A stretch of 64,000 bases of DNA from Branchiostoma floridae. Lineage: Eukaryota; Chordata; Leptocardii; Amphioxiformes; Branchiostomatidae. The translations under genes and the position numbers were made by a program. The notes below the pieces were generated by a model that had not been told where the DNA came from, did not search any database, and worked only from the letters and a program-made list of their open reading frames with translations. Shown here in pieces: positions 1 to 64,000 of the stretch (position 1 is the stretch's first letter; each line of letters opens with the position of its first letter). The stretch covers positions 1 to 64,000 of the forward strand of contig NW_023365778.1 of the NCBI RefSeq assembly GCF_000003815.2. Reading direction: 5' to 3'.

Positions 1-942
1 GCTGATTTTGCTTTGAATTCAGTGCAAGTTGGTGTGATTTAGCAGTCACAAATTATTGTGTCCTCAATGAAGGTTAGACATTATTATTTTGGATATGACT
101 TTGGAAGTGGTCAGAGGTTTCTGACAACATCCACTGTTTTTTGTCACTGTGTCACTGACAAAAGACATTAGATGCTATCTGAAACATCTGACCGTTTCAA
201 AACGTGTATCCAGTTGCTTGTGAAATTAGTATAAATTCTTGGGTCCTCATGATTCAGTTACAAAGGTGTTGTCCTATTTGATTGATAAATGACAATAAAA
301 TGCAGATAGTTGCATATTTTGATACTATCTGTCTTTAATATTGAATGCAATTGCATCAGTTGTACTGTAGTTGACATATCACCGAGTCACGAAAACATAA
401 AAGCAGTCAGTCATATTGCACCAAAAACATGGAAAGCAGCACTGGTTATATAAAAACAACTGTTGTTAAAACATTTTAAGCTGACTAAATATTACTAAAT
501 ACCTGTAGGGTCTTTTCCCTGAAAAGGATTACCAATTGTAAACCTGGAATCTTACCTTGCTTACAAACTTTTAAATTCACGAATTGGACTTAAAAGTTGT
601 TATTCAATTGTCTTCCAAGCCCCCCCCCCCCCTCCTACCGAGGTGTTCCCCTAGTAGACACAAGACATAAGCTCCTCCCCCTGAGTAGGCATGTGACCCA
701 GTTTAGTACCTGTGATACTGTGAAAATAAGTATGTCCAATGTATCTATACTTTAGCTGGATACATTTTACACTCAAGTTATAACTTATAACTTCTTGATG
801 TTTTAGGTTATTCCTATCACAGAGATGAAAATTGTTTATGCTTTGGTATACAGGTAACTTACATATCTTAACCTCTGTACCAGTACATGTACATGTACCT
901 GATGTTACATTTAGGTACACATCCCTACCCCTCGAGGTTCCC
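1..942. other. Region downstream of the hydrolase gene
   Basis: AT-rich, with a poly-C run near 620. The sequence near 650-670 (TTCCCCTAGTAGACAC) echoes the end of the hydrolase last exon near 930-955, a short local duplication. No gene seen. Confidence 0.5.
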
Positions 943-3900
943 CTAGCAGGCACATGATATAAGCTCCCTCCTCAGGTCCCAGTGGTTCCCCCAGAACCCA
1001 GCACACAGGTACCCTCCAGGTCCGCTTCTCTGGAAGTCAGGGCCAGTAAGGACGAAGTCAGGCACCAAGTTGGAAAACTGTAGGGGAAAAAAGAACAGCT
1101 ACACATCAGAATGTCTTCATAATTGCAGCAGCAAGAAGGAACTGCAATATAAAAGTTTGAGACAATTTTTGAAAAATGGTGAGTTCAATGCAATGATATA
1201 CAGAGTCAATCAATGACCAAACTACCAATACTAGTGATATTAAAGAATAAGATTCAACCTGCAATAAAAGTGTTGAAAAGGACACAAAATTGTCTTGCCT
1301 TCAAGTACAAGAGATACAAACTTAGGACTGAATTTGTATTTTCCTGGAACTATTGTAAAGCGAAGGTTGTTACCACCAAGTACAGTAGACTGAGGCATTA
1401 GGCAGCTATAAACATCATTTGCTGCTACATATTGATATGCAACAGTTACGTCTGACAGGCCATTTAGTGTGATATAAACAGCTGCTACTGTGCCGCATAG
1501 AGCAAAGCAGATTTGTTACACTGAAGGGCTGTAATGTATCGTCTACACAGATACTGATAAAGAATTTCGAATGAATTCGTGTAAACTTACAGGAGACCTG
1601 GTCATGGGGGGAATAGTGGGTCTGCCCAGCTGCACCACATCCTCCAGCCCTGACAGGGAATTACCCAGCAGCACCAGGGACAGGCCCTTCCCAGCATGCC
1701 TGGCCAGGAACAGGGCGCCGGTACGAGGGTGGGTGAAGCGACAGTCTCCCAAGGTCATGCCTGCAGTGGGAGCAGCATGGTGTAAATGGCGTTGACCTTT
1801 GCCGGTCGTTCAAAATGGCGCGCAAGGAAGAAGGTGATAGGCGGAGAGGTGTCGGAGACGTCCTTCTCTCTCTCAGTTTCTTCGAGATCTGGCCTGTTCA
1901 CTCCCAGTCTCGCGATGTCTCCCGTCACGTGGCTTTCACCCAACAATTCTTGCGTATGACGCGCGCCTCGTCATCTCGTCATACCCCCATTATGTTATGA
2001 TTCTGGGCTTGTGTGTTCTTTTGTTTATGAGCAGCATAACTCCAGAAATTGTTGATTGGTGACTTTCTAATAACTATGGAACTGCACCTGAATTGCCTGT
2101 TTTGATATCTAGTGTTCTGGACATGCTATGGTCATAATTTATGTATGCATACGGTAAATAGCTCTTTTTCCTACAAGTACAATATGCAATAATTACATAC
2201 AACGCAATCTGAACTGACCAGACCAAGCCAGGAAATGCCATTATCTCCCGAGACAGAAGGTTGCTAGAACAATCACATGCACAATAGAAAACAATGACCC
2301 TATAAACAAGTGTGAATGCCTCCTACCTCCTTCGTCCCAACCTAAAGGGACACTGTTGATAAAACCTGCAGCCCAGCTGTTTTCTTTGGGTCCACCTATC
2401 ACAATCAAATTGTGCAACTCTGGAAGAAACAAAACACAGGAAATTCTGTCATGACATTGTGTTATAGTGCATCTTCAACGACAATGCTTGACAACACCCG
2501 AAACTTCTACATGTTATTTCAATTACTTTCTACCCTTAATCAAAGATGGTCCTGACATGTAGGGTTGTGATAAAATGCTCTCCAATTCCTTCTGTCCTGG
2601 ACTACTCTTTGGATGCTGTTTCATGTGTGGTTGAAACTCTCTATGAAAGTATTCAACTATTTTGACACTATTATCTGCCAGAAGATCTTACATTGCCATT
2701 GTTTTCTCTTCCCTTCTGGTGTCCTATATTGTTGATCTTATTACATAATTTTCTGTCTTTCCTCTGCATAATTTATGTCCTACCCCCTTGGTACCCCTTC
2801 TTTAAAGATGATGGTTTCCGTGCATTCTTTTTCCAATTTTTTTTTCACAATTCCTCCTTTCACGTGTTTGGCATGATGATACAGAGATTCCTTCTTAAAC
2901 ATTTGAATAGTTGACAGTTTGTGAAGATCTATTAGTAGTATCCAGTATTTGATTATACTGCTGCTGGGGTCCCTGACACAGTGGTTGACAGCAGTCAGCT
3001 AAGAATTCACACTGTGCTTTCATGCGGCTCTGTCCAGCGGGTTCACCCCAGTTAGAGTAAGGCACATTTTGGCATATCTATGCTCGACATTTTACACAAT
3101 CACCATACAATTAGTTGATAGTAGTTCCCCTGGCCAACTTTTTCATAACAACATGACTGACCTGCATCTTCAGTCCTGAGTTCGGTGTCCTTGACCACAG
3201 GTGCGGAGGTGTCTGAGGTCAGGTGGAACAGGTTAGCCAGGTAAACACCTAACCTCTCCAGCTGGGCGGTCACCAAGGCAGGACCATGGGTCCCTGGACA
3301 TGAGGAATAACAAAACAATCAAAGCTCTTATACATAAAACTCTAGGGCTGTCCCCAAGAACAGTTCCTTCGTCCCAGACAAAAATAAGCTTGTTGGGACA
3401 GAAAAAATTCATCCTATCTGTAAAAAGAAACTTCATGACATAAAACTGATGAAAACATATTGTCATTAAAGCTTAAAATAATAGATCTGACAACAAAAAT
3501 TAACAACATTTCATCCCAAACAAGGAGTGGGATAGAAAAAAAAATGATGCTAGAGACAGCTGTGCTTACATGTACCCCAGTCTGCAAAATACCTTAAGGT
3601 CTTGTGAATTTCTTGTTTTTTCTCATTGCTATTAACTGTGAATTGCAGACATGCAGACATACATATTGATATAAATGTAACACGTTAGCAGGAAATGAAA
3701 GACTTTGACTATTTAACTATTTGAATTGTTAAGCTAATTATGGAAAAAGTCAAACATAAAGCCGGCATCTAAAAATAGTTTCATCAGGTTCACAGAATAT
3801 ATATATAGGATAGTGGAGAATTCTTTCTACACAACGAGAATCGAAATGTAAGTACCTGCTGGTTGTGTAAAAAGAATTCTCCTATATCCTGTAAAGCTAG

Positions 3901-6900
3901 CATGCTTGAATGCATTCAGATATTGACGGAAATGAAGTTCATTTCCTGTGTTCCAGGTTTCTGACCTGCAAAAGTGTGTATGGGTAACATAAATATCCAA
4001 CATCAAAGAGACATGATGAGAAAACTGCTATGCTTTCTTATTCAATTTTGCTTGCTTGGTGTTGAAGTACTCACCAGTGACAATGAGAAATCTGTGTTCT
4101 GCTACTCTCCTTGCAGGGCCCATGTTGTGTGGACCCCGTTGTCCTTCATATTCAAAACTCTCGCCATCACTACAAAGACTCCATGTTCCTGACAGTAAAG
4201 GAAGGAAGGAACAACAAATAAACAAAAGCGAAAAAATACTGATAACATTCAATATGAATAGCAATGACGAGCACTTTTCCAGTGAGCTTACTGATACTAT
4301 TTCAGAGATACTTATTCAGAGATAATTTGATTTCTTCTGAGAAAGGAACTATCTTTAGTGCTTATCTAATTATAAACACCATTTTCCATGTTTTTTTTAC
4401 ATTTATTTTAATTAGAAAACATCATCAAACGTCATTTTTACCCCCAAACGGTTTATTTTTGGCATTCTTCACAGGCCACTACAAAGAGAAATTTTACCAG
4501 AATAATGACCTTCAAAGCAATAAAAGTCACTATTTCATGTCATCCAGAATAGAGAAGAATGCGAAAAAATCCTGAGAATGCCATTCCGCAAACCATGATG
4601 GCACAAAAACGTCCCAAATGCACATAGAACACACAATCTAGGTAGTTATGCAAGTTAACACTGCATTTATGTCAACTTATCTCAAGTCAACTTGCATTTT
4701 ATTACATTTTATGATAATATTGACACTGTTAATTCTTGTCCTACTATAGCTTGCAATCTCTCTCAAAATATAGAAACAAAAGATGACACAATCAATTCCA
4801 GAAGCAAATTCAGAGTTTCCATTTCTCAATCACCTTCCTTCTTGCAGATGTTGACTTCACTCTCAGTGACCTTGCGCGAGTCTTCAAAAGTGACCCCATC
4901 GACCTGCAGTGACCTTTCCACCCACCCTACAGGATGAAGGTCAGGTTCATACAGTCTGAAGCGAGCAACATTCTGTGTCACCAGTATGGCTTGTCCAGGC
5001 TGGAACTCCATCTAGAATACAGAAATAAAAACTGTTTTTCTCAACCGGCATGGTACTTCATCTTCTTTTAGGTTTCCAAATACCTGGTAAGAACAAACAT
5101 TATTGAAAAAGCTTCCATCAGAATTAAAGAATTTCTGAGGTCCATTACTGTGCTGTTTCCAACTTTTAAGATTTTTTGCTCTGCTCATTGTTTTGTATCT
5201 CATATTGTTTATTTGTATTGTTTTATTAAATCTGTCTTTTGATCTTACAAAAAACACGTTTTCAGCAAATTCATGTGTGAAGTTCAGATTTTGTGGACGG
5301 ATGCATTTTTGGTCCCCCAACAAGCAAATTTTCATATTTTCATCCGAAGATGGAAGGTCCGGTTCTGGAGAAAGCCCTGGTCTTTTGTAAGCTTATTACT
5401 ATGAGCGAGCAAGAGAAAATCCCTGTAGCATTGTTTTGCACGTAAATAGACATGTAATTGAAACATTATGTATCACTTTAATAAACACTAAATAACAAAT
5501 GCATAAAAGCTGTTGTTGCACCTTGACTGTACTGGTCCTCATGGGCACTGTCTGCTGTAGAACCTGTACCCCCCTCCCACCCTCCACAGAAGCAGGGTTT
5601 AACACAGTCAGGGTGTAGCTGCCATCAAGTAATCTGGGCATTGGAAAAAGGAATCATGAGTATTATTCATGCATTCGATGGGATTCAGCACAGGGATTCA
5701 GCACCATGGAATCACCACCATGACTTCAGCACCAATTGGATTCAGCATCATAGACTAAGCACCATGAATTCAGCACCATAAATCAGCACCATGGATTCAG
5801 CACCCTGAATACAGCACCATGGATACAGCACCATGGATTCAGCCCCATGGATTAAGCACCATGGATTCAGCACCATGGATTCAGCACCATGGATTCAGCA
5901 CCATGGATTCAGCACAGGGATTCAGCACCATGGATTAAGCACCATGGATTCAGCACCATGAATTCAGCACCATGGATTCAGCACCATGGATTCAGCACCA
6001 TGGATTCAGCACCATGAATTCAGCACCATGGATTCAGCACCATGGATTCAGCACCATGGATTCAGCACCATGGATTAAGCACCATGGATTCAGCACCATG
6101 AATTCAGCACCATGGATACAGCACCATGAATTCAGCACCATGGATACAGCACCATGGATACAGCACCATGGATACAGCACCATGGATACAGCACCATGGA
6201 TACAGCACCATGGATACAGCACCATGGGCTCACCTCACCTCACCTAGTCCCATTCTCATCTAGAGGGTCGGGGACCATGGTTGCCTCTAGCACAAGTCTC
6301 TGCCATCCCCCCTTTTCCATGGGTTCAGCACCGTGGATTCAGCACCATTGATACAGCACCATGGATTCAGCACCATATATGTCATATCAACAGTGAGCAT
6401 GTTCAGTACTTAACCCTAATCCTACAGATGGACAAGCTCTGTATATAAAGCTTATAAACTATTCTAAGGATTTTAAACTATTCAGACAATTTGGTAGTCA
6501 AAATACATCTTTAACAGTACTTAAAACAAAAAGTTTGAACTTACTTCTTGTATCTGTTGGCGACATTTGATGTTGAACAGTCATGAGAACAGCTACCTTC
6601 AGTTGCATCTGTATTCTGTCTGGAATGTTCGATTTCAAACTGTCTCAACTGTGGGTCGTTTACTGCACCTCCATCATTCGTGTCCCTGAAATATAAGCAC
6701 ACTTGGTCACCCCTACCCTTTCAAATAAGTGTTTGAGGTCCTTATAACTATATGTGCAGAGGTATGATGCCATAGTTTTCCTCATACAACAAATTTGTGT
6801 CCAAATCCGGGGCCAAAAATGGGCCACTGTGCATACATGTACCACTACTGGCAAGGGTGGATGTCACTTGAAGAAAAATATCAGGACTGTGCAAGTGACT

Positions 6901-9900
6901 AATAAACTGGTGGATGAACCAACTACTGAGAGTATCTGATACCAGCTCAAATAAGAACAAGAAATAGTCATGTCACAAAGTACTTTCAACCAACGATCAT
7001 AGAGTGGAACTTGTTGGATGTAGTAGCATCCTCAATGGATAGTTTTAAACAACATATGTAGTCAGATCTTTAGTATGCCAGATTGATACTAGTAGTGTAA
7101 TACAACCAGCTGCTGCCACACCACATGCTTACAAAGCTGGTGACGTGTGTTGCACCGAATGGAGGCTATATAGATACAGATGTAGATACTACACAATGTA
7201 GGAATTTTCTTTCATGCATTATGATGAATGTTGTCACTTGATTACAAGGGCTGCCATACGTACCATGTGTCCCACCACCAATGCTCCTTGTTTGGAAGCT
7301 CACTGTATGTAACATTCAGCCCTGTCTCCTGGAGTAGACGGTACATTCGTCTGGAAAATAATGGAGCACAATTACTTTGAAATTCTGAAACATGCTTCTT
7401 TCCTTCTCAATTGTTGGTTCTAGGTCATATTTTGTGTAATGAATAGTAACCTGTCATACTCATAGATAGAATAAAGGTGTGTCAAGTGTTGTGAAATTCA
7501 GCCAGTTGGCTATGACAAAAATCAACAATTGCTTCAAAATCATCATCACTTGGCTGCTATGCATTTGCTACATCTGAGTATCGGTATCAGCAGATGTTGT
7601 GAATTAAATGGTAATACCTGACAAAGAATGGGTGAACAGTTCGGTCATCCGCACCAATCCTAGTAAGCACTGGAACTCCCTGTAACAGGGAAGAGTTTAA
7701 AAATTGTAAACAATATCAGATTCTACACACTGCCTCTTACTATACAAGAAGCTTTTGTTTACAGATAACGATAAATATTCAGAACACAAAACCTTTGATG
7801 ACAATTTGAAGTGACAAGTCAGAAACTTTCTGTCCCATGGATGCATCATAGGAGGGTTGTACTACACTGTTGTTCACTGGAATTTCAGACAATTGTCACA
7901 CCTGTTTCCACTTGAACACAATTGTTCATAAGACAAGTTAATAACATTAAACTTTGTTATGCTAACCAGTAACTCGACTCAGAGTGAGTTGAAAACATCT
8001 TTAAAAATCTTTTTGCTGCTGCGCTTTGAAATACAGTCATGTACTTTGAAAATGTGGCCTCTGATTTGCCAGATTTGTGTCAACTGACTATTACAAAAAA
8101 TGCTATGGATGATAGGTGAACTAACATCAATTGTTTAATCTATTTCAGAACATAGATTATATGTATGTATAAAGAGATAGACTCACTTGTAAGTTTGACA
8201 CATGCCTGTCCGCATCATTTTCTGCAATACAAGCCTGGGGAAAAGTTAGACACAAAATATTAGCATTTGGTTGGATTTAGCACTAGGTTTTGAGCATTTC
8301 TCCTTGCTGTTTGAATGTCATGGTATATTTTAATAGGGAAGCAGTACTAGCTCTTCTCCATTAACATGTTTGAGGCACCTCTTCAAACACGGACTCCAGG
8401 CCATTTTACGTCCCTTCTGAAAGATGGGTGCAGCCCCAACCCTGAGTTACCAACTAATTGCTCATCTACTACAAGGTTGAGGTGAGCTTAAATAGGGACA
8501 TCCCCCCCATTGTCACTAGACTAAGTATCACTTCATCACAATGTCAAACATTTACAAATACATGCACTCACTTCCATAATAGCCTTTACAGAAGGGTCAG
8601 CAGTGCTGGTACTGATGTCATGTCTGAAGGGGTGCAAAATATCAACTGGATATTAATATGTATCTGCAGATAAAAGACTGCAAAGGCATCAATATCTAAG
8701 GTTTACACTGTATCAAACTTGAAAGGCCTAGGAAAAAATCTTGTGATTCAGGTTGCCAGACAATTACTGTAAATGCAGAAATTCTCGCGATGGATTAATG
8801 TTCGCGGTTTTTGCGGTGACCACTTCACCGCGAACATAAAACCACCGCAAAATTTTTCTATTATGGTATTAGACTGCAGTCTATGGTGTTACCTTGAAGT
8901 TAAATCCACCACGAAAAGTCCCTTTTCCCGCTACCGCAAAATTAAATCCCCGCGAACTTAAATGCATTTACAGTACTAGCAAAAAGCTTCCTACCTCAGC
9001 CTTTTTTTGATGGGTTGTTGGCGAGGGATAATTTTCCATCTGACAAACATCTGAGAGATGTTGTAGAGTCACTTTTTAATATGATTCTTAATTTCTACTG
9101 CAACAGAGAATTGTGCTTGAACAAAGCATCTCTTGGTAATCTTAAGGTTTCCAATGCATTGAACATACCTGTGTCTTGGTGTATTTGGGCTTTACATGCG
9201 GTCATACATCTAAGTTGAATTCTATAAAAAAAACGAGAATCCCTACCAATCCTAACATACATGTAGCTCTTAACTTTTATAGGCCTTTGTTTTCTAGGCA
9301 AAAGTGTTACCTGAAGAACACATTGCTGTCCCCGTACTCTTCCTTCTTGATCCACCCGGCCAGTGACACCACAGCCAGGGCCCTGTCAGGGTGGTGGGTT
9401 GCTAGGTGCCACGCCCCATGGCCACCCATGGAGTGTCCTGCAAAGATCACCCTCTGTGTGTCCACCTTGTTCTGTATCCAGGATACAGGTTCTATCAACT
9501 GAAATGTCAGGGACAAGAAAATGCATGATGAGTAGTCTTCCAGTTAAAATTGTTGACCTGCATGACCCCTGTAGTGTCCATACTCAGGTACCTCCTGTAG
9601 CATCTGTACCCCTTGTAGTGTCCAGACCCCCTGTAGTGTTTGTATGCCAAGGAGTGTCCACACCCCATCTAGTGTCCATACCTACTGTGGTGATAACCTT
9701 ACCCCCAGTAGATCGTGAGATCGTGTGGTGTAATCGGCAGCGCGTTGGTCTCATCAAATCCTGCTGTGCCACCGATCTTGTGCCCTTGGGAAAGGCACTT
9801 TACACGACTTTTTCCTCTTCACTCAGGTGAAAATGAGTACCTAGCTTAGGCTAGGGACGTCCCTCGGATAGGACGTTAAATAAAGACAGTGCCATAATGA

Positions 9901-12900
9901 TCAACATAACGATCAACGATCATAATGATCAACATAACGATCAATGATCGTGGGCACTAAAGGAAGAAAGAAAGAAAAGTAGTGTCTGTAACCCCTGTAC
10001 TGTCTGTACCACGATTGTATGTTTATTGCAAACTGTTGCCAAATATAATTTGTAATTTTGAGAGCACTCTATTGCAACATATTAACATAAAACATTGAAA
10101 TGTAGCATCTGTACCCACTGTTACTTTTAAATTAAGTATCAGCTGTTACAGTAGTGTCTGTGTCCCCTTAGCGTCTGTACCCTCACTTTAGGTTCACTGC
10201 AAGATTCTACAATTTTTGTTTTTCAAATCTAGCTAGATTATTTTCAAGTTGAAAACCCTTCCCCACTACACAAGAATTCCTCTCCCATCCCTAATAATTT
10301 ACCTCTTGTAGACAGTGCAATGCTGTCATGGATGTCAGTGCTCCTGGGCCCTCCCAGTTGTGTGCTCCATGTCTGATGAAAAAAAAAAATATTTTGGTTC
10401 ATTTTTTGGAACATGAAAGTTCCTTGAAATTATTAAGTTCTGTGTTTGGTATTTAGTATCAATTAGCCTGGTAGTTGAAATTGTACCTTGTATGTCGAGC
10501 AATTACGTTCATATATCCCCTAAGCTAACCTTGTTGGTGCCAGAGTCCAGGCCGTCTCTATGCCAAACTTCCAGTCTCTGCCTTCCATCCTCTTGTAACT
10601 ATCAGCCTGGTTCTGAGAAGACACACCTTCATACAGGACACAACAAAACACAGAAATAAGGCCACAGCTAGTTGATAATTGATAACTATTATGAATATTT
10701 CAATATTCAAAATTGAAATGATAAACTCCCAAACTTCCTACCTGCTAAATTAGGTATCTCACTGGACTGTACCAAATTGCTCTGAATTGCAAATGGCATT
10801 CATAAAGTGACACCAATAGGTGCAATTGCGATATCTATAAATATGATAATTACATGTAATTGATAAAATGGTGCAAATGGGCACAAATTAGCGCAAAATA
10901 GTGAACATTTGATAAAGCTTCAATCGGTCAGTCTCTGTAAACCATGTTGTTTATATGTCTGTCCTTGGTGCTGAAATACTGTCATATACAACAAATGCTT
11001 CTGATTTTCTCTTCATCTTTTATTCCTTGAACCGACAAGTTTTGAAATTAGAACTACACACATACCTGTACCATGATGAGTCAGCAAGACCTGAAAAACA
11101 CAGGTCAAAACAAAGTTAGAGCTAGACTGGTTCATTTTCCATAGTGCAGCTTTCATGAATTAAACCTTTTTGTAGCCTAGGGGTTGAATTGTACAGTTTT
11201 TCTATTACAGAGCATTAACTATTGTAAACATTATTACATTTCAACTTTGAGAATACATGTAAGTTACAAATACATGATATTTAATCCTTAAAACCTATTA
11301 ACATCCTCATTTTTACATGTAATACTTCTATTTAGTTAAAGAATATTTTGGAACAACTTATTCCTGGGTTCAACTTGGTAATGCTGGTACTTGAAGGAAT
11401 GACATTATGTCTGACTTACTGGACACCTCCTGGTCACACAGTCCTTTAGGGGTGGGATTGCTGCCGCATGCTGGACCTACAGTTCATACAAATTGCATTG
11501 GTTATTCATATCTACGTTGTGAAATACCATCCTAATTTTACCATGTTTATATATGACAAAAAGAAAACTACTCTCATATTAACATCACAGAACCAAAACA
11601 TCACAAAAATGGAATTTTCAACTTCCACTGTCTAAGGAAAAAAAGGCAAACCCAATAAGTTTGAGTATAGAGTCAACATTGTTCCCCATCGTTTGTTTGT
11701 CTTTTTTCCTGTTATTAGCTTGCCATTAGTTTTCGGCCAAGAATTTGCAAAAATTTATCTATTGGATCCGAACAGTATAAAAGTAAGAAAATGTGGTCAG
11801 GCCTTATACTTCTTTGTTCCGTTTATATAAAATATACTCGTAAAGTTACATTCACATGTAAATCTGTCACACGTACAGTATGATATATCAGAAAGGAAAC
11901 ATTTTTTTTCCATTTTAGTTTCCTAGGCCTTACCGATCCGTCATGGTCCAGGAATGTGAAAACAAATGACTGCCCATATGTCCGACATCTCAGGTTGATG
12001 GTGACGACCTGAGAATTCCCCTCAGAACCGCTCACTTGGAGGGTTAATCTACAGCAACAGAGACATGGTCAACACACTAGGGTTAACATATTACAACTGC
12101 ATTCTTTAACCATTCTTTATAAACTTCAGCAGCCTTTTATTAGCTTGAACTACAAGGTAGTTTTGTGTTTAGAGTAATCTTTGTTTGAGGCCCCAATGTT
12201 ATGCCATGGGGAAAGGCACTTCATAATCTAACTTGCATCATGTGAAAATAAGCATGAAGCTTTTTTTCTTCTTCTTCTTTTGCACAAATCAATAGTTAGG
12301 GTAATTACATATCAGACCAGACATAAAGACGGAGGGCCAATGGTTAAGGAGAGCCACACATGTTAATGTCAACCCATCACTCGTATCAAAAAGAGAATGA
12401 ATATTATTGGAGCAAACACCAAGATGGCACCCTACTTATTCCAATACTGCTGTAAGTTATACATATCAAAGTCTTCTTAAAGGCACTGAGACAAATGCAG
12501 TAAAGCATAACAAGTAAATGCCATAAAAAGATAACCTTTTTGAGTACCTACTTCATATCCTGACAAGAAGTCTGCTCCATATGAACCCCTTCCTTTGTTG
12601 TAATGTACACATCATATATTCTTACCTACATAGAGTACAAACAATGGAACAGGAAATAAAAGCAAGTTCAATCATCATTTGGTCTTAGAACTTCAAAAAT
12701 TTCAAAGTTTCTATAATAACACAAAGTAATGCTATGAACTGAATGATGTCAAAAAATCTCAGGAGACTATATGATAAAACTGATAGAATTGAGATAAAAG
12801 AAAAAGAAAACTCTTTCATTCTTTGGCAGATACCTGTCCAGGTGCAAGTGGAAACCTTCTGCTAAGCTCCGGTTGGTTGATTGATACTTTTGGCCCTTTG

Positions 12901-15900
12901 GGGCCTCCTTCCTGCTTGACCAATGAAACCCTGATGTTCTTGATCCAGTGTGTTGGATGGTGATTGGCTATCGGCAGAGGGATCACATGACCAAGGACTG
13001 TACCATCTAGCAGGTCTGGCAGGTAGGGAGGGGCCAGGACCTCTAATACATTGCTTCCTGTTCAAAAAATGGAACAGTAAATTGTGCATTTAGGAGATAC
13101 ATGTACAAAAGCAATGTTGATTCTTAAGGCACAAATTATGGGTATACTTTCCATAATGCAATAAAGCCTAAAAGAACTGACAAAAGCAAAACTTACCAGC
13201 CAGCTTTATATTAAAAGTGACTTGCTGAAAAACAAAAAAATACAGTCTGTGTTATGTCTGTTGTATAGATGGAATGACTAATAGTGAGATTAAATCTAGC
13301 TACAAGTTACTAGCAGTCGTATCTTGGTCAAATTGTAATGCATGCTTCTTTGGCTTTGGGTATGAACAATTTTCATTTCATCTCTTAAGAACTCAAGAAT
13401 AATATTCTGATCTACACAGCCATTGATAAGTGTTTTTGATGCCTGAATATGGACTTAATTGTAATTGTACTGTACTTTAATTTGTACTTACCTGTGTAAC
13501 TTTTGTTCTTAGTTTGATGTATACAGTATGGATTCCTCTTGTTAGAGGAACAGAAAACCTAAAGCAAACAAAATGGACATGACATAATTGTATTAAAGTT
13601 ATGTTTGATTTTATTGATCTTAATGAACACATTATTACAAGGGGAAACTACAGACACTGCAGGGCAATGGATCTGTTCTTAAGTTGTATACAGTATAATA
13701 TGATCAAAATGTTAAAGACTTCTGCTATATAAAGTGCAGAGAAGACTAACGATTGTCAGCTTTCACACAATGTCAGCAACCTACCAGTACTGGTCTCTGT
13801 GGTACACCTCCCCTGCTACAGGAATATTGTCAATGTAGAAAGTCGGCACACCTGAGAAAGGGAATGCAACAGTGACTTCATCAAGGTTAGTCCATATATA
13901 TAAACAGGAATGAAATTTTTAACCCCCCAAAATCTCAACCTCCAGAAGGGATCATTTAGATGGCAAGGTGGTCTTGATTATGATGTTTAGGGTTGTTGAC
14001 AATCTAAAGGTTCTGGGTTTGAATCCCCAGCCAGCCGCAATGTTGTTTCCTCAAGAATTATTACTAATATTAGGCAAATACAATACTAGTGTGTTACATT
14101 GTACCCCCCCCCCCAAGTCCACTGCGAACACGGAACAACTACTACATACCCAAGGTTTGTACGAGCACTTTGACATCGTTGTCATTGACAGTAAACTCGC
14201 CGACCATCCAGCCCTGCCACTCGGTGATGGCCATGGAGCCGAGGGACATGACCAGGTCATTCCAGCTCACCTGGGGGGACACCTGCAGCCTCTCACCTGC
14301 AGACTGAAGAAGCAGGTGTTCCATTAGAATCTCCGCCCTGACTTACTTACATTAGGTTAGTACAAAAAAGCTGTTTTATAGGTATGCCAGGCCCCTTTCA
14401 TGGCACTTTTCGTGCAGTTCAAGGGGGTCTACCAAAAAGTGATAACAACAAAGCAGATATGGACAGCAACATATTCTTTCTCACCTTTTGATTAAGAGTG
14501 CTCCACTTTACCTCCCCACCCTGTATCAACTCAGAATAGAAGACAGCCTTCTTGTTAAACCTGGCGGCAGAGACGTTGGCGATACCGCCCCAGGATGCCA
14601 CTGGATCACCATCTATCTCAACTTTACCAATCACGAAGGGACCTGAGAGGAAATACAATTTGCATTTGGTAAACAGTCAAAATCTGCTGAAATGGGCACC
14701 GCTTTGTATTATCAAACCATTGCAGTTATCAGTATCATTGATAAAAATGGATATATGTTCTTACTAGCATATACTTGGCCTTCAAGAAGTAATTCACTTC
14801 TAAGTATTGAAAGATGCACCAGTATACACTGTAACATTACATGTAGTGAGAAAATGTTAAATTTGTTTCTTACCCAAAAAATGCCACTTTCTCACGAAAT
14901 CTGTCAGCTTTCCTGAAATAAAAAAAGGCATCATTCATTTCTATGTTACCGGGTAATCATCATGTAAGAGCTGTACTAGTACATAACTGTATCAATGGAG
15001 GGTTGATAAAATTCTGTACAGTAATAACATAAAAACATAATATTATGTATTGATGTGAATTATTACAAAATTTACTGGTGAAATGATATGGACACCTGTT
15101 AGTTTTGCTGCCTGTTGGAAGCAGCTGGAGGCTTTCTTCTTCTCCCCCTGTCTGTCATACACCTCCCCCAGCTGGGACCACGCCCACCCGTCATCTGATG
15201 ATGCCTGTAAGGTCTGGACAAGACAGGCCGTGGCTGGTTCCCACTGTGGGAAACAAACAAACAAACAACTTAAAACAAACAAACAAACTGTAGGCTCTGG
15301 AGGAGACAGGGCCGGATGATGGCTGGTTCCCACTGTGGGAAACAAACAAACAACTTAAAACAAACAAACAAACTGTAAGGTCTGGAGGAGACAGGCCGTG
15401 GCTGGTTCCCACTGTGGGAAACAAACAAACAAACAAACAAACAACTTAAAACAAACAAACAAACTGTAAGGTCTGGAGGAGACAGCCATGGCTGGTTCCC
15501 ACTGTGGTAAACAAACAAACAAACAAACAAACTGTAAGGTCTGGAGGAGACAGGCCGTGGCTGGTTCCCACTGTGGGAATCAAACAAACAACTTGAAATA
15601 AACAAACAAACGACATCACAACAGCAGGGGATTGCTCATTCCTTGACAAAGACTGGTGCTGTTCAGTCGGAAATTTGGGTGAGTTCAATTTTTGTGTTGG
15701 ATATTACAGTTCAATAAAAACAAACTGTAGCTGTAAGGTCTGGAGTAAGACAAACCATGGCTGTTTTTCACTGTGATTCATGAAAGGTTCAGGATAGTAT
15801 CTGAAAATCAGTAATTGCTATTTGGCGTAATTTTCTTATTACCTGGATGTCGAACCTAATCATTGATCCGTGAACAGTTTCATCAGGTTGGTACGTCACT

Positions 15901-18372
15901 GAATAAAGAGACTCTTTTTACACAACCAGTGCTTTATTCTCACCGACGTTTCGGTGACCGTCTGTCACCTTCTTCAGGGCAATTCTGACTGGTTCACATT
16001 GTACTGCAGGACAGATGTCGCTGCTCACAGTTCAGATGCGGTCACAAAACGAAAAAGTATTTACATATGTATATGGCACCACTAGTAGGCAAGACTGAGT
16101 ACCACATAAAGAACTCTAAACACCTGGCAGAAGAGTTGACTGGCATTCTTGTTGAGGAAGACGAAATGTTCCTATCCCACGATGTAGTATCTCTGTTCAC
16201 TAACACACCTATCCCAGAGACACTAGACATCATCAAACGCAGACTCCTGAATGACACTGAACTGAACAAGAGAACCAACCTGGGAGTAGATGACATCATG
16301 GTACTTCTGGCGTTCATCGTGACAACAACCTACTTCAGTTTCAGAGGAGTCATCTATCAGCAGAAGTTCGGGACTGCCATGGGAAGCCCAGTATCACCTG
16401 TGTTGGCCAACCTTTTCATGGAGTGGCTAGAGCAGCAAGCCATAGCCACAGCACCTGTCAACTGCAAGCCAAAGTTGTGGAAGTGGTATGTGGACGACGT
16501 GCTAGAACTGTTAAAGAAGGGAACTCAACAAGAACTGACTGACCACCTTAACACTATTGACACTACAGGCAACATCAAATTCACCCATGAAGCAGAAGAG
16601 AACAACACCATGCCATTCCTGGACACTTTACTGGTAAAGAAGGATGACGGCACTGTGAAACTGCTGGTATACAGAAAGAAGACACACACAGATCAGTATC
16701 TCAACTTCAACTCACACCACCCCCTCCACCAGAAGCTGGGAGTCATCCGTACACCGATGGACAGGTGCAAGGCAGTCGTCACGGAAGAACCAGACAGACA
16801 GCTGGAGATGCAACACATTCAGTCTGCCCTTGCCCGGTGTGGCTACCCGGACTGGACATTCAGACAAGTCCAACAACAGAGCAATAGAACCAAGCAGAAG
16901 AAAGACAAGAAGAAACGAGAGGAAACATCGAAAGGAAGGGTGACCTTACCATACATCAAAGGCATCACTGAACCTCTTGAGAGAATATTCAGGAAACACA
17001 ACATTGCTACAGCAGTCAAGCCGAAAACCACACTGAGAAACCTTCTGGTACATCCAAAAGACAAACTGCAAGACACTGTGAAGACAGACTGTATATATCG
17101 GATACCATGCATGAGCTGCGACCAAGTCTACATTGGGGAGACAGGGAGAACATTTGGATGCAGACTAGCAGAACACAGGAAAGAGGCAGAGAACGTCAAG
17201 GGGGGACGGTACACTAGATCGCAGAAGAAGGAAGCTGAGAAAGAAGAGAACAAATCAGCAGTGACAGACCACATCATGAGAAATAACTGTGTCATAGACT
17301 GGGACGGGGCCAAGGTGATTGACAGAGAGGACCACAGATGCACCCGCTGGATAAAGGAGGCTGTATGGATTAGGAAGTCGTCTCCTGTCATGAACCGAGA
17401 TGAGGGGGGTACAGACTCAGCCACGTGTGGGACAATATTCTTAAGAAGTAGAAAAAACTTACATTAATTCATCGTTAATTGACAACTGATTGCGTTATGG
17501 ATGTATTACACTCCTTTACGTTTGGGAACGCATTGTAAATATGTGCATAAAGCTGTCTGTATATACATATGTAAATACTTTTTCGTTTTGTGACCGCATC
17601 TGAACTGTGAGCAGCGACATCTGTCCTGCAGTACAATGTGAACCAGTCAGAATTGCCCTGAAGAAGGTGACAGACGGTCACCGAAACGTCGGTGAGAATA
17701 AAGCACTGGTTGTGTAAAAAGAGTCTCTTTATTCTAATCATTGATGTAAATAACAGGATGTTTTTGTACCTTTTGGTTCACCCTGAGGCTGGTGACATGG
17801 TCCAGCTTGATTGACTTGCATCCTGTTTTCTCCAACCTTTTGCTCTCTTTCTCAAGAAGCTGTAAGGATGATTTCTGTAACACCAAAATGAAGTATTTAT
17901 CTAAAACATTTTGTCAGTGACTCTTTTACTGTATATATGGGCCAGGTGCCAGATTGGCACTCTGTCAGTCAGTTACTGCACAACAATGTCCGGATGTGGT
18001 TTGTTTATGTGTCAGGGGCCTTGACCTTTGACCTATGCATGCACAGTTGTATACATGAACAGGCTTATTGTCAGAGCTCACCACAGATGACAATTTGAAA
18101 ATATACAACATCAGCGTCATCATATAGTTTATAGAAATCAACTCTTAAAGTTTGCACAGTGTCAGACAAATAAATAAACGTTCAAACAAACAAACAAATC
18201 AAAATATTTACCTGTGCATCCTTCTTTTTACACAGTGAAGGCCTAGAAAAATACAGAATGACCAATAAAATATACAGAGTACTCAATGGCCTCATTTTTT
18301 CAATCTGCAGCTACCTTTCCCTATCTTGAACCTCTGCAATCGTTGGAATGACGAGACAATAATATACACATC
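943..18372 (-). CDS. Uncharacterised alpha/beta-hydrolase (prolyl-oligopeptidase-like), 30 coding exons, 5' end missing
   Basis: Thirty exons join in one open frame of 1008 codons plus stop (stop at 943-945). Exons in transcript order: 18372-18315, 18242-18212, 17874-17770, 15243-15096, 14912-14874, 14642-14485, 14303-14150, 13851-13785, 13558-13492, 13224-13197, 13057-12834, 12625-12552, 12048-11934, 11476-11420, 11090-11066, 10626-10530, 10372-10303, 9498-9311, 8623-8572, 8234-8187, 7679-7618, 7350-7264, 6685-6545, 5633-5522, 5011-4834, 4188-4075, 3293-3162, 2419-2327, 1760-1591, 1077-943. Every junction keeps phase. A serine-hydrolase triad is visible: Ser in GHSMGGHGAW (about residue 528), Asp in RIGADDRTVHP (about 612), His in KEHWWWDT (about 646). 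The order and spacing suit S9/esterase folds. A TPR-like helix pair (WSQLGEVYDRQGEKKKA) lies near residue 85. About 360 residues follow the triad, unlike classical S9 enzymes, where the catalytic domain is C-terminal. The first exon must supply one base of phase and was not found, so targeting is unknown. Substrate unknown. Confidence 0.85.
3778..3889 (+). mobile_element. Penelope-terminus-like hairpin
   Basis: Arms GGATAGTGGAGAATTCTTTC (3808 on) and the reverse complement at 3861-3889 enclose a 25-base loop. The flank GTTTCATCAGGTT and the stretch TTTACACAACC recur in the Penelope-like element at 15876-15927. Located in a hydrolase intron. Confidence 0.6.
5676..6380. repeat. Minisatellite with 14-bp unit ATTCAGCACCATGG
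   Basis: About 45 units, mostly TTCAGCACCATGGA, with variants GGATACAGC and GAATTCAGC in runs. It lies in the hydrolase intron between exons 6685-6545 and 5633-5522. Fortuitous ORFs with an MDSAPWIQHHG-type pattern on both strands are products of the repeat, not genes. Confidence 0.95.
6975..7185 (+). mobile_element. LINE ORF2 C-terminal remnant with 3' tail
   Basis: The frame YFQPTIIEWNLL...SSMDSFKQHM* is the usual end of CR1/L2-like reverse transcriptase ORFs. The 3'UTR contains AACCAGCTGCTGCC and GGCTATATAGATACAGAT. Tails of the same family are at 53347-53445 and 58790-58890. Confidence 0.65.
8765..8975. mobile_element. Foldback/MITE family A, copy 1
   Basis: Ends TACTGTAAATGCA and TGCATTTACAGTA are inverted. 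The interior is rich in CGCGGT/ACCGCAAA motifs that also pair. Located in a hydrolase intron. Confidence 0.75.
9560..10180 (+). repeat. Degenerate minisatellite (CCTGTAGTGTCCATA-type unit) split by a SINE
   Basis: Units resembling CCCTGTAGTGTC(C/T)(A/G)TA recur at 9566-9700 and again at 9981-10180. Between them is a SINE-like insert. The array lies in one intron of the hydrolase gene. Confidence 0.6.
9705..9975 (+). mobile_element. tRNA-derived SINE inserted in a minisatellite
   Basis: It has a tRNA-like head with an A-box-like TGGTGTAATCGG, then the body AAAGGCACTTTACACGAC and GAAAATGAGTACCTAGCTT, and a short AT-rich tail with GATCAACATAAC repeats and (GAAA)n. The same body occurs elsewhere in the window. 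Confidence 0.65.
13962..14060 (+). mobile_element. SINE fragment (tRNA-like head)
   Basis: It has a B-box-like GGGTTTGAATCCC after an A-box-like segment. It is intronic in the hydrolase gene. Confidence 0.5.
15232..15600 (-). repeat. Tandem duplication of a splice acceptor plus exon start (about 5 copies, 70-90 bp)
   Basis: Units start near 15231, 15320, 15399, 15489 and 15559, and each repeats the minus-strand sequence TTTCCCACAG|TGGGAACCAGCC plus roughly 45 exon bases ending in CCTTACAG, separated by (AAAC)n runs. The lowest-coordinate unit is the true start of hydrolase exon 15243-15096. A decayed further copy is near 15733-15775. The extra copies precede the real exon in the transcript. 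Confidence 0.85.
15901..16074 (-). repeat. Left inverted arm (pseudo-LTR) of the Penelope-like element
   Basis: It reads as the reverse complement of 17561-17734 over its whole 174 bases as far as I can compare. On the minus strand it carries the same hammerhead-like sequence as the right arm. Confidence 0.9.
16067..17467 (+). CDS. Penelope-like reverse transcriptase with C-terminal GIY-YIG endonuclease (N-terminally truncated)
   Basis: The open frame has 466 codons. RT motifs are visible: LSHDVVSLFTNTPIPETL (first catalytic Asp), GTAMGSPVSPVLANLF, and WYVDD with the catalytic Asp pair. Near residues 340-370 the GIY-YIG-type endonuclease motif appears as CIYRIPC..C followed by VYIGETGRTFGCRLAEHR. 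RT plus GIY-YIG is diagnostic of Penelope-like elements. The N-terminal part of the RT (fingers) is absent, because the frame opens inside the left inverted arm; full-length relatives are longer. The copy is therefore probably not autonomous. Confidence 0.92.
   Translation: MYMAPLVGKTEYHIKNSKHLAEELTGILVEEDEMFLSHDVVSLFTNTPIPETLDIIKRRLLNDTELNKRTNLGVDDIMVLLAFIVTTTYFSFRGVIYQQKFGTAMGSPVSPVLANLFMEWLEQQAIATAPVNCKPKLWKWYVDDVLELLKKGTQQELTDHLNTIDTTGNIKFTHEAEENNTMPFLDTLLVKKDDGTVKLLVYRKKTHTDQYLNFNSHHPLHQKLGVIRTPMDRCKAVVTEEPDRQLEMQHIQSALARCGYPDWTFRQVQQQSNRTKQKKDKKKREETSKGRVTLPYIKGITEPLERIFRKHNIATAVKPKTTLRNLLVHPKDKLQDTVKTDCIYRIPCMSCDQVYIGETGRTFGCRLAEHRKEAENVKGGRYTRSQKKEAEKEENKSAVTDHIMRNNCVIDWDGAKVIDREDHRCTRWIKEAVWIRKSSPVMNRDEGGTDSATCGTIFLRSRKNLH
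17561..17734 (+). repeat. Right inverted arm (pseudo-LTR) of the Penelope-like element
   Basis: It mirrors the left arm. It ends at TTTATTC next to the target duplication, whose first base is shared with the arm. Confidence 0.9.
17655..17696 (+). ncRNA. Hammerhead-ribozyme-like motif in the Penelope pseudo-LTR
   Basis: CTGAAGA (17658-17664, CUGANGA core) is followed by one A, then a perfect 6-bp stem GGTGAC/GTCACC (17666-17671 with 17677-17682) around loop AGACG, then GAAA (17683-17686) and CGTC ending at a NUH-type site (17690). Penelope-like elements are known to carry minimal hammerheads with a tiny helix III. The extra A65 between core and stem II is a deviation that could weaken or abolish cleavage. 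An inverted copy is in the left arm. Confidence 0.5.
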
Positions 18373-18649
18373 CTGAAAGTGTGAAAGTTAGCCTAGCTCC
18401 ACATCACAAAGCACCTCAGGCTACATGTGTCAGGTACTGGTCATAGTGGGATAGTCTATATTTTGAAGGGGGTATACATCTATTCCAAACTAATGTACTT
18501 CCTAAAAGATACTTTGAGTCATTTAATATTAGTACAGATAGTAATACTATTACTTATATACATTCGTCTATTAGTATTATTTCTCTGATTTCTTCTGTAT
18601 TGTTTTCTTATAGCCTATTCATACTTGAATACACCTATGTTAGAGTAGA

Positions 18650-19049
18650 TAGCTCCAAGTCACATGTGCAAGATGGCGTCCCAACGAAACAGGCAATGTG
18701 GGTCATCATTTCTTTACGCCTTTTCTCCCTCAAACTTTCTAGTTGTTGCGTCACTTAGAGATCTATAGTTCTATGATGGACCAAATGACGTCTACACAAA
18801 ATTTTGTCAAGAGAAATGTTATACGTGGTGATAGAATGGCAATATTTTGAGGGTGACGCCACCACTTCCGGGTTTTCAAATCGGCCCGCCCCTGCGCGCG
18901 TGTTGCTAGTGGTACGATGTTTGCTTGTCCGTGTGTTTGTCCAATCACGCTCACTGCTCTAATTACTGATCCCCATAGATCACCTCGTGCTGTAGCACAG
19001 ATTTGATCAGGATCAGCAGAGGTAAAGGACAGGGTACTGTCATTGGAAG
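18650..19049. promoter_or_regulatory. Putative bidirectional promoter of the hydrolase gene (-) and GNPAT (+), with GNPAT 5'UTR exon end
   Basis: This stretch lies between two divergent genes. It contains a YY1-like CAAGATGGCGTC near 18672, a tight cluster near 18850-18900 with TGACGCC, an ETS-type CTTCCGGG and GC-box CCCGCCCC, and local CpG enrichment. A good donor (GGAAG|GTGAGT) at 19049/19050 would end a non-coding first exon that splices to the acceptor at 19655-19656, just before the GNPAT start codon. Transcription starts are inferred. Confidence 0.5.
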
Positions 19050-19695
19050 GTGAGTGGTTTAGCTGTCCTTGGTTTTAACAAAAAAATGGTCGTGCCATTC
19101 TCATGGTAATTGACATGGGCGTGTCCACCAAATTGCCATTGAATATAAATACGACTTTACTGTAATAGGGGAAATGTTGACGGGAATTAAATTTCGTAGT
19201 AGCCAGAAAATCGAGTTTTCACGGTTGTTTTCAGTTATGCGATGTTTGCAGTGGAGACATAGATATATTCACTGAAACACAAGAGGCAAGTAGAAACCAA
19301 GTCTCCAAGCTCCCAAGGACAAGAATCAAACCCAAGCCCGCCAGCCTTTTAGCCTAGCTGTTAGTGGTATTTTCAACACTAACCACTAAGCAAAAAAGTT
19401 TTATCATACTGAGCAAAAGTGGTATGTTACGCTTAAACTAAATACGGTTTATTACCGGTAATTATAAGAAGCTCGCACACACACACACACACGCAATACA
19501 CAAACACACACACAAACACTGGTTCATCGTCTGTTGTTCTCTGTCAGGTGAGGGTTAGACATGCAAGTAGATGTGAGGGCTTCATGGCAGCTTACCATTA
19601 GCTTCTATCTTTAGAGTTAATGCCAAGCAAAGAACCCAAGAAATTCTGCTTTTCAGACCTTGCTCCTGTAGACCAGACTGAGGTGTGAGGGAACC

Positions 19696-22600
19696 ATGAG
19701 CCGCCCGGAGTATGAGGATATCCTGGAGGGGAAGCGGCAGTACAGTGACCTGGGGTTCTCCATGGAGGCATACGATCCACCACGGTACAAACACTGTAAG
19801 CCGCGTGCTCCAGAGAAAGTCAAGGAAGATGTGCTGAATTCTACACGAGTGCTCAGTGTCATTGAACAGGTATATGGATACAAAAAATGTATATGTCATT
19901 TGAATACTTAGGAACAATAACTTCAAGACTGAGTTCTTTAGATTACATTCAACCATATTATGATTCAATAAACACAGACATTTGTACATTAGATATACAC
20001 CCTTCTGATGTTAGTTGATCATCAAACTTCACAAATTGATATAGGTTGTTTGTTGCTTAAAGTATGATGAGATATGAAGTGGTCCTACTCTTGTCCTCTT
20101 GGTGACCTTTGATCTCCATCCTAGTGGTGTTACCCTTGACCTTATGGTAACCTATGACCTCACTAGTTGTGCTACTCTTGACCTTATGATACCTTTGAAC
20201 TCACTAGTGATGCTGCTTTTGACATTGTGGTGACCTTTGATCTCCTTCCTACTACCTCTGACCTTATGATTAACTTTGACCTCCTCACTAGCTGGCTACA
20301 GAAACGGACCAATCAGAAGACGATCTGCTGTCCCAGGCCAGGGCCATGGTTGAGGAGATGGGACACAACCTGAGGATGAGGTCCATCAGGTTCTTTGCCT
20401 ACTTCCTCAACAAGATCTTCAAGGCTCTGTACAAGAGGATCTATGTCAATGGGGATGACCTGGAAAAGGTTGGTCTTTTTTTTTTCTTTTCCTGCTGTGT
20501 GATTGTTTACAGACCATTTAATGTTAGATTAGTTAGAAGAGGTTAAAAGATGGGAAGGAGCAAAATACTTGCAGACTGTTTGAATGCACAACTAAACATA
20601 CTATAAGAGTCGTAATGCTTCTCCTGCTTCTGATTGGAGTGTTGGGTTGTCATAGAAGCCTTATTGATCAGAAAGAAGTAATTGTTTGTTGTTGCAATTT
20701 TTAGTTCAAGCACACCAAATTGTCTCAACTTTAGGCTAATTTTGCATTGCAATCTGTGGTTAAATGAAATATGAGCAGTTACACTGTATTCTGAATCACC
20801 CAACGTACACCCGACCTCATGTGGGATTGCCTGAAGGCTTAGGGCAATCCAACATGATCTACATTTATCGTATCTCTCTTTTCAGCTAGCTAAGATGTCG
20901 AAGGACCAGCCCGTCCTCCTGCTCCCCTCCCACCGCAGCTACATCGACTTCCTCATGCTGTCTTACGTGGCCTACTGTTATGACTTTCCTCTGCCTGTCA
21001 TTGCTGCTGGGGCTGGTAAGTCTTGTGTTTCCTTACCTTTGTTTGACAGGTTAACTGTTTCAAGGTATGTTCGTTGAAGTTTGAAAGGTGGATCGTAGGC
21101 TGTATACACAGGGTGTATGGCCTCTGTTGGTCAACATGGTAAGATCCTAATGTAATATACTGAAAATGTAGAAACTTTCGCGGTGGTTTAATGTTTGCAG
21201 TTTTCGCCGTGGCCGCTTCACAGCGAATCAAAAACCACCGCAAACATTTTTCCATCATGATGGCAGTTAGAGACTACAGTGCATGGTGCTACCGCGAACT
21301 TAAAAACACTGCGAAAAGTCATTTTTCCTGCTACCGCAAAATTAAATCCCTGCTAACTTAAATGCATTTACAGTACTTTTCATGGACTTATTTGTGTTAT
21401 ACCCTATACATGTAGCTTTGGCTATGCATGGCTAGATAGTCCTATACAAAAAAATTACCTGCCTCTGCCACATAAGCCATACCTGTAAGCTGACTCAGTT
21501 CTGTTGCAAAGTTCTTTTCTGCAGATTATGCTTCTTCTGCACTGTACATCACTTAAAGTTAAAGCTCCTCCAATTTTAGCTGCTGGGACAGTGTGAATAC
21601 AAATTTGGATCTGTTAATGTTACAAGGTCCTTCCAGTGCTCTGTATCATCATAAAGCCAACATCAGGATCATCTACTGTAACAGTTTCTAAATGTTGTTT
21701 GTTGTCTTGTTGCAGATTTCATGGGGATGAAGTTTGTGGGAACTCTGCTGAGAAACTGCGGAGCGTTCTTCATGAGGAGGTCATTTGGTTCAGACAGGCT
21801 TTACTGGGCAGTGTTCACAGAGTATGTTCAGACCCTGATACGTAATGGAGACTCGCCCATGGAGTTCTTTGTGGAGGGGACGAGAAGTCGCACTTCGAAA
21901 TCACTCTCTCCAAAATTTGGTAAGTCTACAAAATGTACATGTCACCATGATAATTCTTTATCCTTCTTAGTATTTTCAAATCATATCTCGTCTGTGTCTG
22001 TATGTCTGTATATTAGGTAACATGACCAAAGCTTAACCTTTTGCATGCTAAAATAGCCATTGGCTACAAATGCTCTATTGGTTACTGGTTATTAGGCAGC
22101 ATGAAGAAGTTTAAACTTTCTTTCCCAGTAGATATCTACAAATGCATAGTGCATCTTACAAACTTTGAAGTAATGTTTCATGTTATAATGTCTTGGCGTT
22201 CAAGGGTTAGGGTGTTTGACTCAAAACCCAGAGGTACAGGGTTTGAATACCCTGACATGCCATTGTAGTTGTGCCTTTAATTTGAAACAGGCACTTGGTG
22301 TGGCTATCCTAACACTCCACCTAAGTGTAAAAATAAGTATCTGACTTTGGTTCTGGAGGTGTAAAAACAGTGGAAGGGGAGGGATGGGCTCTGTTTTCTT
22401 CTGCCTTAGGCCACACCAATTTAATTTCTTAGTTCACGGATTCGCTCGCTCCTATTTTTTGGAGAAAAAAATAAAAATAAAAATTACCACTCAGCAAATT
22501 TTCACCATTAATGAAACCATTCACCAACTTTCTGGTGTAGCAAATTGGCCTTTGTATTATAAGCTCCTTAAAGTGTGGGTACAGGTGCTGTTACTGTACA

Positions 22601-25600
22601 ATAATAGTGCTTTTGTACTTTTTTCAAGCTAAAAACTTTTTTCTTTATGTTTTGGATTAGCTGTTACCTTTACCCCAACCATTTTACAATTTTTATTTTT
22701 ATTTCGCCCTCTCGCTCCATATTTTTTATGAAAAAATCCGTGAACCAAGAAATTAGATTGGTGTGGCCTTAGGCACTGCCCCTACAGCCTCAAAAGAAGG
22801 CTAGTATTGGACTACCTTACAGTTTACCTTTACCTTTGTGTTTCTAGGTCTCCTGTCAGCAGCTATTGAACCGTTCCTGACCGGCTCAGTGTACGACATT
22901 ACCGTCGTCCCCATCAGTATCAGCTACGACCGGCGCCTGGAGGAAACCCTGTACGCCAGGGAGCTGCTGGGGATCCCTAAACCAAAGGAATCCACTTCAG
23001 TAAGTAATTTAGCTGGTCCAAACAATAACAGAGGCAAATTCATATATGTTTCCATCTATTTCATCTCAAGACAACTTTATTACCCTTCAACTTACTGTAA
23101 ATACAGACATTTTTGCGGTGGTTTTATGTTCGCGGTTTTTGGGATGCCAATTCACCGCAAACTTAAAACTACCGCAAACATTTTTTATTGGCAGTAAGAG
23201 ACTACAATGCATGATGCCACCATGAACTTAAAACCACTGCAAACAGTCCTTTATCCCGCTACCGCAAAATTAAATCCCCACAAACTTAAATGCATTTACA
23301 GTATACAAAATCTGATTTCCAAGAAGGGGGCCCAGTATATACCTGTCAGGCATGTTAACGTTACAATCTGTGTGGTAAAGTATGCTCTGACCTTGACCTC
23401 TCGCTGTAGATACTTATGATATAGATGAGGTAGATACTAGCATAAAATTAACCACAATGTAATACATGTAGTCAATCCGAAGGCCTGCCGTAGGGTTGAT
23501 ACACATGCTTGATACATGCTTTTGATTCTTTAAAATTTAATTTGTTTCTTTCAGGGACTGGTGAAGGCACGTAGTGTGCTACAAGAGAATTATGGGAACA
23601 TCCACGTCTGTTTTGGTGAACCGTTGTCAGTTAGGAAGTTGGCAGAGGGAAGAATCGACCGCAGTATTCACGGACTACATCCAAGGTGTGTTTTAGATTG
23701 TCTACCAGGTAAAGGTAATGGTAAATAGCATTGTAAGCTGTAGGGGCAGAACATTGTTGTTCGCTACTGTGTTTACGGAATGGTATATGGAGGGAAGCCC
23801 AATATTCTTCTTCCGCAGCCTTTAACCTTCCCAACTTGCCAATTTTCATACCAGGTTGGAGTGAGGAAAGTCGTGTAAAGTGCCTTCCCCAAGGACACAG
23901 CGTCAAGTCAGGAATGCCAGGAATCAAACCCATGACTTCTCAACCTTGTGTCCGCTATCTATCTAATGAAGGATTATATATCACATTTGTAGGCATTGTG
24001 CACAAAATTAAAGTTTCAATTTGAAAGAATAAGTTTCCTATAATGCATTTCAATTTTACTAAACTGTATTGTATCACTAGTCTAAGAGTTTTGGCCAAAG
24101 TGTAAAACTGGACAGAAACAGGAAACACAACATTTTTTCCTAGGCCTAAGCTACAATGTTAACATGATGCATAATATTTGTCAGGCTGTGAAGACATTTA
24201 AGAGATCTGCAAAGGTGTATCTGCATTTATATAACCAATAGTACTTAGTCCAAGGCAAAAAAAAATTGAACACATCAATCCCATGTACTTCATAACCCTC
24301 ATGTACTGAAAGGCAATGGGGGACATTGTACATGTATGTTGTACATATTCTCAAGGTGTCATTGTTCTGGTAACATTGTTCCCTGTGTTTCCACCCCCAG
24401 ACACATGTCCATGTTCACCAGTGAGGAGCACACCTTTGTCCAGCACCTTGCCCACCAAGTCATCCTGGCTCAACAGAAGTACATGGTCATCTCACCCTGG
24501 TCACTGGTTGCTGCCGTCCTCTCCCAGCATCCTCAGGGGCTGTTGCTAAAGAAGCTTGTGCACGAGGTAGTCTGGCTGAAGAAGCAAGCAGTCGGTCTTG
24601 GTGCCTTTGTTAATTGGCCAGGTAAAACAAAAGCTTTCATTGCTCTCAAATTACGTTTACGCTCCCTCGTTATGCAAGTGACACAGCCAGGAATCAAACT
24701 CATGACTTCTTGGTCCAGCGGAGTTATGTGTCTGACAAAATTCATTAACGCTAGTTCACCTTTATCAACGGGGTAACCTATTCCGTTGTTTTTAGAAACA
24801 CGTCATTTAGGGATATCAAGTTGACGGACGGTGGGCGATATTTTCCAAACTGAAAGAAAGCAGTTTGAAACCACCGTCCGATATCTATAGATACCATTCT
24901 TAAAAACAACAGATATAGGTTACCCAGCGGATAAAGGTGAACTAGCGTTATCTTTAATCATAGTCTGACTCTATCAACGACTCACAAACTTAAGGTTCCC
25001 TTCAATCACACGATATCAAAAATCAAAAGACGAGTCTACATTAAATTTTATTGATTTATCTCGTACTTGTTTCATCCCTCACAGCTAAGGCAGACCCCAG
25101 TAACATTGTAAAGTCTGCATTAGAACTTCACCATCATGTTGTCACCCTGGGAGCCAATGGGAGGGTGGTTCTGAACCTCCCGACGCCGACGCGACCCAAG
25201 ATGGAGACTGAGATGGCGAGGAAACACAGGCTGATGGAGGAGGCCGAGGTGCGGCTGATGGTCGTCACGGGAACCAACCAGCTGCTCCACGTGTTTGTGA
25301 GGGTCGCACTGGTCCTGATGGCGCTGAGCAAGGATGGGAGTCAAACAAGAGGTTTGTGTTATCATTTTTTCTACACACAGACCAAACACAATACCTCCAA
25401 TTTTTGCAGAGGTAATGCTGTAGAGTTTTAGTGTATGCTCACATGTCAATATATTAAGAATATTGTTCTCTTGCAGATGAACTGTTCAGAATATTCGGGT
25501 TCCTAAGAAGATTGCTAGAGAAGGATTTCATCTTCATGCCTGGACAAGATAAACAGGTAATACTAGTTGTCAACTCTTAGATTCTGTTTATAATTACATA

Positions 25601-28600
25601 TAATGTCTGATTGACAATGTTTAAACTTTCCCATTGTATTTATTGATCTCATATTTCAATGTTACTTCATGAAAACTTTGGTTTAAAAAAGCATTAATTT
25701 GATTGTCAATTGTCTACTAGTAGGCTAGCATCACAATTTTCCAAACCGAGGAACAAAAAATAAATTCTGAAACGTATTACGTAAAAATATACCTAAGTGA
25801 TGCCCACTACTATTATATTTATGTCTTGTGTAGTTTGGTGTCTTTTATACCATACTTTTCATTCCTGAAAGCTGCCCAGCCGGGCCCCAGTTTGGAGATG
25901 TGACATTATAAGGCCTTGGAATATTTTACTGTAATTGAATGCAGCAAAATGTGCTAGCTTTGTGCTAGACCTTGCTCCTTTTTCTGAGTTATCTTTTAGT
26001 TATCTTGTAATTATTCTTCAGGACTTTGACACAGCAGTGCAGTACCTGTCCAGAGCACATGTACTTGAGGAGAGAGGAGGTTGTGTCGGAGTTACTGACT
26101 CAGGGAAGAAGCTTCAGAGTTTTCTGCATGAGATGTTCTCTCCATTCCTCTTGGGATACTGGGTAAGTAATCTCAAGTACGGCATGAGTAGGTAATTAGT
26201 GTTGATTAGAAGGTACAGAAACATATTTTGTTTCTCTGCTCAACCAAACACTATTTATATGTATATATAATATCATCTTTCCCTGAAGCGGCTTAATTTT
26301 AAAGGACGGGGATTTGGGGTGATTTCTAGACTTAAAATGTGCATTATGAAGAGTTCATTCTCACAGTTCATTCAATATTGGAACAGTCAATTTTTGCACA
26401 TTAAGTACAAATGTAGGTACATGTAGGTGGATTGAAATATGCTGAATTTGCTCATTATTGAATACCAACCTTTCTAGTTTCTAGTGTTGTTGTTTTTTTG
26501 CCAGATGCACAGTGGCACGGGTGCAATGGCCAATGGATTAAGAGTGTTTGACTGCTTGCATTTGGTAGATTGAGTTCAATCTCCAGTCAACTCAAATTTT
26601 TACATACTGCTTTCTCCATTATATTAGACTTAGCCTTTGGGGAAGAGTATGAGTATGATAGTGCAAAACAGTTGAACCCAATAAACAGTTGAGGTACAGG
26701 TTGATTGTATTGGGGAAAGTCCCAAAGCCCTTTTTGAAAAGTATGATGACCACAGCTGAACGTCCCATCCTCCTATTAAGTCTGCGACCCTTTCTAGTGC
26801 TTATTGGATGATGATCAACACAACCAGGTTTGGAACTCATGACTTCTTGGTCCATAGCCTGGGTCATTTAAACCACTGGGCTACTTACACAATGCTTTTT
26901 GTTCTTCAGACAATGTGCCAGTATCTCCTGACAGCGTCCTCGGATGATCCTCGCGGCAGCACCACCCAACAGCTGACCAGGGGTGCACAGGACATGGCGG
27001 CTACCCTTCTGACAAATGGTACATTCCTAAGGATTAACTGTAACTTGTTTGGACCTCCCAGTTTACCTGTAACAATGCCTTGAGCAAAGGATGGAAGTGC
27101 ACATAATGTGACAGTATGCCTACCTTATAAACAGACGTAGCTTTGTTAGTGTCCTCCAACAAAAGTAAGGTGTTGTTTTTGGTGTGTCTGTCTGTGTGTG
27201 TCTGTATGAAGTAAGTCTTAGGACTGATGAATTATTATGTAAAGGTCAATTTGGGGCTCCCCAGTTGATGTCCTGGGTGCTAGAGCAGGGCAGATATTTG
27301 TGTCTTTTTGTTCTGGACATGCTGACTGATTTTGATTGTTTTTTCAATGTCAAAAGAAGCAAGTGTTGTCAGTTTGTGCCCCAAGCAGATTGCTCATTTT
27401 GTGTAATCTACAACATGTAAAATTCAACTCATTGTGGTACTGTCTCGGAACTTGAAGATTTATATATAGAGATTCTAGGCTGATGACTTTGTTCTAATAA
27501 TTATTTTGCTCTCATGTTTGTTGTAGGACTTGTGAAGAGATTTGAGATCCTGTCATTAGACATGCTGGGGAACTCCATCACTAGCTTTGTGTCTATGGGA
27601 GCAGTCAAGAGATTCAAGAGGTGAGGGACACCCAGAAATTAATGATAACTGTTTTTGATTGTATGTTGTGCACCATACATAAATTTTATGGTGTCATACA
27701 TTGTATAAGACTGATCACTTGTTTTGTTAATCAATCTTGTTGTGAAATTTTGGAATTATCTCAGATACAAAACTTTGATGACTTTACATGGCAGATCTGT
27801 TTCTACTTGTGATAGTAGGTAACCTACATGTATATGACGACTTAAATCTTAGGTAGAAATGAGTACCTAGTTTCAGTAAAGGACATCGCTAGGATAGGGT
27901 GTTAATTGCTAGTCCCGTCTTTGAGCCAAAGCTTAATGTTAACCCACAACAACTATCAAGAATATAAGGGGGGGGGAGTTTCTCAGTGTGAGTAGATCAA
28001 ACCTTACACTCTGGCCTCATGTCATCTTGAAAAAAATGATGGTCACTTGTTCTGTCAATCCTAACGTTAAAAATAATTGACATATGTATGTTGCCTAATG
28101 TAACGTTAATACATATATCTTGTTTCAGTAATGGACATGCGCTGTTTCTTCCTGTCCAAGGAGAGATCTTCTCTTTATCCAAACAAATAGGTGAGACAGT
28201 TTTCCTTCCAAAGGTCCAAATTAAAGTACTAAGTTTATTGTCTGAAAATTACTTAATACAGTAAGTTTATTGTCTGAAGAGTGTGAATCAAGGATCTATA
28301 ATTGAAATCATGCTAACACGCAGTCCATGTTTGTAGACTCTTTTGTCTTGAAACAGACAATATTTTATTCATAGAACCCTTGAGATTAAATGTATGAAGC
28401 AGTCAATATAGGTGCAACAGAAGACAATTGACTGTCATGTTTTTACCAGTGACTGTGTTCAGAGTTTGTTAGATATTGCATGTCTACAACTAACGCATAT
28501 TGGTTGACTTTAAACTATTACTGGATGTTAAACTAATCTTTTTTAATGTATATAACATAGCCATCTTTATCTCAATAGTAATTCGAATGCTCTAATTATG

Positions 28601-28753
28601 ATAACTCTTAGACAGTATAAGTCTGCAATGCGGTATATATGATGAATAAAGTTCAAAGTAATCTATCTTCTGTTGTTCTATTTAGAAACAATCATTGCAG
28701 TTCCTGACCTGAAGACAGCAGTGCAAGTCATCCCTGTGAAGTCACGTCTCTGA
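19696..28753 (+). CDS. GNPAT: Glyceronephosphate (dihydroxyacetone phosphate) O-acyltransferase, peroxisomal, 14 coding exons
   Basis: Exons 19696-19869, 20292-20468, 20886-21015, 21716-21919, 22848-22999, 23555-23685, 24401-24621, 25085-25351, 25477-25556, 26022-26162, 26910-27018, 27527-27620, 28129-28190, 28686-28753 give 669 residues in unbroken phase, close to the roughly 680 of human GNPAT. It transfers an acyl chain to DHAP, the first step of plasmalogen and ether-lipid synthesis on the inner face of the peroxisomal membrane. Acyltransferase blocks are all present: HRSYID (HX4D catalytic pair, near residue 133), [16 protein letters not shown], and [10 protein letters not shown]. The protein ends in SRL, a type 1 peroxisomal targeting signal variant. 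The start codon lies 39 bases after a good acceptor and opens with MSRPEYED. Identification from family memory is strong. The gene looks intact, with no frameshift and all key residues present. Confidence 0.95.
20095..20291 (+). promoter_or_regulatory. TGACCT-rich tandem block with DR1-like sites in GNPAT intron 1
   Basis: TGACCTTTGATCT occurs at 20103-20115 and 20231-20243. Further TGACCT or near copies fall in a degenerate tandem repeat that runs up to the exon acceptor. The motif is one base from the DR1 consensus on the opposite strand (AGGTCA n AGGTCA) used by PPAR, HNF4 and RXR. Function is inferred. Confidence 0.4.
21158..21375. mobile_element. Foldback/MITE family A, copy 2
   Basis: Same interior and terminal sequence as copy 1, including GCTACCGCAAAATTAAATCC. 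Located in the GNPAT intron before exon 21716. Confidence 0.75.
22195..22345 (+). mobile_element. tRNA-derived SINE
   Basis: GGGTTAGGGTG and GGGTTTGAATACC match A-box and B-box spacing. They are followed by GAAACAGGCACTTGGTGTGGC and AAAAATAAGTATCTGACTT, the SINE body seen elsewhere. Located in the GNPAT intron before exon 22848. Confidence 0.65.
22403..22774. mobile_element. Foldback element, 372 bp
   Basis: GCCTTAGGCCACACCAAT at the left end and its inverse at the right, with arms of about 85-90 bases that include TTCTT(A/G)GTTCACGGAT. Located in a GNPAT intron. Confidence 0.75.
23093..23303. mobile_element. Foldback/MITE family A, copy 3
   Basis: Same family, full length. Located in the GNPAT intron before exon 23555. 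Partial copies are near 48567-48670, 51870-51990, 59690-59755 and 60175-60275. Confidence 0.75.
23720..23960 (-). mobile_element. SINE copy in GNPAT intron
   Basis: The minus strand reads GGTTTGATTCCTGGC, then GGGGAAGGCACTTTACACGAC. It belongs to the same SINE family as 9705-9975. Confidence 0.6.
24746..24950. mobile_element. MITE, 205 bp, near-complete palindrome
   Basis: 36-base inverted ends (TAACGCTAGTTCACCTTTAT) with only a short mismatch, and further pairing inside (GTTGTTTTTA, GGACGGTGG). Located in the GNPAT intron before exon 25085. Confidence 0.85.
26515..26875. mobile_element. Two SINE fragments in opposite orientation
   Basis: A plus-oriented tRNA-like head occupies 26517-26590, with TTGAGTTCAATCTCC. 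A minus-oriented head occupies 26800-26875, with GAGTTCCAAACCTGG. Located in the GNPAT intron before exon 26910. Confidence 0.5.
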
Positions 28754-28798
28754 CAATGATACTCTAGAGATGCCTGATTTTGTCTACCTGAACTACCG

Positions 28799-29331
28799 TT
28801 AAAGGGGCATTCCACTCCACACGGGAGTGTTATTTTCCGATAGATAACAACTTAGTGATAACTGCATACTACTTCACATTATACAATAAAGTACCCAGTT
28901 GCTCCACATGCCTCAAAAGCATTCAATGTTCTACTAAACTCCCCAAGTACCCTCTAATTGAATTAATCCTATGGCTGAATACAATGCAAAACTTTTAGGT
29001 AAGGTTACAAAACTAATTTCAGGTTCGCTAAGAAATCTCGTCTTGTTCTTGTATTCTTTGCTATCTTATGAGCAATTTGCCTTCTCGGTGTGCTTAGCGT
29101 ACCTCATTTATTCCGAAAGTATGTACGATAAACAAAGTGTCTAATAGATGCGTATAGGGAATGAATGGGTAGGGTCTGCATGGGTTTAGTGAGTGTCATT
29201 ATTGTTTTATAAAACACACATCACATAATTCATCCCAAGGTGAATTCCACAAAATTTGGCTGATTATGTATTCATTGACACATTATCTATTGGAAAACAA
29301 GACTCCCTTCTGGAGTGGAATGCCCCTTTAA
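28799..29331. mobile_element. TTAA-flanked MITE (piggyBac-like) just after the GNPAT stop codon
   Basis: TTAA at 28799-28802 and 29328-29331 flank inverted ends AGGGGCATTCCACTCCA / TGGAGTGGAATGCCCCT-like. TTAA duplication is typical of piggyBac-superfamily insertion. There is no transposase ORF. It probably lies in the GNPAT 3'UTR. Confidence 0.75.
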
Positions 29332-31478
29332 GCACTGGTGTAGGCAGGTACTTGTATCAAAGGCATCATACAATCTGAATGAATCAGCATGGATGTAAAC
29401 TGAGGGCACAATAAGAAAGAAGGCAGTGGTCACTTTCTTCTTGTGATACACATAAACCTGAATGCTGCTTTATCTAGATAGAACAATTTTACGATGGGAA
29501 GGTGAATGGATATAGGTTCTTCAGGGATGAGGTATACGTTATGTAGGGTGAGGAATATATTTGTAATGAAGCTGTAACAAAGACAAATTGGTGACCATGC
29601 GGAAGACGTAACAACTAAGAATTATATTACAATTAGAATCAATACACAGTGTATATCTAAGTGTGGAGCCTATAGGCTGAACGTCGCACCCCTGACATTT
29701 TTATATGTATGTAACAACACAGTTGTTTGAAAAATCTGCCATACATTTGATATAAAAATATGCAATCGAGGTTTGCAATTGATACATTGTATGTGATCAT
29801 GCAGTAATAAGAAAACAATGTGCAGCTAATCATTTGATTTATGTATTGTTTGGATGATATGATGCATTGTTGGAAATAGATAGAATGGTTAAGAACAATT
29901 GTTGGCACCAGGAATACTCTAATTTTATACAATAGTTACAAAATGAACAAGCATTTCAGTAGTTGGTGGGGCAATTATTCTATTTGTACCAGAGAAAATT
30001 GAAAACTCTCTGGGCAAGGACTTTACAGGACAAGAAAAGGGCCTGTATTCAATCTGTCAGATTTCATATGTTGTATTATCACTCAGTTGTGATTCATGTT
30101 CATGCAACTGAAGATTTTGCACTGAATATTTCAGATTTTCAAGGGAAAGGTTTGTCATGTATTTAGTTTTCTATCTTTGATTCCAGGAAAGGTAGTGACT
30201 TTGAAGCAATTGTGACAAGTACAGTGCACTTTTTCCATTTGTTTTGGGTGATATAATGTTACATGTATCACTTTCTTTGTCACTGAAGTGCGTACTAGGT
30301 TTTGTTACTTTTTTCACCAAAAAAGGCTGTTTAGTACCTTTTGTTTCAAGCTCACAACTTTGAATACCTTTAAGTTAATATTGCTGTGATTTGTTTCACT
30401 CTATGTACCATGATCATTGGGCAGTTTCCTGAAAAACAGTGATTTCTTCCTTTTCTGTAGTATGGCCAGTTTAGTGCAATGCGGTGTTTATTTTCTTAGT
30501 TAGAGCATGTGAAAAAATATGAATAATAATGAATTTTTACATATTCAATGGAGGAGGTAATGTCTTAATTGCATTGACAATAAAAATTGTTTCATAGGTA
30601 GACTGGTGGCATTACTATGTTCTCTGCCATTCTGTGTCTTAAATTTCTTACCATTATTGATGTTTAATTGAATAATCTTAACTTAATTATTGATTTATCT
30701 TTTTTTTTTTTGCTGCTGAAGCCTCTTTAAGGACAGTTTTAAATGCACCCTTTTTCTTGGCTCTTGAAGTATATACTAGTAGTTTGGGAAAAGGTATGCA
30801 CTTTGCAGGGACAGGTGTGTTTACTTCTGTGGGTGTTCAGCACCAAGGACAGGTATGCTCGCTTACCGGTTAGTAATAGTAGTGTTCAGCACCAGGGACA
30901 GGTAAGTTTGCCTCATACTGACAGTACAAGAATCACTTCATACACCTAGCCATAGCAAGAAAGAAAAGTCTGCAACCGTCAATTCGGCTATCTAAACATG
31001 GTTAGGGCACAGTGAGTAAATTTTATGATCGAGAAAGAAAATTTACGATCGAACTTACAATGTAGCTTAGTCTACAAGCCAAGTGTAGGAAATGACTTTT
31101 CAGAGGGTCAAGATTTCAACATTTTCTCCAGACCTCCCTAGAGACGGCTTGCGCCTCTGGCGCTCACAACGACGTGGTGAAAATATGGGGGGGGGGGGTC
31201 ATCGCCCTCAAACATATCTTTTTTTACAGAAATGTAATACAGCTATCGTCTTCAGCGTTCAAAATCGTGAAAATACGTTGCTTGGATTAGTCTGGCAGCA
31301 AAATTTGCCCTAAAAATGCAGGAAATAGCATTTTAAATCCAATAACATCTCCTATCTTCAGTTATGCATCTTCATGGACACATTTGATGCCAAGACTGCT
31401 GACGATGCCCTGTACCGTTATTTTTTTAAACAGCCCAATCCCAATTGAAACCGGAAGGGAGGACTTCGTGCAGACTGA
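29332..31478. other. Intergenic region, GNPAT to sulfotransferase gene
   Basis: No supported gene. AATAAA at 30579-30584 could end a long GNPAT 3'UTR. A poly-G run lies near 31190. Confidence 0.45.
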
Positions 31479-34400
31479 CTAAACGATCCCATTGGTATCA
31501 TATATCTGTGTCATGGTCCCGTTAAGTACAAAATCTGGTCGGCTGATCTCCTCGCAATTGACATGATCAAGAATCTTTGAAATGATCCCCATCTCCCATT
31601 GCCCCAACCAACTATCTCCCCGACACGGTCCCCTACTGGCGAGAGAATGTCCGGTCTGGCTGTTGAATCCAAACACTTCTCGTATCTTCAGTTTTGCATC
31701 CTCGCTAACACACTTGATACCAAGAATTTCGATGACCTTCGCGACCATCTTCTCCTTGTATTTACACAGCTCCTCGTATCTTAGGATCACGTCGAAACAT
31801 CGGTGGGCATCTGTTTTCGTCAGGTCGTGGGCTTTCTGCATGAACTCGAGCCAGACGCATGCTGTGAACCAAACAACCCCGTGCGGGACGGGGATACACC
31901 TGAACACTGGGTTTTCCCATGGAGAATTTGGTGCCCAATGAAGGAAGTTGTTGATGTAGAAAGAATCTAGCCTAAGGGCTGTGATTAACCAATACTTCCA
32001 GTAGCTTCTCTCGGCCATAACGTGAGCCCAAGAGTCCACCGTACCAAGGAGGTTTCTGTAGAGTAAGACGGTCTTCACTTCTGGCAAGGCCCTCCGCAAC
32101 AGATCCGCTATGGGGAAAACCTGTGAACACAATTAGAGTGGAGTTTATCGGCATTGCATGTGCAATATGCAACATATAATAAAAGTTGACCTGATTCGAT
32201 ACAAAAAATGGCATTATATATGAATGCAGGCCAAACTTTTGTATGACCGACACTTTAAGGGGATTGGGACTTGCCCAAATTTTTGGCTGACGTGGACCGG
32301 TGTACTGATATTTACAGGACGTGATGTCACAGTCATGTGACTGCAGCAAGCAACTGGCCGTAAAGTGCCGGATAACCTGTGTCATCCCCCGTCCCGTCAT
32401 CTCGTTTATGTGTTGTAATGTTGATCATGGTATGTTTAGTCTGCATTAACGAAGAGTATGTAAAATAAGCCCATTTTATCAACGTCAGGGCGGGCGGAAC
32501 AACATTATCAGAGAGAACCTTAACTACACACATTGGGGTTGAATGTAGTAAATTGGACACAAAGATAATCGATAGCAAAACTATAGTATGTTATGAATTA
32601 TCCATATCTATAATTTACATCCTTCCCCTTTCTTACAACATGTGTAGGTGAATTTACAGAGTTTTCCCATTATATCGTAGTAAGATGATGACTTTGCATG
32701 TGTGAATAGATAAAGGTTCAAACAAACATTTTGTGCTTTTTCGGTGTGAATGTTCACATGATAATAATATTAATGATAAACCACTAAAGGTTAGGAGAAA
32801 GGATATAACTTAAACCCACGAGTTGTACCAACCTGTCCGCGCATTTTGTAACAGGTGATAGTTTTGGAAGGGTCTTTCAGCAGGAGAGTGTAGTTGAACA
32901 GGGTGTTGATGTGTCGAATGACCTCCAACAACATCTCTGTGACATCTTCAGGCATGGCCTTCTTTGACAGGACGTACCGAGAAATGTTGGCGTACACGTC
33001 AGATTCGGACAAACTGTGCATCAGGCCGCTTGCTTCTAGCGACTTGATCAGTAGTGTAGAGCCGCAGCGCACTGAACATTAGCAAAACAATGGAGGAGTT
33101 AGAGCCTCACCATATGATTCATAAGTTAATATTGCAATTTTATACTTTATATCCGTACATAAAATAAAGCGCTTACCAACAAGCTTTCGACTAGTCCTCT
33201 GATCCTTCTCAAGTTGAGATGACCCGAAGCCCATGCCATACATCCAGACCAGAAGTGTGACGTCAGCAAAGGGTCAACGGTGCTTGGAAGTCGGTATCGT
33301 CCCCCGTATCGGTTTTAACTTGAGAAGGATCAGAGGAATGATCGGAAGCTTCTTGGGAAGCGCTTTATTTTGTGTACGGGTACAAAAGTCTAAATTGCAG
33401 CGTAATGTTCATTACCGTCACAGATGAACTTTCATTCAAGATTCATAACTTTGTTTTAGCCAGTATTGGCCAGTTCTGCTCCATAAAATCACGGTCATAT
33501 TCTGATATTAATGACTTCCAATAGCGCCAATATTCAATTTGGTATTTGGCACCTTATCATCATATAGGTATGCGACGTCCACCGTCCACCGATCAGAAGG
33601 TCCCATTTCATATTTGTTATATGACGCCGTAACATGGAGAAATTGGTTAAACGCCAGTGTTAAATGCATTAAACACCGTCATCGGATACAGTCAGAAGGA
33701 TAGTGGACAGGGCATTAATTGACCAATCAGAATAACAGCCAGCAGGTAGGAATGTCCACCAATACAGTACAGTATAGAAGATTTTGAAAATATTTGACAT
33801 ACCAAAATAGCAACAATATTTTCTAAGGAAATTTTGGTTTCAAAATGAAATCCGTAATCTCCTTAAGTACCAAAAAGGACACGTTTAAATTTTCAACTGC
33901 ATTTCTCATATACCCAGTGCATTTACAAGTATGGTATCAAAAGAATTTGTATGTCTTTTACGGGTACGTTTGGATAGGCTAATGACCCTCTTCGCTCACT
34001 CGGTGGTTTTATTCGGTAGCTAATAGATAATAGCCAGATAGACACCATATACATGTACACCTCGGGGCGGGTCATTAAGCCTTTTTTTTGCTATCATTTG
34101 AAAGCAGTAGTGCATACAACTTTCTAACTTACTCGTTATATGAACAAAAATAGTCGTGATGTTCGCCACGTCAGCGGCAACCTCAGCAGCCACGTCTGCC
34201 AACTCGGAGAACGGAATCACCAGGAGTTCGTCCGCTTGTCGTCGCAAGGCCTTCACCCCGGAAAAATTACAACAATCAGCGCAATGGAAAACTTCATGTA
34301 TTTCATGTACATTGTGTATCAGTATATCACTGAGAACATATTCGCCATCTATCTGTTGTCCTCGCACTGCATATTTAATGACAAGTACATGGTCATTATA

Positions 34401-35007
34401 GGTATGAATAGCAAGTTGCGAAATCTAGACTTAAAGTTTATGAAACTGTGTCAGTCAGATATTAAGAATTATTTTGCTTTTCTCGGGAAAGGTGGTCTTA
34501 ACTATGTCATCTAGTGGCTTACGTACAAATCGTTTTGCATCACCAATACCGATTCTTTATTTAATGTACTATCCAAACAGAGATTCGGCTCATGCTGTTT
34601 GGGACGTTTTTCCCAAAAAAATGTTTTGTCTGGCTTGCTATTTTGTGTCATTTTCTTCATCTCTACCGGCCAGCAAAAATTCCTAAAAAGCGTCAAAACA
34701 ACCAAACCTCTGCATGGAGAGTAACTTTCATACAAACACAGCATCATCCTTTTACCTCCCTGAAGAAAGGATCTCCCTTAAGAGTAAACATTTCTTTTGG
34801 CTTGACCAACACGAGCGCCAGGGTCTGGAAATCGGCACAGCACACGAAGTAGTCGCGGCCGTGGTCTCTGAAGAACCGGGCTGGGCTGCCCACTGGTACT
34901 TTTGTCTCAACTGGCTCGAAGTCGTCCATGCTTGTTGGCTTCAACACGTGAAGTCCCATTTTGTGGTATACACTTTTGCAGCGTACTTGTCGTAGATAGG
35001 CCATCAT
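31479..35007 (-). CDS. Sulfotransferase-like protein, 4 coding exons, 416 residues
   Basis: Exons 35007-34756, 34250-34133, 33071-32833 and 32120-31479 join in one frame. The P-loop-like PAPS site straddles an intron: the last base of exon 2 plus two bases of exon 3 make the Met before RCGSTLL (residues about 124-131), following the beta strand IFVHIT. This corresponds to the RSGST-type 5'-phosphosulfate-binding loop with Cys in place of the usual Ser. The 3'-phosphate-binding motif is in exon 4 (VKTVLLYRNLLGTVDSWAH, near 215-235). The family transfers sulfate from PAPS to carbohydrates or small molecules; the acceptor here is unknown. No convincing signal anchor is seen at the chosen start (MMAYLRQV), so it may be cytosolic, or a further upstream exon may exist. 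Intron 2 carries an inverted-repeat element. Confidence 0.8.
33153..33378. mobile_element. Second Penelope-type inverted terminal pair (RT absent)
   Basis: Arms 33153-33215 and 33317-33378 are near-exact inverted copies (AAATAAAGCGCTT, CTGATCCTTCTCAAGTT). On the minus strand the left arm reads CTTGAGAAGGATC, then GAAAGCTTG, a layout parallel to the pseudo-LTR of the 15.9-17.7 kb element. Located in sulfotransferase intron 2. Confidence 0.55.
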
Positions 35008-35059
35008 TATAGTCAGGGGTAGTGAGTACCGGTACAAAACTGTTGTTTCTTGTTGGACC

Positions 35060-35645
35060 GTGGTCAGGGAAAATGGACCTGAAATGGACCGGATTTTGCA
35101 CCGATTTGAAAATCAAAAGCTTATACCGGGATGCGTTTGCGTCTTTTGGGGCTTACCGGCCCAAGAACATAACAAAAGCGAAGTAGAGGAGAGTTGGTGG
35201 TCATTTTTACCAAGTTTTGACAGTCAAACTTGGTCTAAATTAACAGAGGAATTAGTGTTATTTTGTAGTTTAGGCAAAGTAGAAGATGAAGTACATTTTA
35301 CTGTGGATTGTCCATTGTATGATAGCGATAGGAGCATTTTATTTGACTATGTGTCAAGGAAATATCCCCACTTCAGATACTTGAATAGTAAAGAGAAATT
35401 TATGTTCCTGACAGCTTTCGATAAACCAACTCTAACCAACCATACAGCTAGCTACATTTATGCAATTATCAAGAAGCGAGAGGAAGTCGAATGTCATAGA
35501 ATAGATTATTATTAGACGCAAATCTGCATATATAGATGTGTATGATTGTTTCCATTGTTACATATATATAATTCTTACCATGTGACCTGTACTTAGCCCA
35601 GTGGGGCAAAAATGAGCAATAAAGGTCTTCATTCATTCATTCATT
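35060..35645 (+). mobile_element. LINE 3' end: C-terminal ORF fragment plus (ATTC)n tail
   Basis: An open frame to 35515 holds GKVEDEVHFTVDCPLYDSDR, the cysteine/histidine tail typical of non-LTR retrotransposon ORF2. It ends with a 3'UTR (AATAAAGGTCTTCATTCATT). The related tail is at 46660-46735. The N-terminal domains are missing. Confidence 0.75.
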
Positions 35646-36856
35646 ATATAGATAGGATTTTTAAAACGCCAATAGAAGTCGGATACTCCATCATACAGAT
35701 TCCTTTGCAGCGAAATGGACCATTGTTTTCAGCATCGTCCATTCAAGTTTTCACAGACAATTAGGTCCAGGTTCAGGTTCGCACCTGTCGTTTTATAATA
35801 GCCACGTACATGTGTGATAACTTGCATGCTATGAAGCTTTTTAAACCTAGGGTTCACAGCGACTGAAGAAAGCCTTCATTTCTTCACCCAGAACCTGTAC
35901 AGTAAATATATTCTCACCTGTGATACAAAGTTGGTGACAACGTTCGAGACCTTCAAGTTGACCTGTCCATGACACACCCCGTCTGAGATGCTGTCTAACC
36001 GGTTAAACTAGCCTGTCTCTACACTTAACTTGACTTGAGGTAAAAAGTTCAACGGCTGACGAGGGAAACATATATGCTCATTGTGCAATCAACTGGAATA
36101 AAGAAATGCTAATGCGCCGTATTCCATGAAATGACTCTTAAAGCCATATTTTCCTAAAGAGGACAGTGCAATTTTTTAAAAGACCACATCTTTATGTACA
36201 CAAAATCGACTAAATTTGTAACAATTAATCACAGATGAGCAAACTCTGCACCGAGGCTCATGAATGTTGGCGGCCCCCTACATTTATGTATAAACACGTA
36301 CAAAATATTGACATGGTGTAACCCTACTCCAGCAAAATCATCGATCCCAAAGAACGGCAATAAATATGGTACTAGTAACCAACACCTAGTTAATACTTTG
36401 ATTATGATACTGTACAATCAAAAGCAATTGTCCGGTGAGGAGCGTTGCAAGACATTGAATACTTAACCAGCCAAGTGGCCTCAAGGGGCTAGGAGTCTAT
36501 TTGTCTGTTGGAGGTTATACTTTGGTGCAACACAAACGTCATGAGACTTTTGTAAAGCGACAAAGACCAGATTAGATGAATAATCTGCAGATAATGACCT
36601 ATATAGAGGGGACATGTGACGTGGTCAAGACAAGTATCAATATGGTCGGCTCGAGCTCCCGAATCACTTAACAGGGCCCATCTTTGAAACATTCATTTTG
36701 AATTATTTGAATCTTCAGAATCATCGCTTGTCTCGTTATTTTGCATAAAAGACTTCTTAAAGAAGTCTTACACTAATCCTAATCGATAATCGTGAATATT
36801 CATTCTAAAGCCTTGAAAAGGCTATTCAACAGTTGTTAAAACGTCTTATAGCATTA

Positions 36857-37818
36857 CAATTCAGGGCTTGAAATACATTTTCCAAATACATTCCAAACTA
36901 GAAAGGCAACATTTTTGAAAAAAAATGCAGGATGTGGGCGAAGGGAAAAGAAAGCAAAAATCGCAGGAAAAGAAGCAACAAGAAAGGCAACATTTTCGCG
37001 AAAATGCAGCAAAAAGAAAAATAAATTAAAAAACATTGTCTGTCCACGGATTCGATCCCGGAGCGTTGATCCCATTGAGCCAGTGCTACAACATGTTACG
37101 AGCGCTCGTTTTAACAGGTATACAAATGTATTGCGTTGCTTGAAAAAACCTGCGAGCTTCCGCTGGCTATTTTTCTCGCTTATAATCGAAGGTATTTCAC
37201 TAAAACTTGGACAGAATACTAGAATATTTTTTGTGGGGCATTTTTATGTTGTTATTTAGCCGATTAGATGCTCTGAACTTGCTGCATTTTCAACGTTTTT
37301 GTGATACTGCGCTGCCGAGTGCCATTTTGTGACCTGTGCGTTGATAGGTATACCCCTGACGTATCCACCAGACAGTCAGAATGTTAGCCAATCAAAAAGC
37401 TGGAAACGTGGACTGCATGCTACAGGTTCCATTTTTTCTGAGTTTTGATTGGTCGGGTGGAATATCTGTAGAGAATACTAAATGTGTGGCTTCGCCCACA
37501 TAATAAATGTGTGGCTTCGCCCACATAATTACCTGCACCAGGCAAATTTTACCTGCACCACTCTGAATTTAGGAAGTATGGATCATACTAAAATTGTTCA
37601 GGAATCATTGCTACTTTTTTCTTTATACTTTATTGGTGGTAATATTCAATGCAGCCAATAAAAATCTACATACACCTACATCATATGACATTTATGTATA
37701 AAACTCAATACAGTGCAGGTTAGGCTAGGTGCAGGCAAGACACCAGAAATACCTGCACAGCTCCAATTTTACCTGCACTAACCTGCATATGCAGGAGGTG
37801 TTTCGAGCCCTGCAATTG
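36857..37818. mobile_element. Non-autonomous DNA element, about 960 bp, with nested SINE
   Basis: Inverted ends CAATTCAGGGCTTGAAATAC and GTTTCGAGCCCTGCAATTG. The interior has CCTGCACC motifs, a 26-bp direct duplication (TGTGTGGCTTCGCCCACATAA, 37478-37530) and a minus-strand tRNA-like piece with GGGATCGAATCCG near 37045-37090. Confidence 0.6.
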
Positions 37819-38144
37819 CATTGCGAACGTGTTGTAAGGATTCTAATGGCGTAAATGTGACATGACAAATAGGTTGGGAAAATTACACGACAACATGGGT
37901 TGTCACCAAAATTGAAGTTATCAAGCAACTTGTCGGTCTCAACTGGGTAAGTTGAAAACCTTCAACGATATCTCCACCTACCTGGTGCACGGATGGGAGA
38001 AATTGAAAGATAACCAACTTTGTCTAGAAATATGGTATAAACAAACACAACAGGTCACCCTGAAAGTGTCGCACAGGACAAACTCTGGTGACTCGTCTAA
38101 CTACTTGCGTGAGCCAGCTTTATGCCCGCGGGGTCTCAGTAAAA

Positions 38145-39513
38145 AGGTCACAGAAAGTACATTTTATGGTTGACATCCTATGCAGACTGCAAAAAGAATG
38201 AGATAGGGCGAAGTAAAAACAAGATGGGTGAGAAAGAGATTTTGCCACTTAAACAGCAAACTTCAGAAAGTTCACAAGTTACAACAACGAAATGTGTCGT
38301 CAGTCAGTCATCAAAGCCTTTTCACGGTTGCCGTTGAATTGCTTACGGTCTCACAGTGCCCCCTAGTGATCAAAAAGCAAAATGCAGATCTTTCGTTGAC
38401 ATATGGAACAGACTTGTTGTTGATTGGCTTATGCGGAATCTACTGTTGATATGATTGGACAAAGTAAACCAATGACAGACAAATAAATTTGATGGACAGG
38501 GTAAAATGTACTGTAGGTGTTAAATTCATACGCTACCATTGGCCAATCTCTACCAATGAGACTGCTGAAGACATTACGAAATTGACCAATCACAGATACG
38601 AAATCAAAATCATTCCACCTGAATTAATGATAATTGTGTCAACAAGGCGGCGTTTCTGTATCAGCACACATTGAGCTGACCACCACCGTGATGTTACCTG
38701 ACTATCAAACATTACAAGACTTACAAGTTACTACAGCAAAACTCCAGCGGGCGTTGCTGTTGTTTTTGGCTTCCTGTTGGCAATTTGCGGACCATGTTTG
38801 TTTATAAATGCCGACTGGCACGCATAGTCACACATAAGAATCATTGGGCAGCGGCACCCTCACACTCAGGGTTGACAATCGCGGCATGGCAAAGCCGCCT
38901 TAACCATATCACGTTAGGCTTTGCGGCGATTCACGGTCAACCCTGAGGGTGGACATGGCAGCGGGAACGGACTTAATTAATTAAACGTACAAAGAATGCT
39001 TTGACACTGCTGCTACAAAACTTTTACGCCACAAACGTTTAGCAAATAACGTCATCGTTGACTTATACTTATTCTTTTAACGTTACCTCACATTCATTCC
39101 TTTCATACATGTATTATGGTTTGTTACACATATTCAAGAAGGACAGTTTTAAGGCACTTTCTAGGCAGCCACTGGGAATGTGAGCTACCGGTTTGCAGAA
39201 TTTGAGGGCCTTCTTCCTTGGGCAATCTTCCCCGTCAAAAGAACACCAATCTTTTTCTGTTTAATGATTTTTTTAAAATGTTGACACCAGAGTTAACGTT
39301 ACTTACTGTATCATTGAATACGAGACTAAAACTCTTTTGGGTTGTGATACCTGATTTATCGGTTCAAATCATGTTACAGACTTTTAGTTTATTGTCTCTA
39401 AATTTGAAATTGTTGGCATCTTGTTTACTTTACCGGAATCTTTTTTTGCGCACTCGTAATATATATCTTCAGTCTCCGTTGGTGTCATCCATACAATGTA
39501 CTTGCTGCAGCCT
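38145..39513. mobile_element. Foldback family B, 1.37-kb copy
   Basis: The left end AGGTCACAGAAAGTACATT pairs with the right end AATGTACTTGCTGCAGCCT, over about 33 bases with some mismatches. No transposase ORF is seen inside. Confidence 0.55.
38857..38960. mobile_element. Small palindromic MITE
   Basis: CACCCTCACACTCAGGGTTGAC pairs with GTCAACCCTGAGGGTG, and GGCAAAGCCGCC with GGCTTTGCGGCG, inside the larger family B element at 38145-39513. Confidence 0.7.
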
Positions 39514-39535
39514 GCTGAACTGTTCAAACTGCCTA

Positions 39536-40003
39536 AGGCCATGTTGATTTGATTATATGGATGACATCCGCGCTCGCACCAATTTTCGGCCATTTCCAAA
39601 AAAAAAAAAGTTTTGGACCACATAGTAAATTGTGCAAAGCAGCTGTAAAATGAGCACAAATATTCCGTAGATTGAAAAAAAAAAACTGATAACTGATGCC
39701 AGAGAATGCCAAAATAAATCTCAAAAGTCAAAGAATAAGATGTAAAAGGACAGAAAGAAAAAAAAAAGTATTTTTGGTAGGGGTTTGTACATGTACTAGT
39801 AAATTCAGGATAGGTCCCGTTCAGGTCCAGAGGATCATCTCCAGGTGGACGTGAACCGGGACCTGATTGTCTGTGGAAACTTGAGAACTGATAATACTGA
39901 AACCAACTTTTTTTTTTGGCCAAACTTTTTTTTTATTCGCTCGCTCGCATCAAGTTTGGACTTCCCAGTGGATGTCATCCATATAATCAAATCAACATGG
40001 CCT
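39536..40003. mobile_element. Foldback family B relative, 468 bp
   Basis: A perfect 34-bp inverted repeat (AGGCCATGTTGATTTGATTA onward) at 39536-39569 and 39970-40003. Interior A/T runs. Confidence 0.8.
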
Positions 40004-40009
40004 AATGTG

Positions 40010-41796
40010 CAAGTTCCAAACGCCCCCTATCGGCTACTGTCATTACTGCATCGTCCTATTTTTTATTTTTTTTAAATTTATTTTAGAAAAGACAGACCTT
40101 AGAGTTATGTACCATATGGCGGTTAGAATTATTGAAAAAAAAAGAAACTCTTATTGTTGCAGTAGCACATATTTTGTTCCTAACACAAGAATGACTGAAC
40201 GCTGATTGGTCAACTCTGGTAAACAACAACAACAACCAGAAGTATCAATCAAAACCACGTGGTCCCTCGGCGCCAAGCAGGAATGTCACAAAAACAGAGA
40301 CCTGGCGGGCTGGGCGACTCTTTCTCTCAAGTTTAATCAAATGTACTCAATGACATTAACTGTCCAACAGGTGGCTCATTCCGACAAGTATTCGGTGAAT
40401 ATTAACGAGTAACCAAGAGAATTTGAGGTAAGGAATGTGTTTTTTGGGTACGATTTTTGGTTGCATCATCTGCAACATAATTTCTGCCATGTCGTCCAAC
40501 TTTCCCGCGCTTTCCTCACACCCTCTATGTCTCGTGTTTCATAGATACTTACTAAAATGTTCCTCATTTTATACCTCTCAGGTCAAATCGTTAGTGCTAC
40601 TCCACTTGTTGTCGATGTACCCTATTTATTTTTCCACTGAACGATGCGAAAGTAATAGAACGAAAACAACAACAAGAAAGACGCAAGTGTGGACATGCGA
40701 TCACAAAGTTCGTACAAGGTCAACCATAACTTTGTCCTTTGTAAAAAGAAGCCAAGAAAACAACGTAACGCATTTTTGTCACAGACTTCCACACAGAAAA
40801 GTGCCACAGACCATCTCTGTGTCACATTAGGACTCCCTGCTGTTAATCTTCCGTCATTTGATTTACAACTTCCTGTCAGAGAAAAGATCCCCTCCTTCAA
40901 TGAACTCCCCTCCCCCTTCTCAATTTTTTGCAGTGTGGGAGTTTAAGTTTGATTTTTATATTTTATATTTTTTATGTAACATTATGTATAATATTTTCAG
41001 CGTAAAGACAATGACCATGAAAGTATATTCTAGGCGAGATTATGACCAAAAAATATGACAAACTGTTTGAATCTGAGATATGTTTTCCCTTTATTTAATA
41101 GGGCATTCAAATTTCAACCTGTTTTCTGTCTGTTCTTGAACCTTCTTCTGAACAAAGTTTGTGGGCTGCCATTTTGATGATTAAAAAAATGTAACTTTTA
41201 CTAAACTTGTATTAAATCTGCTGGCCAAGGGATTTGATTAATTGGTCTCAAACTTGCCCATGGTATACCCATATTTTTCCCAAAATGAAAAAAAAAAGAT
41301 ATTTTGGGAAATTTTCACCAATAAATTAGAATGAAGATGTTTAGCAATTTTATGATTCACTTATGCTTCACGAAGGGCAATTAGTGCGTACAGAAAAAAT
41401 GTGGTTCTAATAATTTTCAACAATTAAACAGGTACAGCAACTGTATGGAGGTAGTGTTTGTCTTTACGCTTTCCTTTTTGCAAATTTTTTGGAATTTTTG
41501 TGCACCCTGTCACTCCATATTTTTCCTGAAAAAAAAAATTCAATAGATTTATCAATAAAAAACTGGTCTGCTCTAAACACCTGGCAGAAGCTTACATGCA
41601 AATCGGCAACAAACTGAACTTCCTAACAATTTAGGGGTGGAAGAAAACGGAAACAGCCCTGCATAAGAGTCTTAACCTTTCCATACTAATCTTCTGTAAA
41701 ACATCTGGCTTTGAAATATGCCTGTAACACTTTGATGCAAGAGTTGTGACACATTGCGAGATTATATCTGTCCCTCTTCCCTCCTTTCTCTCCCTT

Positions 41797-41836
<40 letters not shown>

Positions 41837-41969
41837 TCTCTCTCTATCTCTCAAATAGATCTGTCCAGATATATGCAGCTTGTACTGTTCAGTACAAACC
41901 TGGTGTGTTGCGCCATAAGGCGGTTTACTGGGTATGCAAAACAAACAAAATGACTTCATTTCATCTCAG
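40010..41969. other. Region upstream of the cysteine-rich gene
   Basis: A possible non-coding first exon ends at 40427 (TTTGAG|GTAAGG) and could splice to 41970. The rest is AT-rich with no gene seen. Confidence 0.35.
41800..41853 (+). repeat. (CT)n microsatellite
   Basis: An almost pure CT run about 130-190 bases upstream of the start codon of the cysteine-rich gene, just before the acceptor at 41968. Confidence 0.9.
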
Positions 41970-41989
41970 CAGCTACAGTACAGTGAGAC

Positions 41990-44900
41990 ATGGAGAATTC
42001 CCCAGACAGCATGTCGACCTGGCCACACCACAGGCTGCCAGAGTTCTCCTCCCTCCTGCGACCAGAGTCACGGGCCATGGCCAAACCAAGCCCTGCCAAC
42101 AGGTCAGACATCCTTAACATTCAACCAGGGCTGTCAAGAGCTTTTAATTAAGTTTTTGTGTGTCCCACTCATTGTTGGGATGTCCCTGTAGCTCAACTGG
42201 TAGCAGTCTCACAGTTGAGCTCCTGCACAATTGAGTGACATGTTAGAAAACCACAGCATGTAAATGTTATGGATGACATTAGCACTAATAGTCATTGGTT
42301 GATTTTTTTATTTTAGAAAGAGACTCCGAGATTTATCCCCTTAAGGAATAGATGGTCAGCATGACAAGAACTTACCAAAATGGGAAAATATGCTGTGTTG
42401 TAGCCTTCATTGATTTGTAGATTGAAGTGACATGAGTTAGCCAGGATTGTAGTTGTAGAAGTGACACCTAGTACATTCATTGTAGTAGTGGAAGTGACAC
42501 CTGTTTGAAGTGCCTTGAGTGAAATAACCAGCTTATACTAGTCTACCACACTAAGTTTCACTTTGCACTGGAATAAAAGACTTGTTGGCTCATATAGGTG
42601 TCTAAGTTTTGTCTCTACATTGTTATTATATGTACAGTTGAATGAATTGTTACACAGTGTCTTTAATTCGTACCTACAGGACACCCAAGGATTCCTTGAG
42701 TCCAGGAGAAAACACTCAAAGCAAGGAAGCAGTGTGCACTCCCTCCATGCTCCCAGTAGGAGGCGCTGTGACCATGCGGCAGCTGTACATGGGCGAGTCC
42801 AGGTCCAGCACCAGTTCCAGCCTCTCCGACTCCCTGTCTGACTTCTGCACCAGCAGCCCTGATGCTAGGGACAGGATGAAGGGGAGAGAGACAGAAAGAG
42901 AAGCTCTGAGTAGAAAAGAAGATCACGAAAATGATGATGGTACTGAGAGAGCAACACTGTGTCAGCCAAGTGATGAGTGTAGTTCTGGAAGTACAGAGCA
43001 AGTGGGATCAGAACGGCAGCCTAAAGATGATAGTGATACTTCAATGCACAAAGGATTGGGTCATCCTCAAAGCAGTACAGCAGATAGTGCAACTGATTCT
43101 GAGGAGACTGAGAGTGAGAGTGAGTTTGCTGAAGGGATCGAAGCAGACGTGGATGGTAAAACCGTCGGCTCACACAGTCAGGATCAATTCAACCTGCACA
43201 TGACTCCAGAAAGTGTGGAATCTAACACACCTGAAAGTCCTTTGGTGAAAGATGCAGTAGGTATGGAGGATTCTTCCAGTGATGTCACCGTATCCGGCGA
43301 TAAGGCCTACTCTGCGACGTTCTCAGTTCTCTGTGCCAACAGCAGTCTGCAAGATTTCACCCAGGCGGACTTCATGGATAGGGTGAGGGCTCGAGTGAGA
43401 GTCGGCTCCCCGGACTGGTCCCTAGGCCTTGGTGCTGGTGACGTGAGGTACTGTACCACCCCCAGTTCTGAAGTCCTTCCCAGTGTGGAACATGTCGACA
43501 ATCCACCAGAGACTCACAGCACTCTGCATACTCCTCCGCTGACGGTCAACAGGAGTCCGAACGTTGTCGATATGGCGACAGAGCAAAACAAGAAACTCCA
43601 CGAGGCCAGCGTGATTCCTTCTCTACCCACGACAAGTCCAGCGTTGGCCACCCAGACTGACAGTTGTTCTCAGAACACTTTGATTGGTGGAACTGTAGCA
43701 GGAGGAAAGATCCCAGATGCTACTACGTGGTATAGGAGACTGCCTCAGCCGCCACAGCCTGTAGAACCTGTGATACCAGACTCAAACAGGACGACCATTC
43801 CTGACAGCATGAGTTACCCATGTCCTGAGATAGATGCAGACATGATACAGGATGGTGCAGCCTTGATGTGGAACCAGTCTCCTGAACTCACAAGGGAAGG
43901 AGTACCTCTCCTCGAGTCTTCACAGCAAGAAGCCAGAACAAGCCTGAACAAGCACGGCTCGGCGTGGAAGTTCACCTACACCCATCCCTGGGACTTCTCT
44001 CCCAGGAAAAGTGATGAGACGCTCACCGAGTACCAAGCAAAGCCGTCGTCAGCTCCTGTGCATAGTAGCGTGTGCAGTGATCTTGCTACTGAGGAGCACC
44101 TAGTGAGAATGACTGGCCAGGTGCCTGCGAAGACCAATGCTGACGTCACCCAGCAGACATGGTCAGCCTGTCCCATGTACACCCCGCTTCCAAGTACCAT
44201 GTCCCCTGCTGTTAGTATATCCCAGCCAGCACACAATGATCTCAACCTGCTCACACAGACAGCTCAGGAACAGGCGGAAACGCTGTCGTCCATCCTACCA
44301 GGGCAGCAGTTTCTCGTGTACCTGGTGCCGGGACCTCCGGACACATCCGGCACACCAGGTCCCCCCACCCTCCTGTACGTTCCCCACACCCCGGGGATAG
44401 CTCCTCCGGTCATCCGCAAGGACATCATGCAGCACGGGCAGATCCACGGCAACAAGGGCAACAACAACAACAACAAGTCTGGGTATGTCTTCATCCCAGT
44501 CAGGCCCGATCCTGTCTCTTCCGCACAGTTCCAAACCGGCTATATCGGACAGCCCGTTCCACCATACGCAAACCCGCCCCAGTCAGGACACAGCTTCCCA
44601 CAGGTGCAGAGAACGTTCCCAGATCCGACCCCACAGCAGCTGTACAACACAGGGGAGCCTCCAGTATCCACACCCGTGCTACAGGGTGGTACAACAGGAC
44701 AGTGGAGTCACAGCTGTCCAGTCTACAACACCATCCCCACCAGCTCTACCTACAGCTCCCACATGACCACTGCTCCAATGAGAGGCAACTCGGTTGGCCT
44801 GTTGAAGAAAACGAGAGGTCAGCCAGCAAGCTCTTCCGCAACTCAGTACGACACGCAAGCAAAAAACGTCGCAGCAGCCAACAACACCAACCCTGTCTCC

Positions 44901-47900
44901 ATCCGCTACAACATGATCGGCTGCTTCACAGATGCTGGAGTTGTCACCCAAAACATTTTGACCCAATCCTCCAGTGGATTGCTCATGTCTCACTGCAGCT
45001 CTGTGATGTCTGCACCTGGAAATAGCTTGCCTTCTCCTGTAGAATTGACAGCCATACCAGATGAAAGAGAGAGGACACAACAGGTGAACTGGAGACAGAT
45101 GTACCCTGGCTACCTGCAGCAGCAGACTCACACCAAGTCCACCTCCCTCCTTCGACAGCACCTACAGTCCAAACAAGCTGCACTGGGGAAACCTCAAGCT
45201 TCGGCAAGCATTTCATCATTCTCAGGGCTAGAGAGTTTGGACTACAGCCTTTCAGTTAACAACAGCAGTACTGTCACTGGAAGCCGTGTCTCAGCTGTAC
45301 CAGTGGAGGACAGCTCGATGCTGTCACAGTCAGGGATAACGTTGGTGATGGAAACAGGTACAGGTGCTGTCAGTCAAGTTAACCTTGCTGTCCAAGCTGT
45401 GGAAAGAGCACCTACATGTACAACGACACTGGATACAGTGAAGATTGCAGAGCCGACAGGTTAGTGTAAGAAATGTGGAAGAGTCAGCTGAAAAGGAATC
45501 GGTGATAAGTGCACCACTGATAAAAATTTGAATGCTAGATTTTGATATTGGAATTATAATTTTCTTTCTTTGTTCAAGGACACCAAATTTTCTTATCTTC
45601 TTACACATTTCGCATTGAAATATGTTTTCTTTGGTTGGGTACGACACAGAAAGAATATAACACGCATATACATTGTATGTACGTATTCTGCCTCGCCCTT
45701 ATTCCAAGTCTAATCCTACCCGTGGGTGATCGGTGATACGGAATTCACCCTGTTGTATTCTCTGAATACAGGCTTAGAAACACATTTCATCACCTAACAG
45801 CAGTAGTATAGAGTAAGACTAAGAGCCAATATTTTGCAGGTGTGAGAAGTGAGGTGCCAGAGTCCACGACAGGACAGATCTCAACAACTTCTCAGCCGAA
45901 GGTTGACCCCAGGATGCACCCACCAAGGCACTACGAGTTCAAGGTCATCCAGGTCGGGACATGGAAGGTGAGAGATTGAGGAAGTCTTCTTATTGCCTCC
46001 ATGAAAAATGGAAGTTTTGTTTTAGGTCTGGATTAACTGTAATAATATTTGGTTTGTGGGTAAGTATCTTTTGTCCTGGACATGATATCAAATTGTTTGT
46101 TTTTTTGTGTGGCAGATTTCATATATGGAAGAAGTGGTATAGGTTTTGGTTTAGGCCCCCTAGCAGCTTGCACTGGAACTGCAGGGGCAGTTTGGTCTGT
46201 TCCATTTTTTTTGTTCAGCATTCTTGTATAATTGTTCCACAGATAGAGCATAAGGACAGTGATGTGGGACAGACTGCCAAAATCAAGCTGCTCTTTGCAT
46301 CAAGGTACGGTCTTTTTTTTTTAGTTCAATCTTCTTTTACTGTGTCTTAAACATGAATTACTGACCTTGCTGTCATTAAGTTGTTTTTTCAGACCTTGTA
46401 GTACCTAAAAGGCACTTAGGGCAGCAAGTTTCCTTGCTGGTCCAGTGTTTCTTTACAGGGAGTGGTAGCCAAGCCCTTCTCCTATTATGCCAAACCCCGA
46501 TTTTACATCCCTTCTTAAATATGGGTGAAGCCCCATCCAAATTGCCCTAACCAAGTTTAAACTATGGTCTCCCGGTTACCAACTAACTGGAACCAGGAGC
46601 TCAACTGTGAGGTTGCTACTAGTTGAGCTACAGGGACTTCCTTACCTTGTTCTTATAGATAATGAATGAATGAAGACCTTTATTGTACGTTTTTGCTTTC
46701 TAACAAGCTAAGTACAGGTCAATGTGAATAGGATACAATGTTAAGCCATAGTTGACATTGTGTTTGATTTCTTGTCTGCCTAGGAAACTTGTGTACGAGT
46801 TCCAGTTGAATTCTGCCCTGAAAGCCCATGATATGGGGATGAGGCAGCTGGCAAGTGTGGAGATCCCATTCAACACCATAGTTGCCATCAATGCTAAGGT
46901 AAGCAATTTATCTGTTAGTCTCTTCGAGGTAACCATCATATTGGCTCAAAAGTTAGAGTTAAGAAGGTAACACTGTATGTCACACACACACACTAACTAT
47001 CTGGTTTGTGTGTCTGTAATGTATGCCTAAAAAGGTTTGCCTTAAGATGATATTTTTGTCAGCCAGTGACATTGTTGCTGTTAAGCTGGCATCACACAGC
47101 AGGCAGCTAGTTAATCCAACAACATCATTTTTGGCTCAGATGATCTTGAGTACTGAGCAATTTTTTGGGATCCAACGATGTTCGATGGTTGAAGAAGCCC
47201 TAGGCCTATACAATGAGTGAAGGAAAGAAAGAGGGTGAATTTCAAACAAATTAGCTACACTGGATTCCTTGGCAATTTAGAAATTCATCAATCTTCTGGT
47301 AAAACAATTGCCTAAAGGTCATGATTTAACAGTGTGACATTTGTTTATTTGTTTATTAAACTTGACCATCACAATGGAATGGGAGCCAAAATAGGTGTTT
47401 TTTCACCTCTGCAATTCATATCTCTGTTGTTGTGACAGGTCGACAAGATAACTCTGGAGGTGTGTGAGGTTCCCATGATGTACTTCGGTACCCGGGTGTG
47501 TCCGCGGGAGGGCGGGGCTGTGTGCGGGAGGGCAGCACGGTACAGGAGAGACCAGCCAGCCGACATCACAGGGGGACAGCTCCAAACTGTACCCTACCAC
47601 AAAGTGAGCGCTCTGTGATAGTTATTTATGTTGTATTGTACAGTTTCATATTTTATTTCTGAGCACAAAAGAAGTTATGAGGGCAGCTTAGTTTCAAAGA
47701 TACCAAGGTGGTTAGTGTTAAATTATTGGATCAGAAACTTGGTCCTGGGTTCACGTCATTGACTTAGAAATTAAAGGTTCTTGGTAGTAATCCCAAGTAG
47801 ATTATTGGTTCTAATCCTGAGCAGTCCCCAATGTTGTCTCCTTATGGCTCATAAAAGCTATATATTTCCTAACTTGACTGATGTGAGTACTACCTAGCTT

Positions 47901-50900
47901 CGGTTATCGGTCTTCTAAGATTGAACATCATTGTCATTGTGAAATTGGAGGCCTCATGTTCTTTAAGAGACACACATTTGGAACCCACCACTGTAAAGGG
48001 TAATAGTCTATCCTGGTGCGAGTGGAACAAACCTAAGTATTACATGTACAGTTCATCTTAACAATCGTACAAAACTGTGATGTTATTTATTTCAAAACAA
48101 AGCATGTACCAATGCATGAAAAAATTTTGGTCTATCCCTGAGTTTCTCCAATGATACCAGTGACAATCACTGGGGAAAGTTGGCCATACAGCTAGTGTAC
48201 GTCACTTGTAAGTTTAAACATAGTTACAAAGTTTGTAAATATTTACATATTTTTCTCCACAGATAAAGCTCCGCTCTGCGACTGCAGTGAAGAAGGTACA
48301 GGATTGCCTGGAGAGATTCGACCCCCGTTTTGTCACCATGATGAGAACTCCCCTTACTGTGGACCCCAACAAGCGCCTGATCATGACTGTGAAGAAGACC
48401 AGACCTGTCCCTGTAGTCACACAGCCACCCAGCTGTCCTCTGAGACCCAGGGGAGAGGCGGACGAAGGAGGTAAGGCCTAGGAAAATTAGTGCTGTGTTT
48501 TTTTCTATCCAGTAAAGGTTTAAGCATCATCAGTATTGGGCTGGCAACTAGGGCTCTCTATCTACTAAAATGCAGAAACTTTCTTGGTGGTTTTATGTTA
48601 ACTTAACAGTTTTTGCAGAGGCCTCTTCACTACCAACTCAAAACCACCACAAACATTTTCCTTCTGTGTTCTACTTGTGCTGCAAAGGGCAGCCTGCTTC
48701 TCACTACATCTACCTACATGTATGTTACATTTTGTAATGGTATAGTAATATTGAAATGTATACTTGTCTCAGTGAAGAAACACGAATAAGCAAAATTATC
48801 AGATTTTTTAGTTCGCATTCATTTATTTCTCTGTATGGCTTACTGTATAACACAATAGTAGATAAGTAGTACTGTATTGGTAGAAAAGTTTACAGTATTA
48901 TGATGGAAGAAAGACATTTACATCCTTACCAACGACTTGTACCTCCCTGCAGAGAGAGTGGAACCTCCTCCCAAGCGCCCCCACGTGTCAGACAGCTGCA
49001 GCTGTAGTTCGGGCTGCTCGTCGCGCCGGTGCGGGTGCTGGAGCTGCATGCGGCCGTGCGAGCCCAGCTGTCAGTGCACCAACTGTAACAACCCCCTCAT
49101 GGTCCTCAGGCAGTTTGGGGTGGATGTGGACAAGGCACTGGAGGACGACTGTCTGGTGCTCAACTTTGCTAAGGTATGCGGTGGATTTTTCCGTTATTAC
49201 CTCCGAGTCAGTAATTAAACCTAGTCATGCCTTAGCATCTCTTGAATTGTGACAATCAAACAGTTAAAGTCTGAAACAGACTTTTACTTCCCACCCTATG
49301 AACGATTATATTATGAACTTTAAAGTTTAACATACTGAGTTCTTATGTTTGTGTGTATTTATGTATGTGTGTGTGTGTGTTTGTGTTTGGTAACCGCATA
49401 ACTCAAGTTGATGATCGTAAAATGAAAAAAAAAAAGATTACTAATAGATAATAGGGCCCCTAGTGTCTTTCAATGGTACTGCAGCATGATTTCCGGTGTT
49501 AATACCTCGTTTTTCAAGCAATTTTTCAAAGATATTTTACACTCAAGTATGACACTTATATCATGTCATCAATAGAATTTAAACTCCTGACCTCTTGTTC
49601 CAGAGGTAGAGTTTCTAACTGCAGCACTAGGCATGTGCACACTACTACTGTTAATATGCAATGTATGATAATGGAATTCACCCGCCCAGGTGCCTAACCT
49701 GCGTCAGCACCTGCAGACCCTGTACCACCTGCCGTGCTGCGGAGCCATGGTACAGCTGCTGGCCATGATCCCTGGCTGTCGCTCCTGCCCAAAGTGTAAA
49801 AACAAGGCCGTGTACTCCTACTCCTGGTGCAAGTGAGGCTGCTTTCTTCCTTTCTGTTGGGTGTTAAACCGTCTCTACTTAAAAAACAATTTCGTGTTTT
49901 TCAAATCTATGTTCTTTTCATTGAAGACAGATGACACTATATTACATTTGTAGTTGATGTTTCAATAGCCCTTGGGCAATGCAATTTTGTGCAATCACCA
50001 CAGCAGGACACAAGTCCACTAGTAGTGGTGAGTGTTCATCTACTGTGCTCTTTCCCGAATTCTGCGTGCTAAGGGAAAGCAGCTTGTGCTATTTTTAAAG
50101 ACTTGGTGTGATTTGGCATAGGATCCTACTGCATCTGTCAAGGAGGGCCCAAGTCAAGTCACTTTATTATTGTTGTCACTAACTTCTTTGGCAACATTGG
50201 TGGCTTGGACTTTCATTTTGCTAAAATGTTAAAGGAACAAGAAATTATACATCTACTGGAGCTTAATCTCTAAACTAAGGTTAACTTCATTCTGTGTTCC
50301 AGCTTTCTTCTGTGTGACCAAAACAAGAGGCCAAGGAATCACTGCACCAAATGTCGCAAGTGTAAGGACTTCAGGGATGTGCACTGCCAGGTAGGAATGA
50401 CAATTGCTGCACGTTGATAAGTGTCAACCATGATCCCTTTTACATTGCTCACCACCTAAGTCCATCCTCTACACATGCCCCTACCAAAATACCACAGTAA
50501 CTGTGCCTCCTGTAATTCCTCTTAGCCCCCATTGCAAATCTGGTTAGCCCCCACCCTTCTACTTTGCCCCCAGTGGCTGCTCTCAACCAACACTGCTCAC
50601 AGTTGACACAAAAATCGTGACAAATGTAGCAATGCAGAAAGGTGATCCAGAATCACGTGTCCAGCTGCTTTTAGATTTTGTGACTGTTACTGTTACAGTT
50701 TCTTCCCAATTTTCCTGTCAACTATGAGCAGTGCAAAGTGGAAGGAGTCACAAATGTTGGTGGGCTACATTCAGGATCAATTCATACTCATTGGAAAATC
50801 ACATCCAGTTACTCAAGCAACTGGATGTGATTTTACAAAATTCAAGAAACTGTTATTTGGCATATCTTATTACCTAGCAGTCTAACCATCATTGACATTG

Positions 50901-51170
50901 GATGAAAGAGTCAAATTTTCCCATTGATTTCTCTGTCAGAAATGTAACACCTGCTACTTCGCGGGAGCCCTGGGAGAACAGCGCTGCCCATGTTCGTTGC
51001 GACAGAGGACCAGCCAACAAACCGCCAGCACAGAGTCACTCTCTAGCTTCTTCCAGTTCTTTGCTGGAACCCACCAACAGCCATCAGGACAGGGGACCGG
51101 TCTTGGCCTGAACCAACTGGTACCATCCAGCTCAAACCAGCACGGACCAATTTCTGGTTCAGAAGTGTGA
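41990..51170 (+). CDS. Large cysteine-rich (CXC/CRC-like) putative nuclear protein, 11 coding exons, 1417 residues
   Basis: Exons 41990-42102, 42680-45459, 45840-45967, 46243-46304, 46784-46898, 47439-47603, 48263-48470, 48953-49173, 49690-49832, 50303-50390, 50940-51170 total 4254 bases, exactly 1418 codons including the TGA. Residues 1 to about 964 are Ser/Thr/Pro/Gln-rich and probably disordered, with acidic Ser runs near 150-220. Residues about 990-1180 form a conserved-looking domain (FKVIQVGTWK, KLLFASRKLVYEFQL, VPMMYFGTR) that resembles a domain I remember from plant proteins annotated as TRF-like or zinc-ion-binding. Residues about 1204-1236 carry a CXC/CRC-like cluster ending CQCTNCNN. 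Residues 1278-1358 hold a second cluster of about 18 cysteines in CxxC pairs. CRC domains of the tesmin/LIN54/TSO1 family bind DNA. DNA binding here is an inference and no standard family name fits. An acceptor at 41968-41969 just before the start suggests an upstream 5'UTR exon. Confidence 0.85.
46400..46735 (-). mobile_element. tRNA-like SINE followed by a LINE 3' tail
   Basis: On the minus strand, 46645-46420 reads CCCTGTAGCTCAACTAGTAG with a SINE body. 46735-46660 matches the LINE tail near 35600, ending AATAAAGGTCTTCATTCATT. Both lie in the intron before exon 46784. A matching tRNA-like head is at 42184-42235, and a related fragment at 8340-8470. Confidence 0.55.
47695..47950 (+). mobile_element. 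SINE-like fragment(s)
   Basis: GTGGTTAGTGTTAAATTATTG and CCTGGGTTCACGTCATT resemble a decayed tRNA head, followed by a second similar head. Located in the intron before exon 48263 of the cysteine-rich gene. Confidence 0.4.
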
Positions 51171-51796
51171 GCTTCCTGTGTGTAGCTCACAAGCAAAATG
51201 TAGGATTTGTCTTTGACTTCTGTCAATGTTAGTTGTATTGTTAGCCTTCGGACAATCGTTCATGAAAATCATTTTTGCTTGACAATTTAGCACTAGACTT
51301 GAGATTATGACATTTAAAGATACACAATTTGGGCCCCTTCTAATGTTGTATGGCCATTTGTTCCAGTTACTTAAGAAATGATGACACAGATTGATCTCCA
51401 TTGCTGTCTGTCTGACTAGAAGTAGGTTGTAGGGACTAGATAGGTCTGTGTTGTTTCGGTTCTTGTTCTGTCAGGAATTTCAAAGTGCCTTAAGACTCAA
51501 TTTGGAAAATTAATGTTCCATGTATTTTGCCTTTCCAGTGACAGAAAGAAAGGCATAGCTTTCACTATATTCTGTTATGTTTTGTTCAGAATAATTACTC
51601 TTGTTTCTATAGATTCTTTGAATTGTGTAAAGATTATAATTAAATTTCTATATTTTCATGTTTGTTGCTTTAATGGAAAATATATGATTTGTTGTGCATA
51701 AATTGTTATATCTATAATTCAAGATTTCTGTTGAATGTAGATTCTTAGCTCTAGTCTTAGTAGGTCACTAGTTTTTTTCTGAAAGTTTTACAAGAA

Positions 51797-51802
51797 ATTA
51801 AA
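51797..51802 (+). terminator. Candidate poly(A) signal ATTAAA of the cysteine-rich gene
   Basis: It lies 627 bases after the stop codon and is the best-placed signal before the convergent gene. The choice is inferred. Confidence 0.35.
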
Positions 51803-52099
51803 GTTTCTTCACACCTTTCTTTATCTTGGCATTTTATTTGTAAATGTGGAAAACAAGATACTGTACATAGCACATACTGTATTAAGGAGAAATGCTAGCG
51901 GTGGTTTTATGTTCAAAATCACCGCCAACATTTCCGCTTTCGCAGTAAAACCTGCATTACATTTTCAACCGCGAACTTAGAACAACCAGGAACACTCAAG
52001 TTTCTCCATACAAGAAAATTAGATACACACAAACAACTCTTTTACCCTCTTTTACAGTAACTTGTAGCCTGACTAAAAATGAGATGTGGAGAAATTATC

Positions 52100-52105
52100 T
52101 TTATT
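52100..52105 (-). terminator. Candidate poly(A) signal AATAAA of the HECT-like gene
   Basis: It lies 99 bases beyond the minus-strand stop at 52204. Confidence 0.4.
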
Positions 52106-52203
52106 CCTAAGCTCCTCTCGACATGACCTGTCGACTGTTAAAACTGAAGTCTGAACTTGTTCATTGTGTTGAAACATGTTACTGATCTCGGTCGCAAACA
52201 TAT

Positions 52204-55200
52204 CTAAGGCTGGTTAAATGTTCCCTGTTCATTGTTTAACTGACTTTCCAACAATGCTTTGAATAAATCGAAGTCTGTGATCACTGGCATATCTACACTG
52301 AGCCCACAAGTAGAAAACTGGAAACCGAGAGAATTTGGTTTGAACCTGATATTCAACCGAGTGCCTGGCAGCAGGCTGTAACTTGCTGTTATGGCAAATA
52401 GAAACTGTTTCAGCATTACTTTGCCTGCATCCTGAAACCACTGCTTTACAAATGTTTTCATTTGTTCCCCAGCCTGGATATCCTCACACATAGTTGTGTC
52501 AAAATCTATTACAGAGAAAATATCCAAACCCGAGATGGCATGTTTAAATGTGTTCAGTAGTTCACATATTTCTTCCCTACACAACGTAACACCATGTGCA
52601 GGGCCTGTGTTCCACAATTCCTGGAATCCTGTAACAAGACCCAAGATGGCAACAAATGGCCGATCCAGGCACTCAATACGAGATAGTCGCGGCAACAAAG
52701 CCTCCAAGTCTTCTCTTGTGGACGGCAATTTTGCAACATCAAATTCTAACACAGTATCTTTGACCTCCTTTTGCACATTTTTGCTTTTGAGAGCCTTTTG
52801 CAAGAGAGCTCTCACATTGTTTGGCAAGATATCATATACAAAGATATGTTGGTAGTCTCTGATGGTGTTCAATTGCTCCATGCCATTAAACATGGCTTCC
52901 ACCAAGTACAGGGTAGGTACACAGGGAACAGTCTGTGTAACACAAACATGTGGGCAGTATACCGACCCACAGCATGCCAGAAGTGATACACTGATGGTTC
53001 AATATCAGGGGTCAGAGAAGGGATGCTGTCAAGTTTAGCATTTTTTTGCATTTCTGCCAAAACAGTTGAAAGCTCCCTGCTGGTCCCCCAACATCTATGC
53101 CTTCTCCCATCAAAATACTACATACTGCTCATGCCAGATGCTTTCGGGGTTATCAAGGTAATAGTTGATATTCTGCTGGTGAAGTGGACTTCCATCGTGT
53201 CTGTCAACTCGTAAACGCTGCGCCCGTGGGTTTGTGCTGATGTGTTGACGATGCCTTTGCCTGATTTCTTCAAGCAAAGATCTGGAAAGAAAACAAAGAC
53301 AAATAATCGCTTGCAGGTAGATGTGCAAAAGTTAGGTGTGACGGGTTGGTTCAGTGTAATATAACCAGCTGCTGCCGCGCCACGTGCTCAGGAAGCTGAT
53401 GTGTTGCGCTGAAGGGCGGTTATACCGGCTATATAGATACAGATAATCAAACTTTCTACTTTAATGATTTTGTCACTTGCTGTTTTCTTACTGGTATAGA
53501 CCAATTTTATGGAATTTTTCAAACAAGTTTCACAAAGTACGAATTTTACAGAATTGACATGATTCATTACTAAGAAACATACAGACAAGTTTTACAGACC
53601 CCTGATAGAGTGTTGAAAAGTAACCAAAACCTACTAAAAACTTACTAAACCTACTAATCCCTAAAAACCATGACCATGCCACATCCAGAACACAATCTAT
53701 CAAAACTTGAAGTTATGCTGCAGTTCCTTAGAAAGGACCATTGTTAAGCATTGTTAAGTAAACAAACCCAAATCTAAAGATTAAACTAAATGTACTTACA
53801 TCTGTCCAGGTGGTGCCTGGGGAAGCCAGTACTGGAAATTTGCCAGGTGTACTGGGGGTGCTGTACATACAAGAATAACATATTTCAGTTAGGCTGATTT
53901 GTTTTTGGGGTTTTTGCCAACATTACATACATGTCAATAAATACATTTATCATCACCAATTTGGCATGTAAAATTGATTAAAATAGATGACGACTGTTTT
54001 TAACAAAGTAGCTTGCTAGCACAAAAAAACACCAGTTATAAGTGTTCTAGCCAGCCTTAATTTTTCTTAGTTCCGTCCCCTGGATTTTGAATTTGGAAAT
54101 CCTGTCTAGGGCTGCAGGTGATCCTAGGGTGGTCCTGGGGCATGCTCCCCTGAAAAAAGTTCAAATCTAGACCCCCTGAAATGCTATTTCCTGCATTTTG
54201 AGGAGCACATTTTGCTTGTAGGCTCTGCTTGGTTCAAATGACAATCAAACTTGTCCTGAGCAACCACTTGATGGACTGAGCAAAAATGGTTGCTAAAGAC
54301 AAGTGGTTGGTCCAGAAGTTGGTTGGCAACAGCATATATTAATAAATACATGTAAATGATTACATTCGGCACGATATACACTTTAGTTCCCAGGAAACAT
54401 ATCTAGTAGAGATGCCCACAGTTTTTATCTCAATGCTGTTATGAACTTAAAGTTCAAGAAACCATTGTTTAACATTCAGAGCTGTGTTTTTCTAGCAATT
54501 AAACAAAGTTTGTGTTGTAGTTGTCTGTTTCTAACACAGCTCAACAAGTGCTTTCAGTTTATAAAAATTCAATTTGCACTGTGCACAGTACTAGAAGTGT
54601 CAAATGCTTCACTGATTTTCAGACATTTCCTTAACAGATTTTTTACTGTTCTTCAACTGCATCTATCTATACCATATGGTGTTATTGTTGTGAACATTAC
54701 AGACAATGTGGATTTGAACTATTTCTGATCCAAATGTTATGACTGCTAGTGCCATAAAATGTAGAAATTCTCATTTTGAAATTGCCAATGGGCTTTATGT
54801 CTATCAATTTTTGCTGTTGTGGGGGTTTGAGAGACCCCTAGTTAAAAAGAAAAGTTGGTTGCTTGAGATAGGGTCTTAATATAGTATGTAAAAATGGATG
54901 AGACTGTTTCAATATGTCCTCTGACGGCAGGTGGTTGTATCTTTGATTTTTGCCTGCAGATTTTTGTCCATCATAGACCTCGGAGTGGACGTGGCATGCT
55001 GAAGTTTGATCCAAATGTTTTGTTACCAAATGTAATTTGTACTTCTGGACGTAGACACCTTAGACATACTGATGATTACAACCTCAAACACAGCTAGCAC
55101 TGCCCCAAAGCCAAAATAAAATTTAGCATTTACCATACCTGTTGCACGTCCAAACAGTTCTTCCTCAGTCAATCCCTCAAAATCTTCAAAAATGGATCCT

Positions 55201-58200
55201 TGTATCTGTGATAAAAACATTCATAAGAAATGATTTTTTTTTTTAAATTACTTTAAAAAAATAACAGAAAATAGATACAAAATCTATCAAAAAACATAAG
55301 TAAAAAGCAATATTAATGTAACAAATTAACAAACACCTGGTCTTCCTCATGGCTTGCTGCAGGTACATGAGCTGTCACCGCTAGCTCCTGGCTTGCTGCA
55401 GGTACATGAGCAGTAGCCACTAACTCCTGGCTTGCTGCAGGTACATGAGCTGTAGTGACTAGCTCCTGGCTTGCTGCAGGTACATGAGCTGTAGTGACTA
55501 ACTCCTGGCTTGCTGCTGGTACGTGAGCTGTAGTGACTAATAACTCCTGGCTTGCTGCAGGTACATGAGCTGTCACTGCTACCTCCTGGCTTGCTGCAGG
55601 TACGTGAGCTGTCACCGCTAGCTCCTGGCTTGCTGCAGGTACGTGAGCTGTCACCGCTAGCTCCTGGCTTGCTGCAGGTACGTGAGCTGTAGTGACTAGC
55701 TCCTGGCTTGCTGCAGGTACGTGAGCTGTCACTGCTAGCTCCTGGCTTGCTGCAGGTACGTGAGCTGTCACCGCTGGCTCCTGGCTTGCTGCAGGTACAT
55801 GAGCTGTAGCGACTAACTCCTGGCTTGCTGCAGGTACGTGAGCTGTCACCGCTGGCTCCTGGCTTGCTGCAGGTACATGAGCTGTAGCGACTAACTCCTG
55901 GCTTGCTGCAGGTACGTGAGCTGTCACTGCTAGCTCCTGGCTTGCTGCGGGTACATGAGCTGTAGCGACTAACTCCTGGCTTGCTGCAGGTACATAAGCT
56001 GTAGTGACTAACTCCTGGCTTGCTGCAGGTACGTGAGCTGTCACCGCTGGCTCCTGGCTTGCTGCAGGTACGTGAGCTGTAGCGACTAACTCCTGGCTTG
56101 CTGCAGGTACATAAGCTGTAGTGACTAGCTCCTGGCTTGCTGCAGGTACGTGAGCTGTAGTGACTAGCTCCTGGCTTGCTGCAGGTACATGAGCTGTCAC
56201 TGCTGTCTCCTGGCTTACTGTAGGTACAAGAGCTATATTAGCGACTAACTCCTGGCTTGCTGCAGGTACATGAGCTGTCACTGCTGGCTCCTGGCTTACT
56301 GTAGGTACAAGAGCTATATTAGCGACTGACTCCTGGCTTGCTGCAGGTACATGAGCTGTAGCGACTAGCTCCTGGCTTGCTGCAGGTACGTGAGCTGTAG
56401 TGACTAACTCCTGGCTTGCTGCAGGTACGTGAGCTGTAGTGACTACTAACTCCTGGCTTGCTGCAGGTACATGAGCTGTCACTGCTACCTCCTGGCTTGC
56501 TGCAGGTACGTGAGCTGTAGCGACTAACTCCTGGCTTGCTGCAGGTACGTGAGCTGTAGTGACTACTAACTCCTGGCTTGCTGCAGGTACATGAGCTGTC
56601 ACTGCTACCTCCTGGCTTGCTGCAGGTACGTGAGCTGTAGCGACTAACTCCTGGCTTGCTGCAGGTACATGAGCCGTCACCGCTGGCTCCTGGCTTGCTG
56701 CAGGTACGTGAGCTGTAGCCACTAACTCCTGGTTTGCTGCAGGTAGGTGAGCTGTCACTGCTAGCTCCTGGCTTGCTGCAGGTACGTGAGCTGTAGCGAC
56801 TAACTCCTGGCTTGCTGCAGGTACGTGAGCAGTACCGGCTAGCTCCTGGCTTGCTGCAGGTAAATGAGCTGTCACCGCTGGCTCCTGGTTTGCTGCAGGT
56901 ACGTGAGCTGTCACCGCTGGCTCCTGGCTTGCTGCAGGTACGTGAGCTGTAGCGACTAACTCCTGGCTTGCTGCAGGTACATGAGCTGTCACCGCTGGCT
57001 CCTGGCTTGCTGCAGGTACGTGAGCTGTAGTGACTAGCTCCTGGCTTGCTGCAGGTACATGAGCTGTCACCGCTGTCTCCTGGCTTGCTGCTGGTACGTG
57101 AGCTGTAGTGACTAGCTCCTGGCTTGCTGCAGGTACATGAGCTGTCACCGCTGTCTCCTGGCTTGCTGCTGGTACGTGAGCTGTAGTGACTAGCTCCTGG
57201 CTTGCTGCAGGTACATGAGCTGTCACCGCTGTCTCCTGGCTTGCTGCAGGTACGTGAGAAGTAGCCACTAACTCCTGGCTTGCTGCAGGTACGTGAGCTG
57301 TCACTGCTAGCTCCTGGCTTGTTGCAGGTACGTGAGCTGTAGCCACTAACTCCTGGCTTGCTGCAGGTATGTGAGCTGTCACCGCTAGCTCCTGGCTTGC
57401 TGCAGGTACGTGAGCAGTAGCCACTAACTCCTGGCTTGCTGCAGGTACGTGAGCTGTAGTGACTAGCTCCTGGCTTACTGCAGGTACGTGAGCAGTACCG
57501 GCTAGCTCCTGGCTTGCTGCAGGTATGTGAGCTGTCACCGCTAGCTCCTGGCTTGCTGCAGGTACGTGAGCAGTAGCCACTAACTCCTGGCTTGCTGCAG
57601 GTACATGAGCTGTAGTGACTAGCTCCTGGCTTGCTGCAGGTACGTGAGCTGTAGTGACTAGCTCCTGGCTTGCTGCAGGTACGTGAGCTGTCACTGCTAG
57701 CTCCTGGCTTGCTGCAGGTACGTGAGCTGTCACTGCTAGCTCCTGGCTTGCTGCAGGTACGTGAGCTGTCACCGCTGGCTCCTGGCTTGCTGCAGGTACG
57801 TGAGCTGTAGTGACTAACTCCTGGCTTGCTGCAGGTCTGTGAGCTGTCACCGCTGGCTCCTGGCTTGCTGCAGGTACATGAGCTGTCACTGCTAGCTCCT
57901 GGCTTGCTGCAGGTACGTGAGCTGTACCGGCTAGCTCCTGGCTTGCTGTTCCAGGTAGATTTTGGTTAGCTGATGGTGGCAAAGGAGCCTCATCTGTTGA
58001 TAGCAGACTAGGTACAGATGTTGCTGAAGCTAGAGTAGCTGATGCCTGTCTGTTTATACTTTTCCAGTCAGTATGATTCATAATCCAGGTGGTTAGCTCA
58101 CATATCTTAGTGAGTTTTTCCTGACACACGGAACTATCCACCTCATGGCCATCCCGTTGACGCCGACACTCATTTGCTGCTTCAGTGGCACGAAATGATA

Positions 58201-60855
58201 TTTTTTCAAACAAAGACGCCATAGTTTCAGCCTCTCTGTTAGTTTTATTAAAGCTAGGTATTCTGCTATCTGCTACTGGTTTCTTCAGTTCAGGGGCATT
58301 TCCACACATGTCCTCCCATGTGCTCTTTTCTGGTGTCTTTACCTCTGTGTCATCAATTCCCACAGCATTTCCATCCATGCTGTTTACACTGTCAAAACCC
58401 GAGTCTCGTGCTGTTGCTGCACGCCTTCTATTTTCCTCCCTCATTTCTCTATCCATTCTGACATCTACTTCTTCAGTCCTGCCTTTCAGGTCCATTTTCC
58501 TTAGATGAGATGTAAAAAACAAAAGACATACATCAAAGAAATGAAATGTCCATTTCTGCTGAATTCCTAGTCTTTTATATCAATACAATTACAGGTTTCA
58601 AATACGTTCAGAGATACTATATCAGTAATGGATGAATCAATGTTTGAAATGAAATTTGCAGTGATTTGATTTTGAAGTTAAGTGTAGAAAATGAAAATGA
58701 AGTGTCTGTAGTGGTGTTGTGTTTGCAATACCCCTGTAGTTACAAAATGCTACTGTAACAGCAATGGAAACATGGTGTAATATAACATATTGTTCAGTAA
58801 ATGTAACCAACTGCTGTTGTGCTGTAGGCCTGTGAAGTTGGCGTGTTATGCTAAAGTTTGATTATACCGGCTATAATTTATGCAGATATATTGGTGCCTT
58901 TACAGACAGCCAGTCAGAAATCACCTACCAGCGAATCGGCAAAGGTTTTACAGACATACAAAACAACTGCCAATTTTTGTTAGTGCTGGCGTGAGGCCTA
59001 GAAAAAAAGTTTTGTTTCCTGTTTCAGTCCTGAAAAAATTAGGGTCGGTAGGTAAGGATTATCTTTTTTTCCTTGTAATTTTTCTTAGGTTGGTCAAAAC
59101 TTACGTGTGACATATTACAATACAGTCAAACAAATTTAACTGAAATGCATGAGGGCACTAAATGTCTTTCAATGTCAAACTTGAATATTGTGCATAATAG
59201 TAGTAGTAGTAGTAGTAGTAGTAGACACATTTATCCTTCATTAGATAGGACAAGCAGTGTTTTTTTTTACTTCAATACAAAGTTTATCCTTCATTAGATA
59301 GGAAAAGCAGTGTTTTTACTTCAATGCAAAGCAGGCAGAATATGTGACTCCACTGCACACCTAAAGAAAGTCTAGGGTCGACAGGTTTTTCTAGGGTAGG
59401 TAGGGAAACAGGAAACACAACATTTTTTTCCTAGGCCTGACCAACCTTCACTGATCTAAGCTCGAACTCTATTTGCCCAAGGACTGAATGATGGCTTTGA
59501 CTTGGCTTGGATCTTAATAAACAATGTTGGAAAATTAGGTCTGTGTTCAATTAAGCCTTGATAGTATTTGTGAATCTTCACCATAACAGGTGCACCTACA
59601 TGTACATATTATGATTGCATTATGATACCATACAATGTAGTATGCACAGGTAGCACTTAGACAAGAGGGTTCTGGCAGAATACATGACAAAAATATCTGG
59701 GGTGAAGAGGTCACTGCAAATCTAAAACTACCACAAAATAAATGCATTTCCAGTATTTATGTATATGCGCTCTGGTATCAATTTACTAATGATTTCCTTT
59801 AATTTCATCATCAAAGTTGTTGCCCTGATATTTGTAACAAAATCAGTCATTTGCTAACAAAAGGAAAAGCAAAGTAAGATAACTATTCAACATTTGCATA
59901 TCAAAGTATAAGACAGGGTACCTAAACAAAACTTAGGCACGGGTACAGTTACTTGGGGTCAGGTGCAAATGTATAGGCCTGGACCGACTGTCTTTTCTTA
60001 GTGATGAAATGAAATCTTTGCATGAACTCTTCAACTGCAAGTTTTCTTCATTTTCAACTGCAAATTGATCACAATTGCCATCCTTTATATGGGATTCTGT
60101 CCATCTGTAGCACTGTTGCCACGTCACTAGAACGTGGTTTCTGACTGGCTGTCCGTAAAGGTGTTTTCGTCACTGTAGCAGTATGTGACTATCGTGAACG
60201 CAAATTCAAAACGACCGCAAACACTCTTACTGCGAAATTAAATCACACTTTAAATGCATTTACGATACAATGCATTGAGTATTGAAAGCCTGATGAAGAT
60301 AACTGGATGGCTAAACAAATAAAACAAAAATTGGAGTGTGATTGACGTGTAGCATTCTGAGGGTTAAATCTAGCTTAGCAGACAAACTTAGTTACCTACT
60401 TTTTCTGCCCCTCCTACTTCTGTCACAGAAGTTGGAGTAGACGGTCCTATGGCAGTCACGTCACTAGTTATTTTGAAATTGTCACCTGATAAGAAACCAC
60501 AAATAAAGGGAGGGTGAAGTAAACAAACACAATTCATCAGTTATTGGATTAAGGACAAAATTTACCATCTTCATACGTACTAACAACTAGAACATTTGCA
60601 GAAACAACACACACAACAGCAATGGCGGACAAGCTGTGTTATGACATGCCGTCACATGCTTTCTCTAGTGCTCCATTGTGTCCCGAAGAACTGCGTCTAC
60701 CCGTCCAACCTGCCGTGTTTACCACCACAGATAGTAGACATAAGGTACGACAAGGCTTAAGTTACACAAACTCCATGTTTACGAAACAATTAAAGGGAGA
60801 ATTTGCCGATCAGAGGGGAAAGAAAGACAACCTACCTCTTCGCAATCTCGTCCAT
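52204..60855 (-). CDS. HECT-type E3 ubiquitin ligase-like gene with large tandem-repeat region; HECT domain frameshifted
   Basis: Exons 60855-60836 (MDEIAKR), 58499-55337, 55205-55139, 53860-53800 and 53281-53113 join in phase. Exon 2 encodes a charged N-terminus, then about 65 copies of a 13-residue repeat. After IFEDFEGLTEEELFGRAT comes a region resembling the start of a HECT N-lobe (LRVDRHDG). It then meets a stop at 53112-53110. The next HECT motif, GEGIDVGGP, is in the next frame; RELSTVLAEM is in a third frame; from about 52905 the original frame resumes (LVEAMFNGMEQ) and runs to the stop at 52204. The C-lobe keeps the candidate catalytic cysteine (FSTCGLSVDMP). HECT ligases take ubiquitin from E2 onto this Cys. 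The motif order suits G2E3-like ligases. The three shifts sum to zero, so sequence error, a compensated allele or a decaying gene are all possible. Confidence 0.7.
52905..53115 (-). pseudogene. Frameshifted segment of the HECT N-lobe
   Basis: Conserved HECT-like pieces follow one another in three different frames: WHEQYVVF, then GEGIDVGGP, then RELSTVLAEM through GRYTAHMF, then TLYLVEAMFNGM. Each step equals a net one-base loss, or an equivalent shift, relative to an intact gene. No plausible GT-AG intron would join the pieces without deleting the GIDVGGP motif. The frame switches are seen directly; that they are damage rather than sequencing error is not decidable here. Confidence 0.65.
53347..53445 (+). 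mobile_element. LINE 3' tail
   Basis: AACCAGCTGCTGCCGCGCC and CCGGCTATATAGATACAGAT match the tail at 7115-7185. Located in an intron of the HECT gene. Confidence 0.6.
55350..57950 (-). repeat. Coding tandem repeat: about 65 copies of a 39-bp unit encoding AASQELxxTAHVP
   Basis: The unit reads A-A-S-Q-E-L/P-V/A-A/V/T-T-A-H-V-P, 13 residues. A few units are 14 residues (ELVVTTAHVP) or variant (ANIALVPTVSQ), always in multiples of three bases. Unit types alternate (LVATAHVP, LAVTAHVP, PAVTAHVP), and blocks of two or more units recur, which points to unequal exchange or slippage of multi-unit blocks. The predicted chain is rich in Ala, Val, Thr and Gln, and likely extended or disordered. Frame preservation across 2.6 kb suggests it is translated. 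Confidence 0.95.
58790..58890 (+). mobile_element. Diverged LINE 3' tail
   Basis: AACCAACTGCTGTTGTGCTG and TATACCGGCTATAATTTATG are a diverged copy of the same tail. Located in HECT intron 1. Confidence 0.5.
58992..59441. mobile_element. Foldback element with GGCCTAG(G)AAAAAAA arms
   Basis: Arms near 58992-59026 and 59407-59441 are inverted copies (GGCCTAG, TTTCCTGTTTC). A half copy is at 24113-24150. The interior holds a (TAG)n run at 59200-59222 and a 54-base direct duplication (59228-59330). Confidence 0.55.
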
Positions 60856-60869
60856 ACGCCGTCCAAAAA

Positions 60870-61208
60870 TGGCCGAGGTTGACGTCACTTCCTGGATCAT
60901 ACTAAATGCCTGCTTAAAGTTATTATGGTTACAAGAAGTAAGGCATCACAAAACTACCTTCAACATGAGCCATTCCATAGTTGCAGTCATTGCATTGTAG
61001 TCTTGAGATACTAGGAAGAAAAATACTGTAGGCTTGAAAGTTTTCCTAAACCTTAACACACCTTTATCTAATGTTTTGGACTCGCCCATTATCGCACCGC
61101 GTGACTAGCCGACTTGCCTCAGGCATTGTGGGTAACCTGAAATCCGGAAGTTCAGAAATCACTTTCACCATTTTGGTTCCGCCATGATTGTATCACGGAC
61201 ACATGTTG
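60870..61208. promoter_or_regulatory. Putative bidirectional promoter upstream of the HECT-like gene
   Basis: It contains a palindromic CRE (TGACGTCA) next to an ETS site (CTTCCT) near 60880-60890, an ETS CCGGAAGT near 61144, and a ZNF143-like GCATTGTGGGTAA near 61122. On the plus side, ATGATTGTATCACG at 61184 leads to a good donor at 61208/61209 and may be a first exon of a gene running off the window. No second exon was found. Confidence 0.4.
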
Positions 61209-62126
61209 GTAAGCGAGTCTGCTGGGTTTACCTGACGGCGCTTTTAGATCAACCATTAATGTCAACAAGCATGACCCGGACAATCTAACAAAAGACATAA
61301 ATATGTTCAACAGATCTCAAACAATGTGTTGTTTTCTTACTTTGAGGTATAGGTTGACAATCAAGCAAACAAAAACTTCTCTGTCCGGCAACGCTTAACT
61401 GGGGTACCTCCCATAGATCTGGTTTTGTAACATTCATCAGGTTTTAGACCTGGTGCCACAAACAAGGCTTAACTAATTTGGAGTTTTAAATTGCTGTAAT
61501 TTTCCTTGAAAGCAAGCTTTTCAGAGCTGTGTTCTTACTACTCTTTGGCAGGGGGAGTTCTTCTAAGTAAAAAAAAATGTATGTTTAAATTCATGCTGGT
61601 CAGGGTCACATGTGCAAGATCTAGGACAATTTATCCATAACACTGAATGGCTTATTATAATATTACACACGCATGTATGTACAATTTGCAATGGCATATC
61701 CGCACAAGATTGATTAATTCTTTATCAATGAATACTCTTTTTGCAAGGTTTGGCATACAGTACTTCCTTTAATTACAGCCTCTGTGGCTTATATTTCAAA
61801 GGTAGGCCACACTGACTCGATTATATGGATGACTGTGCACGAATCAATTTTTGTCCATTTCCAAAACAGAAAAGTTTTCGCCCATACAAAGAAGCTGGAA
61901 AACGAGCAAATATATGCCTCACATCCAAAAAAAATATCGGAATGTGACTACTAATGTCGTAGAATGACAACGTCAATTCCAAAGTCAAAGAAGATGTGAA
62001 TGAACAAAAGTAAGAAATTCATTGCTTTGTATACCATATGCATGTTCTGTGCATTCTGTCATTTGTTCAAACTTTCTGACCACTAAGGTTTCATAGTGAA
62101 GGCGATCTTTTCTTGCCAGACTTATA

Positions 62127-62663
62127 AGGCCACAGAAAGTAAATTATATGGATGACATCCTCTGCAGATGGCAAAAATAGTGAGATAGGGCGAAACAAAA
62201 ACAAGATGGGTAGAAAAAAACAAGATGGTTAAATTTTCCAAATATACGCAATAAATGTTAAAAAAAGAATTAAAGCGATGAAACAAGGTATCACAGCCTA
62301 CAAGGCATTTATTTCTGTATTCAAGACGTGAACTGGTGTAGTAAAGGTGACACTAGGTGGTAGACTGGTATCAATTACCGACATGGCAACTACACTCATG
62401 GCTTCCATATTGGGGCCACTTTTACATTAGTTACAACTATCTAACTAAATTTTTAGTTTCACTTCTATAACTACAGTCATGGCTATCTGGCTAGTGTCAC
62501 TTCTACAAGTACAACCATTAGCCTACAACACGACATATCTGCCCATTTTGGTACTTTCTCGTCATGTTCACCATCTCCGAAGAAAAAAAATCCTTTTTTT
62601 TTTAAATCAGACGAAAATTAATGCGCGCCTGATGTCATCCATAAAATTTACTTGCTGTGGCCT
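62127..62663. mobile_element. Foldback family B, 537-bp copy
   Basis: The left end AGGCCACAGAAAGTAAATTA and the right end ending ACTTGCTGTGGCCT are inverted over about 34 bases. Another related fragment starts near 61804. Confidence 0.75.
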
Positions 62664-62996
62664 AATCAAATCAGTTACGGGTAAAGCAGTCATTCTCTGT
62701 TGAGGTGATCATGAAACATGATGCTTTTGAAGTACCGGTAACTTGTGGTATAGGAAATGTGGCTTCACTACAGCTCCGTTTTATTTTCTAAAGCACGCTG
62801 GGATACCCCTATTCTTCTCCACAAGCTCTAGAGTGCTGGATTCTTTTACGTGCAAAGGTTTGACCCTTCTGTCTGAAGCTCCCACATACATGGGGCCGCT
62901 GACTTAACGTCACCATCTGAAATGTCAAATGCAATCCTTTACAAGTATGGTCTTATATCAATTCACCTTGAACTTCACGTTTGGTAATGAACACAC

Positions 62997-63079
62997 ATCC
63001 TCCAACGCACAGTCCCCAACGGCGCTAGCTAACCGCCAATTGGGCTAGCTAGCGCTGTGGGGGACCTGCGTAGGAGGAT
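62997..63079. repeat. Strong hairpin, about 40-base arms
   Basis: ATCCTCCAACGCACAGTCCCC pairs with GGGGGACCTGCGTAGGAGGAT around GCGCTAGCTA motifs. Confidence 0.75.
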
Positions 63080-63104
63080 ATGAACACTCTGAAGAACATA
63101 TCAT

Positions 63105-63350
63105 AAGGTGGTATCTCACTGCATTTGGGGCACCGGTGCGGCAGTGCGGGGTTTGTTCACTGTGGCACTGTGTTATTTTCACCAATTTTTTTATAATCTA
63201 GATATTGTGTAATACGTAAAAGTAGGACTTAGAAGACAACAAAATACACATAACGTAAGAAAATTTGTACTTTATCTCTAAATCCGTTGAGTAATGTTTC
63301 GAACTCTGCAGTGCCGCACCGGTGACCCAAGTGCAGTGAGATACCACCTT
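63105..63350. mobile_element. MITE, 246 bp, 43-bp inverted ends
   Basis: AAGGTGGTATCTCACTGCAT at 63105 and its inverse ending 63350, with only a few mismatches through GCACCGGTG. Confidence 0.85.
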
Positions 63351-64000
63351 GAGTTACAAAACATCCACAAAATTGACATGAGACACAAGTGTTTACTACC
63401 ATTTTATTATCTGAGAAATTTAAACTAAGTTGATGGTACCTAAAGAGACCCATACAAAAATTGACTTCTGGAATGTGGATCCCATCACTTGGCAAGGTTC
63501 GTTGCAAAGGATCTAATCATCAACATTATTTATGAGATATGAAATTCAAGGAACTTTATTTCGTTTACAATCTTATTTGTACGAGTTACATTTTTTGCCT
63601 TCTTTTCATGAAATATTTGAGACCGCCTTGTACGCCACTTAATGCTGATCTTTCTTAGCACAGGAGAAAAAAGAACTTGAAAAATACCAAGTTTTAGAAG
63701 TTTGTGGTTTAAATGAGACAAGCTCTTTGCCAAAATGAGACTGTCAGACACAACACAGCAGTTCAAAGATGCATACTTTTACACTCAATATCTTATAACA
63801 GGTACACGGTACTCAAAGAAAAGCCCCACTATTGTCCAGTATCAATCCATCGAACATGGTTTTACTTAAGTACAACAAAGGCGAAAAATCAAAGATAAAC
63901 TTCCTGTTATTTTCTTTAAGAAATTTCCAGTCCATGACCAAACTTTTCTTGATGACCTTAGTTTACAAAATATGTGCCATTTTCTTCACGCTACTTCCTA
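63351..64000. other. Right edge of window
   Basis: AT-rich sequence. Short ORFs only; no splice-consistent exon recognised. Confidence 0.4.

What the first reader, a model, noticed from the sequence alone, without database searches (positions are those of the whole stretch)
41990..51170. Intact 1417-residue protein joining a plant-like domain to two cysteine clusters
Eleven hand-joined exons give exactly 1418 codons with every phase matching, so this is a real gene. Residues about 990-1180 resemble, in order and spacing of hydrophobic motifs, a domain I recall from plant TRF-like/zinc-binding proteins. It is followed by a CXC/CRC-like cluster (CSCSSGCSSRRCGCWSC, then CQCTNCNN) and a second CxxC-rich module. 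The combination fits no common animal family I can name, so it may be an ancient eukaryotic regulator lost or unannotated in vertebrates.
Basis: partly seen in the sequence, partly recalled or inferred. Interest (0 to 1): 0.8.

Follow-up and report, generated by a model that had tools for sequence, protein, structure and literature searches.

The report
Unnamed PH-like/CXC protein, likely DNA-binding
A real, intact animal gene joins a rarely discussed PH-like domain (named TRF2/HOY1) to a DNA-binding-type cysteine cluster and a second conserved cysteine module without a family name; it is probably a gene regulator of an undescribed type.

Summary
The gene is real: eleven GT-AG exons (41990-51170, + strand) give 1417 residues and a stop, without a frame break. 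One reversed and three shuffled controls did not match it. Residues 1206-1237 fit the published CXC-superfamily consensus with its signature Asn. The Pfam TCR match is weak (18.8 bits, cut-off 23.5) and appears only when 38 residues are scanned alone. It is not LIN54: a LIN54-like gene lies on another contig. The second cysteine module matched nothing in four libraries, yet CXC and module recur together, 40-44% identical, in six other gene copies of this genome. The PH-like part was found once. Best reading: a nuclear DNA-binding regulator with a flexible N-terminus. Zinc, DNA binding and expression are untested. Ancient origin and loss in vertebrates could not be tested, as no other eukaryotic genome was available. 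New variant of a known kind.

The parts
41990..42102 (+). exon 1, start codon
   Evidence: in-frame TGA two codons upstream
42680..45459 (+). exon 2, residues 38-965, composition of a disordered region
45840..45967 (+). exon 3, start of PH-like domain (residues 998-1125)
46243..46304 (+). exon 4, PH-like domain
46784..46898 (+). exon 5, PH-like domain
47439..47603 (+). exon 6, PH-like domain
48263..48470 (+). exon 7, last residues of the PH-like match and linker to residue 1191
48953..49173 (+). exon 8, CXC cluster (residues 1206-1237) and conserved linker
49690..49832 (+). exon 9, first part of second Cys/His module
50303..50390 (+). exon 10, second Cys/His module (HCxxCxxC ... HC)
50940..51170 (+). 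exon 11, end of second module, C-terminal tail, stop codon

Best explanation
An intact nuclear regulator of transcription or chromatin. The CXC cluster holds zinc with nine cysteines and binds DNA; the second Cys/His module belongs to the same unit, as the two are inherited together in six other gene copies; the PH-like TRF2/HOY1 domain binds protein partners; the N-terminal tail of about 960 residues is a flexible regulatory region. Shown: the gene, the PH-like profile match, the CXC pattern and the conservation of the two-module unit. Inferred: zinc binding, DNA binding, nuclear location, partner binding and regulatory role.
For: PF24818 over its cut-off, absent from one reversed and three shuffled controls. 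CXC-superfamily consensus met, with the Asn two positions after Cys-9. TCR profile hit weakly by the 38-residue window segment (E 0.002), by L023 (E 0.0057) and by one C8 copy (E 0.014), all below the cut-off; six scrambled CXC segments, two with the cysteines kept in place, gave no match. [quoted passage not shown] PMC3438059 (passages read): Hoy1p has a homeodomain, and a related fungal protein, Phx1, activates transcription through its C-terminal two-thirds; that the HOY1 of the Pfam label is this protein is recalled.
Against: No evidence of expression, zinc or DNA binding. TCR is not hit by the whole protein or by the 163-residue C-terminal segment even at E up to 10, and a shuffled control reached E 0.0079 with an unrelated family, so E 0.002 alone is weak. 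The tandem repeat and the DNA-contact tyrosines of LIN54 are absent. In the solved-structure search LIN54 ranked third, at E 7, behind two unrelated small proteins. The AlphaFold model of exon 8 alone was uninformative (mean pLDDT 52.8). Pre-SET domains, which share the fold, have only a structural role assigned.
Confidence: 0.6

Rival explanations
1. The CXC and second Cys module form a structural or protein-binding zinc scaffold, like pre-SET motifs, not a DNA reader; the protein is an adaptor in a chromatin complex.
For: Pre-SET motifs share the CXC fold and have no assigned function beyond a structural one. The tyrosine position of LIN54 holds Arg or Lys here, and Tyr-to-Arg changes abolished LIN54 DNA binding.
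Against: MSL2 has a single CXC and binds the minor groove through an inserted arginine. The unit is basic around Cys-4 in the window gene and its relatives, so a basic reader is possible too. The Arg two positions before Cys-4 is not universal: Arg in 4 of the 5 copies where both sides of this stretch were seen, Ser in the fifth.
Confidence: 0.25
2. The CXC cluster of the gene was captured from a mobile element, since repeated long open frames of this genome carry a similar cluster.
For: 13 further places match positions 206-269 of the 381-residue query at 35-45% identity (E 2.4e-4 to 0.0037), 9 of them inside open frames of 896 codons or more; counts are lower bounds. The one scanned carries DUF6589 and a CXC at 23.4 bits.
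Against: In the three fetched elements (L026-L028) the similarity ends 6 residues after the CXC, while the gene shares the whole unit with multi-exon genes on C8. The direction of any transfer is open.
Confidence: 0.1
3. A divergent tesmin/LIN54 family member.
For: TCR profile E 0.002 with the 38-residue segment.
Against: One CXC instead of two, no LIN54-type tyrosine, below the cut-off; a LIN54-like gene is on contig C3.
Confidence: 0.05

Closest known systems
Pfam PF24818, TRF2/HOY1 PH-like domain
   Same: Residues 998-1125 align to profile positions 4-114 of 119, above the curated cut-off
   Different: Fungal Hoy1p has a homeodomain; no homeodomain was found here, and a CXC unit follows instead. 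The domain architecture of other PF24818 members was not seen in any call
CXC superfamily (tesmin/TSO1/LIN54, MSL2, pre-SET)
   Same: Nine-cysteine consensus and signature Asn
   Different: One CXC with a tenth cysteine inside, Arg where LIN54 has its DNA-reading Tyr, and a second Cys/His module without a Pfam match
CXC-module gene copies on contigs C13 and C8 of the same genome (L023, L024, L025)
   Same: Same two-module C-terminal unit, 40-44% identity to the window protein
   Different: No PH-like match within the fetched stretches. In C8 copies 2, 4 and 5 an intron splits the CXC. L023 carries the unit in one open frame with an acidic tail

Membership tests
PF24818 TRF2/HOY1 PH-like | profile score of at least 24 bits | tested here: met
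   24.1 bits whole protein, 29.7 bits segment alone; 0 of 4 controls matched it
PF24818 TRF2/HOY1 PH-like | PH-like fold | not tested
CXC superfamily | CX[C/H]X2-13CX4-7CXCX5-60CX2-4CX1-2CX2-15CXN (PMC3447885) | tested here: met
   window protein and 3 of 6 relatives as aligned; copy 4 gains the missing first exon; copy 1 has no first exon seen; copy 3 has none seen and also has Phe for Cys-7
CXC superfamily | Zn3Cys9 cluster | not testable with these tools
   needs zinc measurement or a structure
Tesmin/TSO1 (Pfam TCR) | score of at least 23.5 bits | tested here: not met
   18.8 bits for 38 residues alone; no hit for the 163-residue segment or whole protein
Tesmin/LIN54 | two tandem CXC repeats with DNA-reading Tyr | tested here: not met
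   one repeat by pattern scan; Arg at the Tyr position
MSL2 CXC | MSL2-CXC profile score of at least 26.7 bits | tested here: not met
   8.6 bits, E 2.9

The most novel reading that the evidence does not exclude
An unnamed eukaryotic family of regulators whose core is a TRF2/HOY1 PH-like domain fused to a new two-part zinc DNA-binding unit (CXC plus an HCxxCxxC...HCxxCxxC module), older than the split of animals from fungi or plants and missing from vertebrates.
Probability: 0.25. Interest if true: 0.65.

Novelty: new variant of a known kind. Interest (0 to 1): 0.45.

Why it matters
It joins a PH-like domain labelled TRF2/HOY1 to a DNA-binding-type cysteine fold and to a conserved Cys/His module that none of the four family libraries searched here describes. 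If other animals carry it, it adds a regulator family that annotation by known families misses, and the six relatives in the same genome make the unit's DNA binding directly testable.

Tried and rejected
Viral contigs and bacterial/archaeal contigs gave no relative; patterns matched but none was confirmed by tblastn. Solved structures: best E 2.4 for the 381-residue C-terminal part, 2.4 for the CXC segment with LIN54 third at E 7, 0.14 for the profile of A1 with a ribosomal protein; none taken as a relative. NCBIfam and PHROGs (381 residues) and PADLOC (163 residues) gave nothing. One C8 copy hit DUF7891 at E 0.28, far below its cut-off, not followed. PF24818 against the own genome found nothing, not even the known domain, which is split over exons; that negative carries no weight. 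The C4 match (E 0.26) is another frame over a cysteine-repeat receptor-like gene (LDL-receptor-A type, label recalled), rejected. Protein 1 was exon 8 read out of frame (from 48953, not 48955) and is ignored. AlphaFold on exon 8 alone was too weak; no fold search was made. The shuffle test (0 of 20,000) used a spacing chosen after seeing the sequence. Two of the four PH controls hit other families (E 0.12 and 0.0079), none PF24818. Papers: one search found none; one search found no paper with PF24818, IPR057939 or PTHR33494 (numbers after the first are recalled), its 6 papers held DUF3755 only; searches gave no paper on this protein in their listings. The likeness of the second module to DHHC or CTCHY zinc regions is recalled; Pfam did not report it.

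On re-checking I found two errors in alignment A1. In row 5 (C8 copy 4) I had overlooked an upstream exon with the first three cysteines. In rows 4 and 7 that residue is read at an intron edge and is uncertain. Statements here are corrected; percentages are as printed there.

Full report
Joining eleven exons of the + strand gives exactly 1418 codons with a single, terminal stop, GT-AG at all ten introns and matching phases. The start codon follows an in-frame stop by two codons, exon 2 is open far beyond chance, and third-position GC (0.594) differs from the introns (0.379). Joins 3/4 to 6/7 lie under one profile alignment (only 4 residues reach into exon 7). Joins 8/9, 9/10 and 10/11 lie under the alignment with L023, a relative with the unit in one open frame. 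Joins 1/2, 2/3 and 7/8 rest on splice signals and phase.

The genome is 513,431,437 bases in 431 contigs. That it is a lancelet (Branchiostoma) is my recollection from its size; no call names it.

Middle domain. Residues 998-1125 match PF24818, TRF2/HOY1 PH-like domain, at 24.1 bits for the whole protein (cut-off 24) and at 29.7 bits, E 6.4e-7, for residues 986-1169 alone. One reversed and three shuffled versions gave no PF24818 match; two of these four hit other families at E 0.12 and 0.0079. Another PH-like family, PH_fung_RdRP, appears at E 0.045, below its cut-off. In the own genome the domain was found in this gene only; the one other match, E 0.26, is another frame over an unrelated gene. 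A much diverged or finely split copy could be missed. Hoy1p of Yarrowia is a homeodomain protein (PMC3438059, passages read; other HOY1 papers seen only as a listing). What a plant TRF2 does was not found.

CXC cluster. Residues 1206-1237 fit the superfamily consensus printed in PMC3447885 (passages read), with the signature Asn. None of 20,000 shuffles of residues 1191-1360 had the LIN54-like spacing, which was chosen after seeing the sequence. The Pfam TCR match is 18.8 bits, under the cut-off of 23.5, and is seen only with 38 residues scanned alone, not with 163 residues or the whole protein. So the superfamily pattern is met and the tesmin/LIN54 test is not. LIN54 needs two tandem repeats and reads DNA with two tyrosines (PMC4974476, passages read); here there is one repeat, with Arg at that position. 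A LIN54-like gene, close to the human second repeat printed, is on contig C3.

Second module. From about residue 1257 to 1359 nothing matched in Pfam, NCBIfam, PHROGs or PADLOC, nor convincingly in solved structures. Yet it is conserved: L023 on contig C13 (open frame of 353 codons) and five copies within about 27 kb on contig C8 carry the CXC, the linker and this module at 40-44% identity to the window protein. The middle of that C8 stretch (about 9.6 kb) was not fetched, so five is a minimum. In the alignment, columns 86, 87, 106, 120, 136, 139, 142 and 150 are Cys and columns 135 and 149 are His in 7 of 7 rows; four more cysteines (153, 156, 167, 169) are present in the 5 of 7 rows that reach them. 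C8 copies 4 and 5 lack the last exon in the alignment. Copies 1, 3 and 4 lacked the first CXC exon there; one search found it for copy 4, and the upstream stretch of copy 3 is masked. Copy 3 has Phe for one CXC cysteine. The residue two before Cys-4 is Arg in the window gene, L023, C8 copies 2 and 4, and Ser in copy 5.

Relation to mobile elements. Thirteen other places match only around the CXC. Three were fetched and one of these scanned against Pfam; it carries DUF6589 and a CXC at 23.4 bits, just under the cut-off. A shared origin is possible and its direction open.

Mechanism. The best-supported reading is a nuclear DNA-binding regulator: a CXC-plus-zinc unit on DNA, a PH-like domain for partners, and a flexible N-terminus (62-79% P, S, T, Q, N, G, E, D, K, R in each 100-residue block up to residue 1000; composition only). 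Zinc, DNA binding, nuclear location and partners are inferred. The rival that the zinc unit is a scaffold is kept at 0.25.

Not tested: presence in other animals, plants or fungi and loss in vertebrates, as no other eukaryotic genome was on hand; the fold of the PH-like and cysteine parts; and the full number of relatives, because the last own-genome searches did not complete.

Noticed in passing
window 15989-17467 (+): 492-codon open frame with a reverse transcriptase match (RVT_1, 24.3 bits, below cut-off) and a weak GIY-YIG match; looks like a Penelope-type element (label recalled).
   Followed up: partly
window 55313-58579 (-): 1088-codon open frame made largely of a short tandem peptide repeat (AHVPAASQEL type); long stretches are open in a second frame too.
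   Followed up: no
window 24270-24776 (+): Match to the glycerol-3-phosphate acyltransferase C-terminal family, 36.1 bits, E 5.7e-9.
   Followed up: no
window 31479-32132 (-): 217-codon open frame with weak sulfotransferase matches, below cut-off.
   Followed up: no
window 52204-52998 (-): 264-codon open frame without Pfam match, downstream of the gene on the other strand.
   Followed up: no
L024, L025 (contig C8, 13.86-13.89 Mb): Cluster of at least five copies of the CXC-plus-second-module unit, on both strands; one has Phe for a CXC cysteine.
   Followed up: partly
L026, L027, L028: Repeated long open frames with a near-identical CXC cluster; L026, the one scanned, has DUF6589.
   Followed up: partly
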